A DNA stretch of 64,000 bases, taken from positions 113,392,517 to 113,456,516 of the forward strand of contig NC_134839.1 of the NCBI RefSeq assembly GCF_965363235.1, in the 5' to 3' direction. Source of the DNA: Mytilus galloprovincialis. Taxonomy: Eukaryota; Mollusca; Bivalvia; Mytilida; Mytilidae. Every line of letters starts with the position of its first letter. The stretch's first letter is position 1. The notes beneath the pieces are model-generated. The model did no database searches, was not told the DNA's origin, and saw only the letters and a program-made list of their open reading frames with translations. Below, one piece after another: positions 1-64,000 of this stretch. A program made the translations under genes and the position numbers.

Positions 1-210
1 ACACTTCTGCCCGCCTTGATCCAGTAAATATTTTGTTATAAGTGTAAAAATGTTAAAAATAGGGGTACAACAGTCAACATTGTGTTATAATCTTAATCAC
101 TATAAAAACAAAATAAAAACAAACAAATATGTCAACAAAGAAAAACAAATAGCATAATGATAAAGCATTTAAGCAAAACTGAAAGACAAGTATTTAAAAA
201 AATTACCATG
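1..210 (-). repeat. Dispersed repeat R1, truncated copy
   Basis: This is the reverse-strand distal half of a repeat seen about ten times in the window. Family landmarks on its sense strand are the phrases TGACTGTTGTACCCC and TAGCTAGCTATAAAACCAGG. Similarity to 33593 onward begins at about base 46, so the first 45 bases lie outside the duplicated block. The family is not classified here; it has no ORF and is probably non-autonomous. Confidence 0.6.
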
Positions 211-354
211 ACACAATAACACAATAGGAGGATGTAAAAGAAACGAGTCAATCCAAACGGATATTACCAAAAAAATAACTTAATTAAGCAGGTAAACAAT
301 TTATATAGATAAATAAAAGAACGATATATTACGTGATTAAATTAAGTTGATAAA

Positions 355-560
355 CAACGTCAGTACCTAGAATCTGTACTTCAAGACCATCATGTATTAT
401 ATGTGAAGTTGATAAGAGATATTCATCAAAAAGTTTTTGATATCTTCCAATGAACTTTTTTATGAAAAGGTAGTTAAGTGCTTTGACATTATCCTTGGTC
501 AACAAATTTGTGTTCAGACACTGGTGACGTTGTATAAAGTCGGAACAGCAACTGTAAGCT
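355..560 (-). mobile_element. Penelope-like RT 3' fragment
   Basis: The reverse strand encodes the C-terminal end of a Penelope-type reverse transcriptase, including the stretches SDFIQRHQCL and KKFIGRYQKLFDEY, recognisable from the better-preserved copies at 5395 and 28182-29140. It is a fragment without a catalytic core. The same fragment is at 33905-34090 in copy B, so it predates the duplication. Confidence 0.6.
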
Positions 561-739
561 CTTGAATACCGAATTCATATAATATTGTAGGATTATATTT
601 TATAATCATAACTTGACACCAACAGCTTAAATAACAATGATTTGATGGTCATTAGGATAAATCTAAAACCAAAATGACAAAGAGTTCTAAAATTTGACAC
701 TGCAAAACCTCACTTTTTTGGTAAAAGTCGTCAAGAAAA

Positions 740-1010
740 TTTGCCTATTAGCGTTATTCAAAAAGGAGAGGCAAAACATACCAAGGGATATTCAAAATTA
801 GGAGTCGAAAACAAACTGACAATGCCATGACAAAAAAGAAAAAGACAAAAAGGAGAAAAGACAAACAAAACACATAACATAGGAAAAACGAAAGACTGAA
901 ATAAAAAAAAACCGCCAAAAACCGAGAGAGATATTGGGTGCTCCACGGGTTGCAACCATGGTGGTGCTCATGGAAGTACAGATCCGGTGATCATTATAAT
1001 TCGGTAGGCA
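740..1010 (-). mobile_element. Penelope-like element tail fragment
   Basis: The reverse strand resembles the 3' non-coding tail (pseudo-LTR) of the Naiad-type element at 25712-29442: it carries CCTACCGAATT, then ACCGGATCTGT, and ends with a T-rich run and CCCTTGG. On the minus strand the tail precedes the RT fragment at 560-355, the tail-then-body order expected of tandem Penelope insertions. It is duplicated at about 34300-34580. Confidence 0.5.
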
Positions 1011-1559
1011 ACATTGGATTTATATTCTTAATAATTAAAATAGTAATTAAATTGAATATATCATTGAAGTGTATAATAAAAAAGAATCTTTATATTCCAC
1101 CAACAAAGACATTTTTATGCAAGCGAAACATTATGAAAATATTTTTTGTAACTTCTGTACAAAAGAACGTTTGAATAATGTGCTTTTAAAAATCTTTTGT
1201 AATTAAAAATATAAAACTTTACGGAGAAGTAAAATAATTTTTATGATAATATTAAAACATTTATTTGAAGAATAGTTGAACCGAAATTATTTATGTTAGA
1301 TATTCAGGGCTTATATATTATTAATGAGGAGTGCTATATTTCTAAGCAAAAGACACCCAGATGTAATCTTGGTCTTTCAAAGAATTCAACAGAAAAGAAA
1401 ATATAAAGCTTTACCTTTATGGCCATTCAACAGAATTTGAACGATGTATGATCAAAATAAGGATTAATAAAAAAAATCCAAGTTAATTTCAAAAAGGTTG
1501 ATCCATCAAATCAACATTAGACATGTCAATAAATGGAACGAATATACATCAGCAGTTAA

Positions 1560-1650
1560 CTCCTGACTTGGTACATACGTTTGTGGGTTAAACCTGGTGT
1601 TATAGCTAGCTCAACCTACCACATGTATGACAGTTGTTTATGATACTTCT
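1560..1650 (-). repeat. Dispersed repeat R1 fragment
   Basis: Short reverse-strand piece of repeat R1, showing the CTGACTTGGTACA and GGTTAAACCTGGT landmarks. It is also present in copy B near 35145, with part of it missing there. Confidence 0.45.
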
Positions 1651-1659
1651 ATTGCAAAA

Positions 1660-3180
1660 TTGAGCGAGAAACCCATACTAACATATCAAAGTGACAATCA
1701 TTGGGATCAACAAGCCAACACTGTATAAACTAATTATTCGTCATAGGCATACAACACAACTGACTTAAAAAAAAAGGTACATGCATTTTCCAAGAAAAAC
1801 TGGTTTTACAGTTAGCTGTTTAGTATCATTTTGTTTGTATCTTTGTAGTTTATATCTTCTGCCATTGAAAGACCAGTCCGTTGTGATTACCCACTCTGTG
1901 ACGGCCTTTGGAATTTCTTTGAGTATTTGTGGGCATTTTCATAAATACTTTAGATGGAAACAAATTAATCCTATACTTCTGTTTATTAATACAACAAAGT
2001 AAAAAATTATTTCTTTATTGTTCGTAAATTCATAATTTGCAGTATACATGATATAGATAAATATTTATAAAAATAGCTGAGGTAAAATTTCAGGTTGCTT
2101 CAGTTACAAGTTGTTGTTGTATACCAAATCGTATTACTATCCCTGAAATAGAACAAATAAAGCATAAAATGTTATTGTCTTAAAAGCAAAATGCTTGACC
2201 TTACCTGGGGCAGCATTAAATAAATATCACCAACATTTGCTATTTCATTCACAAATTTATTTCAAATCAATTCCTTTCATCTGGGAATATTAATGAATAG
2301 TTACTATTCCATTAACAAATTGGTTAAAATCACGCATTTGATTTCAAAATGACATTTTAATGATATAAATAATAATTTATTAATTTGGTGCGCTCGAAAC
2401 CTTTTCTAGGTTAAATTTAACCAGAAAAAATAAAACCAGAAAATTTCAAAGCCGATGTATGAACACTTGAACAGTTAATCTATTTAACGAACAGGATATC
2501 AAAATAACATAAGACAAGTTTGTCAGGGGAGCCTAAGTTTTGTAACAACTCTACATGTATCGACTATCGTTAGATAATTAAACATATAGGTAAGTTTAAA
2601 GTCATTGCAATATCGAAGTTCTGACTACTAAACTTCTTATAACTAAAATTAGCTATAATATGTAATTTATGTATATTTATTGTATTTTCGTGTTAAACAA
2701 ACTATTATACCAATTTGTGTTCACAAAATCTTTAATCATAATTTAAACCAGGAATGATTTTTACCAAATGTTTTTAGAGGCAAAAGCCAATATAACCCGA
2801 GAAAATCAACAACATATAGTGATACACGAATGTAAAAACTGTAACCGTTTTGTTTCGTTGGTTGACTTTGTCGATCATATGGTTTTGTTGGTATCATGGA
2901 CTTTCCCATTATTTTAATTTACCTTGGAGCTCGATATTTTTGTAAATACTTTTTTTGTTTTTGGTAGAAATTTAGATTATCATTACAACTTCTAGATAAT
3001 TGATGATATCTCACTGTAATGTTGTACAATGTATACACAAATGTTTACTAGCTTGATTTTCGTGAGAAGAATGAACACTCTGATTTTTTATGTTTTGTTT
3101 GTTTTATCCGTATGTCACGTCTCCAGATTAATATTATGTAAATTCACATGTAGATAAGTCTACGCGAATCGTGTATATGT
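1660..3180. other. Non-coding stretch downstream of lectin
   Basis: I see no gene here. The sequence is AT-rich and matches 35200-36660 in copy B almost throughout, with small indels. Short open frames (for example 1781-2002) are not conserved in copy B and resemble no family I know. Confidence 0.6.
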
Positions 3181-3182
3181 AA

Positions 3183-3442
3183 TGAGTTCACATTGCGATA
3201 AGACGTGTCACGGTACTTGTCTATCCCAAATTCATGTATTTGGTTTTGATGTTATATTTGTTATTCTCGTGGGATTTTGTCTGATGCTTGGTCCGTTTCT
3301 GTGTGTGTTACATTGTAGTGTTGTGTCGTTGTTCTCCTCTTATGTTTGGTGCGTTCCCCTCAGGTTTAGTTTGTTACCCCGATTTTGTTTTTTGTCCATG
3401 GATTTATGAGTTTGAACAGCGGTATACTACTGTTGCCTTTAT
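3183..3442 (+). mobile_element. Copy A-specific dispersed repeat insertion (R4)
   Basis: Copy B reads straight from GTGTATATGTAATAAGTA to TTTGATTC at this point, while copy A has about 260 extra bases between the equivalent sequences. The insert ends in the phrase TACTACTGTTGCCTTTATTT, which recurs at about 16815 and 30620 and so marks the 3' end of a dispersed family, perhaps SINE-like. Its right edge abuts the lectin coding sequence and supplies the lectin's TAA stop on the minus strand. I could not define a target duplication. Confidence 0.6.
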
Positions 3443-6400
3443 TTATTTGATTCTCTCTTTTAAACTTACAGTTGATTTCTCACAAATAAAGTTGAAACGC
3501 TTGCTACACTTAATATCATTCCAGTTGTATGAAATGACCTTATGAATATGGGCGCAGTTTTCCTTTGCATTATTTGGTTCATTTACAGCCCATGAAGTAA
3601 AGGTCAGTGGAGATAAATCGGACACCCATTCCCATTGTCCATGAACCTCACGTGCGCCTATCCATCGTTGGTCATGTGTGACTGGAAAAAAAATCGCTAT
3701 CATTATTTCTTCCCATAGTTAAGTTCGTGCCTTATATAGATATTTTCAACCTGTGTTTGCTAGTTGATTAGTTTAGCAGTTACTAAAATCAAATTCAAGT
3801 TATTCGCAAAATTTCTAATATGTGTATGCATGGAATCTATAATTTCGATGAGGTTTGTCAGAAAGAAATGATTTTCCTTTCTTTTTTTTTTTTTTTTTTG
3901 CAATATTGAAAATATTACATTTTTTCCTTTGAAATATATCTATAATCTTTTATGACTCAACTAACTAAAAATGAAAAATTATATCATATTAATTGCTAAT
4001 AATTCGTTTCTTATTGAGCTTATTGTTATTATCATTACTATTTCTTTCTCTTGAATGTTTTTTCTATAAATAATGGAAGCAAAAAACACCAAGCAGAGAA
4101 AAGGTAGCACGTGTAACACTTCAGAAATCAGTAACTTTATATAATTTCTGTACAAACCTTCAGCCTGTCGTTTTATCCAAATATTTTCTGAGGCACTTTC
4201 AATTTTTACCAAATTACTTGACTTCTGTCTACATTCACGCTGAAAAACCCATCGTTATTAAGATTTAAAATACAGACACACACTAATATTCAACATATAT
4301 GTAATATTCTTAAACGTGCCCATACCACCAAACGTGTCTAATTCCGTCTATTTCCTATTGTTGACCTACCGAATTGACTTGATTTGTACTATCACGAGTA
4401 ACAAGACGGATGCCACAAGTGGAGTAGATTCCGGAGCACCTAATATTAGGCTTCAAAGACAAAACAAATATAAAAACTTTTAATCAATGACGGCAGGAAA
4501 GAAGGATAGAATTCCCGGGAAATTAAGGAACTCATGGGTTAGATCATTGACGTCACATGGTCCCGTTTGGTGGATGTTTTATACAAATATGTAATTCTGT
4601 TATAATCATGAATCTTTTTTTCTATAGATCTTTTGAAATAAGAAGTAAATGTTCACTATTCCAATGAAAAGAAGTTTGTAAGTGAGCGTTTTACGTGTTT
4701 ACCTCAGCATTTATCCAAGTGTTGGAATTCTTACTGAAAAAGTAACAGCTTCCTTTGTACTTGAGCCATCCCGGTTCACATGTCTTTTCTGTATATGAAA
4801 AGGAAAATTCCGTATTACTTTAAACTAAAAAATCGAAAAGTTCATACAGAAACACTATATGTCCATTAAATAAATGGAATTTTATAATAAATTAAATGTA
4901 TCTGCAGTTAACAATGTCCAAATCTATTTCAATGTAAAAACCACCTGAAGTAATAGCATGTACTCCAAATGCGTCGACATCTCCTGCCGCGCCTGCATCG
5001 TTCGTCATCCACATCCACGGAAAGCTGTATTGGTACCTCATGGTTTGTATAGACACTAGCGAACGTTTTAAACATAAGGATCTGTTACAAGAGAAATAAA
5101 CTCAAATGTTCTATAGTTCATTATCACCTGCCGCGTAAGATCACTTTTCGCCATCATGTATTTGACACATTCACATTTCCTTTCTCAATTTTATTGCTTT
5201 TTTATATCATACTATTCTATAGAGAAATCATTACTCTGCAATGCATTGTATGCATATAAAAATAGGGAGCAGTGGTATGATTGGCTTATTTTATACATTA
5301 TTTATCAAATATAGTATTATTAATTAGTTCATTTATTCATAAATAAATATAAATGCATATGACATTTAAGGAATATGAAGAAATAACATAGAGAATGTGA
5401 TGCAGCTCCTATTCAGACTTTGTAAAACGTCACCAGTGTCTGAGCAGAAAATTGATGAACCAGGGGTATGTCAAAGAACGTCTCGTCCTTTTTCTAAAAA
5501 AGTTCATCGGAAGATACCCAGAACTTGTTGATAAATATTCCGTATCAACTCCACAAATAATACAAGATGGTCTTGAAGTATAGATTTTGCGTACTGACGT
5601 TTGTTGTCATCTTAATTACGTATTATAGTATTCTTTTATATGTCTTTTTTAGATATTCATTTGAAGTGACTCTGTGGTTACGTAAAACCACATACTTTGA
5701 ACGGCAAAAATATTTCATTTATTGATATTACTTTTACTTAAGGATCTTGACATACTATGAATGACTAAACTATTTTATTCAATAAGACTACTTTTTCTGT
5801 TTAGTCTGTTTTTTATGATATACATTTGACGTGAAACTGTACTTATGTATCCCGTCATACTTTGAACCACACCATTATTTTATTTATTATTATTAGTTTT
5901 ACTGTTAAATCTGGTTTTTGTTATATCTACTTTACGTGAGTCTGCATTTATGTATGCCGTCATACGACAAAATTATTTTTATGTCTAATGAAAGAAAACC
6001 TCCTACATAGTGTGCTGTACATAGTTATCTACATACAACCAGAAAAAAATCTTTCAAAATTTACCCCAAATACTCTAATAATATATATATTAGAGGTGTT
6101 CCTATTTAAAGGAAGCTAATACAGAGAAGAAGAAGAAGTCTACCTGTGCGAATTTCAAACGCGCAATTTTACACCAGTAATGAAAACCTTCTATCATTTA
6201 TGGGTAGACTTTACATAGATAAATTCAGCCGTATTTGACGTGAAACTGTACTTATGTGTCCCGTCATACTTTGAACCACACCATTATTTTATTTATTATT
6301 TTTACTGTAAGTCTGTTTTTTGTTATATCTACTTTACGTGAGTCTGCATTTATGTATGCCGTCATACGACAAAATTATTTTTATGTCTACCTGTGCGAAT

Positions 6401-7759
6401 TTCAAACGCGCAATTTTACACCAGTAATGAAAACCTTCTTTCATTTATGGGTAGACTTTACATAGATAAATTCAGCCGTATAAGAAAAGCAAAATGAGAA
6501 TGTTAAATTTGATGTATGCCTTTTTGTGCTACTTTGTTACATTTGTTGTTTATGTAGTGATATTAAGATGATAACACAATATTGACTGTTGTACCCCTAT
6601 TTTTGACATTTTTACTCTTTGAGTATGTTTGTTTTGTTCATGCATCGTTGACAATGTAATGGAATTTGATGCGACTGTCATACAAGTGAGAGGTTTAGCT
6701 AGCTATAAAACCAGGTTCAATCCACCATTTTCTACATTAGAAAATGCCTGTACCAAGTCAGGAATATGACAGTTGTTATCCATTCGTTTGATGTGTTTGG
6801 ACTTTTGATTTTGCCTTTTGATTTTTGATTTTCCTTTTTGAATTTTCCTCGGAGTTCAGTATTTTTGTGTTTTTACTTTTCACGTAGCGGGCTATTTTAG
6901 AGTGTGCACCACATTTTTTTTAATTTTTCCATTTCTTATAATTTAATTCGTAATTCCATTTTAAACTGGAGTAAATCATGAAAAAACGTTGATGACGTCA
7001 CGGTCACATGATAAAATTATGTCTATGGGCTGATAAACAAAAAAAAAAACGTCAGCCAATCGTTAGATGCGTTTCATCCAAAATTAAACTATTCATTCAT
7101 GTAGAATCATGATGATAGATTATTACCTTTGTTTCGATAAGATCATCTTTACCTATTTTTTTATCATTTGTTTACAAAATATCATAATGTTGATTATTCT
7201 TTCAATAAAATGTTATACAATTACTGTCTTTTGATGAGGTGAATTTGTGGTTTTATTGACTTTTGAAAAACTGATATTCACTGAGGCCAACAGGCTGAAG
7301 TGAAAAACAGATTTTCAAAAGTCAATTAAACCACATATTTACCGAAACAAAAGACAGTAATTGTTTCATTCCATATTTCGAGAGAAGTGTATGTAAACGA
7401 AAATATTTACAAAAACCAATTGTACATCAAAGGTTTTTGTAACAAAATTAAACACGTAAAAGCACGCGACGTTTTGCGCGGTGAATATACTTTTTCCGCA
7501 GATGATTATGCTTATTTATTCAAAATCACATTCATATAGAAAACCCTACTAAAGTTTTAGCACTTTTTATTCCCCACTTAAGCATTGCTATATTATATGA
7601 GAATTTTATTTACTTACTTTTGAGCTTGTTTTCGATTGAAGTGAGTTGTTCTCTTACTTGTTTCAAAGTATCAATTACTGTTTCGTCTACCTTTGAAATA
7701 CTGGCGACAAGCGGAATTATTGCACACAGAACTAATGTTAGTATTCCTATAGCACCCAT
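3443..7759 (-). CDS. Secreted C-type lectin, EPN/WND type (copy A)
   Basis: This is a multi-exon minus-strand gene assembled from splice sites and motifs. Exon 1 (7618-7759) gives a start and signal peptide (MGAIGILTLVLCAIIPLVAS) and a short helical, possibly coiled-coil segment. Exon 2 is 4945-5081 (ends HAITS). Exon 3 is 4703-4788 (EKTCEPGWLKYKGSCYFF, WINAE). Exon 4 is 4158-4239 (RECRQKSSNLVKIESASEN). Exon 5 is 3443-3681 (QRWIGA, WEW, EPN, WND, FICEK, stop). Exons 2 to 5 join in phase with GT-AG borders. Exon 1 ends in phase 1 while exon 2 needs phase 2, so another small exon probably lies between 5.1 and 7.6 kb. In C-type lectins EPN plus WND indicates calcium-dependent mannose-type sugar binding; a secreted pattern-recognition role is inference. 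The stop codon lies at the junction with the 3183-3442 repeat insertion. Confidence 0.82.
4361..4442 (+). mobile_element. Penelope-like element tail remnant in lectin intron
   Basis: It begins TTGACCTACCGAATTGACTT and continues as a shortened form of the tail at 29165-29440. Copy B has a longer version (37540-37720), so copy A lost roughly 110 bases after the duplication. Confidence 0.55.
5395..5600 (+). mobile_element. Penelope-like RT 3' fragment
   Basis: The plus strand encodes the C-terminal end of a Penelope-type RT (phrases YSDFVKRHQCLSRKL and KKFIGRYPELVDKYS) up to a stop near 5580. It lies in the lectin intron between exons 1 and 2, opposite to the gene. The N-terminal part is absent. 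Confidence 0.65.
5826..6481 (+). repeat. Direct duplication, period about 410 bp
   Basis: The segment starting at 5826 (TTGACGTGAAACTGTACTTA) is repeated from 6236, and the segment at 6139-6231 (TACCTGTGCGAATTTC) is repeated at 6387-6481. The second copy lacks about 158 bases that contain a GAAGAAGAAG run and an AT run. No coding potential is evident. Confidence 0.75.
6510..6885 (+). repeat. Dispersed repeat R1
   Basis: This is one of the longest plus-strand copies of R1: GTATGCCTTTTTGTG at the left, TGACTGTTGTACCCC, CATACAAGTGAGAGGTTTAG, and the terminal TCCTCGGAGTTCAGTATTTT. Related copies lie at 9120, 10325, 16380, 16915, 43795, 50500 and 52550. Confidence 0.6.
7213..7362. repeat. Long near-palindrome (hairpin element)
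   Basis: The left arm begins ACAATTACTGTCTTTTG and the right arm ends CAAAAGACAGTAATTGT. The arms of about 70 bases are complementary across GTCAATAAAACCACA-type sequence, with a very short spacer near 7283. The whole block would fold into one hairpin. It sits in intron 1 of the copy A lectin and is probably a MITE-like element; flanking duplications were not resolved. Confidence 0.7.
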
Positions 7760-7779
7760 GTTACTACTCTAGGAGGTGT

Positions 7780-9110
7780 GCAGGGTTTATCTAAAATCAA
7801 TTGATTAAAGTTAAAACATAATTATTCATTTATATCTAAATGACATTTGCATAATTCTGGTTTTAAATAATGCTCTTTAATGCATATTTTGTTCGTCCGC
7901 TGACCGATTTTAACAGGGAAAGGTCGAGAAACGAAAAAGCTCATTTATCCCTGTCATATATTAATAAACTTTTTTAAATTAGAAATCACAACATAATATG
8001 TCTCAGGTCATGTCTTAATGTGTTACTCGAAGAGTACGCATCAATCAAAGTAATGAAAATGAATTCTGCATCATTCTACGAAGAGAAACACATTGGCCGC
8101 AGTTTTAAACAAAGGACAAATTGACGTAATTTTGGTTCTTAATTTTTCTTTTATATTTCATTCCTTTTATATAAATCAAGTTATAAATTAAGTAAGCTTA
8201 CCTTTTCAGTTTATTCTGTTGCTAGAAACGATATGTTATGGTTTTATTGAAACATTTTCCCTTTATATATATTTTTTGGGGGAACCATCCCCCTGATTTG
8301 GGTTGTTTTGTTGGTTTTTAAAAAATGTAGTTTATTTATTAAAGAAACAATTCCGGGAAACGTTTTTATCATAACAATATTGTCGTTATTATTTAATTAT
8401 GTTCTTACCTTCACCTACATAACAATGTATGTTTATTACTTATTACCTACAAACAAAAGTACATTTTTTATTGTTTCATAAACGAATTTATAGCGTGAGT
8501 ACTAAATCTCTGAAGATATGTTGGTCATTGAAATTTGATAAAGAAACAAGCAAAGATTTGCTTTAATTTTTGTTTTTTTATAATCATAATAGTCTGTGGC
8601 GTTTTAAGTGTGTTACTTTGGGTCATGTTGGCTGCTTCTATTGTAATGCTGTGAGCCTGCTTTTGTCATAGGTTGCACTTCGTAAATACTGATGTTTCTC
8701 AAACCACGCCTCTTTTGGGGAGATATATAATATTCATGGATAATTAATTTTGTGTAAGTACTGGTTCCCAGTTAGAAACTGTGATTCTAAGTGTGTTATG
8801 ATAGAATTAGTTTTTCTCTTATATCCCTATCTTTAGTTTTTGAAATATAAGATATACAAGAAAAAATCAGGATAGCTCTGACTTTTATCTAAACTGAAGT
8901 ATAACTGCAAATAGAAATTTAGTTTTACTTACAAAAAAAAAAAGATAGAGCTAACTGGATAAAGAGACACATTTCACATTTTCTTGTTTATATTTCTTTG
9001 ATTTGCTCCAAAGTAACATATAAAACTACAGAATTTAACGACTTTATGATAGGGAAAAAATGATAAAAGGTTCAATTGAAAGGTTTTAAGCACTGGGATC
9101 GAATATCTTC
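7780..9110. other. Upstream region of the copy A lectin, no gene seen
   Basis: The sequence is AT-rich, with no ORF resembling a known protein. It must hold the lectin promoter, but no element can be named from sequence alone. Confidence 0.5.
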
Positions 9111-9446
9111 AATTTTTACTAATATGCTTGGTCTGTATGCCATTTTGTGCTTCTTTGTTACATATTTGTATGTGTGTGGTTTTTTTTTAGTGATTATGAT
9201 TAAAGCACAATGTTGGCTGCTGTTTTATTGACAATTCTACCTATTATGTCTGTTTGTGTTGTTCAAGCATCGTTGTCAATATCATTTAATCATATGCAAC
9301 TGCCATACAAGTGAGAGGTTTAGTTAGCTATACAACCAGGTTCAATCCACCATTTTCTACATAAGAAAATGCTTGCACCAAGTTAGGAATATGACAGTTG
9401 TTTTCCATTCGTTTGATGTGTTTGAGCTTTTGATTTGGCCATTTGG

Positions 9447-9756
9447 TTATTCCAATAGTCAGCACTTCGGTGTTGACATGAATATCAATTATATGATCAT
9501 TTTAATAAATTTCCTGTTACAAAACTTTTAATTTTTCGAAAAACTGAGGATTTACTTATCCCAGGAATAGATTACCTTAACCGTATTTGGCACAACTTTT
9601 TGGAATTTTGGGTCCTCAATGCTCTTCAACGTTGTACTTCTTTTGCTTTATAACTATTTAGATCTGAGCGTCACTGATGAGTCTTATGTAGACGGAACGC
9701 GCATCTGGCGTACTAAATTATAAACCTGGTACCTTTGATAACTAGCTAGGGACTTT
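9447..9756 (+). mobile_element. Hammerhead retrozyme nested in R1
   Basis: About 310 bases belong to the same family as 22139-22570 and 25068-25380. Shared internal phrases include GTATTTGGCACAACTTTT, CTCTTCAACGTTGTACTTC and the terminal CCTGGTACCTTTGATAACT. It carries one decayed hammerhead motif. There is no ORF, consistent with a non-autonomous retrozyme. Confidence 0.65.
9667..9711 (+). ncRNA. Hammerhead ribozyme motif, decayed
   Basis: AGCGTCA, then the CTGATGA core, stem II GTC/GAC, then GGAA where GAAA is expected, then stem III and TGGCGT. Stem I pairs AGCGTCA with TGGCGT. The G in place of the first conserved A predicts an inactive copy. Confidence 0.65.
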
Positions 9757-10044
9757 CCGTCAGAATTTTCCCCGGAGTTCAGTATTTTTTGTGATTTTAC
9801 ATTTTTTTCGATAACCAAATGTTGAGAAACATTAAACTTTATACTGCATACGAAAAGTAGGAGACGACAATATGACGTCATACGCGCGATTCAACGTTAG
9901 AGTCATCTGGCCATTTGGTCCTAGTGCTTAATACCTTTCAATCGTTTATGGATGGGTTTAACCTAAATAAATAAAATTCAAAAATAAGAAAGCAATGAAT
10001 GAGGTTGTTGCATTTGATATATGTCATTTTGTGATTCTTTGATA

Positions 10045-10310
10045 AATATATATAAAAAAGAAGATGTGGTATGGTTGCCAATGAGACAACTGTCCACAAG
10101 AGACCAATATGACACAGACATTAACAACTATAGGTCACCGTACGGCCTTCAACAATGAGCAAAGCCCATACCGCATAGTCAGCTATAAAAGGCCCCGTTA
10201 GACAATGTAAAACAATTCAAACGAGAAAACTAACGGCCTTATTTATATAAAAAAAAATGAACGAAAAACAAATATGTAAAATATAAACAAACGACAACCA
10301 CTGAATTACA
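10045..10310 (+). repeat. Dispersed repeat R3
   Basis: It contains GAAGATGTGGTATGG, AATGAGACAACTGTCCAC, CATACCGCATAGTCAGC and AACGAGAAAACTAACGG. Shorter relatives lie at 23850-23945 and 53310-53480. I recognise this as a common bivalve interspersed sequence of uncertain class. No ORF is visible. Confidence 0.55.
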
Positions 10311-10324
10311 TTTGTCTTTATTTT

Positions 10325-10705
10325 TTATTTATATGCTTGGTCTGTATGCCATTTTGTATTTCTATTTTTCATGCTTGTATGTTGCTGTTTTTTGTGTGAC
10401 TAGGTTATAGCACAATGTTGACTGCTATATTTTTGACATTTTTACCTGTCATGTCTGTTTGTTTTGTTCACGTATTGTTGTCAATGTAATGAAATTTGAT
10501 GCAACTGTCATACAAGTGAGAAGTTTATCTGGCTTTAAACCAGTTTAAATCCACCATTTTCTACATACAAAAATGCATGTACCAAATCAGGAATATGACA
10601 GTTGTTACTCATTCGTTTGGTGTATTTGAGCATTTGATTTGGCACTTTCCTTTTTGAATTTTCCTCGGAGTTCAGTGTTTTTGTGATTTTCTTTTTTGGT
10701 ATTCT
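10325..10705 (+). repeat. Dispersed repeat R1
   Basis: Near-full plus-strand copy adjoining R3. Landmarks are GGTCTGTATGCCATTTTG, CATACAAGTGAGAAG and TTCCTCGGAGTTCAGTG. Confidence 0.55.
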
Positions 10706-11450
10706 GTGTCATCTCTTTTTGAAAACGCATTCTGGTAAAACCTGTCTTTTCGCACTTGTTTATTAATTTATATCAACGTTTAAATGAGCTATGAAGTTTG
10801 CTTAAATTTTTAAAACTATGTAGCTCGTAACGCAGTTGTACCTAAAATATAATTTCTATCGTTTTCAGGTTTTACAGAATAAGATTGTCTATCAAACAAC
10901 AAGTATTATATTTGTTTAGCATATTATATATGGTTTATGTATACACATGTGAGTGTTTGCAGTATTTGGTCGACAGAGCTGAAGTAAAAGGTCTAATAAT
11001 ATTTTACTAAATTTTAAAATACTGAAAAGATTTTCTGTCGTCTAAATTAATGTTGAATATAAGCATTACTTTCTATTTCATATACTTGTTTAGTAACGAT
11101 ACTACCGTTTAATATGAAAAAGGTGATGTTAGGTAATCATCAATTTCACAAGACACTAAAGGACATTGACCATGTCAGTCACTAAGTGTACAATAACATG
11201 TCATAAGTGACTCAGTAATTGACTGAATAGGTTTTCATTTCTTAGAATTGTTTTCCATCTTCAGAAAGATGAGCAGATGGCTGAATCATAAATGATTTCG
11301 TCTAAAAAGTAATATCTTTTGATCCGAAGTTAAAAAAAACAACATGACTGTCAGTTCATTTTACCTTATTCCTACGCATTGCCGTCGGAAATCCTGTGCT
11401 GATGGGCAATGTAACTAATGAGCACAAGTTGTCTAATTTCAATCCTTATT

Positions 11451-11890
11451 TAGTCTCAGCATCCTGAAAGTCTACCGTCAGATATTATCAGTTTTTATGT
11501 GTAATTTCACTCCTTATTTAGTCTCAGCATCCTGAAAGTCTACCGTCAGATATTGTCAGTTTAGTCTCAGCATCCTGAAAGTCTACCGTCAGATATTGTC
11601 AGTTTAGTCTCAGCATCCTGAAAGTCTACCGTCAGATATTGTCAGTTTAGTCTCAGCATCCTGAAAGTCTACCGTCAGATATTGTCAGTTTTTATGGTAA
11701 TTTCACTCCTTATTTAGTCTCATTATCCTGAAAGTCTACCGTCATATATTGTCCTGAAAGTCTATCGTCAGATATTGTCCTGAAAGTCTATCGTCAGATA
11801 TTGTCCTGAAAGTCTACCGTCAGATATTGTCCTGAAAGTCTACCGTCATATATTGTCCTGAAAGTCTACCGTCAGATATTGTCAGTTCTT
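11451..11890 (+). repeat. Nested minisatellite, 43-bp and 26-bp units
   Basis: A 43-bp unit beginning GTCTCAGCATCCTGAAAG starts at 11521, 11564, 11607 and 11650, with an outlying copy at 11453. From 11726 a 26-bp sub-unit (TCCTGAAAGTCTACCGTCAG plus six bases) repeats six times to about 11882. The short unit is a part of the long one, so the array grew by two successive slippage registers. It lies in the copy A segment that has no counterpart in B. Confidence 0.9.
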
Positions 11891-11949
11891 ATGGACTTCA
11901 CCTTTTTTAATTTACGTTTGCTTTCGGTATTTTTGTTTTTCTTTTATCC

Positions 11950-13690
11950 TCATACTTATAATTTTCCTAAATATGTCTTATTGTTTCCTTTGATCATCTA
12001 TGTAAGTTGGATGCTTAATGGCTACAATAGGAAATCATTTGTTTTATAAATAGTATCATAGAGAAAAGTCTCCTAGAGAGAATTTCCTCTTTGTTCATTA
12101 AAACTCCATGTGAGGTTCCACTAAATTGTCTGTACGTATATAGCTATTTCATTTAAGATTATTAAAAGTTATAGAGCTACAGTTTTTTAACTGAACCCTT
12201 ATGTGATTCATTGACATCTGAAATTATTTAGGTAAGCATCATATTTTTATCTTTCTCCATTTTACTTTGTAAACAAGCATATTGTATTATAAAGATGTGT
12301 TATCATGTGGAAAATAAAGCATAATTGGTTAAACTCTGTCATTAGAATTTAAATGGGCCATATAAGATGAATTTAATGAAAGTAGAAATGCACTATTATA
12401 GAATTCAGAAAGAGATTCTTCTTTTTGTTTATATAAAATAAAACATCATCTACCATGCAATCAAATGTATTGGTTAAGTGTATTCCCTCATAAAAAAAAA
12501 CAACATTGAAATCCTTTGACTGTTCTAGGAAATGTTTTCAGTACAGCGCCTCTGACGTACATAATTGTAATCCTGGTATCTATGTTGAGTTTATATATTG
12601 CTGAAGACTGCATGTTAACAAGCACAACACATTTCATTGACAAATACTTATTGTTAAATACTGCAAGTTAACAAATAGGTAAAATAATTGCAATATTATT
12701 CATTGAAATAGTGTCCATCTTGTTTCTAAACTAATTCAATATCGTCTAACGCTAGACTACAGAACGACAACTCAGTCATGATTGATATAAGAAAGTTTTG
12801 ATTTAGGAATGGTGATGTGATCTGTCAATTATAATTACTTTGAATAAAGGAAACAATTGTATACCTCGGTTCAAAAATCATAAATCGGCTGAGAGAAAAC
12901 AAATCCGGGTTATAAACTTAGGCCGAGGGTAACGCATGAACTATAAGAGTCAATCAATTAAACAACAGAAACAATGAAGTCTATCAAAAACAAACGCCAA
13001 CATGATGAACATACATAGAAACGAAATATTTGAAAACAACAGCCATATTCCTGTCTTCGAACAAGATATTTTAAGATAAATGGTGGGTTGAATCAGGAAC
13101 ATATATATTGACGAACGAACAAATTCACACTTATAATAAAATTTTTAACTTGAGATAAAACTTGTGTATGTAATTGTTTGGTAATAATGTGGTTGTTTAT
13201 TGAGCAATCTCGATGGTTTTGCTGTTAGACGTTTCCAAAATCAATAAATCTCGCGAAGTCACAAGAAGTTCTGAGTTTCATAATTTTTTTACTGTAAAGC
13301 CTATCAGATTCATTGCCAGTTAGATATACTGTTTCCAGATGGAATCTAGTTTTATGGCTAACCAAACCATCCGCTAATATAGCAATGCAAAAACATATCT
13401 CTTAAATGAAAACACAAACAAACAAATGCAAGAACGCTCAGCACAGCGAAACACATTAATGAATAATATAATAGTACATTTCAACATGTAAAATGCAGAA
13501 TAACAACGGATATATATGACATGTAAAACATATTTTTAATCGCCAGATAGGAGATCATTTGCTGGCATTGAAGGGATATTTAATGAAAGAAGTAACGATA
13601 GTTGATGTCATACAAGACTTATTAAAAACATTAAAACATTATTTAGAAATAAGCAACAAACAACATTGTGCTTTGGTTGGTCAAATGAAT
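11950..13690. other. Upstream region of GPCR, duplicated, no gene seen
   Basis: This matches 39660-41610 of copy B with scattered differences. It includes an old retrozyme-family fragment at about 12545-12605 (ATTGTAATCCTGGTATCTA), shared with 40560-40620, and a short reverse R1 piece at about 13070. No coding region is conserved between the copies. Confidence 0.6.
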
Positions 13691-13698
13691 GTTTTGAT

Positions 13699-14021
13699 GT
13701 TAGTCCCCGAGGGTATCACCAGCCCAGTAGCCAGTACTTCGGTACTGGCGTGAAAATACGGATTTGTTTGTGTTATTTAAATTTGCTGTTACAAAATGTT
13801 AGAAATTATTATAAATTAAGGAATGCATCTCCCTCATGCAAAGCTCTGATTCCTCTCACGGATTTGGCTATACTTTTTGGACCTTTCGGATTATAGCTCT
13901 TCACCTTTTATATATAAGCTTTGGATTTCAAATATTTTGGCCACGAGCATCACTGACGAGACATGTATTGTCGAAATGCACATTGGGGGCAGGAAAATTG
14001 GTACCGTTAATGTTATTTGAT
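13699..14021 (+). mobile_element. Hammerhead retrozyme with target-site duplication
   Basis: Copy B has an empty site reading AATGTTTGATTCATCTACATC. In copy A the same place has TTTGAT at 13693-13698, then 323 bases of retrozyme, then TTTGAT again at 14016-14021 and the rest of the flank. The insert carries the shared module CCCCGAGGGTATCACCAGCC at its start and a hammerhead near its end. It therefore moved after the segmental duplication, assuming B never carried it. Confidence 0.75.
13946..13990 (+). ncRNA. Hammerhead ribozyme, CTGACGA variant
   Basis: CTGACGA (allowed by the CUGANGA consensus) at 13953, stem II GACA/TGTC, then GAAA, then a short stem III (ATGC/ACAT-like). Stem I pairing is partly degraded, so activity is uncertain. 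Confidence 0.55.
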
Positions 14022-14320
14022 TTACATCACCATATTGTTTGATTTATTTTTTGTCAATAAATCCAGAAGAAATTACACTATTTTGACAAGTCAAATTAAT
14101 GATGCAATAAGTCACGTATGCATAACTATCAATTAACGATACACATTATTGCTATAATGAGCAAAAATAATTTCAAACAAAACTTATAACGGTAGTTATT
14201 TTCATGTTTGATAAAATATTGCAGTTTTGTGAGAATTTAATTACTGAAATGTTATGTTTATTTCTCCGGAGAATCCTTGAAAAGATATTCGTACAAATTG
14301 TATCAATGTGAATCTAATTT

Positions 14321-14502
14321 TTAGAGTAGCTAGTGTTTCTCTGATGGATGGTGTGTCTGTTTAGAGTAGCTAGTGTTTCTCTGATGGATGGTGTGTCTGT
14401 TTAGAGTAGCTAGTGTTTCTCTGATGGATGGTGTGTCTGTTTATATCTATGTGAATCTATTTTTTAGAGTAGCTAGTGTTTCTCTGATGGATGGTGTGTC
14501 TG
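14321..14502 (+). repeat. 40-bp minisatellite upstream of GPCR A
   Basis: A 40-bp unit beginning TTAGAGTAGCTAGTGTTTCT occurs three times in perfect tandem (14321, 14361, 14401) and once more after a spacer at 14463. Copy B has a single unit at about 41937. The expansion is therefore specific to copy A and lies about 120-300 bases upstream of the GPCR start codon. Confidence 0.92.
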
Positions 14503-14618
14503 TTTGATACTGTTATGGTAAAATAAATAATTCGAAGAGAAACAATGTTCTGCTTAATCTAAAATAGCCATAATAGGATTAACGTGAAGGATCTGTTTCT
14601 ATCTATTTACAGGTAAAA

Positions 14619-15914
14619 ATGCTAGTTCTGATTTTAGTATTTGTATTGAAAACAGGCATGGTTCGACCACAGGGAACAGATTTGTTATCTGCAACAACAA
14701 ACCTTTTTCCGCCCAATCAAAACAATCACTCACGGATCAATGGTTTAACAAGTATAAAAGCCGAGGACAAAATACATTTAGAATCAACCACTAAACTGAG
14801 TCTGTCAACGGACACACACTGTCTATCTTCAACTATCATTGTAAATCTGACCTCGGAAGATATCGCGATTTCCTTAATAACAAATGATTCAAATAATGGA
14901 CTGATAAAGAAAAATGGCAATAGAAAAAAAGGAAACGATATGGATGGCGTAATTGATTATGTAAAATATGTACAGAACGTGTATGTCTTACCGCCACTCT
15001 GCATGGCTGGAATAGCGGGAAACACGGTCGTTGGAACAGTTTTATTCAAACAAAGAAGCCTGAATTCGTCTTTCATTTACATGTTTGCTATGGTTGTCGC
15101 TGACATATTAAGTTTGATATCAGATCTGTTCATTTCTGCAGGAACTATAATCGAAAAGTATACCACATCAGAACGTTTGCGGAAACATTCACTTGAAATG
15201 AGTCATTGGAGCGGAGCGTTAGTGTCGTTTACATTTCGCTGCACGGCTATAAATATTGTGTGCATTCTTTCAATAGAAAGATTCATTGCAATATCTTATC
15301 CATTTCATCTCAAATCCGCCTTAACCGTCAGATTCCCTCTTACTTTTGTTTTTCTTGCGTTTCTCGTTGGTATTTTTGCTAATATAGCAAAACCGATAAA
15401 TATTAAATTCATGGATATCCAGAAAGGCAATACAAGTGTTTATGGAGCGGTTAGAACGGACTTTTATGTAGCCAATAAGAAGATCATGAATACAGTGGTA
15501 TTTTCCCAACGACTCTTCACCGGACCTGTCCAGATTATTATGTTTTGTGTGATGAACGCGCTCATAATACGCGTCATGTTTCGAAGTAGAAAAAACATGG
15601 GCGTAATAAAGGCTGTAAATTCAACAATGATAAGTGATCGAAAGCATTTACAGGTCAAGCTTTGCAAACTATTCCTAGTTCTCTGTGCTTGGAACATACT
15701 AGCATTTTTACCAAATTCTATTTTATTGATTATTGCAAGGTTTTTCCCAAAGCTTGGACTAAGTAATTTAAGATCGTACACAGCGTGGCTTATTGGGGAC
15801 AGTGGTGATATTCTCCGCGTTATAAACAGTGCGAGTGATTTCATTTTTATTATTCTTATGTCCTCAAATATTCGAAAATCCTTCTATAGTATGTTTAAGT
15901 GCAAAACTAAGTAA
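14619..15914 (+). CDS. Rhodopsin-like GPCR, copy A (431 aa)
   Basis: This is an orphan seven-transmembrane receptor, loosely like FMRFamide or peptide receptors. It has a hydrophobic N-terminus compatible with a signal peptide (residues 1 to about 18), then a Ser/Thr/Asn-rich extracellular tail to about residue 115 with sequons at N36, N76 and N89. TM1 carries GN (134), TM2 VAD (D162), and the end of TM3 ERF (220-222) in place of DRY. TM6 has CAWNILAFLPN, and TM7 has NSASDF in place of NPxxY. There is no Cys at the usual TM3 start and none in the second extracellular loop, so the canonical disulfide appears to be missing. A 3' splice site (CTATTTACAG) sits 7 bases before the ATG, so the CDS is one exon after a 5' UTR exon. 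The ligand is unknown. Confidence 0.88.
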   Translation: MLVLILVFVLKTGMVRPQGTDLLSATTNLFPPNQNNHSRINGLTSIKAEDKIHLESTTKLSLSTDTHCLSSTIIVNLTSEDIAISLITNDSNNGLIKKNGNRKKGNDMDGVIDYVKYVQNVYVLPPLCMAGIAGNTVVGTVLFKQRSLNSSFIYMFAMVVADILSLISDLFISAGTIIEKYTTSERLRKHSLEMSHWSGALVSFTFRCTAINIVCILSIERFIAISYPFHLKSALTVRFPLTFVFLAFLVGIFANIAKPINIKFMDIQKGNTSVYGAVRTDFYVANKKIMNTVVFSQRLFTGPVQIIMFCVMNALIIRVMFRSRKNMGVIKAVNSTMISDRKHLQVKLCKLFLVLCAWNILAFLPNSILLIIARFFPKLGLSNLRSYTAWLIGDSGDILRVINSASDFIFIILMSSNIRKSFYSMFKCKTK

Positions 15915-16340
15915 CCTAAACAATAACGTTTATCACTTTCAACATTACAGCTCACTCCTTTAACAATAAGCCATCAACTATAGCATGTCTGGGCATATAT
16001 AAACCCAGTTGATGGAATAAAATTTATGATGCGTGGAGCTGATGTGAAAATGAATTTCGTATCAAGCTAGCAATTGTTGACACTGTTCCAAAGTAAATGA
16101 AGAGATATACAAATGTTCATGGATGTCATAGTTTTTTAGAGAAAGAAACAGTAGGAAAAAGTGTCCATTTGATCTGCAGTATCACATTTCTATTCTCATA
16201 TTGAATTTGGGTATAACTTATATGTCCAATGGCTGTTCTTAGTGAGAAAAAATTGTAGTTCATAAATTCTTCCGTATACTGTGTAGATCAATAGTTATGC
16301 CAGTAATGTTTTGTATGTTGAAGTTGTTTTTGTGTATGAT

Positions 16341-16346
16341 AATAAA
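16341..16346 (+). terminator. Probable polyadenylation signal of GPCR A
   Basis: AATAAA about 430 bases after the stop, inside a stretch (GATAATAAATGTTGTAAAG) conserved in copy B at 43755-43760. Confidence 0.5.
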
Positions 16347-16379
16347 TGTTGTAAAGCACAGAATAATTCAAATATATTT

Positions 16380-16540
16380 TTTTGTTAATTTCCTACATAA
16401 GAAAATACCTTTACTTAATTAGGAATATGACAGTTCATTCTTCTGATGTGTTTGAGCTTTGATTTTGCCATTCGATTAAAGCCTTTCTGTTTTAAATTTT
16501 CCTCAGAATTTCGGTAGTTTTTGTTATTTTACTTTTAACT
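16380..16540 (+). repeat. Dispersed repeat R1, 3' half
   Basis: R1 3' portion (GGAATATGACAGTTCATTC, TTTTCCTCAGAATTTCGG). It is shared with 43795-43940 in copy B, so it predates the duplication. Confidence 0.5.
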
Positions 16541-16612
16541 AAAACAGAACAGTGAAGCACGATTTTACAGTTATCATAATCAGATAAAGTTCAACAATAA
16601 CATTTTTTGTCT
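16540..16612 (+). repeat. Single remnant of the 59-bp satellite
   Basis: This lies at the position equivalent to the copy B satellite. It retains ACAGTGAAG, TTTTACAGTTATCATAATCAG and GTTCAACAATA, corresponding to one decayed monomer plus the sequence just right of the array (50128-50160). It marks the pre-expansion state. Confidence 0.6.
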
Positions 16613-16699
16613 CGGTTCATTTGTTGATATGGTATTATCTTTTATAGATTATAATTACCGTTGTTTGTCGTGCGTGGTGCCAGTAGCTCACTTATAGAG

Positions 16700-17420
16700 G
16701 TTTGTGTATTAAACTAATTAATTGTTTTCCTCTTATATTTAATGTGTTTCCCTCAGTTTTAGTTTTTAACCCGGATTTTTTTTTTCTCAATCAATTTATG
16801 ACTTTCGAACAGCGTTATACTACTGTTGCCTTTAATTAACCCCTCATCATGTTTATGTGTCTGTAAAAAGTCAGAAACTTGAATGCCTTTTTTTTTTTTA
16901 AATCAAGCATTTCTTGTGGGTTTTTTTTCTATGCATTATTTTAACGTTGTTATGGAGATTACATTATTGTATAGATGTTTGATTTTATACGGAAACGATA
17001 TAACCTATTATGCTTGTTTGTTTTGCTCTAACATTTCTTTTTATCTAATGGAATTTTATGCGACTTTCATACAAATGAAAGGTTTAGATAACTATAGATA
17101 AAGGCAAAAGTAGAATACAGCTGTACGAAATTCATAAATCGATTGAGAAAAACCAAATCAGGGTTATAAACTAAAACTGAGAGAAACACATCAAATATAA
17201 GAGGAGAACAACGAAACGATAGAAACACAACACTAAAATGCAACACACACAGAAAACAAGGTTAAATCCACCATTTTCTACATAAGAATAATTTTATAAA
17301 GTCAGGAATATGACAGTTATTTTCCATTTGTTTGATGTTTTTGAGCTTTTGGTTATGCCATTTGATATGGAACTTTTCGTTTTGAATTTTCCTCAGTATT
17401 TTTGTTATTTTACTATATTC
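16700..17420 (+). repeat. Repeat fragments (R4 tail, R1) between GPCR A and HSPA12 A
   Basis: An R4 3' end is at 16800-16840 (ATACTACTGTTGCCTTTAAT). An R1 copy runs from about 16915 to 17075 and resumes at 17255-17420, interrupted by about 180 bases of other sequence. Part of this is shared with 50450-50830. Confidence 0.45.
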
Positions 17421-19320
17421 AACTTTTGGTATCCATCAGTCAATCAAAACTAGGAAACTGTGTGAAATTAATTAGGGAACAACAAGCTTACTTAAGATCA
17501 ATGTTTATTCAAAATAATAAATATATACGTCTTGGTATTAGAAAATCTCGAGACACGATACCGTGTACACAATTGACAAGAACTCGTAGCCATATACAGT
17601 TTAGGAAAAAATGTTTTGTCTGAACCAGAATTTACAATCGCCAGACATCCCATTTGTATGATCGTCGACAATCATGTATGTCCTAGTTATTTGCTTAAAG
17701 TCATTATGCGTGTAACATCGTATCTACATTCCACAAAATTCAAACAAACTTCCATGACAAATTAAAGGGCTTCGTGCTTTCTGGCATTCTCTCACACATA
17801 TATACATTTTAACATTCAACAAGATTTATCGTAAAAAAATTAATATTAGAACTACAATTGTGTGTATATAATAAATATATAAAGCAAAATGTCCTGACAT
17901 GAAAATAGATCATTTTTACTCATTTTTATAAGACAATTTGAGTTCATAGGATTGTAAGTTCAAGAGGCTAATACCATCAACGTCTTGCATTACTAATATA
18001 GCATATTTCATTACATTAAGCATTCAAAAGTAACTTCAGCTTTCCTGTTTTTGTCTTCCTCAGATGCTGTCACCTGTAGTTCTGTGTACCCAAAATGCAT
18101 TTGTACTTTGATATGCCTTCTCTTTCCACGATCGACGTTCGGAATTGGGACAGTAAGCATGCCTAGACGACGAACGCCTTTGTCAATAGTGTATTCTGGG
18201 TTTACCTTTTCAGATTCATACACTTCGACCGTTGCCTCGGTGTCAGTTGACCTAGTCGGACTGCACAGGATTGTATACGTAGTTTTACCTACTGTGAGAG
18301 GATCACCTTTCTTTGCAATTGTTTTGAATATGTCGCTGCATATTTCTCGTCCTTCAATTAAACATTTTAGCCTTTCTGGATGTTTCTTGTCGTCGTATGG
18401 TACGTTTACAGTTATTCCATATGTACGTGGACAAATGCGCTCACTGATTAGTTCCGGATTATGTCCGAACATAACAGCTCCTTTAAGTACAGCCAAAACT
18501 GCATCTTGTGGGCAAATAATTTCAAGATAATGAAATTCCTTTTTGACTCGTTCAAATAAAAATGGCGAGTCAGAAAACCCCCCTACCATCAATATAGAGG
18601 TTATATGTCGTCCCTGTCTCTTTTTTAGTGTTGGTGTTAAGAGACTTTGAACATGTGAAATGATAGAATCCACTGATTTCAAAAAGAACCTGTTCACAAC
18701 TCCTGGCTCATATCGGAGCTTTTCGTTCGTAGCAGTCACAGTTTTGCAATGAACTGATTTCTTTAGGTCTTCTTGAAAGGATTGAGATTTGCGGATTTTA
18801 CAGTATGTTTGATATAAAGATTGTGGATATGGAATAGTTGTCTTTGGTTTTTGTGATTCTTTTATACCCCTCTTCTTTGCTTCAAACTTTCTTTTGATAT
18901 CTAAGAAATCTTCCGGTCATTGTTTAATATATTTTTCCCATACATCCTTGTCAAATAAATCTTTCAAAAAACTTTCATATTCTTGATCTACAAAAGTTCC
19001 ACCCCAAGGACCTCCACTTGGTTCACTTAATTCCTTAAGTTCAGAATCATTTTGTACTTCATATGACGTAACGTCGATTGTTCCACCTAAAATAATTAGA
19101 ATAATTATATATGATTGGAAACAAGATCGAATGTGGCTTTTGGAAAAATTGTTTGTTTCAAACAAGAAGGAACCTTTATCGCTTACTTGTGGTCTGAGTA
19201 GTCTGTTTCACTAGCCTGTCAACACATATGTTGTGAGTACGAATCCCGTATACGAAGGCAGGTGCAAATATAAACTGACCGCCTCGCAATAGCATGATAG
19301 TGGTGAAATTTGCGTTTATC

Positions 19321-21660
19321 CACGGCCGACACTCGGCTAACCGAGAGATTGGTCGGTTAATCTATATTGAGTATGCGGCTATATGAGCGATTGGTCTGTT
19401 AATCGGGTTGGTTATACTTCTGTTCAAAGTAAAACGCTTAATTTAATGTTAAACTCTATTAAATATACAGATTTTTGGCATATTATAAGAACCAAATAAA
19501 AAAAAGAAAAGTGTCTGACAAAATGATATCTATCATAGAACATTTTGCACTTGTAAAATCATTTCTTAGTCTGCGCAGTTTTCAGTAAAACTAAAAGGCG
19601 TCGCGAAAGTATGTCGTATTTATGCTTATACGCATAGCCATTTTTTTAATAAAAGGCGAAACAAATAAATTTAGATATCATTTAAAGGACAAAAAAAAGT
19701 ACGGTGGTTCTAAAAAATAAATTGACATTAGTAAATATTTCATAATTGTAAAATAACGTGAATAATACCACGTTTTAGTGAAAATTAATGGGAATAAAGT
19801 CTGTTAATGGGTTGGGCAATTGAAATTGTGTCAATTAAGAGTTATTTAGCCAATAATTTTGCTACCTTTATATTTTCCCCTTAAAAAATTAAGAATGAGA
19901 TGTTTCTGAGGAAAACAAAAATGACAATACGGTACCACAGTATCCTAGAAGGAGCATTTTTATTTTGACTTTCTTTGCATTTGATCGAAGGGTGTGTCAC
20001 TTCAATATAGCGTGATATGGATTGGCCTCTGGAATATGCATGAATTTTTTATTGACGTTTTCAATCAGCCTTAATTTTTGTGTCTTTTCGAAGTAGCACG
20101 TTCTCAATTCCGACTGAAAGTGTCTTTCTACTACAACACAGGGTACATACAACGTGTTCTCGTTCACATATGAACATGATATTTGTCACTGGACGTTAAA
20201 CCTTAATTCGTCGGCATCATCCAATTGGTTCTTTTCTTCTATTACAAATCACGTTAAAGAAGTAAACGGAATGGAGCGAATGCAGCTACACTTGGTTATT
20301 TTAAGTTTCAATTCATTTTATTCCGTTTAGTTCCTTTCTACATAAGTGCAGAGGAGAATTACAGTTGTCTATAGTGGCCGGTGAAGTCCATTTCGCGTTT
20401 TCGCGATTTCGCCTTTCATATTCTATAGGGCGAAAACGCTATATCGCGAAAATGCGAAATCGCGAAATCGAAAACGAGAAATCGGTTTCGCGTTTTCGAC
20501 TTCGCAATTTAGCGTTTTTGCCATATAGAATATGTAAGGCGAAAATGCTAAAGCGCTAAAACGCAAAATGGCATTAACCTGCCACCATAGTTGTCCGCAT
20601 GTAAACTTCTAGAATTTGTCACCAATATAAGTACATCGCAATCCGTTACTGTTTCAACAGCCATCGGTGTTTCATGTGTGTATTCCTAAACAAGTATTAT
20701 TTTTCTCTCGTTTTTAGCAATGTATCACTCTCTACTATTATTCTATATTCTGCGTTTCCATCCAGATTCTCGTGTATACCATGAGGGTCCGGATTGGGGG
20801 TATTGTTTATTTCTGTATTCTTTAAATTGTTATGTCATTTTTTTCTACATTTTATTTATCTTACTCATTATTCTTTCTTTATTTTTCATATTGTGTCATC
20901 CCAATATACTTTACTTAGTGATGTTTAGTTACATTACGACGTTTATCTCTGATTTATATACTGGTTATCAATGTAGATGACAATGTGTTGTTTCCGTATA
21001 TGTTGTGTTTTCATTGCTCATGTGTTGCTTTCGAATATTTTAGCCGCTCGTCTTGAGCCTACTCATTTGATCCGATAACACCCCATATAGCAATAAAATT
21101 ATACTTTTATTGCCTTTCATAACTCTTAACAGACCAATTAACAGACCGGGTTTTTTACATCCGACCGATTAACAGACCAGGTTTTAAGTAAAGATTGATT
21201 TATGTCACCAAAATACAGATTTTCGTGTAGATTTTTCACACAATAATATCAATATGGTTAACAAACATAATGCCTTTCTTTTTTCGATGTTCAAAATATT
21301 GAATGCAAGTAAATTCAACCAATGTGTCATTTTGTGTACATTTTATGTGTGTAAAATGTGTATACATTTATTGATGATTAACCCGCCTTTTCATTTAATA
21401 GATCGTACATCGAAGCTAGAAAAATAATAATTACACCACTGAATTCAGTACATTGAATTGTTTTGTAAGACATGAATATTTTTTATGATGAAAATATATT
21501 TAGAAAGTTATACAATTAATCATGAACTTTCAATGATTTTCTCGATAACACCTGATTAACAGACTTTAGCCAACCCGATTAACAGACCAACGGCCGATAT
21601 AGCCGCATACTCAATATAGATTAACCGACCAATCTCTCGGTAAGCCGAGTGTCGGTCGTG
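19321..21660. mobile_element. DNA transposon with 91-bp terminal inverted repeats
   Basis: The left end (19321-19411, beginning CACGGCCGACACTCGGCT) and right end (21570-21660, reverse complement beginning CACGACCGACACTCGGCT) match over about 91 bases with around six mismatches. Subterminal GATTAACAGACC motifs recur at about 21165, 21553 and 21577, with reverse copies near 19400. The 2340-bp interior has no transposase-like ORF, so it is non-autonomous. Flanks read TTATC and TAATC, a possible imperfect 5-bp duplication. It lies in intron 3 of HSPA12 copy A; copy B lacks it. Confidence 0.85.
20370..20588. mobile_element. Hairpin MITE nested in the larger transposon
   Basis: A 219-bp block has arms of about 75 bases that are inverted repeats (left TAGTGGCCGGTGAAGTCC, right reverse complement TGGTGGCAGGTTAATGCC, both followed by a TTTCGCGTTTT-type run and CATATTCTATA). 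The interior is rich in GCGAAA/TTTCGC palindromes and unusually CpG-rich for this window. AGTTGTC flanks both ends (20363-20369, 20589-20595), a plausible 7- or 8-bp target duplication of hAT type. No ORF. Confidence 0.75.
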
Positions 21661-21699
21661 TAATCGCCAATTAATCAAAAAAAATAATCAAACAGTTCA

Positions 21700-21830
21700 A
21701 ATACATATGACAGTTCTTGTCCATTCGTCTTTGATGTGTTTTGCTGTTTGATTTTCCATATGATTATGAACTTTCCGATTGAATGTTCCTCTGGGTTCAT
21801 TATTTCTGTGATTTTACTCTTTACATGTAT
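21700..21830 (+). repeat. Dispersed repeat R1 fragment
   Basis: 3' part of R1 (CATATGACAGTTCTTGTCC, GTTCCTCTGGGTTCATTATT), just right of the transposon end. Confidence 0.45.
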
Positions 21831-21894
21831 CATTGATATGGTCATAATTATAAATTAAAAGTTAACAAAACGTTCTTAATTTTCATTTTTAATT

Positions 21895-21965
21895 GATTGG
21901 GCTTCTGTAGACGAAATGTCTGGCGCATATACAAAATTCCAATCCTGGTATCTATGATGAGTTTA
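21895..21965 (+). repeat. Retrozyme fragment
   Basis: It retains TAGACGAAATGTCTGGCGC and CCAATCCTGGTATCTATG, the right part of a hammerhead and its downstream flank. The CTGANGA core is not present. Confidence 0.5.
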
Positions 21966-22169
21966 TGTCCATACCATTATATTTGTGCATGAGAAGAAAA
22001 TCTTATTGTTATGGTTATTAAAACAAACATGACATTCAAAAGAAAAACAAATAGTACGTACCTTAACCCTTTTTACAGATCACGAGTCTACGGTGTATAT
22101 ATGAGCGGCTCACCTTTAATGTTGCAGGCTACTGTTAAGTTATCAAAAGTACCAGGATTATAACTTAAT

Positions 22170-22214
22170 ACGCCAGACGCGCGTTTCGTCTACATAAGAC
22201 TCATCAGTGACGCT
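22170..22214 (-). ncRNA. Hammerhead ribozyme, canonical core
   Basis: Minus strand: AGCGTCA, CTGATGA, stem II GTC-loop-GAC, GAAA, then ACGCGCGTC with cleavage expected after GTC, then TGGCGT. Stem I pairs AGCGTCA with TGGCGT including one G-U pair. Stem III is the self-complementary ACGC/GCGT with almost no loop, the minimal form known to work best as a dimer. Confidence 0.8.
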
Positions 22215-22524
22215 CAGATCAAAATAGTTTAAAAGCCAAACAAATACAAAGTTGAAGAGCATTCAGGACCCAAAATTCCAAAAAGTTGTGCCAAATACGG
22301 CTAAGGTAATCTACTCCTGGGGTAAGACAATCCTTAGTTTTTCGAAAAATTCAAAGTTTTGTAAACAGAAAATTTATAACAATGACCATATAATTGATAT
22401 TCATGTCAACACCGAAGTGTTAACTACTGGGCTGAAGATACCCTCGGGGACGAAACGTCCACCAGCAGTGGCATCGACCCAGTGGTGTAAATAGTTATCA
22501 AAGGTACCAGGATTATAATTTTAT

Positions 22525-22568
22525 ACGCCAGACGCGCGTTTCGTCTACATAAGACTCATCAGTGACAT
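22525..22568 (-). ncRNA. Hammerhead ribozyme, second copy
   Basis: Same core as the neighbour 355 bases away (CTGATGA, GTC/GAC stem II, GAAA, ACGCGCGTC, TGGCGT). Its stem I 5' strand is ATGTCA, which can still pair with TGGCGT through G-U pairs. Confidence 0.78.
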
Positions 22569-23159
22569 ATGCTTTCTCACCTCGAATGACAGAGCCGTAT
22601 AAACAATTTTACTTACACAACAATATAATTTCGTTCAGATACTTCTTCTTTACAGCTACTCAAAAAAATGTTAAACATGTAAAACCTACCTCCACAGTCT
22701 AGAACCAAGAACTGATGACCTGCGTCAAAAGATTGAAGACTACATTCCTCTGTTCCTTCTTTCCTCTGCACAGTTGCCTCTTTACAATAAATAGCAGCCG
22801 CTTCCGGTTCATATGCAAGAGTTAAAAAGTCTTCATCTATACCAGCCTTCAAAAATGTATAAAACTTACACTTAAAGTTTCACTTTTAGACTATAAACAT
22901 TTCATTTAGGCACTCTCTGAATGTGAATGCCGTTCGTGCTGATCTGATGAGTCTAGCCACTTCAAAAATAATTTTTACAGCTTGATCTTATGTCGCTATT
23001 ACAATTTATCCCCAGGTGAAAGTGTTTCGTGCTCACAAAGAAGTTTAACCCTTCAACAATACATAATGCCTGACCCAAGTCAAGAGCCCGTAATCCAGTG
23101 GTTGTCCTTGGTTGCTGTCTTCTATATTTGGTTAAATCTGGTGAATGGCTTTTTAAACA

Positions 23160-23745
23160 AATTGTCGGCATTCCTATGAAAACGACCTGTGAGCCTCTCC
23201 TTGGCGACCTCTTATTATTATATAAATCGGAGTTCCGTTAGACCCTTAACAACAACAATAAGATCAGAGAAGCCGGCTCATTTAAATGCACATTCAGATT
23301 TATAAGTATTGTTCTATCCTGTAACAATCCAAACTTTTCAGAACTAGATATTAAAGACAAAACAGACACGGCTTTCTTCGCCTCACTTTTAGACTTATAA
23401 TTCGAATTTGACTTACGCGGTCATCTCAGTACAAGAATATATGACAAACGAGACGATTTTAGTTTTGAAATTATCAATTTCCCCCACCTTAGTTGAAATA
23501 TACCAACTTCACCTGCATCTTGGATATATATTTCCCACCTTAATCGGTACTCAAAAGCTGGCAGCTGCTACTCAGACTTTGTAAAACGTCAACAGTGTCT
23601 GAGTAAAAAGTTGATGAACCAAAAGTATGTTAACGAGCGTCTCTCCCTTTTAATTAAAACAATAAACTGAATCCCTACATACAACTCCAATTGATTCCGT
23701 CTAGGAATATGCCTTCGAAAAACTATTACGTATATGAAAAAGAAG
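23160..23745 (+). mobile_element. Penelope-like RT fragment
   Basis: It encodes decayed RT sequence, including IVGIPMKTTCEPLLGDLL, YDKRDDFSFEIINFPHL and FVKRQQCLSKKLMNQKY, in several frames. The region corresponding to the catalytic YxDD is lost. It lies in intron 2 of HSPA12 copy A, opposite in orientation. Confidence 0.7.
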
Positions 23746-23849
23746 ATGTAGATACCATTTCTGAATTGTTAATGGCTGTAAGGTCACTGATACTAATAAA
23801 AATTTAAACAGGCCTATGAACTCTCATGCTTTGTATATATAAAAAAGAA

Positions 23850-23945
23850 GATATGGTATGATTTCTAGTGAGACAACTCTTTACATGAGACCAAATGACA
23901 CAGAAGTTAACAATTATAGATCACCATTGCACATCTAATGCACTA
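23850..23945 (+). repeat. Dispersed repeat R3 fragment
   Basis: It shows AAGAAGATATGGTATGATT, GTGAGACAACTCT and a degenerate tail. It is a shorter relative of 10045-10310. Confidence 0.45.
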
Positions 23946-23949
23946 GTTA

Positions 23950-24600
23950 ACTGCCCTTTATTCTAAAAATGTTGGTCATTTTTCCGAGTCAATAACTGAC
24001 CTAGTAAACCAAAGAGGCCGACGCAGAGGTGTTAGGGAATGTGCAGTTACATCAGAACAGGGGTTTTACATTTAAGATTAAAGAAACACAGTTTATATCG
24101 CTATCTATTCCTCCCCGTGTCAACTTTTAATGAACAGCTTAATAAGAGAAATTATTATCATGATACTTTTTGCAAAGATGAATATTCACATCCAGTTCTG
24201 TTGCCAATTGTAATAGGCCCAAAGACTTATAACGGTGCCCTATATTATTGGTTACAGATAATCAATCATACTGTTTGAGCAACTCATTCACCCATATATA
24301 TTCAATGGTCTGCACAAAAAAAAACCTTTTTTAGCACCTGAGTTTTGTTTTCATATTTAATTATTTCCCATTAGTCTAAATTCTGTATTGAATGTCATGC
24401 TATTTCATTGATTAGTGTATATTTTGTTTCTATCGGCTATTGTCTTGTCTATTCTTTGTTCTGGAACCCGTGTGATCATTGCTCACTTTCAAATTTAGAA
24501 GATGAATGAAATGTAAACATCATTGCCCATATTGAAAATTATTTTGTTTAATATAAAAGTTCGTTTAAGATATTATACATTTCTTGTGTTCCAAAGATCA
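23950..24600. other. Intron 2 remainder of HSPA12 A, nothing recognised
   Basis: An 80-codon open frame at 24039-24278 has no recognisable domain and no counterpart in copy B. Otherwise AT-rich sequence. Confidence 0.45.
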
Positions 24601-25017
24601 AATCTAACTATTACCTCCTTTGCAGCTTCCCTCATAAATTGTTTTGCGTTGTCTTTCCAAATCGCCGGTACTGTTAAGAACCAGTGAATATCGTTTTTTT
24701 GTCAATTTAAAATTAGCTACTTTACATGACTTCTGGAAATGCTCCTTCAAAAATTGAATTGATTCAGAGAAAACTTTGAGCGCTTTCATTCCTTTACCAG
24801 TGATATCTTCAAGAGTGAGATCCCTTGATATTCTGGTTTTTCGCTTAAAAACAAAGTTGCCTATTAAATAACATGGCTGCTAAAGGCAAATGACTATTTT
24901 ATGCTTCCGGATCAATTCCAATCAAAACATTATCCTTTTTACATATGTGTATGACTGCATGTATCAATTTGCATAGTTTTAAAATTAATTGACGATTACA
25001 ATAATAACGATGACTAG

Positions 25018-25062
25018 AAGACGATGATGATGACGATGATGTTGATGACGATGATGCCGCTG
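25018..25062 (+). repeat. GATGA microsatellite
   Basis: Imperfect run of GATGATGATGACGATGATG units immediately left of the retrozyme at 25068. Confidence 0.7.
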
Positions 25063-25067
25063 ATAGT

Positions 25068-25380
25068 CGAGTTTTTATTCCACGAGGTTATAACCAGCCC
25101 ATTAGTCACATTTTGTGTCGACTTGCATTATCGTTTATATAGTCATAATCGTAAATGAACTGTTTACAAAATTAATTTGGAAATACTAAGCCTTTTTTAC
25201 CTCATGAATAGATTAATTTAGCTGTATTTGGCAACACTTTTCGGAATTTGCGGTCTTCAATGCTCTTCAATTTCGTACTTTATTTGGCCTTTTTAACTTT
25301 TTTTTATTCGAGCGTCACTGATGAGTCTTTTGTAGACGAAACGCGTGTCTGGTGCTAATACAAAATTTCAATCCTGGTAC
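25068..25380 (+). mobile_element. Hammerhead retrozyme beside HSPA12 A exon 1 donor
   Basis: About 310 bases on the plus strand belong to the same family as 9447-9756 (GTATTTGGCAACACTTTT, TGCTCTTCAATTTCGTAC, hammerhead, CAATCCTGGTAC). Its right edge is only about 3-5 bases from the 5' splice site of HSPA12 A intron 1 (GT at 25384-25383 on the minus strand). Confidence 0.68.
25311..25356 (+). ncRNA. Hammerhead ribozyme, canonical core
   Basis: AGCGTCA, CTGATGA, stem II GTC/GAC with a TTTTGTA loop, GAAA, ACGCGTGTC, then TGGTGCT. Stem I pairs seven positions (AGCGTCA with TGGTGCT, two G-U pairs). All core residues are present, so this is the best candidate in the window for an active monomer. 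Confidence 0.8.
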
Positions 25381-25711
25381 TTACCTTTAATTCTGGATGA
25401 TGTACAGTAGATATGGACTCATCTTGAAACAATTTCATTTTAAATCTTGTGAAATAGCTGTTTTCGTCAGCTTCGCCACTCTCTATGAGCTCTGTGTATG
25501 TCTATTCTGCTTTATATCCAAAACTATGAAACTCTCCATCCTTGCCAAACAATATGGTTGTTGGTGTTTTTGTTGTAGCAAATCCGTCTTCTGTTCGCCA
25601 TACGTCGTTACTATATATTTTTGTGTGATCTTTTTTGTATTCATCCCGAAATGAATAAGCATATCCAGAATAAGTAGTACCAAAATCAATCGCTACAACT
25701 ACTATCAATGC

Positions 25712-26079
25712 TCACATAGTTGGTTGACCGTTATGGAATAACTGTATCACAAATGATATCGGATATGTTACTTACGTCGTAACTACAATCCCCTTCCCTT
25801 TCCTGAATGTGACCTACCGAATTAGACTTTTTACCGGATTTGTTATCACATAAGCAACACGACGGGTGCCCCATGTGGAGCAGGATCTGCTTACCATTCC
25901 AAAGCACCTGAGATCACCCCTAGTTTTTTGGTGGGGTTCGTGTTGTTTATTCTTTAGTTTTCTATGTTGTGTCGTGTGTGCTGTTGTTTGTTTGTCTTTT
26001 TCATTTTTAGCCATGGCGTTGTCAGTTTGTTTTAGATTTATGAGTTTGACTGTCCCTTTGGTATCTTTCGTCCCTCCTT
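25712..26079 (+). repeat. Upstream pseudo-LTR of the Naiad element
   Basis: It matches the element's own 3' end: GTTGGTTGACCGTTATGGAA at the left, CCTACCGAATTAGACTTTTT in the middle, GGTATCTTTCGTCCCTC at the right. It includes the last RT codons plus the 3' non-coding tail, so it is a truncated tandem copy rather than a true LTR. Confidence 0.85.
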
Positions 26080-26084
26080 TATAA

Positions 26085-26152
26085 CCACTGGGCCGATGTC
26101 TCTGCTGGTGGACATTTTGTCCCCGAGGACATCATCCGCCCAGTAGCAAAAC
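26085..26152 (+). repeat. Module shared with hammerhead retrozymes
   Basis: The start of the Naiad body (ACCACTGGGCCGATG, CTGCTGGTGGACATTTTGTC, CCCGAGGACATC, GCCCAGTAG) aligns over about 65 bases with the reverse complement of retrozyme sequence at about 22427-22490, with roughly ten mismatches by eye. Both ends carry complementary CTGGG/CCCAG segments, so the module itself can fold. Confidence 0.75.
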
Positions 26153-26161
26153 TACAATTGC

Positions 26162-27714
26162 ATGAATTTACGACGATCTAACAGGAAACTGGCTCGGACG
26201 TCGCCCAGTATAAAAAGGTCCGAAACAGACGTCACCATGGACACGGTGTCGTCTGATACGGCAGGTGTCCCCTCATCACCAGACATGACAAATAACACAA
26301 ACATGACTCATTCAGATCATCGTCCTAGTGACAACAGCAATATTACACATATACTGCCATGTTCAGTTCTCCTCAAAGACATTTTGGTTTTTGATGACAC
26401 AGTACAACACGGTCGCATTTCGAAATGTGAGACCAAAGGCTGCAAAACTTGTGCAATTTACTTACAGATGCTGAATTCACTAGCAATTTCACCAAGAAGT
26501 CATATTTTACCAGAAGTTACGATGATCTGCATTGTAAATCGATAAATGTTGTCTACGGATTAGAGTGCGGATTGGTATACGTCGGTGAAACGAAAGGAAG
26601 GCTTAACAAACGTATGTGCGGTCATAGATCAGACATTAACCTCAATGCTAACGATATTCTATACTAGCATTTCAATCAGCCCGATCATTCCATCGTTTCT
26701 ATGACAGTTCGCATTATCGAAAAGATATACCATAGCTCTAACAATTCTAATCTTTCAACAACTCTCCGTAAACAAAAAGAGGACTACTGGATTAGACAAT
26801 TGGGAACTGCGACACCTTATGGTTGCAATGACAAAATTGATGGTATAGGTATTCTATCTAGTCCTTCGTGTAACTCGGTGAATGTGATGAATATTTTCAA
26901 TTCGACTCCTCGACGTAGACGCAGTCAAGGTCATCGTCATTATACATCACCTTCTCTGCATGATGTATATATTAATGACTTGCTGCCATTTATACAAAAG
27001 CCGTTAGGTATTCATCACATTCGCACGAAACTTTATTCATTACCTCTTTCAAAACTTCATTCTCTGTTCAATTTATGTTTGGAATCCACTGTTACAAACC
27101 CTCATTCAAACCTATACAAAATTACAGCTATAATTTCGGATATTGCAAGTCACAGACTTTTCAAGCCAGTCCGCATTGGCAAAGATGAAAAAGAGAAAAG
27201 ATCTTTCCTTAATCTTTCCTTTGCCAACAAAGGTATCGATGGCGTCAACTTAGGCAATATCCTTCATCATAAATTAGTCTAATCGAAAATACCTCCTTAT
27301 TTCAAAGACCAGTCTGTACCAATCATTTCTTAAACCTATACCAAACCTATTGCAACTAACATTTTCAATTACAAACACGTTTTGCAGGATCTCGATATTG
27401 ACGACTTCAAGTCTAAACCTCCCGATTGCACTTGTGCTAGTTCCCAATTCACATATAATCCCGCTGGCCACGTTATTACCGGTGACCTAAACATTGTTAA
27501 TAACACTTCTCTACGAAATGTGTTATCGAAAGGTCCGAAATATCGTGAGCCTAAATCCATCAATTGGAAATTCAACTTTAAAATTTTGATGGATTCAGTT
27601 GAGGATTATGCCAGGCAATGGGCTAAGCGCGAGAAGGAAGACGTAGATACTCTTTCCGAATGGATTAAGGCAGTGAGGTCGTTGATACAAATTAAATCAG
27701 AATTAAGAAACTGA
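26162..27714 (+). pseudogene. Naiad 5' coding part: GIY-YIG nuclease and CxC linker
   Basis: A degenerate frame starts MNLRRSNRKLARTSPS. A cysteine cluster (KCETKGCKTC) precedes the nuclease core INVVYGLECGLVYVGETKG with RLNKR and GHRSDI, then WIRQLGTATPYGCND. This is a GIY-YIG domain (GLVYVGET pattern, downstream Arg and His). The linker at 27421-27450 carries PDCTCASSQF, the CxC signature, followed by GHVITGDLNIV and LSKGPKYREP, typical of the Penelope RT N-terminus. The coding region is interrupted by several stops and frame changes, so this copy is dead. Confidence 0.8.
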
Positions 27715-27719
27715 ATGGG

Positions 27720-29144
27720 TCTATCAATGCCCATGCTACGTCAATCTTTAAAGACCCAAATGTTGCAAAACGCCTATCCTACCTCCATGACAAATATGTT
27801 GTTGTCCCCGCAGATAAAGCCCCAAACAACATCGATTTTGTATGTAAAACTCATTACATTAACTGCTTGATAAACTAATTAGGTATTGACAATTCACTTG
27901 GAAACTCAACATATACCCTCACGACACTTACCAAAGAGGAAATCCTGGATAATCATAGGTCTGTTCTGTGTTCCTTCGGAATTTCAACCAAAGATGAAGA
28001 ACTGGATCTGCCATCACTGTATTGGATACCTAAACTACATAAGTGTCCTTACAAACAACGGTAAATTGCTGGGTCTTCCAAGTGCTCCACGAAACCTCTT
28101 TCTAAATTATTAAAATCTATTTTATCAGCAATCAAAGACGGGCTTCAAAGTTATTGTGAAACTGCCTATTCTAGAGGAGGCGTGAATCAGATGTGGATAC
28201 TTAAAAATTCAAAAGATCTTTTAGAGTACATACAATCTAACTCTCTTTCATCTTGTAACAGTATTAAAACATTTGACTTTTCTACTCTGTATACTAGTAT
28301 TCCACATTCCAAACTAAAAAAGAAATTGAAAGAGTTGGTATTGCTTTGCTTCGTAAAAAAGAATGGCCAACGTAGATACAAGTATCTTGTCTTAGGGAGG
28401 GATAAATCCTACTTTGTAAAGGATCACTCTGATTCGAACAAAAAATTCTCTGAAACTGATATTATCAAGATGCTTGATTTCTTGATTGACAACATATTTG
28501 TTACGTTCGGAGGACGTGTTTTTCAACAGACTGTCGGCATTCCAATGGGAACAAATTGTGCCCCTCTACTTGCCGACTTGTTTCTTTATTATTATGAGGC
28601 TGACTTCATGCAGGAACTTCTTAGGAAGAAAGATAAGAAGTTAGCACTATCCTTTAACTCTACTTTTCGCTACATAGATGATGTTCTTTCACTAAATAAT
28701 TCAAAATTTGGTGACTATGTGGAACGCATCTATCCAATCGAGCTAGAGATAAAGGATACTACAGATACAGTTACGTCGGCTTAATATCTTGACTTACATC
28801 TAGAAATTGACAATGAGGGTCGGTTGTAAACAAAACTTTACGACAAAAGAGATGATTTCAGCTTTCCAATTGTGAACTTTCCATTTCTAAGTAGCAACAT
28901 TCCAGCAGCACCTGCATACGAGGTATATATCTCCCAATTGATACGATATTCCCGTGCTTGCATTTCCTATCATGATTTTCTTAATAGAGGGTTGCTGCTC
29001 ACAAGGAAGCTATTAAACCAAGAGTTCCAAATGGTGAAGTTGAAATCATCCCTTCGTAAATTTTACGGACGCCATCACGAGTTGGTTGACCGTTATGGAA
29101 TAACTGTATCACAAATGATATCGGATATGTTCCTTACGTCGTAA
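27720..29144 (+). pseudogene. Naiad reverse transcriptase region
   Basis: RT fingers and palm: SIKTFDFSTLYTSIPHSKL, VGIPMGTNCAPLLADLFLYY, catalytic FRYIDDVLSLN (YxDD box), then LYDKRDDFSFPIVNFPF and YISQLIRYSRACISYHDF. The longest intact stretch is 28182-28784. Sequence 5' of it is shifted between frames. There is no nuclease after the RT, which confirms the permuted order. Confidence 0.85.
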
Positions 29145-29442
29145 CTACAATCCCCTTCCCTTTCCTGAATGTGACCTACCGAATTAGACTTTTTACCGGA
29201 TTTGTTATCACATAAGCAACACGACGGGTGCCGCATGTGGAGCAGGATCTGCTTACCCTTCCGGAGCACCTAAGATCACCCCTAGTTTTTTGGTGGGGTT
29301 CGTGTTGTTTATTCTTTAGTTTTCTATGTTTTGTCGTGTGTGCTGTTGTTTGTTTGTCTTTTTCATTTTTAGCCATGGCGTTGTCAGTTTGTTTTAGATT
29401 TATGAGTTTGACTGTCCCTTTGGTATCTTTCGTCCCTCTTCT
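29073..29442 (+). repeat. Downstream pseudo-LTR / 3' tail of the Naiad element
   Basis: Direct repeat partner of 25712-26079 with a handful of differences. It ends TCGTCCCTCTTCT immediately before the AATGC target duplication. Diverged tails of the same kind lie at 740-1010, 4361, 34300, 37540 and 40735. Confidence 0.85.
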
Positions 29443-29469
29443 AATGCGTCTTTTTTTCTCCCAATATTA

Positions 29470-32400
29470 TTAAAAACAAATACTATTTTCTACAATACAT
29501 AATTCTAAAAAACTTCACTTATAAATATTTTAATAAAATATATTTAGTTGCAAAACATCGCGTGCTTGAATTATTTCAAATACTACTAGTATATTCCTAG
29601 AAGGGAGTGCTAAAGAGCCATTAACTATGATTTAGCTACCAAAATTCTAAGAATGATAATTTTTGTTTCAAGTATTAATAAAAGCGGAATTTTGAAACTG
29701 TCTTGTTATAAACATTCAAGATTGGCCATAGTTTGTCAAAAAAACGCGTTAAAATATCACTTATGTATATGATTGATTTGCAAGTCAATATTTTACCTCA
29801 CTGGGTCCGTATCTATGTGATCCTCAATTTATTCCTTAAGCTAGAGATTGTTTATTGATGTACTATAGACGCATTCGGTTATTAAAAGGAAAAAAAACCA
29901 ATTACGGTAAATCATTTGATTGATTTAATTAAAACAAATTCTTTTATAGATAAAACCGATGATTAATACATTTTAAAACCTTTTATTATCGTATGAAAAT
30001 AAACCGATCTAGAAAAGTCAAACTACACATGCTGAATTGTATGTTTATGTTATGTTTCTATCGGGTAACATTACCATTGACATTATTCGAGGGTCATTTC
30101 GGTGGTTAATAAGATGGGCTCTAGACTAAAATATATACAAACTGCTGATATATATTATCGAGTGAGTGTATATTTAATTGTTTATTCTAGACTTTTTGCA
30201 ATTTTGATACACGTTTTAGTATGTTATAAATTAAATATAAGAATTTGGGTGAACTCGGGGAATGTGAATTTGACAGTAAATACCCTTTAAACATCACTAT
30301 GTACATTGTAAATATATTATCAAACAAAGTTTATAATCTCAAACCAAAAATCAAGAATAAGTTTTTTATTTATAAATCAGTATGCAGTGCTTCGGAAATA
30401 ACAAACTGTTCGTGAAATCTCCGTTGATTAATTCAGAAATTATTAAGAAGCAAAAATTCCAACTTCTTCTTAGTTTTTTCTATTATGTAGGCTATCAATG
30501 CTAGTAGATACAGAATTTGTTGACGCACTATTTTATTCTGCATTTGTTCAAACCGCTTAATTCAAACTGGCAAGGAGTATATGATAACCTGACGGACAAG
30601 AAATGTCTTTTGAACATCGGTATACTACTGTTGCCTTTATGGTTTTAAACTTAAGTGTGCAGTTCTTTAAATTTCTGCGTAGAAGCCTAATTATTTCTTT
30701 GCTCCAATAAATGGCATATCGTAAATGTCATGTTAAATGGTAACACCTCATTGGCTGATTCAGATATTGTTATGTAGAGTAATTGTTACCTATGATGGAC
30801 GGTATTATTCGAATGATTTAGTAAAATGAAAAATAAATATATCAACTTCTTTTCAATTTGCCAAAGATTTAGCAAAAACATGAATACTCATAATAAGTAT
30901 AATAATATCTAACGTCGAAAATCGTGCTGCCTGTCATATGATACAATTCTTATTTTTTGCCGCTGGACTTTAACCACACTGTGGTATTATTATAGGAATA
31001 AACATGTGGGTTCGTTAATCAATTTAATGATTTATTGGCACAAAAATATCTCACTTCAAGAAATTTAAAAGGTGAAGTGCATAAAAACTGATAAAATCAA
31101 ATGCTATTGATTAATGGAACAATTAAAAACAAACTGTAATATTGATAGTCATTGATGATTTTGGATATGCTTTTTTTTAAAGAAAAAGGTGGATTGAATC
31201 TGGTTTTAAAGCTACCTATACCTCCCTTATGTATGATAGGGCAGTTGTTTGTAGGTTTGTTATATCGAAAAAAATTGGTGAGCAACTCAAACAGACATCA
31301 CCGGTTAATGTGACAATTTATTGACAACAAATATCTAATGGAACCTAATCTAATGGATTCAGAAAGTACTACATGTAGTTGATTATACTGAACTGATGAT
31401 ACCATTGGTGACTGATAGGCCACCATCAGTGGTAACAACCCAGTACTATATAAAAAGATCAGTTTATTGTTTTCATGAAAAACTTTTGACTTCTTGTCTG
31501 TCATTGTCTTTTAGGTTGTAAACTCCGAGGTATATAAGATAATTGGCTTAGTAATCCCCACAAACTTGGTATGCATTAACTTTCAAATTATGTGGTCTCT
31601 AGTACATTATCTATTAAACTATCAGTACGCAGTGAAATGGTATGGAATGTTAATTTAATTCATGACAACCTTATATTTTATAAATTTAGATGTTAAAATA
31701 AGTATATGTCAACGCTTTGACAGAATGTTATATAATAGTTTATTGATTTCGAAAGTAGAAAAAAAATATCATGAAGAAATACATACTAGAATTATTTTTT
31801 TAATCATAAACTTTAGATATCACCATTATCATCTCCTTTAGAATAAAAACAAAATGCCTCAAGTTGAGTAAAATCATAATCTTATCGAAATACCTGAACA
31901 ATCTGAATTACTTCCTTCCTGTGCTCATCTTTTACTAGTAAGAATTGTCCCCCTTTGAGAGAAAATTAATCAGCAATAAATCCTTTTAAAAAATGAATGT
32001 CGGACTCAATGTTGAAATCTGACGCATAAAACAAAGACATAGATAAAAAAAAATATGTATAACATTTTTTTTAGGGAAACGGAGATGAACATAGATCAGT
32101 GTGGAATTGTTCAATAAAAAAGAGTAAGCAGGTATTTTTCGACTTTCATACTGTAATTTGCAATTATGTAAATAGCAATATTACTGTTGTTGTTGATGTT
32201 GTTTGTGCGGTTTGTTTTGTTTATTTTTAACATAGTTATAGATGTCTCTTCTGATAGATCAGGCTTGTAATTTCGTATGTACGCCAGACGCACATTAGGT
32301 CCAGAACACATGACTCATCAGCGGTGCTAAAATCTTAAACCGTGTTTTGGGTATTTCGACGTTTCGCACAATAATCGGTCTAATAGTATTTTTCATTTGA

Positions 32401-33470
32401 TTCATGTCTTAATGCGTACTAAATAAGTTTAAAACAAATTAATTCTTTGAAGAAAAAAAGTTGGTAAAATGTATTGCTTCATCGTTTGGACCTAACTCAG
32501 ATCAAAACCAAATTAAGTAAATTATAGATATGTTTCATTATAGTATTGAACCGTGGCGATGATTCCGTGTTGATAATGATGTTTTTGCCATGTATAAGTT
32601 GTAACAACAAGAACCAACAATCCAACTCAATACAAAGAAAACCTTACATACTCCTGAATAATCAATAATATAATACTTCCATGGTATAATAAAACAATAC
32701 ATATAATGTTAAAATATAAAATGTCACCGAATACTCAGATTGCACCAATTTAACAAAAATGGCAGCGGGAATCCTACAAAATTTCGTACAGACTAAACAA
32801 TTTATAATTTAAATATTTGACATTTTGCACATATTTCAACATAATATCTAAATATGAACAAAAACAGTATATATCAATAGATGAAGTGTTCACCGGAAAA
32901 AGCAAACCCTACGAGAACTTTATCATACCAAATCCACAAAAGATAAAATTTGAAAAAAATACGAAATAAAACAAGTCACAGGAGTCCAATTCAAAAGAAA
33001 TGAATGATGGTTATGGCATTTTGTCTAGTTGTTCGAAATGTTTGGATAAACAAAACAAAACATCTCTAAATCTATCGGATTTACCGGATGTGATTAAAGC
33101 GTGGATATTCGGCATAATAGAATCATGGACCATTTGGAGGTGGGCCAAACCTATTTTTCTATGATTCAATATGGATTCAAAATTATTTTGGTGGAACTAT
33201 GATGTAACTTGTGATACATCAACAAAATAAACACCGAATGGAAACTTTTGTCGGGATCATAAATACACGTAGACGTAAAAACAGTTCAAAATAGCTGCCA
33301 TTAGGGAACTCTCACATTTTTTATATGTAATGATAATTTCAATGATTCACCCTCATGGTAGTATTGTATCAAAAAAATGTAATAACGAAAAAATCGTTCT
33401 TCGATGATTATTAAACGTGGAAAGTCAAACGAATGGAGACCAACTGTATTAATCTTGACTCGGTACAGGT
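29470..33470. other. Spacer between duplicated blocks, no gene seen
   Basis: About 4 kb of AT-rich sequence with only repeat pieces. A segment around 30080-30170 resembles 52950-53040 (GGGTCATTTCGGTGG). An R4 3' end lies at 30600-30640, a reverse R1 piece at about 31190-31260, and a decayed retrozyme at about 32270-32335 (CGCCAGACGCAC, ACTCATCAGCGGTGC on the minus sense). No open frame longer than about 90 codons resembles a protein. Confidence 0.6.
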
Positions 33471-33474
33471 TTTT

Positions 33475-33720
33475 TTTCTTATGTAGAAAATAGTAGATTA
33501 AACCTTGTTTTATAGCTAGATGAACGTGTATGACAGTTACATAAAATTTCATTTTTAAGACAACAATGTGTGAACCAAACAAACAGACATACGCGTAAAA
33601 ATGTTAACGATAGGGGTACAACAGTCAACATTGTGTTATAATCTTAATCACTACAAAAACAAAATAAAAACAAACAAAGATGTCAACAAAGAAAAACAAA
33701 TAGCATAAAGATAAAGCATT
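33475..33720 (-). repeat. R1 copy spanning the duplication breakpoint
   Basis: Reverse-strand R1 runs across 33593, where similarity with copy A begins. Left of 33593 it has TTATGTAGAAAATAGTAG and TTATAGCTAG; right of it, GGGGTACAACAGTCAACATT. At copy A only the right part is present. Confidence 0.6.
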
Positions 33721-33904
33721 AAAGCAAAACTGAAAGAAGAGCATTCGAATGTTACCATGACACAATAACACAATAAGAGGATGTAAAAGAAACGAGTCAA
33801 TCCTAACGGATATTACCAAAAAATTAACTTAAACAGGTAAACAATTTATATAGATAAATAAAGGAACACTATATTTCGTGATTAAATTAAGTTGATAAAC
33901 AACG

Positions 33905-34580
33905 TCAGTACCTAGAATCTGTACTTCATACATTATATGTGAAGTTGATAAGAGATATTCATCAAAAAGTTTTTGGTATCTTCCAATGAACTTTTTTATG
34001 AAAAGGTAGTTAAGTGCTTTGACATTATCCTGGGTGAACAAATTTGTGTTCAGACACTGGTGACGTTGTATAAAGTCGGAACAGCAGCTGTAAGCTCTTG
34101 AATACCGAATTCATACAATATTGTAGGAGTATATTTTATAATCATAACTGGACACCAAGAGCTTAAATAACAATGATTTGATAGTCATAAGGATAAATCT
34201 AAAACCAAAATGACAAAGAGTTCTAAAATTTGACACTGCAAAACCTCACTTTTTTTTTTATAAAAGCCGTCAAGAAAATTGACCTATTAGCGTTATTCGA
34301 AAAGAGAGGCAAACCATACCAAGGGATATTCAAACTGATGAGTCGAAAACAAACTGACAATGCTGGGACAAAAAAGAAAAACAAACTCACAATGCCACGA
34401 CAAAAAAGAAAAAGACGAAAAAGAGAAAAGACAAACAATACACATAACATAGGAAAAACAAAAGACTGAAATATAAAAAAAAAACGCCAAAAACCGAGAA
34501 AAATATTGGGTGATCCACGGGTTGGGTGGTGCTCATGGAAGTACAGATCCGGTCATCATTATAATTCGGTAGGCAACATT
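33905..34580 (-). mobile_element. Penelope-like RT and tail fragments, copy B
   Basis: Duplicate of the 355-1010 block: RT C-terminal remnant at 33905-34090 and tail-like sequence at 34300-34580, with small indels. One frame reads FIKKFIGRYQKLFDEYLLS. Confidence 0.55.
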
Positions 34581-34699
34581 AGATTTATATTCTGAATAAT
34601 TATAATAGTAATTAAATTGAATATATCATTGTAAAAAACATAAGTGTATAATACAAAAGAATTTTTATATTCCACAAACAAACACATTTTTATGCAAGC

Positions 34700-36655
34700 G
34701 AAACATTATCAAAATAAAGATTGTAACTTCTGTACAAAAGAACGTTTGAAATAATGTGCTTTTAAAAATCTTTTATAATTAAACATATAAAACATTACGG
34801 AGAAATGAAATAATTTTTATGATATAATTTACACATTTATTTGAAGGATAGTTGAACCGAAATTATTTATGTTAGATATTCAGGGCTTATATATTATTTA
34901 TGAAGAGTGCTATATTTCTAACCAAAAAAACACCCAGATGTAATCTTGGTCTTTCAAGGAATTCAAGAGAAAAGAAAAATCCTAAAATATCAAGCTTTTC
35001 TTTTATAGCTGTTCAACAGGATTTGAACGATGTATGATCAAAATAAGGATTAATAAAAAAAATCCAAGTTAATTTAAAAAAGGTTTGTCCATCAAATCAA
35101 ACGTTAGACATGTCAACCTATGGAACGACTATGAATCAGCAGTTAACTCCTGACTTGGTACATACGTTGGTGGGTTAATTGGGCGAGAAAACCCATACTA
35201 GTATATCAAAGTGACAATCATTGGAAGCAAGAAGCCAACACTGTTTAAACTAATTATTCGTCATAGGCATACAACACAACTGACTTTAACAAAAGGTGCA
35301 TTTACCTAGAAAATATGGTTTTATAGCTAACTGTTTTGTATTATGTTGTTTGTCTTTTTGGTAGTTTTCCTTTTTCTGACATGGCAAGATGAGCTCGTAG
35401 TGATTATCCACTCTGTGACAGCTTTTGAGAAAGTATGCATAGGCGTGCATTTTCAAATCATAAACGAATATGGTAATTGCAAATTCTGTAGTATAAATAT
35501 TTTAGTTTGAACAAAATCATTCCCCATTCTGTTCATTAATACAACAAAAAAGATAAATATTTCTTTATTTTTCATAAATGCATTATTTGCAATTTACATA
35601 ATATAGATAAAAATAGCATAGGTATAAATTTCAGGTTGCTTCAGTGACAAGTTGTTGTTGTACACAAAATCGTATTACTGTCCCTGAAATAGAATATGTT
35701 ATTGTCTTAAATGCAAAATGTTTGACCTTACCCGGGGCAGCATTAAATAAATGTCGCCAATATTTGCTATTTCATTCACAAATTTATATCAAATCAATTC
35801 CTTTCATTTGGGAATATCAATGAATAGTTGATATTCCATTAACAGATTGGTTTAATTCACTCATTTGATTTCAAAATGACATTTTAATGATATAAATAAT
35901 AGTTTATTAATTTCGTGCGCACGAAACCTTGTCTATATTATATTTAACCAGGAAAAGCAAAAACAGAAAATTTCAAAGCCGATGTATGAACACTTGAACA
36001 CTTCAGTTATTTGACGAACAGGATATAAAAAAACAACATAAGACAAGTTTGTCGGGGGATTCTTAGCTTTGTAACAACTACATGTATCGGCTATTGTTAG
36101 ATAATTAGACATATAGGTAAGTTTACAGTCATTGCAGTATCGAAGTTCTGACTACTAAACTTCTTATAACAAAAATTAATTATAATCTGAAATCTATATA
36201 TTTAATGTATTTTCGTGTTTAACCAATTACTTTTCCCAAACTTTAAAAAAAAAAATTAAACTAGGAATGATTTTGAACTAATGGTTTAGGAGGCAAAAGC
36301 CGATCTAACCCCTAACACTACAAAAAAGCAATAATATGTAGTGATAAACGACTGTTAAACTGTTAACGTTTTGTTCCGTTGCTTGATTTTGTTGATCATA
36401 TGGTTTTGTCGGTATCGTAGACTTTCCCATTGTTTAATATAACTTTGAGTCCGATATTTTTGTAAATACTTTTTTGATAGAAATTTGGATTTTAACAATA
36501 TATCGCTGTAACGTTGTACAATGTATATACAAATGTTTACTAGCTTGATTTTCCTGAGAAGAATGAACATGCATCTTTTTTATGTTTTGTTTGTTATATC
36601 TGTATATCACGTCTTCAGATTAATATTATGTAAAGTCACATGTAGATAAGTCTAC
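34700..36655. other. Duplicated non-coding stretch, no gene seen
   Basis: Counterpart of 1050-3180. It is AT-rich and has small indels relative to copy A. No open frame is preserved in both copies. Confidence 0.55.
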
Positions 36656-36657
36656 GC

Positions 36658-37413
36658 GAATCGTGTATATGTAATAAGTATTTGATTCTTTAAGCTTACG
36701 GTTGATTTCTCACAAATAAAGTGGAAACGCTTGTTACAATTAATACCATTCAAGTTGTATGAAATGATCTTTTGAATATGGGCACAGTTTTCCTTTGCAT
36801 TATTTGGTTCATTTACATCCCATGAAGTAAATGTCAGTGGAGTTAAATCGGACACCCATTCCCATTGTCCATGAACCTATCCATCGTTGTTTATGTGTGA
36901 CTGGAAATAAAATCATCGCTATCATTATTTCTTCCCATAGCTAAGTTCGTGCCTAAAATCTAATTCCAGTTATTCGCAATATTTCTAATATGTGTATGCA
37001 TGGAATCTATTATTTCGATGAGAGTTGTTAATTCTTGTAAGAAAGAAATTATTTTCCTTCCTTTTTTTCAATATTGAAAATGTTACATTTTTGTCTTTGA
37101 AATATATCTATATTCATTAATGGCTGAATTAACTAAAAATGAAAAACTAAATGAAGTATCATATTAATTGCTGATAATACGTTTCTTATTCAGCTAATTC
37201 TTATTTTCATTATTATGTCTTTCTCTTGAATGTTTTTCTATGAATAATGGAAGCAAAAACCACCAAGCAGAGAAAAAGTAACACGTGTAACACTTCAGAA
37301 ATCAGTAACTTTATATAATTCCTCTACAAACCTTTAGCCTGTCGTTTTATCCAAATATTTTCTGAGGCACTTTCAATTTTTACCAAATTACTTGACTTCT
37401 GTCTACATTCACG
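36658..37413 (-). pseudogene. C-type lectin, copy B, truncated
   Basis: Only the last two coding exons remain (exon 5 at about 36658-36900, exon 4 at 37332-37413); exons 1 to 3 are absent. Exon 5 keeps SWDVNEPNNAKENCAH and FICEK, but the calcium-binding WND of copy A reads LNG. An 11-base deletion relative to copy A (near 36877) shifts the frame ahead of WEW. The exon 4 acceptor is CAA instead of CAG (37414-37416). Without the copy A repeat insertion, the frame runs past the FICEK end. This is a clear pseudogene. Confidence 0.85.
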
Positions 37414-37539
37414 TTGAAAAAAACATCGTTATTAAGATTTAAAATACAGACACACACACACAATAATATTCAACATATATGTAATATTCTTAAACGTGCC
37501 CATGCCACCAAACGTGTCTAGTTCCGTCTATTTCCTAAC

Positions 37540-37720
37540 GTTGACCTACCGAATTGACTTTATTTGTACTATCACGAGTAACAAGACAGATGCCACAAGT
37601 GGAGTAGATTCCGGAGCACCTAATATCACCCTCGGTTTCATATTGCTCAGTCTTAAGTTTTCTATGTTGTGTTTTGTGTATTATTGCTTGTCCATTTGAT
37701 TTTCGTTTTAATAATATAGT
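37540..37720 (+). mobile_element. Penelope-like element tail remnant, copy B
   Basis: TTGACCTACCGAATTGACTT through GGTTTCATATTGCTCAGTC; longer than the equivalent at 4361. It predates the duplication. Confidence 0.55.
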
Positions 37721-37944
37721 CGTGTTATACTAGGATTAAAAGACAAAAAAAAATATGAAACATTTAATCAGTGACGGCAGGACATGTACAGAGGGACATA
37801 ATTCCCGGGAAATTAAAGAGCTAATTGGTTAGATCATTGACGTCACATGGTCATGTTCGGTGTATAAGTTATACCAATATGTAATTCTGCTATGATAATC
37901 ATGAATCTTTTTCCTATAGATCTTTTCAAATAAGAAGTAAATCG

Positions 37945-39660
37945 TCCCCCGTCAATTATTAATTGGAATGAGTGTCGTAATACCATCCACGACTCACTCC
38001 ATACTTACTGTATGAAATGGATAAAACGGGAAAAAGCTGACAAAAAATCTTTGGACTCTTTTTTTAATTCAGTAATGAAGATAGTTGATATACGTATTCA
38101 ACATTTTAAAGAACATTTTACTATTAACAATAACCACAAAAAAACCTATTTCTCGTATCAAACATAAACTAAAAGAACTAGCCAAGAAATTTGTTTTTGT
38201 CCCGGCCGATAAAGCTGCTAATAATATTATTATTGTTTGACGTAAATTTTACATTGAGGTTCTGAAAAAAGAAATCACCAATTCACCAACATTCCAACTG
38301 ACTCCATTTTCAGAAAACGACATCTGTAACAAACATAAACTTTTAGCCACTGCTTTACAAGCAGAGCCAAATACAATGAAAGTCCCAACTACGTACTGGC
38401 TTCGGAAGCTACACAAAACACCTTACAAATATAGATTTATTTCGTCTTCAAGCCATTGTTCCACTTATAAATTGTCTATTCTTCTTACCAGCACACTTGG
38501 TACAATTAAAAACCTGATGATGAATTGTTCAAATAAGGCCTTCGAAAATAGTGGAATTAATTACTTTTGGAGTGTCAAGAACTCGTTGGAAGTACTTGAT
38601 AAACTGCATGCTTATATTGGTGATTTTGAATCTGTTCAAAGTTTTGATTTTTCTACCATATTGCCTCACATTCTCATTAAGAAAAAAATTCACACACCTA
38701 ATTAAATGGGCATTTAAAAAGTCAGAATGTGAATATATATGTTCAAACTCTTTTAGGTCATTTTTTAGTAGCAATAAACAAAAAAAACTATGTCAATTGG
38801 ACATGCTTTGATACTATATATATCCTTGAATTTTTACTAGATAACATTTTTGTTCGCTTTGGGGATTCCGTATATCGTCAGATTATCGGAATTCCAATGG
38901 GGACTAACTGTGCACCACTTATTGCGGACCTGTTTTTGTATTGCTATGAGTTACAATTTATGACAAAAATAAGCAAAGACCCATCGAAACAACATCTGAT
39001 AAAAAAAATTAATAATACTTTTAGATATTTTGATGATATTTTGGCTCTCAATAATGACGACTTCAGTATGTATATTAAAGAAATTTATCCTGTTGAACTT
39101 ACTTTAAATAAAGCTAATAATAACAATGACCACTGCCCTTTCCTCGATCTTGATATCTATATCATTAACAGAAAGCTGAATACTAAAATTTATGATAAAA
39201 GAGATGATTTTTCATTTCCTATCGTTAATTATCCATTTTTAGATGGTGACGTTCCCTTGTCACCATCTTACGGTGTTTATATATCTCAACTTGTACGATT
39301 CGCTCGTGTATGTAACAATGTTTTAGATTTTAACGAGAGAAATTCATGAATTACTGAAAAAAATATTACACCAGGGTTTTCGATATCACAAACTAGTCAA
39401 AACATTTACTAAATTTTATCATCGGTATAAAGACATCATTCGTAAATATAGCTCAACATGCAGACTTCTTATACGTTCAGGTATTTCACATCCAATTTTT
39501 TATGGAAATATTCTTTATAAAGCACAAAGGTGTCAGTATTCACCTCAAAACCTAACAAAACCTTTGAATAGACTTATTAAGAAGGGATATAGTTACGATA
39601 CTGTTGTCAGGTCATTAAAGATTGCATATTTTGGCGTTAATATTTTTTCCATGTACTGAT
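37945..39660 (+). mobile_element. Penelope-like element, RT part, copy B only
   Basis: This encodes an RT of a different subfamily from the Naiad at 25.7 kb: TYWLRKLHKTPYKYRFISS, IGIPMGTNCAPLIADLFLY, catalytic FRYFDDILALNN, PFLDLDIYI, YDKRDDFSFPIVNYPF and, after the RT, SGISHPIFYGNILYKAQR. It starts around the linker (NYWNECRNTIHDSL), so the 5' part is missing and no GIY-YIG is visible. A few breaks interrupt it. It occupies the place of the copy A segment 4.66-11.94 kb and therefore of lectin exons 1 to 3. No pseudo-LTR or target duplication was found. Confidence 0.8.
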
Positions 39661-40016
39661 TATTTCCTTAAATATTTCTTAATGTTTCCTTTTAACATCT
39701 ATGCACGTAAGATGATTAATGCTTAATAAATACAATAGGAAATTATTTGTTTTATAAATAGTATCACCGAGAAAAGTCTCCTAGGGAGAATTCAGTTTAT
39801 TTCCTCTTTGTCAATTAAGACTCCTAGTGAGGTTCCACTAAATTTTCTCAATGTATATCGTTATTTCATTTAAGATGATAAATAATTATAGAGCTACATT
39901 TTTTGACTGAAGTCTTGTGTGTTTCATTGACAGCTAAAATTCTTTAGGTAAGCATCATATTTTTATCTTTCTCAATTTTACTTGAATTTTATAAGAAAGC
40001 ATGCCGTATTATAAAG

Positions 40017-40298
40017 ATAGTTATCAAAGGTACCAGGCTTATAATTTAGAACGTCAAACACGTGATTCATCTTCATAAGACTCATCAGTGATGCTCAGAT
40101 CATAAAGTTTTAACGCAAAACAATTACAAAGTTAGAGAGCAAAGAGGATTCAGAATTCTAAAAAATTGGGCCAAATATGGCAAATATTGGATAAGAAAAT
40201 CCTTTTGTCAACAGGAAATTCATCAAAAAGATCGTCTAATTGATATTCATGTCAACACCGAAGTGCTGACTACTGGGCTGGTGATACCCTCGGTTACT
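40017..40298 (-). mobile_element. Retrozyme-family insertion, copy B only
   Basis: Copy A reads through from TATTATAAAGATG while copy B has about 280 extra bases: AGTTATCAAAGGTACCAGG, a decayed hammerhead (ACTCATCAGTGATGCTC, with the GAAA part lost) and GGGCTGGTGATACCCTCGG. A post-duplication insertion in B or a loss in A. Confidence 0.6.
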
Positions 40299-40734
40299 CT
40301 GTATTAAACGAGTATTTAAATGAGCCATATAAGACGAATTAAGTAATTAATAGAAATGCACAATTATAGAATTCAGAAAAATCTTTGCATTGTAAATTTT
40401 GGGTTTTTTTTATTATTAAATCAGAAATTATCTACCATGCAATCAAATGTCTTGGTTAAATTAGTCCCCTTAAAGTTAAGTTATTTTCTTTATCTTACAT
40501 GCTGGAATAAAAAAAAACTGAAAATCCTTTCAACTTCAAGGAAATATTTTCAGTAACAGCGCCTCTGACGTACATAATTGTAATCCTGGTATCTATGTTG
40601 AGTTTATGTATTGCTAAAGACTGCATGTTAACAAGCACAATGTTATTGACACATATTTATTGTTAAATACTGCAAGTTAACAAGTATGTAAAACAATTGC
40701 AGTGTTATTCATTAAAATAATGCCAATCTAGTGT

Positions 40735-40905
40735 CTTTGGTAGGGTTCGTGTTGTTTATTCGTTAGTTTTCTATGTTGTGACATGTGTACTATTGTTTGT
40801 CTGTTTGGGGTTTTTTTTTCATTTTAAGCCATGGCGTTGTCATTGTATTTTAGATTTATGAGTTTGACTGTCACTTTGGTATCTTTCGTCCCTTTTTTAC
40901 CCCTG
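40735..40905 (+). mobile_element. Naiad-type tail fragment, copy B only
   Basis: GGGTTCGTGTTGTTTATTC, then CCATGGCGTTGTCATTG and TGGTATCTTTCGTCCC, closely matching 29290-29437. It has no RT part. It is absent from copy A at about 12714. Confidence 0.65.
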
Positions 40906-42091
40906 TTGAAAGGTCATAAATCGATTGAGAGGAAAAAAATCCGGGTTATAAAGCCAAGGGTGACGCATTAACTACAAGAGTCAATCAATTGAACAATAGA
41001 AACACTGAAGTGTATCAAAATCAAACGCCAACTCGGCAACATACAAACGGACTATTTGATAACAACTGCCATATTCCTGTCTTGGAACAGGACATTGTAA
41101 GATAAATGGTGGGTTGAATCAGGAACATAGATATTGACGAATCAAACATCACAATTATATTAGAAATATTATATTACAAATATATCTACCTTAAGATAAA
41201 ACTTGTATATGTTAATTTGTTTGTAATAATGTGGTTAATTTATTGAGCAATATTAATGGTTTGCTGTCAGACGTTCCCAAAATCATAAAATCTCGCGAAG
41301 TCTCATGAAATTCTGGAATTTAACAATTTTGTGTTGTAAAGCCTTTCAGATTCATTGCTTGTTAAATATCATCAAATTATCAGTAAGATATTCAATTTAC
41401 AAAGTATATTACTAAAAATGTATTATTAATCACCAGAAAGGAGATAATTTGTTGACATTGTAGAGATACTTCATGAAAGAAGTAACGGTAGTTAATGTCA
41501 AACAAGACTTATTAAACAAGTTAAAACAAAAATTTTCATTTCTCTAATGTTTATTAAAAAGCAACAAACAATATTCTGTTTTGGTTGATCAAATGAATGT
41601 TTGATTCATCTACATCAACCATACTGTTTGATTCATTTTGTTGTCAATATCAGAAGAAATTACACTATTTTGACAATCAAAGAAACTACTGAAGTCGAAT
41701 TAATGATGCAATAAGTCATATATGCATAACTTTCAATTAACGATGCACATTACTGCTAACGATGCACATTACTGTTATAATGAGCAAAAATACTTTCAAA
41801 CAAAATTTATAACTGTAGTCATTTTCATGTTTGTTAAAATATTGCCGTTTTGTCAGCTTTTAATTACGGAAACTTTATGTTTATTTCTCCGGAGAAAAGA
41901 TATTCGTACAAATTGTATCAATGTCAATCTAATTTTTAGAGTAGCTAGTGTTTCTCTGATGGATGTTGTGTCTGTTTGTCTACTTTTATGGTAACATAAA
42001 TAATTCAAAGAGAAACAATGTTCTGCTTAATCTAGAATAACCATAACAGGATTAACGTGCAAGATCTGTTTCTATCTATTTACAGGTAAAA

Positions 42092-43378
42092 ATGATAGTT
42101 CTTATTTTAGTATGTGTATTGAAAACAGGCATGGTTCGACCACAGGGAACCGATTTGTTATCTGAAACAACAAACCTGTTTCCGTCCAATCAAAACAATC
42201 ACCCACGGATCAATGGTTTAACAAGTATAAAGGCCGGGGACAAAATACATTCAGAATCAACCACTAAACTGAGTCCATCAACGGACACAAACTCTCTATC
42301 TTCAACTATCATTGTAAATCTAACCTCGGGAGATGTCGCGATTTCCTTAATAGCCAATGATTCAAATAATGGAGTAATAGAGAAAAATCGCAATGGCAAA
42401 AAAGGAAACGATATGGATGGCGTAATTGATTATGTAAAATATGTACAGAACGTGTATGTCTTACCGCCACTCTGCATGGCTGGAATAGCGGGAAACACGG
42501 TCGTTGGAACAGTTTTATTCAAACAAAGAAGCCTGAATTCGTCTTTCATTTACATGTTTGCTATGGTTGTCGCTGACATATTAAGTTTGATATCAGATCT
42601 GTTCATTTCTGCAGGAACTATAATCGAACAGTATACCACATCAGAATGTTTGCGGAAACATTCAATTGAAATGAGTCATTGGAGCGGAGCGTTAGTGTCG
42701 ATTACATTTCGCTGCACGGCTATAAATATTGTGTGCATTCTTTCCGTTGAAAGATTCATTGCAATATCTTATCCATTTCATCTCAAATCCGCCTTAACCG
42801 TCAGATTCCCTCTTACTTTTGTTTCCCTTGCGTTTCTCATTGGTATATTTGCTAATATAGCAAAACCGATTAATATTAAATTCATGGATATCCAGAAAGG
42901 CAATACAAGTGTTTATGGAGCGGTTAGAACGGACTTTTATGTAGCCAATAAGGAGATAATGAATACAGTAGTATTTTCCCAACGACTGTTCACCGGACCT
43001 GTACAGATCATTATGTTTTGTGTGATGAACGTGCTAATAATACGCGGCATGTTTCGAAGTAGAAAAAACATCAAGGCTGTAAATTCGACATTGATAAGTG
43101 ATCGAAAGCATTTACAGGCCAAGCTTTGCAAACTATTCCTAGTTCTCTGTGCTTGGAACATACTAGCATTTATACCCAATTCTATTTTATTGATGATTGC
43201 AAGGTTTTTCCCAAAGCTTGGACTAAGTAATTTAAGATCGTACACAGCATGGCTTATTGGGGACAGTGGTGATATTCTACGCGTTATAAACAGTGCGAGT
43301 GATTTTATTGTTATTATTCTTATGTCCTCAAATATTCGAAAATCCTTTTGTAGTATGTTTAAGCGCAAAACTATTTAA
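42092..43378 (+). CDS. Rhodopsin-like GPCR, copy B (428 aa)
   Basis: Full-length paralogue of the copy A receptor with the same layout: signal-like N-terminus, Ser/Thr-rich extracellular tail, TM1 GN, VAD, ERF, CAWNILAFIPN, SASDF. By eye it differs at about 17 positions in the first 115 residues but only about 18 in the remaining 313. It also lacks three residues (MGV) in the third intracellular loop. A new Cys appears before TM3 (SECL versus SERL), which does not restore the canonical disulfide because no partner is visible in loop 2. The same 3' splice site (CTATTTACAG) precedes the ATG. Intact reading frames in both copies suggest that both are under selection. Ligand unknown. Confidence 0.88.
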   Translation: MIVLILVCVLKTGMVRPQGTDLLSETTNLFPSNQNNHPRINGLTSIKAGDKIHSESTTKLSPSTDTNSLSSTIIVNLTSGDVAISLIANDSNNGVIEKNRNGKKGNDMDGVIDYVKYVQNVYVLPPLCMAGIAGNTVVGTVLFKQRSLNSSFIYMFAMVVADILSLISDLFISAGTIIEQYTTSECLRKHSIEMSHWSGALVSITFRCTAINIVCILSVERFIAISYPFHLKSALTVRFPLTFVSLAFLIGIFANIAKPINIKFMDIQKGNTSVYGAVRTDFYVANKEIMNTVVFSQRLFTGPVQIIMFCVMNVLIIRGMFRSRKNIKAVNSTLISDRKHLQAKLCKLFLVLCAWNILAFIPNSILLMIARFFPKLGLSNLRSYTAWLIGDSGDILRVINSASDFIVIILMSSNIRKSFCSMFKRKTI

Positions 43379-43754
43379 CTTAAGCAATAACTTTTATCAC
43401 TTTCAACATTACAGCTCACTCTTTTAACTATAAGTCATCAGTTATACCGTGTATGGGCATAATTCCTGTTGATGGAATAAAACTAATTTCGTATCATGCT
43501 ATGAATTGTTCAAACTGTTCCAAAGAAAAATGAAGAGATATACAAATATTCATGAATTTTCTAAATTTTAGAGAAAGAAACAATATGAAAAAGTGTTCAA
43601 CGGTCCCTTTGACCTGCAGTATCACATTTGTATTCTTAGGTTAAAATTGGGTATTATGTATATGTTCTATGACTTCTTACAGTGTAAAATTGCGTGTAGT
43701 TAGTAATTTCTTCCAGTAGTTTTCTTAAAAGTTGAGGTTTTTTTTCTGTATGAT

Positions 43755-43760
43755 AATAAA
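43755..43760 (+). terminator. Probable polyadenylation signal of GPCR B
   Basis: AATAAA in the same conserved context as copy A (TGATAATAAATGTTGTAAAG). Confidence 0.5.
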
Positions 43761-43794
43761 TGTTGTAAAGCTAAGAATAATTTAAATCTAGGTT

Positions 43795-43945
43795 TTTATG
43801 TTAATTTTCTACCTATGAAACTACCTGTACAAAGTCAGGAATATGACATTTCATTCGTTTGATGTGTTTGAGCTTTTAATTTTGCCATTCGATTACGTTT
43901 TAAATTTTCCTCCGAATTCGGTATTTTTGTTATTTTACTTTTCTC
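43795..43945 (+). repeat. Dispersed repeat R1, 3' half
   Basis: GTCAGGAATATGACATTTC to TTTTCCTCCGAATTCGG. It ends right where the 59-bp satellite begins, as in the copy A counterpart. Confidence 0.5.
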
Positions 43946-43949
43946 AAAT

Positions 43950-46900
43950 AACATGTTACAGACCACAACATTACTGTCAGTGAAGTTCAATGTTACAGTA
44001 ATCATAATAACATGTTACAGACCACAACATTACTGTCAGTGAAGTTCTCTGTTACAGTAATCTTAATAACATGTTAAAGACCACAACATTACTGTCAGTG
44101 AAATTCAATGTTACAGTAATCATAATAACATGTTAAAGACCACAACATTATTGTCAGTGAAGTTCTATGTTACAGTAATCATAATAACATGTTACAGACC
44201 ACAACATTACTGTCAGTGAAGTTCAATGTTACAGTAATCATAATAACATGTTACAGACCACCACATTACTGTCAGTGAAGTTCAATGTTACAGTAATCAT
44301 AATAACATGTTACAGACCACATTACTGTCAGTGAAGTTCAATGTTACAGTAATCATAATAACATGTTACAGACCACCACATTACTGTCAGTGAAGTTCAA
44401 TGTTACAGTAATCATAATAACATGTTACAGACCACAACATTACTGTCAGTGAAGTTCAATGTGACAGTAATCATAATAACATGTTACAGACCACAACATT
44501 ACTGTCAGTGAAGTTCAATGTGACAGTAATCATAATAACATGTTACAGACCACCACATTACTGTCAGTGAAGTTCTATGTGACAGTAATCATAATAACAT
44601 GTTACAGACCACCACATTACTGTCAGTGAAGTTCAATGTTACAGTAATTATAATAACATGTTACAGACCACAACATTACTGTCAGTGAAGTTCAAAGTTA
44701 CAGTAATCATAATAACATGTTATAGACCACAATATTACTGTCAGTGAAGTTCAATGTTATAGTAATCATAATAACATGTTACAGACCACAACATTACTGT
44801 CAGTGAAGTTCAATGTTACAGTAATTATAATAACATGTTACAGACCACAATATTACTGTCAGTGAAGTTCAATCTTACAGTAATCATAATAACATGTTAA
44901 AGACCACAACATTACTGTCAGTGAAGTTCAATGTTATAGTAATCATAATAACATGTTACAGACCACAACATTACTGTCAGTGAAGTTCAATGTTACAGTA
45001 ATCATAATAACATGTTACAGACCACAACATTACTGTCAGTGAAGTTCTATGTTACAGTAATCATAATAACATGTTACAGACCACAAAATTACTGTCAGTG
45101 TAGTTTAATGCTACTGTAATCATAATAACATGTTACAGACCACAACATTACTGTCAGTGAAGTTCAATGTTACAGTAATCATAATAACATGTTACAGACC
45201 ACAACATTACTGTCAGTGAAGTTCAATGTAACAGTAATCATAATAACATGTTACAGACCACAAGATTACTGTCAGTGAAGTTCAATGTTACAGTAATCAT
45301 AATAACATGTTACAGACCACAACATTACTGTCAGTGAAGTTCAATGTTACAGTAATCATAATAACATGTTACAGAACACAACATTACTGTCAGTGAAGTT
45401 CAATGTTACAGTAATCATAATAACATGTTACAGACCACAACATTACTGTCAGTGAAGTTCAATGTTACAGTAATCATAATAACATGTTACAGACCACAAC
45501 ATTACTGTCAGTGAAGTTCTATGTTACAGTAATCATAATAACATGTTACAGACCACAAGATTACTGTCAGTGTAGTTTAATGCTACTGTAATCATAATAA
45601 CATGTTACACACCACAACATTACTGTCAGTGAAGTTCAATGTTACAGTAATCATAATAACATGTTACAGACCACAACATTACTGTCAGTGAAGTTCAATG
45701 TTACAGTAATCATAATAACATGTTACAGACCACAACATTACTGTCAGTGAAGTTCAATGTAACAGTAATCATAATAACATGTTACAGACCACCACATTAC
45801 TGTCAGTGAAGTTCAATGTGACAGTAATCATAATAACATGTTACAGACCACATTACTGTCAGTGAAGTTCAATGTTACAGTAATCATTATAACATGTTAC
45901 AGACCACAACATTACTGTCAGTGAAGTTCAATGTTACAGTAATCATTATAACATGTAACAGACCACAAGATTACTGTCAGTGAAGTTCAATGTTACAGTA
46001 ATCATAATAACATGTTACAGACCACAACATTACTGTCAGTGAAGTTCAATGTGACAGTAATCATAATAACATGTTACAGACCACAACATTACTGTCAGTG
46101 AAGTTCAATGTGACAGTAATCATAATAACATGTTACAGACCACCACATTACTGTCAGTGAAGTTCTATGTGACAGTAATCATAATAACATGTTACAGACC
46201 ACAACATTACTGTCAGTGAAGTTCAATGTTACAGTAATCATAATAACATGTTACAGACCACCACATTACTGTCAGTGAAGTTCAATATTACAGTAATCAT
46301 AATAACATGTTACAGACCACAAGATTACTGTCAGTGAAGTTCAATGTTACAGTAATCATAATAACATGTTACAGACCACAACATTACTGTCAGTGAAGTT
46401 TAATGTTACAGTAATCATAATAAAATGTTACAGAACACAACATTACTGTCAGTGAAGTTCAATGTTACAGTAATCATAATAACATGTTACAGACCACAAG
46501 ATTACTGTCAGTGAAGTTCAATATTACAGTAATCATAATAACATGTTACAGACCACAACATTACTGTCAGTGAAGTTCTATGTTACAGTAATCATAATAA
46601 CATGTTACAGACCACAACATTACTGTCAGTGAAGTTCAATGTTACAGTAATCATTATAACATGTTACAGACCACAACATTACTGTCAGTGAAGTTCAATG
46701 TTACAGTAATCATTATAACATGTTACAGACCACAAGATTACTGTCAGTGAAGTTCAATGCTACAGTAATCATAATAACATGTTACAGACCACAAGATTAA
46801 TGTCAGTGAAGTTCTATGTTACAGTAATCATAATAACATGTTACAGTCCACAACATAACTGTCAGTGTAGTTCTATGTTACATTAATCATAATAACATGT

Positions 46901-49900
46901 TACAGACCACAACATTACTGTCAGTTAAGTTCAATGCTACAGTAATCATAATAACATGTTACAGTCCACAACATAACTGTCAGTGTAGTTCTATGTTACA
47001 TTAATCATAATAACATGTTACAGACCACAACATTACTGTCAGTGAGGTTCAATGTTACAGACCACAACATTACTGTCAGTGAAGTTCAATGCTACAGTAA
47101 TCATAATAACATGTTACAGACCACAACATTACTGTCAGTGAAGTTCAATGTTACAGTAATCATAATAACATGTTACAGACCACAACATTACTGTCAGTGA
47201 AGTTCAGTGTTACAGTAATCATAATAACATGTTACAGACCACAACATTACTGTCAGTGAAGTTCAATGTTACAGTAATCATAATAACATGTTACAGACCA
47301 CAAGATTACTGTCAGTGAAGTTCAATGTTACAGTAATCATAATAACATGTTACAGACCACAACATAACTGTCAGTGAAGTTTAATGCTACAGTAATCATA
47401 ATAACATGTTACAGACCACAACATTACTGTCAGTGAAGTTCAATGTTACAGTAATCATAATAACATGTTACAGACCACAACATTACTGTCAGTGAAGTTC
47501 AATGCTACAGTTATCATTATAACATGTTACAGACCACAAGATTACTGTCAGTGAAGTTCAATGTTACAGTAATCATAATAACATGTTACAGACCACAACA
47601 TTACTGTCAGTGAAGTTCAATGTTACAGTAATCATAATAACATGTTACAGACCACAAGATTACTGTCAGTGAAGTTCAATGTGACAGTAATCATAATAAC
47701 ATGTTACAGACCACACGATTACTGTCAGTGAAGTTCAATGTTACAGTAATCATTATAACATGTTACAGACCTCAAGATTACTGTCAGTGAAGTTCAATGT
47801 TACAATAATCATTATAACATGTTAGAGACCACAAGATTACTGTCAGTGAAGTTCAATGTTACAGTAATCATAATAACATGTTACAGACCACAAGATTACT
47901 GTCAGTGAAGTTCAATGTTACAGTAATCATAATAACATGTTACAGACCACAAGATTACTGTCAGTGAAGTTCAATGTTACAGTAATCATAATAACATGTT
48001 ACAGACCACAAGATTACTGTCAGTGAAGTTCAATGCTACAGTAATCATAATAACATGTTACAGACCACAACATTACTGTCAGTGAAGTTCAATGTTACAG
48101 TAATCATAATAACATGTTACAGACCACAACATTACTGTCAGTGAAGTTCAATGTTACAGTAATCATAATAACATGTTACAGACCACAACATTACTGTCAG
48201 TGAAGTTCAATGTGACAGTAATCATAATAACATGTTACAGACCACAACATTACTGTCAGTGAAGTTCAATGTGACAGTAATCATAATAACATGTTACAGA
48301 CCACAACATTACTGTCAGTGAAGTTCAATGTGACAGTAATCATAATAACATGTTACAGACCACAACATTACTGTCAGTGAAGTTCAATGTTACAGTTATC
48401 ATAATAACATGTTACAGACCACAAGATTACTGTCAGTGAAGTTCAATGTTACAGTAATCATAATAACGTGTTACAGACCACCACATTACTGTCAGTGAAG
48501 TTCAATGTTACAGTAATCATAATAACATGTTACAGACCACCACATTACTGTCAGTGAAGTTCTATGTGACAGTTATCATAATAACATGTTACAGACCACA
48601 AGATTACTGTCAGTGAAGTTCAATGTGACAGTAATCATAATAACATGTTACAGACCACAACATTACTGTCAGTGAAGTTCAATGTGACAGTAATCATAAT
48701 AACATGTTACAGACCACAACATTACTGTCAGTGAAGTTGAATGTTACAGTTATCATAATAACATGTTACAGACCACAAGATTACTGTCAGTGAAGTTCAA
48801 TGTGACAGTAATCATAATAACATGTTACAGACCACAACATTACTGTCAGTGAAGTTCAATGTTACAGTAATCATAATAACATGTTACAGACCACAACATT
48901 ACTGTCAGTGAAGTTCAATTTTACATTAATCATAATAACATGTTACAGACCACAACATTACTGTCAGTGAAGTTCAATGTTACAGTAATCATAATAACAT
49001 GTTACAGACCACAACATTACTGTCAGTGAAGTTCAATGTTACAGTAATCATAATAACATGTTACAGACCACAAGATTACTGTCAGTGAAGTTCAATGTTA
49101 CAGTAATCATAATAACATGTTACAGACCACCACATTACTGTCAGTGAAGTTCAATGTTACAGTAATCATAATAACATGTTACAGACCACAACATTACTGT
49201 CAGTGAAGTTCAATGTTACAGCAGTAATCATAATAACATGTTACAGACCACAACATTACTGTCAGTGTAGTTCAATGTTACAGTAATCATAATAACATGT
49301 TACAGACCACAACATTACTGTCAGTGAAGTTCAATGCGACAGTAATCATAATAACATGTTACAGACCACAATTTTACTGTCAGTGAAGTTCAATGTGACA
49401 GTAATCATAATCACATGTTACAGACCACCACATTACTGTCAGTGAAGTTCAATGTGACAGTAATCATAATAACATGTTACAGACCACCACATTACTGTCA
49501 GTGAAGTTCAATGTTACAGTTATCATAATAACATGTTACAGACCACAACATTACTGTCAGTGAAGTTCTATGTTACAGTAATCATAATAACATGTTACAG
49601 ACCACAAGATTACTGTCAGTGAAGTTCAATGTTACAGTCATCATAATAACATGTTACAGACCACAACACTACTGTCAGTGAAGTTCAATGTTACAGTAAT
49701 CATAATAACATGTTACAGACCACAACATTACTGTCAGTGAAGTTCAATGTGACAGTAATCATAATAACATGTTACAGACCACAACATTACTGTCAGTGAA
49801 GTTCAATGTTACAGTAATCATAATAACATGTTACAGACCACAACATTACTGTCAGTGAAGTTCAATGTTACAGTAATCATAATAACGTGTTACAGACCAC

Positions 49901-50128
49901 CACATTACTGTCAGTGAAGTTCAATGTTACAGTAATCATAATAACATGTTACAGACCACAACATTACTGTCAGTGAAGTTCAATGTTACAGTAATCATAA
50001 TAACATGTTACAGACCACCACATTACTGTCAGTGAAGTAACATTACTGTCAGTGAAGTTCAATGTGACAGTAATCATAATAACATGTTACAGACCACAAC
50101 ATTACTGTCAGTGAAGTTCAATGTTAAT
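43950..50128 (+). repeat. 59-bp satellite array, about 105 monomers
   Basis: The monomer begins AACATGTTACAGACCAC and continues with AACATTACTGTCAGTG, AAGTTCAATGTTACAG and TAATCATAAT. The period is 59 bases: the register moves by one base for every 60. Each monomer contains the palindrome AACATGTT and an 8-base inverted pair ATTACTGT/ACAGTAAT 17 bases apart. Variants recur (ACCACAAGATT, ACCACCACATT, AATGTGACAG). A distinctive variant (TAGTTTAATGCTACTG) occurs at 45101 and 45573, exactly 8 monomers apart, so blocks have been copied. A few short monomers (for example near 47050 and 50030) arose between internal repeats of ATGTTACAG or CATTACTG. There is no coding potential. Confidence 0.97.
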
Positions 50129-50449
50129 AATCATAATCAGTTGATATTCAACAATAGCATTTGTTTGTCTCAGCTCTCTCTTTGGTGTGGTATTATTTGT
50201 CACAGATTGACGATTACAGTTGTTTGTCGTTCGTGATGCCGATGCACTGCTTTCCATCTAAATAATTTGTATAAGCTGCTGTTAGGTATCTACTCATCGA
50301 AGTTTGCGTTTATCCGTGCCACATAATAATGTGACAGTTGACGTTAATAAAACATTGCTTTCTTGTGTATTATGGTATTCACTTATTGAGGTTTGAGTAC
50401 TGAACTAGTTTTACCCCTCAACATGTTTATGTGTCTGTTCCTTTTGTGT

Positions 50450-50830
50450 ATTTTTCGAGTTAAATCAAACATTCCGTTTTTTTTTTTTTTTTCTATGCAT
50501 TGTTTTAACGTTGCTACGGATATCACATGCAATTACTGTTTAATTGTATACGGAAATAATATAACCTCTAATGTTTGTTTGTTTTGTTCATACTTTGTGA
50601 ATATTCTGTCAATATAATGGAATTTTATGCGAATATCATACAAAGGAGAGGTTTAGCTAGCTATAAAAACATGTTTAATCCACTATCTTCTACATAAGAA
50701 AATGTTTTTACCAAATCAGGAATATGACAGTTGTTTTCCATTCATTTGATGTGTTTGAGCTTTTGGTTTTGCCATTTGATATGGAACTCGTAGTTTTGAA
50801 TTTTCCTCAGTATTTTTGTTATTTTACTAT
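50450..50830 (+). repeat. Dispersed repeat R1, copy B
   Basis: GAGAGGTTTAGCTAGC, GGAATATGACAGTTGTTTTCC and TTTTCCTCAGTATTTTTG. It corresponds to the interrupted copy at 16915-17420. Confidence 0.5.
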
Positions 50831-51430
50831 ATTCAACTTTTGGTATCCATCAGCCAATCAAAACTAGGAAATTGTATGAAATCAATTGTAAGTGAACAAC
50901 AAACTTACTTAAGATCAAAGATTATTCAGAATGATAACTATATATTTCTTGGTATTAGAAAATCTCGAGAAAAAATGTCCGTGTACACAATTTGCAATAA
51001 AATATCATAGCCTTGTACAGTTTGGAAAGAAATTTTTGTCTGAACCAGAATTTACAATTGCCAGATATCCCATTTGTATGATCGGCAACAATCATGTATG
51101 TTCCAGTTACATGCTTAAAAGCCATGTCGCGTGTAACATAGTATCTACATCTTACACAATCCAAACAGACTTTCAGTACAAAGGCTTCGTGCTTTCGGAA
51201 ATTCTGGCATACTCTCACACGTATTAATATAACAATAACATTCAACAAATAATAACAAGGTTTACCGTAGAATAAAATGAGCATTTTTCCTAAGTATATA
51301 ATTAAAAAAATTCCCAGCATAATTTAATCTTTTTTGTCCATTTTTATCAGATAATTTCAGTATCAAGAATATTTATACGTTTTCGGGGGGAAATCCACTT
51401 TCCGTCAACGTTTTGTAGAATTGATATATT
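50830..51430. other. HSPA12 B downstream region, conserved with copy A
   Basis: It matches 17420-18000 (CTTGGTATTAGAAAATCTCG). It lies 3' of the HSPA12 gene and is probably 3' UTR or flank. Open frames here (for example 50955-51320 minus) are not conserved. Confidence 0.45.
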
Positions 51431-51435
51431 ATATT

Positions 51436-54400
51436 TCATTTCATTAGGCATTCAAAAGTAGCTTCCGCTTTCCTGTTTGTGTCTTCCTCAGATGCTGTTA
51501 CCTCTAGTTCTGTGTACCCAAAATGCATTTCTACTTTTATACGCCTACTCTTACCACGTTCAACGTCCGGAATAGGAACAGTTAATATTCCTAAACGACT
51601 AACACCTTTGTCAATGGTGTATATTGGGTTTACGTTTTCAGACTGATAAACTTCGACCGTTGCCTCGGTGTCAGTTGACCTTGTAGGACTACACAACATC
51701 GTATACGTAGTTTTCCCAACTGTAAGAGGGTCACCTTTCTTTGCAATTGTTCTGAATATGTCGCTGCACATTACTCGTCCTTCAATTAAACATTTCAGCT
51801 TTGCTGGGTGTCTCCGGTCGTCATATGGCATGTTTACAGTTATGCCGTATGTTCGCGGACAAATGCGCTCACTTATTAGTTCCGGATTATGTCCAAACAT
51901 AACAGCTCCTTTTAGAACTGCTAATACTGCATCTTGTGGACTAATAATTACAAGGTTTGAAAATTCCCTTTTTACCCGTTCAACTAATATTGGTGAATCA
52001 GAAAAGCCTCCTACCATTAGTATAGAGTCTATGTGTCTTCTCTGTCGCTTAGATGTTGCTAAAAGATCTCTTACATGTGAAATTATCGATTCAATTGATT
52101 TTTCAAAGAATTGTTTAATGATTTTAGGCTCATATCGAAGTTTTTCATTCGAAACAGTGACTGTTTTGCTGTGAACTGATTTCTTTAGGTCTTCCTGTAT
52201 GGAGTCAGATTTGCGAATATCACAGTATGTGCGAAATAAAGAAGCTGGATATGGAATAGTTGTCTTAGTTCTTTGTGATTCTTTTGTACCTCTTTTCTTT
52301 GCTTCAAACTTTCTTTTAATTTCTAAGATATCTTCTGGACATTCTTTAATGTACGTTTCCCATACATCCTTACCAAATAAATCCTTTAAAAAGCATTCAT
52401 ACTCGAGATCAACAAAAGTTCCTCCCCAAGGACCTCCGCTTGGTTCGCTTAGTTCTTTAAGAACAGAATCATTTTGTACTTCATAAGTCGTCACATCGAT
52501 AGTTCCACCTACAATGGTCAGAAAGATTTTACGCCTGTATTGAGCTATTTCCTTATTATGTCTGTTTTGTTTTGTTCACGCATCGTTGTCAATATAATGG
52601 AATTTTGTTCGACTGTCATACAAGTGAAAGGTTTCGCTAGCTATAAAACCAGGTTCAATTCGCCATTTTATACACAAAAAAATGACTGTACCAAGTCAGG
52701 AATATGACAATTGTTATCCATTCGTTTGAAATGTTTGAGCTTTTAAATTTGCCTTCGGGTTGTGGACTTTCCGTTTTAAATTTTCCTCGGAGTTCAGTAT
52801 TTTTTATGATTTTACTTTTTACACAAATTAGAGCGATGATAAGCATACTTTTTAGCCTTTAATATGCTATCAAACAGACCCACAACAGACCTAAAAAAAC
52901 CAATTGCACATGGTCGCTATCTTTATTCGTACTTATGTTCACATCGATTGAAAGTCTTCAAGGGTCATCTCGGTGGCTAATTAGATGACGTCTAGACAAA
53001 AATGCACACCAAATGCTAATATATATTATTGAGCCCATGCATAGTAAAGCACTAATATTTTAAACCTTTTGGTGATATGAATATACCTTTTAGTATGTTT
53101 TTAATGAAATATGAGATTTGAATCGGTGAACATGAATTCGACATGATAATCTATAATGTCCTCGTAAAACGTCATTTGATTAAACAGCTCAACCGGCATA
53201 CCAAACGGACGGACTATTGTCTCAAATATTAGACATTATATATTGAGTGTTTACCATAACTTTAATCATATGATACTTTCAACATCCCCTTTTGCAATAT
53301 GAGCTAAATTTTTTAGTAGAAATTAACAACTTAAGGTCACCGTATGGTTTCAACAATGAGAAAAGGCCATACCGCATAGTCGGCTTTAAAAAAAAAATCA
53401 CAAATCACAAATTTAAAACAATTCAAACGAGAAAACTAACGGCCTAATTAATGTACTAAATATGAATGAAAACAAATATGTAACACAACAACATATGTTT
53501 GTGTGTTGATATTTGGTGCCACTGTCAATGTTATTGGCTATGTCATTGTGGTCAGTATCTATTTGAGGAGGAGGTTGGGATACAGCGAGAACCATGACCT
53601 TCCAGCGGCATGAAAAATAGTTAGATTAATATGAGCATAGGATAAATGATACTTAGTGGCCACGCTAAAAAAGAATAGTTATGTTAAATTAAAACAATAA
53701 TACCTCCACAGTCTAGAACCAAGAACTGATGACCTGGTTCAAAAGATTGAAGACTACATCCCTCTGTTCCTTCCTTCCTCTGAACAGTTGCCTCTTTGCA
53801 ATAAATGGCGGCCGCTTCCGGTTCATAAGCAAGAGTTAAGAGGTCTTCATTTATACCAGCCTTAAATATATTGCAAGGAGATGTGGTAAGATTTCGAACT
53901 TGCGACTTGAAACTTGTATTTCTCTCTTTTTTAAATTAACTTAAAATTAAAAAAACAAAACTATCTACTCTTTGAAGCACCCAATTGATATGATTATCAC
54001 GAGTCTTTTACAGGACAATACAAGTCAAACCCAAATAGGATTTTAAAAAGATAACAACACTATGCATGATTTCTCATAATTTAATCAAAATGACGTAAAA
54101 ATAGTAATTTTGTTATATATAATTTCACATTGAAGAAAAGCAATAATACTGAACATTTCCAACATCGATCCAAAAAGGAATGGTCATTGATCGATCCTAT
54201 ACAAATAAAAAAAATATATATATCAAATAAGGTACATCAAAACTCTTACGTGTTTATTGGTTTAGTTCAAAACAATATTATCTGATACTATAACCAAGAA
54301 AAGAAGTAAACATATATAAAACAACTCTATTAATCAAATCACTTTGTTCGAAAATTTAAAATAATTCAGTTTCAGCTTTACAAAGCAAAACCAAAATGGA

Positions 54401-55382
54401 ACCAGATTAAATTGTTTCGACATAAATGATCTTATATACCGAAACATACATGTCTTATGTTCAAATCATTAAGTTTATATATATTACCTCCTTTGCAGCT
54501 TCTCTCATGAACTGTTTTGCATTGTCCTTCCAAATCGCCGGTACTGTTAAAACCCAGTGAATATCACCTTCGTTCAATTTGAAATTGGCTACTTTGCAGG
54601 ACTTCAGAAAATGTTCTTTTAAAAATCGAATTGACTCCGAGAAAACTTTAAGCGCTTTCATCCCTTTACCGGTAACGTCTTCTAATATCAGGTCTCTTGA
54701 TATTTTGTTTTTTCTCTAAAAAGAAAAACTTTTTTATACCTCACCGTAATAAACGGATTTTGCTCATTATTAAAGGTAATTTTGTTATCTGTAATTGTTC
54801 ATTTCTTTTTCCTTTGGTCTATAAAACAATTATGTCAAATATATGATATAAAGTATATAACGGTTAAGTCTAGTTTTCGAATTGGTGCTGGTAAAATTCG
54901 CCTTAGCAGTAATAAACATGCATTCAATTTTGCGTAAATATAAATAAAATAAACAGTATTTAAATTAATTCGTATAACAAAAGAGGAAAACAATGAAAAC
55001 GTAAAATTGTCACAGTAATCAATCAAACAATCACTTTAACACTAACCCTTGATATTGGATGCTGTAGGGCGGACTCATCTTGAAACAACTTCATTTTAAA
55101 CCTTGAGAAATAACTGTATCCCTCGGCATCTCCACCCTCTAGGAGCTCGGAATATGTCCTCTCTGCATCGTATCCGAAACTATCAAGTGTTCCATCCTCG
55201 TCAAACAATATAGCTGTTGGAGCTTTTGCTGTTATAAGTCCGTCTCCTGACTGCCAGTTTTCATTACTGTAAATCTTTGTGTGATCTTTCTTGTATTCAT
55301 CGCGAAAAGAATAAGCATATCCAGAATATGTAGTTCCAAAGTCTATAGCTACAACGACTAACGCGTTTTGTTTTCTCCCCAT
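51436..55382 (-). CDS. HSPA12-like: HSPA12-like Hsp70 family protein, copy B (597 aa)
   Basis: Four exons with GT-AG borders and matching phases: exon 1 55047-55382, exon 2 54488-54715, exon 3 53704-53860, exon 4 51436-52508. The ATG chosen gives MGRKQNALVVVAIDFG; an in-frame ATG at 55436 lies beyond a likely splice acceptor and is disfavoured. ATPase landmarks are phosphate-1 AIDFGTTYSGYAYSF (12-26), [16 protein letters not shown] (167-182), AYEPEAAAIYC (199-209), phosphate-2 VLDCGGGTIDVTTYEV (236-251), SGGPWGGTF (264-272) and adenosine-site MVGGFSDS (405-412). These are HSPA12 rather than canonical Hsp70 features, and the length fits (human HSPA12A/B are about 680). The C-terminal domain is short and beta-rich. 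Bivalves have large HSPA12 families linked to stress and immune responses; a specific role here is inference. Confidence 0.92.
52550..52825 (+). repeat. Dispersed repeat R1 in HSPA12 B intron 3
   Basis: CACGCATCGTTGTCAATAT, CAAGTGAAAGGTTTCGC, CCAAGTCAGGAATATGAC and TTCCTCGGAGTTCAGTATTT. Confidence 0.55.
53310..53480 (+). repeat. Dispersed repeat R3 in HSPA12 B intron 3
   Basis: GGTCACCGTATGGTTTC, GCCATACCGCATAGTCGG and AACGAGAAAACTAACGGCC, the right half of the 10045-10310 repeat. Confidence 0.5.
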
Positions 55383-55444
55383 ATCAACTTCAGAAACATA
55401 ACTTCTGTAATAGATAATGTCAATAGAGTTCACCATTTTTACAT

Positions 55445-56480
55445 GTATTACAATTTAATGTTATGAATTAGATATGAAATATGGATGATAGGTTAACGTT
55501 AGAACTTAGAGGTTCTTCCAAAAGACTGCAACTCAAAGACAGTAGAACAACGATATCTTTAGAAGTCTTCAACTTTGTATGTTCGCTAAATTGACACAAA
55601 TCTAATCAAAGTTGAGAATAAACTCATCAAATTTCGTTTTTCATTTCAGCTTCCGATCTAAGTACGCTACCAGTAATATACTATTTGACTGACTATACAT
55701 TATCATAAGTTATTCGTAGTAAAGCATTAAAAAACTATAAAGTTATAACTTTTAAAATGTACGAATATACCGTTGGATGCTATAGATAAATGAAATGCTT
55801 TTGATAGTCGTTTCAATTAGGTTGACATTTATCATTTTACAACCTCAGCACTATACCTCCAGACAATGTTATCCAACAGCTTCTGTTCTGTCTCTCACTT
55901 ATTGAAATGGTTCTAAAAAATTGAATGCAATAAGCGTTCTTCTTCAATGGATAGGATAAATATGCCAGATTTACTGTGATGAGATGTTTATAGCTTTAAT
56001 TATTCTCCTGTTCTAGTTATATGTACATGTTGGGAATATAAGTAAAGATATATAAATCAAGCTTGTCGACAGGTTGTGAGTATTTCTTTAGGCACACATC
56101 TGTACATGTACTCTTATGTTTAAATTGTAATGGTTTGATGATAAAGAAAAACTCGAAACCACCCCGCCGTATTCTTTAGCAATTATTGCAATCAACAATG
56201 AGTATTTGTTTATTTGCTGTGCAAACATAAATAAATCTCTGCATACTCCCAATAGTTAAACATGTTCAACACGATTTTTAGCAATGTAATAAAAACGAAA
56301 GTCGACCACTTGTTATCTCGAAAGAACATATTTAATATGTATTATAGTACCTAATCTGACCTTTATAGAAACGTATGCCCAAGTTATGCCTGTTAAGAAT
56401 GAAGTTATGCAAAAAGTTCAATTAAAATCATAAAAGTAGCATAATACCTGAATGAAAGGATTTACTTCCTTCATTTTGAT
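55445..56480. other. Upstream region of HSPA12 B, no gene seen
   Basis: AT-rich, with no recognisable coding region. It should contain the HSPA12 B promoter. I looked for inverted nGAAn heat-shock-element arrays and saw no convincing run. Confidence 0.4.
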
Positions 56481-56489
56481 ATCTTTTAC

Positions 56490-57714
56490 CTTTAGGAATT
56501 GTGGTAAAGTGTTATTTTGGGATATATGTATTTTATATATAAGTAATACTGTAGTATTATATTATTGCATGGTTAAACTATACGGAGTGTATATTTCAGG
56601 TTCGCTCAGGTGTGACTTTTATCAGGTGTTTCAATTGTGTTTTATTGGTATTGATTAGTGGTCAATTCTTTGGCGGGAACTTTACATTTCTACATGGTCA
56701 CTTTGTGTAATGGACACCATTTTCATTGTCTAGTAAATTGTAATATTATATTCTATTTGGAGTTTGGTTTTCCTATTTATAAGGTCAGTTATTCTTCTTA
56801 TACTAATATATTAATTATCTATCCTTATAATTATATGTATGCATGATTTACGAATGTTATGAATAAATGCATGTTTGAATGATGTGTAGATATGATATGC
56901 AAGTGTAACAATAGAAAACTTAAAAGAACTTTAAATCTCTTTAATAATTATGCTTTTATGGTTAAAACAGTAAATTATATAAAACAGCTAAATTTCAGTA
57001 AATGGATTAAACTATTGAATTTTATGGAATGAATGTTTGATATTAAATAAAGTCATAAATTGATAAAGATAATAACTATCTTATTTTGATATGCAGATTA
57101 GGTTAGTTATGAATTTAATATTTGTACTGCAGGTATATTCCATATTGATGACCCACCATGTCGGCATCAACCTGATGTGATTGTACTTTTATTGTATTCA
57201 AGCCTTCACAAATACCTGTGAGGTAGGTTATGTTATGTTGAATCTATGTGCGTTTTGCTTATTGTATTGTCTGCTTTAGAAAGTGCTTTATGCTTTGTTT
57301 GCACGTATGTTCTTGCTTTGCATGTATATGTTATTTTTAAATATGCTTATTTAAATTTGGTATTTAACAGTTCATTTCATTACTGTTATAATGTATTACT
57401 AATGCATCGACATATGCATTATGATTAGATGTATTCATGAGACAATAGAATTGGAGATCACTATTTCCGACTTAATGAAATTATATAGTATTCTTTTATT
57501 ATTGAAATTCTTGGAAAAGTAAACAGTTTCCTTGTTCATAATTGTTAACATAATGTTTTAAACCTTTTATATAGTTACTTAATTATATTACATCCATTAA
57601 TATAATGTATTGTTATTACAGGGTATTTATTTTGGATTACAATATAGAACGAAATAAAGAATCCATAACTTTATATTGTCTTGGTGTATTCATTTGCCAC
57701 GAAACAAGACTACA
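56490..57714 (+). repeat. Probable 5' LTR (outer edge undetermined)
   Basis: The right edge is inferred from the primer-binding site: sequence ending GACTACA is followed four bases later by TGGCGCCCAACG. An AATAAA lies about 60 bases before this edge, as expected for the LTR R region. The left edge cannot be fixed because the partner LTR is outside the window; a TG near 56500 is only a guess. Confidence 0.4.
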
Positions 57715-57730
57715 TGTTTGGCGCCCAACG

Positions 57731-59932
57731 TAATATTTCGTCACAGATCAAATCAGTTGATGTCACCTGTGTTTTACCTGTGTGCGCGTCATCGATAATT
57801 CTACGTCACAGATCTACCTACGTATATTGACTGACCAGTAACATTTATTTAGCTTCCGGTGTCAACATTCAGCACGTTCAGAAATTGGATTCATGTGGAT
57901 ATCAACTTGGATTGTGAATTCATTAATGGGTCAGTACTGTGCATTGTATGTTTATATATGTTGTATTGTTTGTCATATGTATTGTATAAACCGATCATAA
58001 TTATTTGTTCATTTGGAAATTGCCATTAGAAACTTTAATTGAGTTTGAAAAAAACTTTGTCAAAATTTTCATTCATGTTTTAGTTTACATTGAAAAAAAC
58101 CACTTGTCTAATGATATTTTATATTGAATAGATAGACAATCGTTATTTGGTATTGAGCATACAGTGTACATGTAAATTAAGTGTGATATAGACATTATTC
58201 ATACATAGTTTTGTAATTAGACTTGAACATTTTGTGTTTGTTGAGACCCCATACACTTGTATCCCTACCCCCGGGAAAGGTCATAGAGGTCAACCGGAAG
58301 TACTAGATATTGACATTTTTGTTTACATTAGCAACTACATATCAGTAGTTAGCAGTTAGATACACTGATTTAAAATTTACTTTTGATTTTTGTGCATACA
58401 CACATACACTTAGTTGTACATTGAAAATATTTTACAAATTTATTTGTTTTATTTGGACTTAGTAAAATTACCAGTGAGATATCAACATACACTGATTGAT
58501 TGATAGTTACACATAAACACACATAGTCCATTCCACCTTGACTTAGCATTTCACATTGTACTTTACATTGTTTATATTTGTACATTGTCATGTTTATTGT
58601 TTATGTGTATTGCATTTGACATTGTTCATTGTTGTTTACATTGTCATATATGTATGTGTATTGTGTACATGTGTATTGTGAAATTGATTTGTTTGTGTAC
58701 AATTGTCATTGATTTGTTTGTGTACAATTGTCGTTGATATTTGTTACATTTAACATTAATTTGATGAAATAGTTAAAACTTTTCTAGAAACTAAATTTTG
58801 AATTAAAAGTTTAAACTTTAAAAGTTTAATTGAGATCAGTGAGCTTGTGTAGTACAATTAACACTTGATTATTTAACCTTCATACTTACCATCCTTACTT
58901 ATCCACCATATTACACCATACCTAGGAAAGGCACTTATACTATATTTAACTTTCTATTACTATTTCTTGGACTTAGTCTTTAGTGGAGAGAGTTATTTAG
59001 GTTGGTTTAGGTTAGCTTGGTATAGTTTGTTGTTAGTTTAGTTGTACTTTGACTTGAGTAGATTGGAACAGTGATACAGTATAGTTATCTTGTGATTATA
59101 TTGTCCTAGTTGTACCGTATATATAGTTGTCTGTATATTCATTTGTATATATTTAACTTGCATATTTATTTACATATTTTTTTTCTCTCTTTGATTTGAT
59201 ATCATACTTGTCTGACATGGGTTTGTAGACGTACAAGCTTTACAACTCATATACAAGTTCAGGTTTTGCATATAGTTGGTAAGTCATTGTGGTTATATAT
59301 ATATTTCTTATATTGATTTGTGTTATTCTCTTTAGTATTGTTTATATATAGTGATTATCTTGAATTGCTTTTCATTTATTAATATATTGATTTTCTTTGT
59401 AGTTATTAATATCTTTATTTTCTTTTTGATTTTCAGATATACTGTTTTGGTTTAGAGTCTATACTGTGTGATTTTGATTGACTTATACTTTATTTAGTTT
59501 CAGACACATATATTTATTTACATGTATTTATTGTCTATTGCTATTTACATTTGACTTTGGATTAATTTATACATTTTCTTTTCAGATAATTTGAATTTGA
59601 TTTTATTACATTCTTTACTTAAGCACTTATTAGTGTATTTACTTAAGCACTTACCAGTGAAACTTATTTAGTCACTTCTTAGTGAAATTTATTTAGTCAC
59701 TTCTTAGTGAAAATTATCTTAGTTTATTTTTCATTATTTACATTTTGGTTATTGTTCACTTTACTTATCATTTCTTTTTCAGAATATTTAGTTTATTATT
59801 ATCAACTTGAGTGAAAACTTTATTTCATTTTTATCTCATTATTCATATTGAGTTGAATTTTGTTTTCTTTATTCACTTTTTAGTGAATCTTTATTTACAA
59901 ATCACTTATAAGTGAAACAAATATATATCAAC
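57731..59932 (+). other. Long T-rich leader of the Ty3/Gypsy element
   Basis: About 2.2 kb between primer-binding site and gag, non-coding and rich in T and TTTA/ATTG runs. It has a short tandem at 58687-58737 (GATTTGTTTGTGTACAATTG twice). Near gag it has six copies of a small inverted motif described separately. Confidence 0.7.
59624..59914 (+). repeat. Six copies of CACTTNNNAGTG in the leader
   Basis: The 12-base inverted motif occurs at 59624, 59648, 59673, 59698, 59874 and 59903, with variable centres (ATT, ACC, CTT, CTT, TTT, ATA). The last copy ends 19 bases before the gag ATG. The conserved arms with changing centres suggest small RNA hairpins or a protein site. Confidence 0.8.
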
Positions 59933-61045
59933 ATGGCGCATCCAGAAGAAATTGCACCTGAAGATATCGCTCTGTTGAAATTATTGAAGAAAGAGGTGGG
60001 AGAACATCCAGTAGATATTGCAGAATTCATGAAGAAATGTTTGGCTTATAAAGGAGAGGAGTCTAAACAGAAAGTGAAAGATGAACCATCCAAACATACC
60101 AAGTACAGAGATCCACCCAGGATATCAAACTTTTCTGGAAACAACACCAAAGGGGAAACCAGCTACGAACTTTGGAGGTATGAAGTAACTGGATTGATGG
60201 CTGATAAATTGTACGACCAAGAGAACATCAATTATGCTGTTAGACGATCACTGAAAGGAGATGCAGGAATGGTTGCCATGCACCTTGGAGCAAAAGCCAG
60301 TATACCAGATATCTTGCACAAGCTTGACAGTATATATGGAGCTGTGGAGAAAAAGGAGGATTTACTTGCTCAGTTCTACCGAGCCAGACAAGATGATACT
60401 GAGACAGTTACTAAATGGAGTTGTAGATTGGAAAACATCATCGGTCGAGCAGTAGATAGAGGATTAGTACAACCAAAAGAAAGAAATGGCATGCTACATT
60501 CTATGCTATGGACTGGTTTGAAGACAGAATTAAAGGATATATCAGGCCATAAGTTTGACACCATAAAGGATTTTGATGAGCTCAGAGTTGTACTTAGACA
60601 GATAGAAACAGATCATGAGGAGAGGAAGTTATCATCTCATAAGCCACAACCAGCCAAAGCAACTGCAATTTCTGATATTTCAATACAGGAATCACAGATG
60701 AATAAATTTGAAGGATTGATTAATCAACTTACTACCAGGATGGATAGATGGGAAACAGATTTTAGAGGAAGAGGATCAATTAGAGGTCGAGGTTATAGGA
60801 ACAATAGAGGATATTTCAACAGAAATCAAGGACAGTACAACAGAGGAGGAGGACATGTACAACAGCAAGGATATCATGAGTCATCTACACCACAAGCTAC
60901 TTTAACTTCAAATTACCAACACCAGGAAGAAAAGAAATGCTTTCGATGTGGATTACCAGGACACTATAAGATTGGTTGTACAGCAATATTAGATGGAAAG
61001 AAGAATTTAAACTACAAGAAGTCTATGGGTCAGGACCACCCTTAG
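59933..61045 (+). CDS. gag: Ty3/Gypsy gag (capsid and nucleocapsid)
   Basis: About 370 residues from the first ATG (MAHPEEIAPEDIALL). The open frame extends upstream without an ATG, so this start is preferred. The middle part (YELWRYEVTGLM, LDSIYGAVEKKEDLLAQFY) has the helical retrotransposon-gag character. Near the C-terminus an Arg/Gly-rich segment (GRGSIRGRGYRNNRG) leads to one zinc knuckle, CFRCGLPGHYKIGC (CX2CX4HX4C). In the family it forms the particle and binds RNA. The heptamer TTTAAAC at 61006-61012 lies in the phase expected for a minus-one ribosomal shift into pol. Confidence 0.88.
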   Translation: MAHPEEIAPEDIALLKLLKKEVGEHPVDIAEFMKKCLAYKGEESKQKVKDEPSKHTKYRDPPRISNFSGNNTKGETSYELWRYEVTGLMADKLYDQENINYAVRRSLKGDAGMVAMHLGAKASIPDILHKLDSIYGAVEKKEDLLAQFYRARQDDTETVTKWSCRLENIIGRAVDRGLVQPKERNGMLHSMLWTGLKTELKDISGHKFDTIKDFDELRVVLRQIETDHEERKLSSHKPQPAKATAISDISIQESQMNKFEGLINQLTTRMDRWETDFRGRGSIRGRGYRNNRGYFNRNQGQYNRGGGHVQQQGYHESSTPQATLTSNYQHQEEKKCFRCGLPGHYKIGCTAILDGKKNLNYKKSMGQDHP

Positions 61046-64000
61046 GCTTATGCGAGTCAACTACGACAGGTCCTTCTACACAAGTACCACCAGGATTATT
61101 TGGAAGCCCAACAGAAACTGAGGTAATACTACATGGTAGAACAGTTGAGAGTCTTCTTGACACTGGATCAACAGTTTCAACAGTCAGCCACACATATTAC
61201 AACAACAACTTAATTGATTTGCCACTTCAACAACTTAACACCTTATTAGATATAGAGTGTGCAGATGGACAGCAACTGCCATATGAAGGATACATAGAAA
61301 CAGAACTTCAGATACCACTTCAGACTGAAAGATACCCATGCATTATATTGGTGATTCCAGACAGTACATACAACACCCAAGTACCACTACTCATTGGAAC
61401 CAATATCCTACAACACATCATGAAGTTATTGCAACTGCAACATGGCAACAGGTATTTACAAACATCAAAACTCAGCACTTCATGGTACCTTACCTTTAGA
61501 ACTATCACACTCAGAGAAAAGGAACTTCAACGTCACAACAATACATTGGCTGTTATCAAGAATGCTATTGGCAAGCCAGTTACCATCAAGCCAAATTCAA
61601 CGGTTCAGATACCAGGTTATATCGACAAAGAACTACCATATAGTACAACACCAGCTATGCTTCTTCCATCAACTTTACAACCCAACTGCAATGATCTTGA
61701 AGTAGAACCATCACTTATAGAATTCAAGTACAGAAGTAACGGAAAGATAGACGTACAACTTGCCAATGTAACATCACGCACCATTACCATTCAACCAAGA
61801 GCAGTATTATGCGAAATACAACCAGTCTGTATTGAACATCAAACAGAAGATACTGAAGCAAAGATACCCATTATTGATCAAGTTGAAATCAACACCATTG
61901 ACTTAACAGAAGAGCAGTTGAAGATAGGGAAAGATTTTATTAAGTCATACGAAGACATCTTTGCTAAGAATGATCAAGATATTGGCAACACTACAGTGAA
62001 ACATCGAATAGATTTGTTAGAGGAACACCCGTTTAAACAACGATACAGGCGTATACCACCAGCCATGTATGATGAAGTGAAGGCACATCTCAAACAGTTG
62101 TTAGGAAATGGAACTATTAGACCATCACATAGTCCTTATGCTTCAAACGTAGTTCTGGTAAGAAAGAAGAATGGAAAGCTACGCCTATGTACGGATTATC
62201 GTCAGCTGAACAGAATTACGAAAAAAGACAGTTATGCGTTGCCTAGGATTGAAGACCTTTTCGATGCTCTTGCAGGCAGCTCATACTTCACATGCGTTGA
62301 TATGAAGAGCGGGTATCACCAAGTGGAGATTCTAGAACAGCATAAGGAAAGAACCGCCTTCACAGTGGGTCCACTCGGGTTCTACGAATACAACAGAATG
62401 CCGTTTGGTTTGACTAATTCACCAGCAACCTACCAAAGAATGATGGAGGAATGTTTGTCAGATTTACACCTCAAGATTTGTTGCATTTTCATAGACGACG
62501 TGATTATCTTTGGCAGAACCTATGAAGAGCATCTGGACAATCTCCGCCTTGTATTTGACAGGATCCGGAAACACAACATGAAGCTTGCACCAGACAAGTG
62601 CTCATTTTTCAAGACCAAGGTGAAGTACGTCGGCCATGTTGTTTCAGCGGAAGGTGTGGAGGTTGACCCAGCCAAAACAGACAAAGTAGTGAATTGGCCA
62701 AAGCCCACCAGTCCTGAAGATGTTAGACGATTTCTCGGATTCGTCGGATATTATCGTCGCTTCATTCGACATTTCAGCAACATCAGTAAACCACTCACAG
62801 AATTGATGCCGAATCCGATGAAAAAGAAAATAAAGAAACATGAGCAGAAACCATGGCACTGGGGTCCCGAACAAGACAAAGCGTTTGAAACACTAAAGGA
62901 ACGACTTGTGTCAGCACCTATACTTGGATATGCCATTAGCAATCTTCCATACGAACTACATACAGATGCATCAGGATTTGCACTTGGAGCTGTATTGTAC
63001 CAGAAGCAGGGAGAACATTTGAGGGTTGTCAGCTATGCCAGCAGAAGTTTATCAAAGTCAGAGAAGAGATATCCACCACACAAGTTGGAATTCCTCGCTT
63101 TGAAGTGGGCTGTTTGTGAGAAGTTCAGGGATTACCTCTTAGGCAGCAATTTTACAGTCATGACAGACAACAACCCCATGACATATGTGTTGACCACGGC
63201 TAAACTGGATGCAACCGGTCACAGATGGTTGAGCAGCCTTGCAGACTTCAACTTCAACATCTTGTATCGACCTGGAAAGAAAAATGGAGACGCAGATGGA
63301 CTCAGCCGAATTCCAGATGCACAAAGTATAGATTCAGATAGTGGAGAAGTCATATCGATAGAATCCGTACAGGCTATCTGTAATTCACAGCTTCCGAACA
63401 CATTCATCGAGAGTTTAGCTGTTAACCCAGATGTAGTGCAATCTGATGATGATGAAGATGAATACAAAGATGAAGATATCATCGATTGGAAACAAGCACA
63501 AGCCATGGACTCACAGATAGCGCCGTTTGTGAGATATGTTAAAGAAGGAAGGAAACCTACAACAGCAGAGGTTGGATCATCATTACTCTTGCGACAGTTT
63601 CAACACCTTATTCTCAAAGATGGCGTATTATACAGAGACGTGATGATTAGTGATGACAGGAAATCACAGCTGGTATTACCATCTGCACATATAAAGATCG
63701 TCCTTGAGGCACTGCATGATGATATGGGCCATCCAGGCAAGGATAGAACACTATCACTACTGCGTGACAGATTCTATTGGCCAGGAATGGACAAGGCAGT
63801 TGATGATTGGATAGGACAGTGCAGTAGATGTTTGAAAAGGAAAACACCAGCTAACAGTCAAGTTGCACCCTTGGTCAGCATTACCACCAGATTTCCACTA
63901 GAGCTAGTTTGCATTGATTTCCTGAAACTTGAGCGTTCTAAAGGAGGATATGAAGATGTACTTATCATCATGGACCACTTTACCAGATACGCCCAGGCTA
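61012..64000 (+). CDS. pol: Ty3/Gypsy pol (protease, RT, RNase H, integrase start)
   Basis: Domains in order: aspartic protease LLDTGSTVS (about 61153), RT with RLCTDYRQLNR, MPFGLTNSPATYQRMM and the catalytic IFIDDVIIF (about 62485), RNase H LHTDASGFALGAVLY (about 62958), an acidic linker (DDDEDEYKDED), integrase zinc finger with HDDMGHPGKDR and CSRCLKRK (about 63715-63840), and the first catalytic Asp of the integrase core in VCIDFLK (about 63910). It is open to the window edge. The RT and integrase style is Ty3/Gypsy; the finer clade was not determined. Confidence 0.9.

Follow-up and report, generated by a model that had tools for sequence, protein, structure and literature searches.

The head of a Naiad unit and the short hammerhead-bearing retrozymes of Mytilus galloprovincialis share a structured module of 62 nt, which in both adjoins the fixed 3' terminus of the insertions. 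Judging from sequence, we somewhat favor the reading that this module is the landing pad of the Naiad RT, and that the retrozymes are SINE-like parasites copied in trans by Naiad. As to which enzyme returns animal retrozymes to DNA, PLEs were proposed as the motor on general grounds in 2020 (PMC7229834; likewise PMC7761336), the available excerpts of both papers treating the question as open and offering no sequence link between PLE and retrozyme. As one Naiad and three retrozyme families have the module in the same position, this question can be assayed with two cloned parts. If the favored reading is true, a PLE would gain a SINE-like partner defined by sequence, short ribozyme circles could have originated from an autonomous element, and the RNA recognized by the Naiad protein would be pointed out.

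The shared module and its fold

The window, i.e., the whole stretch of 64,000 nt that was analyzed, carries the module at 26085-26146 on the plus strand, at the head of a Naiad unit that starts at about 26077, the module beginning 8 nt inside it. It was delimited by BLASTN, folding and alignment of copies, and its stems are P1 (ACTGGGY/GCCCAGT), P2 (GATGTC/GACATC) and an inner hairpin, GGACATTTTGTCC. A BLASTN comparison of 26085-26152 with the window gave a match of 62 nt to 22485-22424 with 85.5% identity (9 mismatches, E 9e-16), and one of 32 nt to 13700-13731 with 84% identity (E 7e-5). The longer match is the module of retrozyme family A (22424-22485, minus strand), and it and the Naiad copy are both in the RNA sense, the Naiad ORF lying on the plus and the retrozyme hammerhead on the minus strand. 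An earlier note on this DNA had claimed a retrozyme match with roughly ten mismatches at about 22427-22490, which is real although its coordinates were off by a few bases; the match that it had claimed at the 13699 element was also recovered. That element (13700-14017, plus strand) belongs to a third retrozyme family, C, which has a hammerhead core distinct from the others, and comprises a module remnant (13700-13730), the core pattern (13953-13976) and the 3' end TTGGTACCGTTAATGTTATT at 14017. Downstream of it, at 14323-14505, a 40-bp unit occurs four times, three in tandem and one past a short gap. A divergent module copy, D (31386-31444, minus strand), matches the retrozyme A module at 74%, with stems that are partly compensated.

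The segment 26085-26152 folds at -29.2 kcal/mol, with a z of -3.8 and 0 of 200 shuffles equally stable, and the retrozyme A copy folds with a z of -3.2, equaled by 1 of 200 shuffles. The antisense folds were similar (z of -4.4 for the Naiad copy and -2.9 for the retrozyme copy); comparable stability of the opposite strands is expected because the structure is a hairpin. Overall, the earlier claim of a foldable module common to Naiad and retrozymes is confirmed, on firmer evidence than it had when made.

Conservation of the pairing was analyzed on 25 module copies of five groups, picked from 52 distinct ones, over a hairpin of 23 pairs, with one gap shifted by hand. Standard pairs were present in 548 of the 575 cells, while partner-slid controls gave only 218-267 pairing of 548-575 cells, a comparison in which the structure is favored over its slid versions, as it was taken from folds of the same sequences; 1000 column shuffles gave a mean of 523 pairing cells and a maximum of 534. 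Double changes occur at three pairs across the 25 copies. Between a typical Naiad copy (L009) and a retrozyme A copy (L040) there are 8 module differences, 5 of them in stems, and all five are still paired; the changes are 15-46 TA/CG, 30-35 AT/GC and 14-47 GC/GT, two of the pairs being double changes. From such alignments, the module appears to have evolved under RNA pairing.

Identity of the module with a known RNA was rejected, since none of the Rfam matches rose above chance. No covariance model reached its gathering level over the module, and none matched it at E up to 5; in 251 nt containing the module, searched at E up to 10, PVT1_6 (12.8 bits, gathering 45; sense, partial overlap) and Ysr276 (10.5 bits, gathering 100; other strand) were at chance level. 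For relatives outside the genome, exact-pattern scans of viral contigs and genome contigs returned 0 matches. A long imperfect hairpin elsewhere in the window (20397-20554) matched a plant miRNA family with 45 bits (gathering 139), and is probably an inverted-repeat element.

Unit organization and insertion ends

The Naiad unit of the window (26077-29442, plus strand) has a broken frame, and consists of the module, a GIY-YIG region, a linker, the RT and a 3' tail. It is preceded by a pseudo-LTR (25718-26076, plus strand), which is the 5'-truncated end of the preceding tandem unit and is 98% identical to 29081-29438; the tail signature TGGTATCTTTCGTCCCTC and a spacer (26059-26084, plus strand) lead into the module. 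In copy L016, a frame of 1000 aa is open, with the GIY-YIG N-terminal to the RT in one ORF. This domain order is clear although both Pfam scores are sub-threshold, i.e., PF01541 in the N-terminal stretch (E 0.0015, 19.3 bits, cut-off 22.6) and RVT_1 at 645-854 (22.5 bits, cut-off 29.6). Two motifs were recognized in L016 by eye: DCTCASS as the CxC linker between EN and RT, and ECNLC...H...H as the CCHH in the EN. By its domain order and motifs, taken together with the sub-threshold Pfam scores, the element is identified as a Naiad PLE. A PDB sequence search with the Naiad ORF gave 3 matches, none of them meaningful (best E 0.71). The earlier note had also held that Naiads lack a canonical hammerhead, and this was borne out in the units examined, as the core pattern CTGANGA...GAAA was absent from the sense strand of the L016 unit and of the window Naiad, and no Rfam hammerhead matched in Naiad loci L013, L016, L019, L024, L014 and L062. 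Other open frames of the window, all judged by eye, include two similar HSP70-like ones (18011-18916 and 51436-52575, both minus strand) and one with a CCHC-knuckle-like stretch, which is gag-like (59912-61045).

The first 20 Naiad loci (L009-L028) were the top of the near-exact matches to the 68 nt, and hence biased. Most of them hold 1.02-2 units, head to tail with a partial upstream unit, mostly in the order tail, module, 5' region, ORF and tail; the Naiads of L018 and L027 have internal deletions. At L026 (5029-7703), a Naiad begins directly at the module and is broken by a Naiad of opposite orientation. Genomic copies were then listed by RT score, which carries no module bias, with the RT fragment of the Naiad ORF (28065-28784, plus strand) as query; among the best 150 of 34,334 candidates, 25 had stop-to-stop frames of at least 900 aa. 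The module stood at the expected place in 21 of these 25 near-intact Naiads, by exact pattern in 18 (either the junction of tail and module or a 35-nt part of the latter) and in near-exact form in 3 (L078, L079, L082). The other four start downstream of the module, with no Naiad sequence found upstream of their starts; one, at C8:61217210 in L016, starts 219 nt past it. The other three, L081, L080 and L083, have their starts 7, 17 and 29 nt beyond the module, respectively, which is what an RT stopping at the hairpin might leave.

The retrozyme A array of the window (22138-22575, minus strand) contains about 1.2 units and has its 3' end at 22138. In the RNA sense, its type I hammerhead (22525-22568, minus strand; Rfam RF00163, 34.1 bits, gathering 34) and its tail TAATCCTGGTACCTTTGATAACTATTTACA (22486-22515, minus strand), at or near the ...ACTATT of which other insertions stop, are followed by the module. 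In 24 loci fetched from 40 listed matches (890 candidates), the retrozyme unit is about 354 bp and the arrays range from 1.2 to more than 4 units. The RF00163 score is 33-34.1 bits in family A and 28.6 in family B (L069, below the gathering score of 34); the family C copy of the window has the hammerhead core pattern only, and some sampled retrozyme copies are without the core. Degenerate hammerhead-like stretches at 25312-25355 and 9665-9703 of the window (28.5 and 22 bits, below gathering) are retrozyme remnants.

Exact patterns were counted over 1.385 Gb of genome. The module head CCACTGGGTCGATG occurs at 12,004 places (reversed control, 1), the Naiad-type module of 35 nt at 98, the Naiad tail-module junction at 95 and the retrozyme A junction at 2,561 (controls, 0 each). 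From the first 100 module heads listed, 14 places outside evident tandem runs were sampled, and all 14 were of retrozyme type (by tail, 7 A, 6 B and 1 C). By exact patterns, the module is thus about 100 times commoner in retrozymes than in Naiad, which counts against Naiad as the motor. On C1 of the genome, positions 433605-448305 hold 43 successive module heads with a period of 350 bp, which is satellite-like.

The insertion ends have a common geometry. Among 17 retrozyme A arrays with the 3' end in view, 16 stop at or a few bases from ...GATAACTATT, before TACACC and the module, L041 being the one that ends elsewhere; the 5' ends (19 in view) are scattered all over the unit. Likewise, 24 of the 28 Naiad segment ends in view fall between 4 nt short of the equivalent point and 13 nt past it. 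The exceptions are L018, one fragment at L025 and two parts of the Naiad that is interrupted at L026, while L019 extends beyond its stretch. In both Naiad and retrozyme A, insertions terminate about 4-9 nt before the module stem, with variable 5' ends. Families B and C were thinly sampled, their ends being located by the tail motif. Of seven family B tails without module, four stop about 6-9 nt before the module position and two run 7-10 nt further, while that of L021 runs on into the retrozyme body with the module deleted, and these last three count against Naiad as the motor; four family C tails stop 6 nt before the module position. The B ends at 12573 and 40586 of the window represent one event, in which the stretch was duplicated after insertion, because their flank is identical. 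Similar open frames near these ends (14583-15914 and 42056-43378) are receptor-like by eye.

The predicted hammerhead cut in retrozyme A, placed after CGCGCGTC by the usual cleavage position of the hammerhead family, is 41 nt upstream of the insertion end, and the cDNA was therefore not begun at the RNA end made by the hammerhead. By this geometry, it would have begun inside a circular or multimeric RNA, adjoining the module. Circular retrozyme RNA has been published for M. galloprovincialis (PMC7229834, in excerpt).

Sequences around the module were also compared. The motif TGGTAYC precedes the module by 26 nt in Naiad, 24 nt in A, 27 nt in B and 23 nt in C, with a chance of 0.0045 per shuffled tail for a motif that was selected after looking; similarity of the tails to Naiad outside the module is weak (p of 0.15, 0.02 and 0.10 for A, B and C by dinucleotide shuffle). 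Downstream, CATGAA is found at 14 nt in three Naiad copies and at 18-19 nt in 4 of 6 retrozyme copies (chance 0.006, post hoc), being absent from L069 and from the window C copy, and similarity there is also weak (alignment p of 0.02-0.70). These flanking motifs are best regarded as leads, not proof, and the weak similarity on either side counts against Naiad as the motor. The best match for a target duplication had a mean of 4.0 nt in retrozymes against 3.6 in mismatched controls (n=11) and of 4.0 nt in Naiads against 3.35 (20 segments), only copies with the typical 3' end being admitted to either set, and a few Naiads have flanking repeats of 4-7 nt. No clear target duplication is seen in either family, so that the comparison does not discriminate; it gives no proof of shared integration chemistry, which counts against Naiad as the motor. 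Excerpts of PMC7229834 give retrozyme target duplications, when present, as longer than 4 bp.

Possible roles of the module

Besides full units, the genome holds short arrays derived from Naiad. L014 has only the Naiad head and tail, in tandem units of about 136 bp with five modules; L062 has tandem units of 174 bp, which span the tail, the module and the beginning of the 5' region, with five modules in the stretch; and L023 has a head-only tandem of 112 bp, in which the last of four modules is continued by a full Naiad. The Naiad with the four 112-bp heads (L023, 1547-5249) sits inside a retrozyme, the matches of which overlap by 3 bp at the target. In their makeup the mini-arrays look like a retrozyme before gain of a hammerhead, and their expansion at the DNA level is possible.

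In the proposed mechanism, the landing pad would consist of the module, the TGGTAYC tail 23-27 nt upstream of it and, in many cases, CATGAA 14-19 nt on its downstream side. The RT and endonuclease of Naiad would bind the module and begin the cDNA about 4-9 nt before it, at an internal point of a circular or multimeric RNA, and synthesis would run round the unit. An internal start followed by copying round the unit would produce a fixed 3' end, a variable 5' end and insertions that are often longer than one unit. As the retrozymes carry the same pad beside their hammerhead, their circular RNAs would be copied in trans by Naiad, as a SINE is by a LINE. The suggestion of Naiad as the motor of retrozymes, made in the earlier note, is partly supported by the fixed position of the module (21 of 25 near-intact Naiads, and the retrozyme A arrays), by the fixed 3' terminus adjoining it in both, and by the mini-arrays; what we infer is that the Naiad protein binds the module, that it copies retrozymes in trans, and that retrozymes descended from deletion derivatives of Naiad. 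Considering the fixed position, the shared orientation and the structure-keeping differences, chance insertion of an independent repeat into both is very unlikely.

Two candidate lines of evidence were discarded. Chimeras were rejected as proof of shared machinery: a Naiad tail joined to a retrozyme module was found by exact pattern at 0 places in the genome, which counts against Naiad as the motor, and the reverse at 1. A retrozyme tail with GATGTC occurs at 179 places, which we take as mostly point variants because only 1 of them has the longer Naiad-type GATGTCTCTG. The other concerned a second Naiad-like family (38241-39349 of the window; L053-L055 and L059), which by eye has a CNC linker and a GIY-YIG-like stretch upstream of the RT, and the 3' end of which differs from that of the module-bearing Naiad. 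In its L053/L054 subfamily the open frame is 480 aa, both copies start at the same internal point, and dozens of copies have an identical RT score. In one copy (L077, L059 and L084 joined), the 3.3 kb that precede the RT are free of the module, which counts against Naiad as the motor; five more upstream stretches (L056-L058, L060 and L061) are also without module, but are truncated or unrelated. In L055, a tail and module of retrozyme type precede the RT by 1.95 kb. The flank of L055, however, is closely matched only by sequence less than about 5 kb away, all other matches being 74-80% over about 140 nt (40 of 347 candidates scored), and does not continue into copy L059; L055 was therefore rejected as a second autonomous carrier, and is probably a chance mosaic.

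The same data can be read in other ways. The module may have passed just once between Naiad and a retrozyme ancestor, through a deletion derivative or a template switch into Naiad, with different machinery copying each of them today. The clear homology of the module and its weakness outside, the far greater abundance in retrozymes, and the second Naiad-like family, without module in the one copy covered, would all suit such a history; however, change that preserves the structure, and a terminus-module geometry common to Naiad and retrozyme A, speak for a function that is still shared, and the Naiad mini-arrays suggest that such derivatives still arise, so that shared ancestry only appears unlikely to us. 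As to the direction of transfer, descent of retrozymes from Naiad is possible and so is the reverse, given the roughly 100-fold retrozyme excess of the module and its absence from the one copy of the second Naiad-like family that could be read far upstream. We give a similarly low probability to the idea that another PLE or LINE of this genome moves the retrozymes, Naiad being one more carrier of the pad. The genome searches covered the top-scoring copies, and hammerhead-bearing PLEs occur in mussels (PMC7229834, in excerpt), which leaves room for it; among the copies with examined context, nevertheless, the module heads units only in the module-bearing Naiad family and in retrozymes, and the apparent second carrier, L055, is the probable mosaic described above.

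It is also conceivable, though we hold it very improbable, that the module is an RNA-processing motif, perhaps an unrecognized, protein-assisted cleavage site, which sets the unit boundary, the insertion ends being simply RNA ends. The examined Naiad units lack the hammerhead core pattern and an Rfam hammerhead, segments in L023, L026 and L014 begin at the unit start or the module head, and the junction of the 112-bp array is at the same place, all of which would agree with processing; against it, the module has no Rfam match above chance on its sense strand, its nested hairpin has no recognized catalytic core, and retrozymes already cleave by hammerhead, at a different place. A wider version of the landing-pad reading would make a single system of all these elements, in which Naiads and retrozymes both move as circular or multimeric RNA, with one structured internal start and the Naiad enzyme. 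Naiads would shed head and tail mini-circles (the 136-, 174- and 112-bp arrays), which would become retrozymes by gain of a hammerhead, and the module would fix the ends of the RNA unit in place of the missing hammerhead; we consider this extension speculative and rather improbable.

Relation to known systems

In SINE/LINE pairs, the 3' tails are shared, and the non-autonomous element borrows the RT recognition end of the autonomous one. Under the landing-pad reading, the same borrowing would occur here, with the differences that the shared part directly follows, on the 3' side, a start point internal to circular or multimeric RNA, and that the parasite is a ribozyme-bearing circle. Naiads, as Craig and colleagues reportedly described them in 2021, have an N-terminal GIY-YIG, CCHH-type cysteines and histidines, a CxC linker, a C-terminal RT and a pseudo-LTR, with no hammerhead found; the present element agrees in all of these, and differs in a head module shared with retrozymes, which that description is not known to include.

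The retrozymes found here, in tandem units of about 354 bp with a type I hammerhead and no LTR, probably belong to the published M. galloprovincialis families, which are non-LTR retrozymes of 350-390 bp with a type I hammerhead, in thousands of copies (Cervera and de la Pena 2020, PMC7229834). The excerpts of that paper describe no module, no occurrence in a Naiad and no ends past the cleavage site, all of which were found here. In a study of the anole PLE PAc (Frangieh et al. 2024, PMC11167929), the RT is described in excerpt as starting inside the RNA and requiring RNA 3' of the start, with the hammerhead dispensable in vitro. An internal RT start and a need for 3' sequence would be common to PAc and the Naiad, and the match of genomic ends to RT start sites in PAc is taken as a further likeness. 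By analogy, Naiad would recognize the module immediately 3' of its start, and retrozyme circles bearing the module would be copied in trans. PAc differs in being a canonical PLE with a C-terminal endonuclease and a hammerhead, its recognition region is thought to lie within the first 172 nt of the ORF, and the excerpts describe no non-autonomous partner. Copying in trans has a parallel in Adineta, where a host gene moved between Penelope pLTRs and, according to the author, cis-acting pLTR sequences suffice for integration in trans (PMC3846280, in excerpt).
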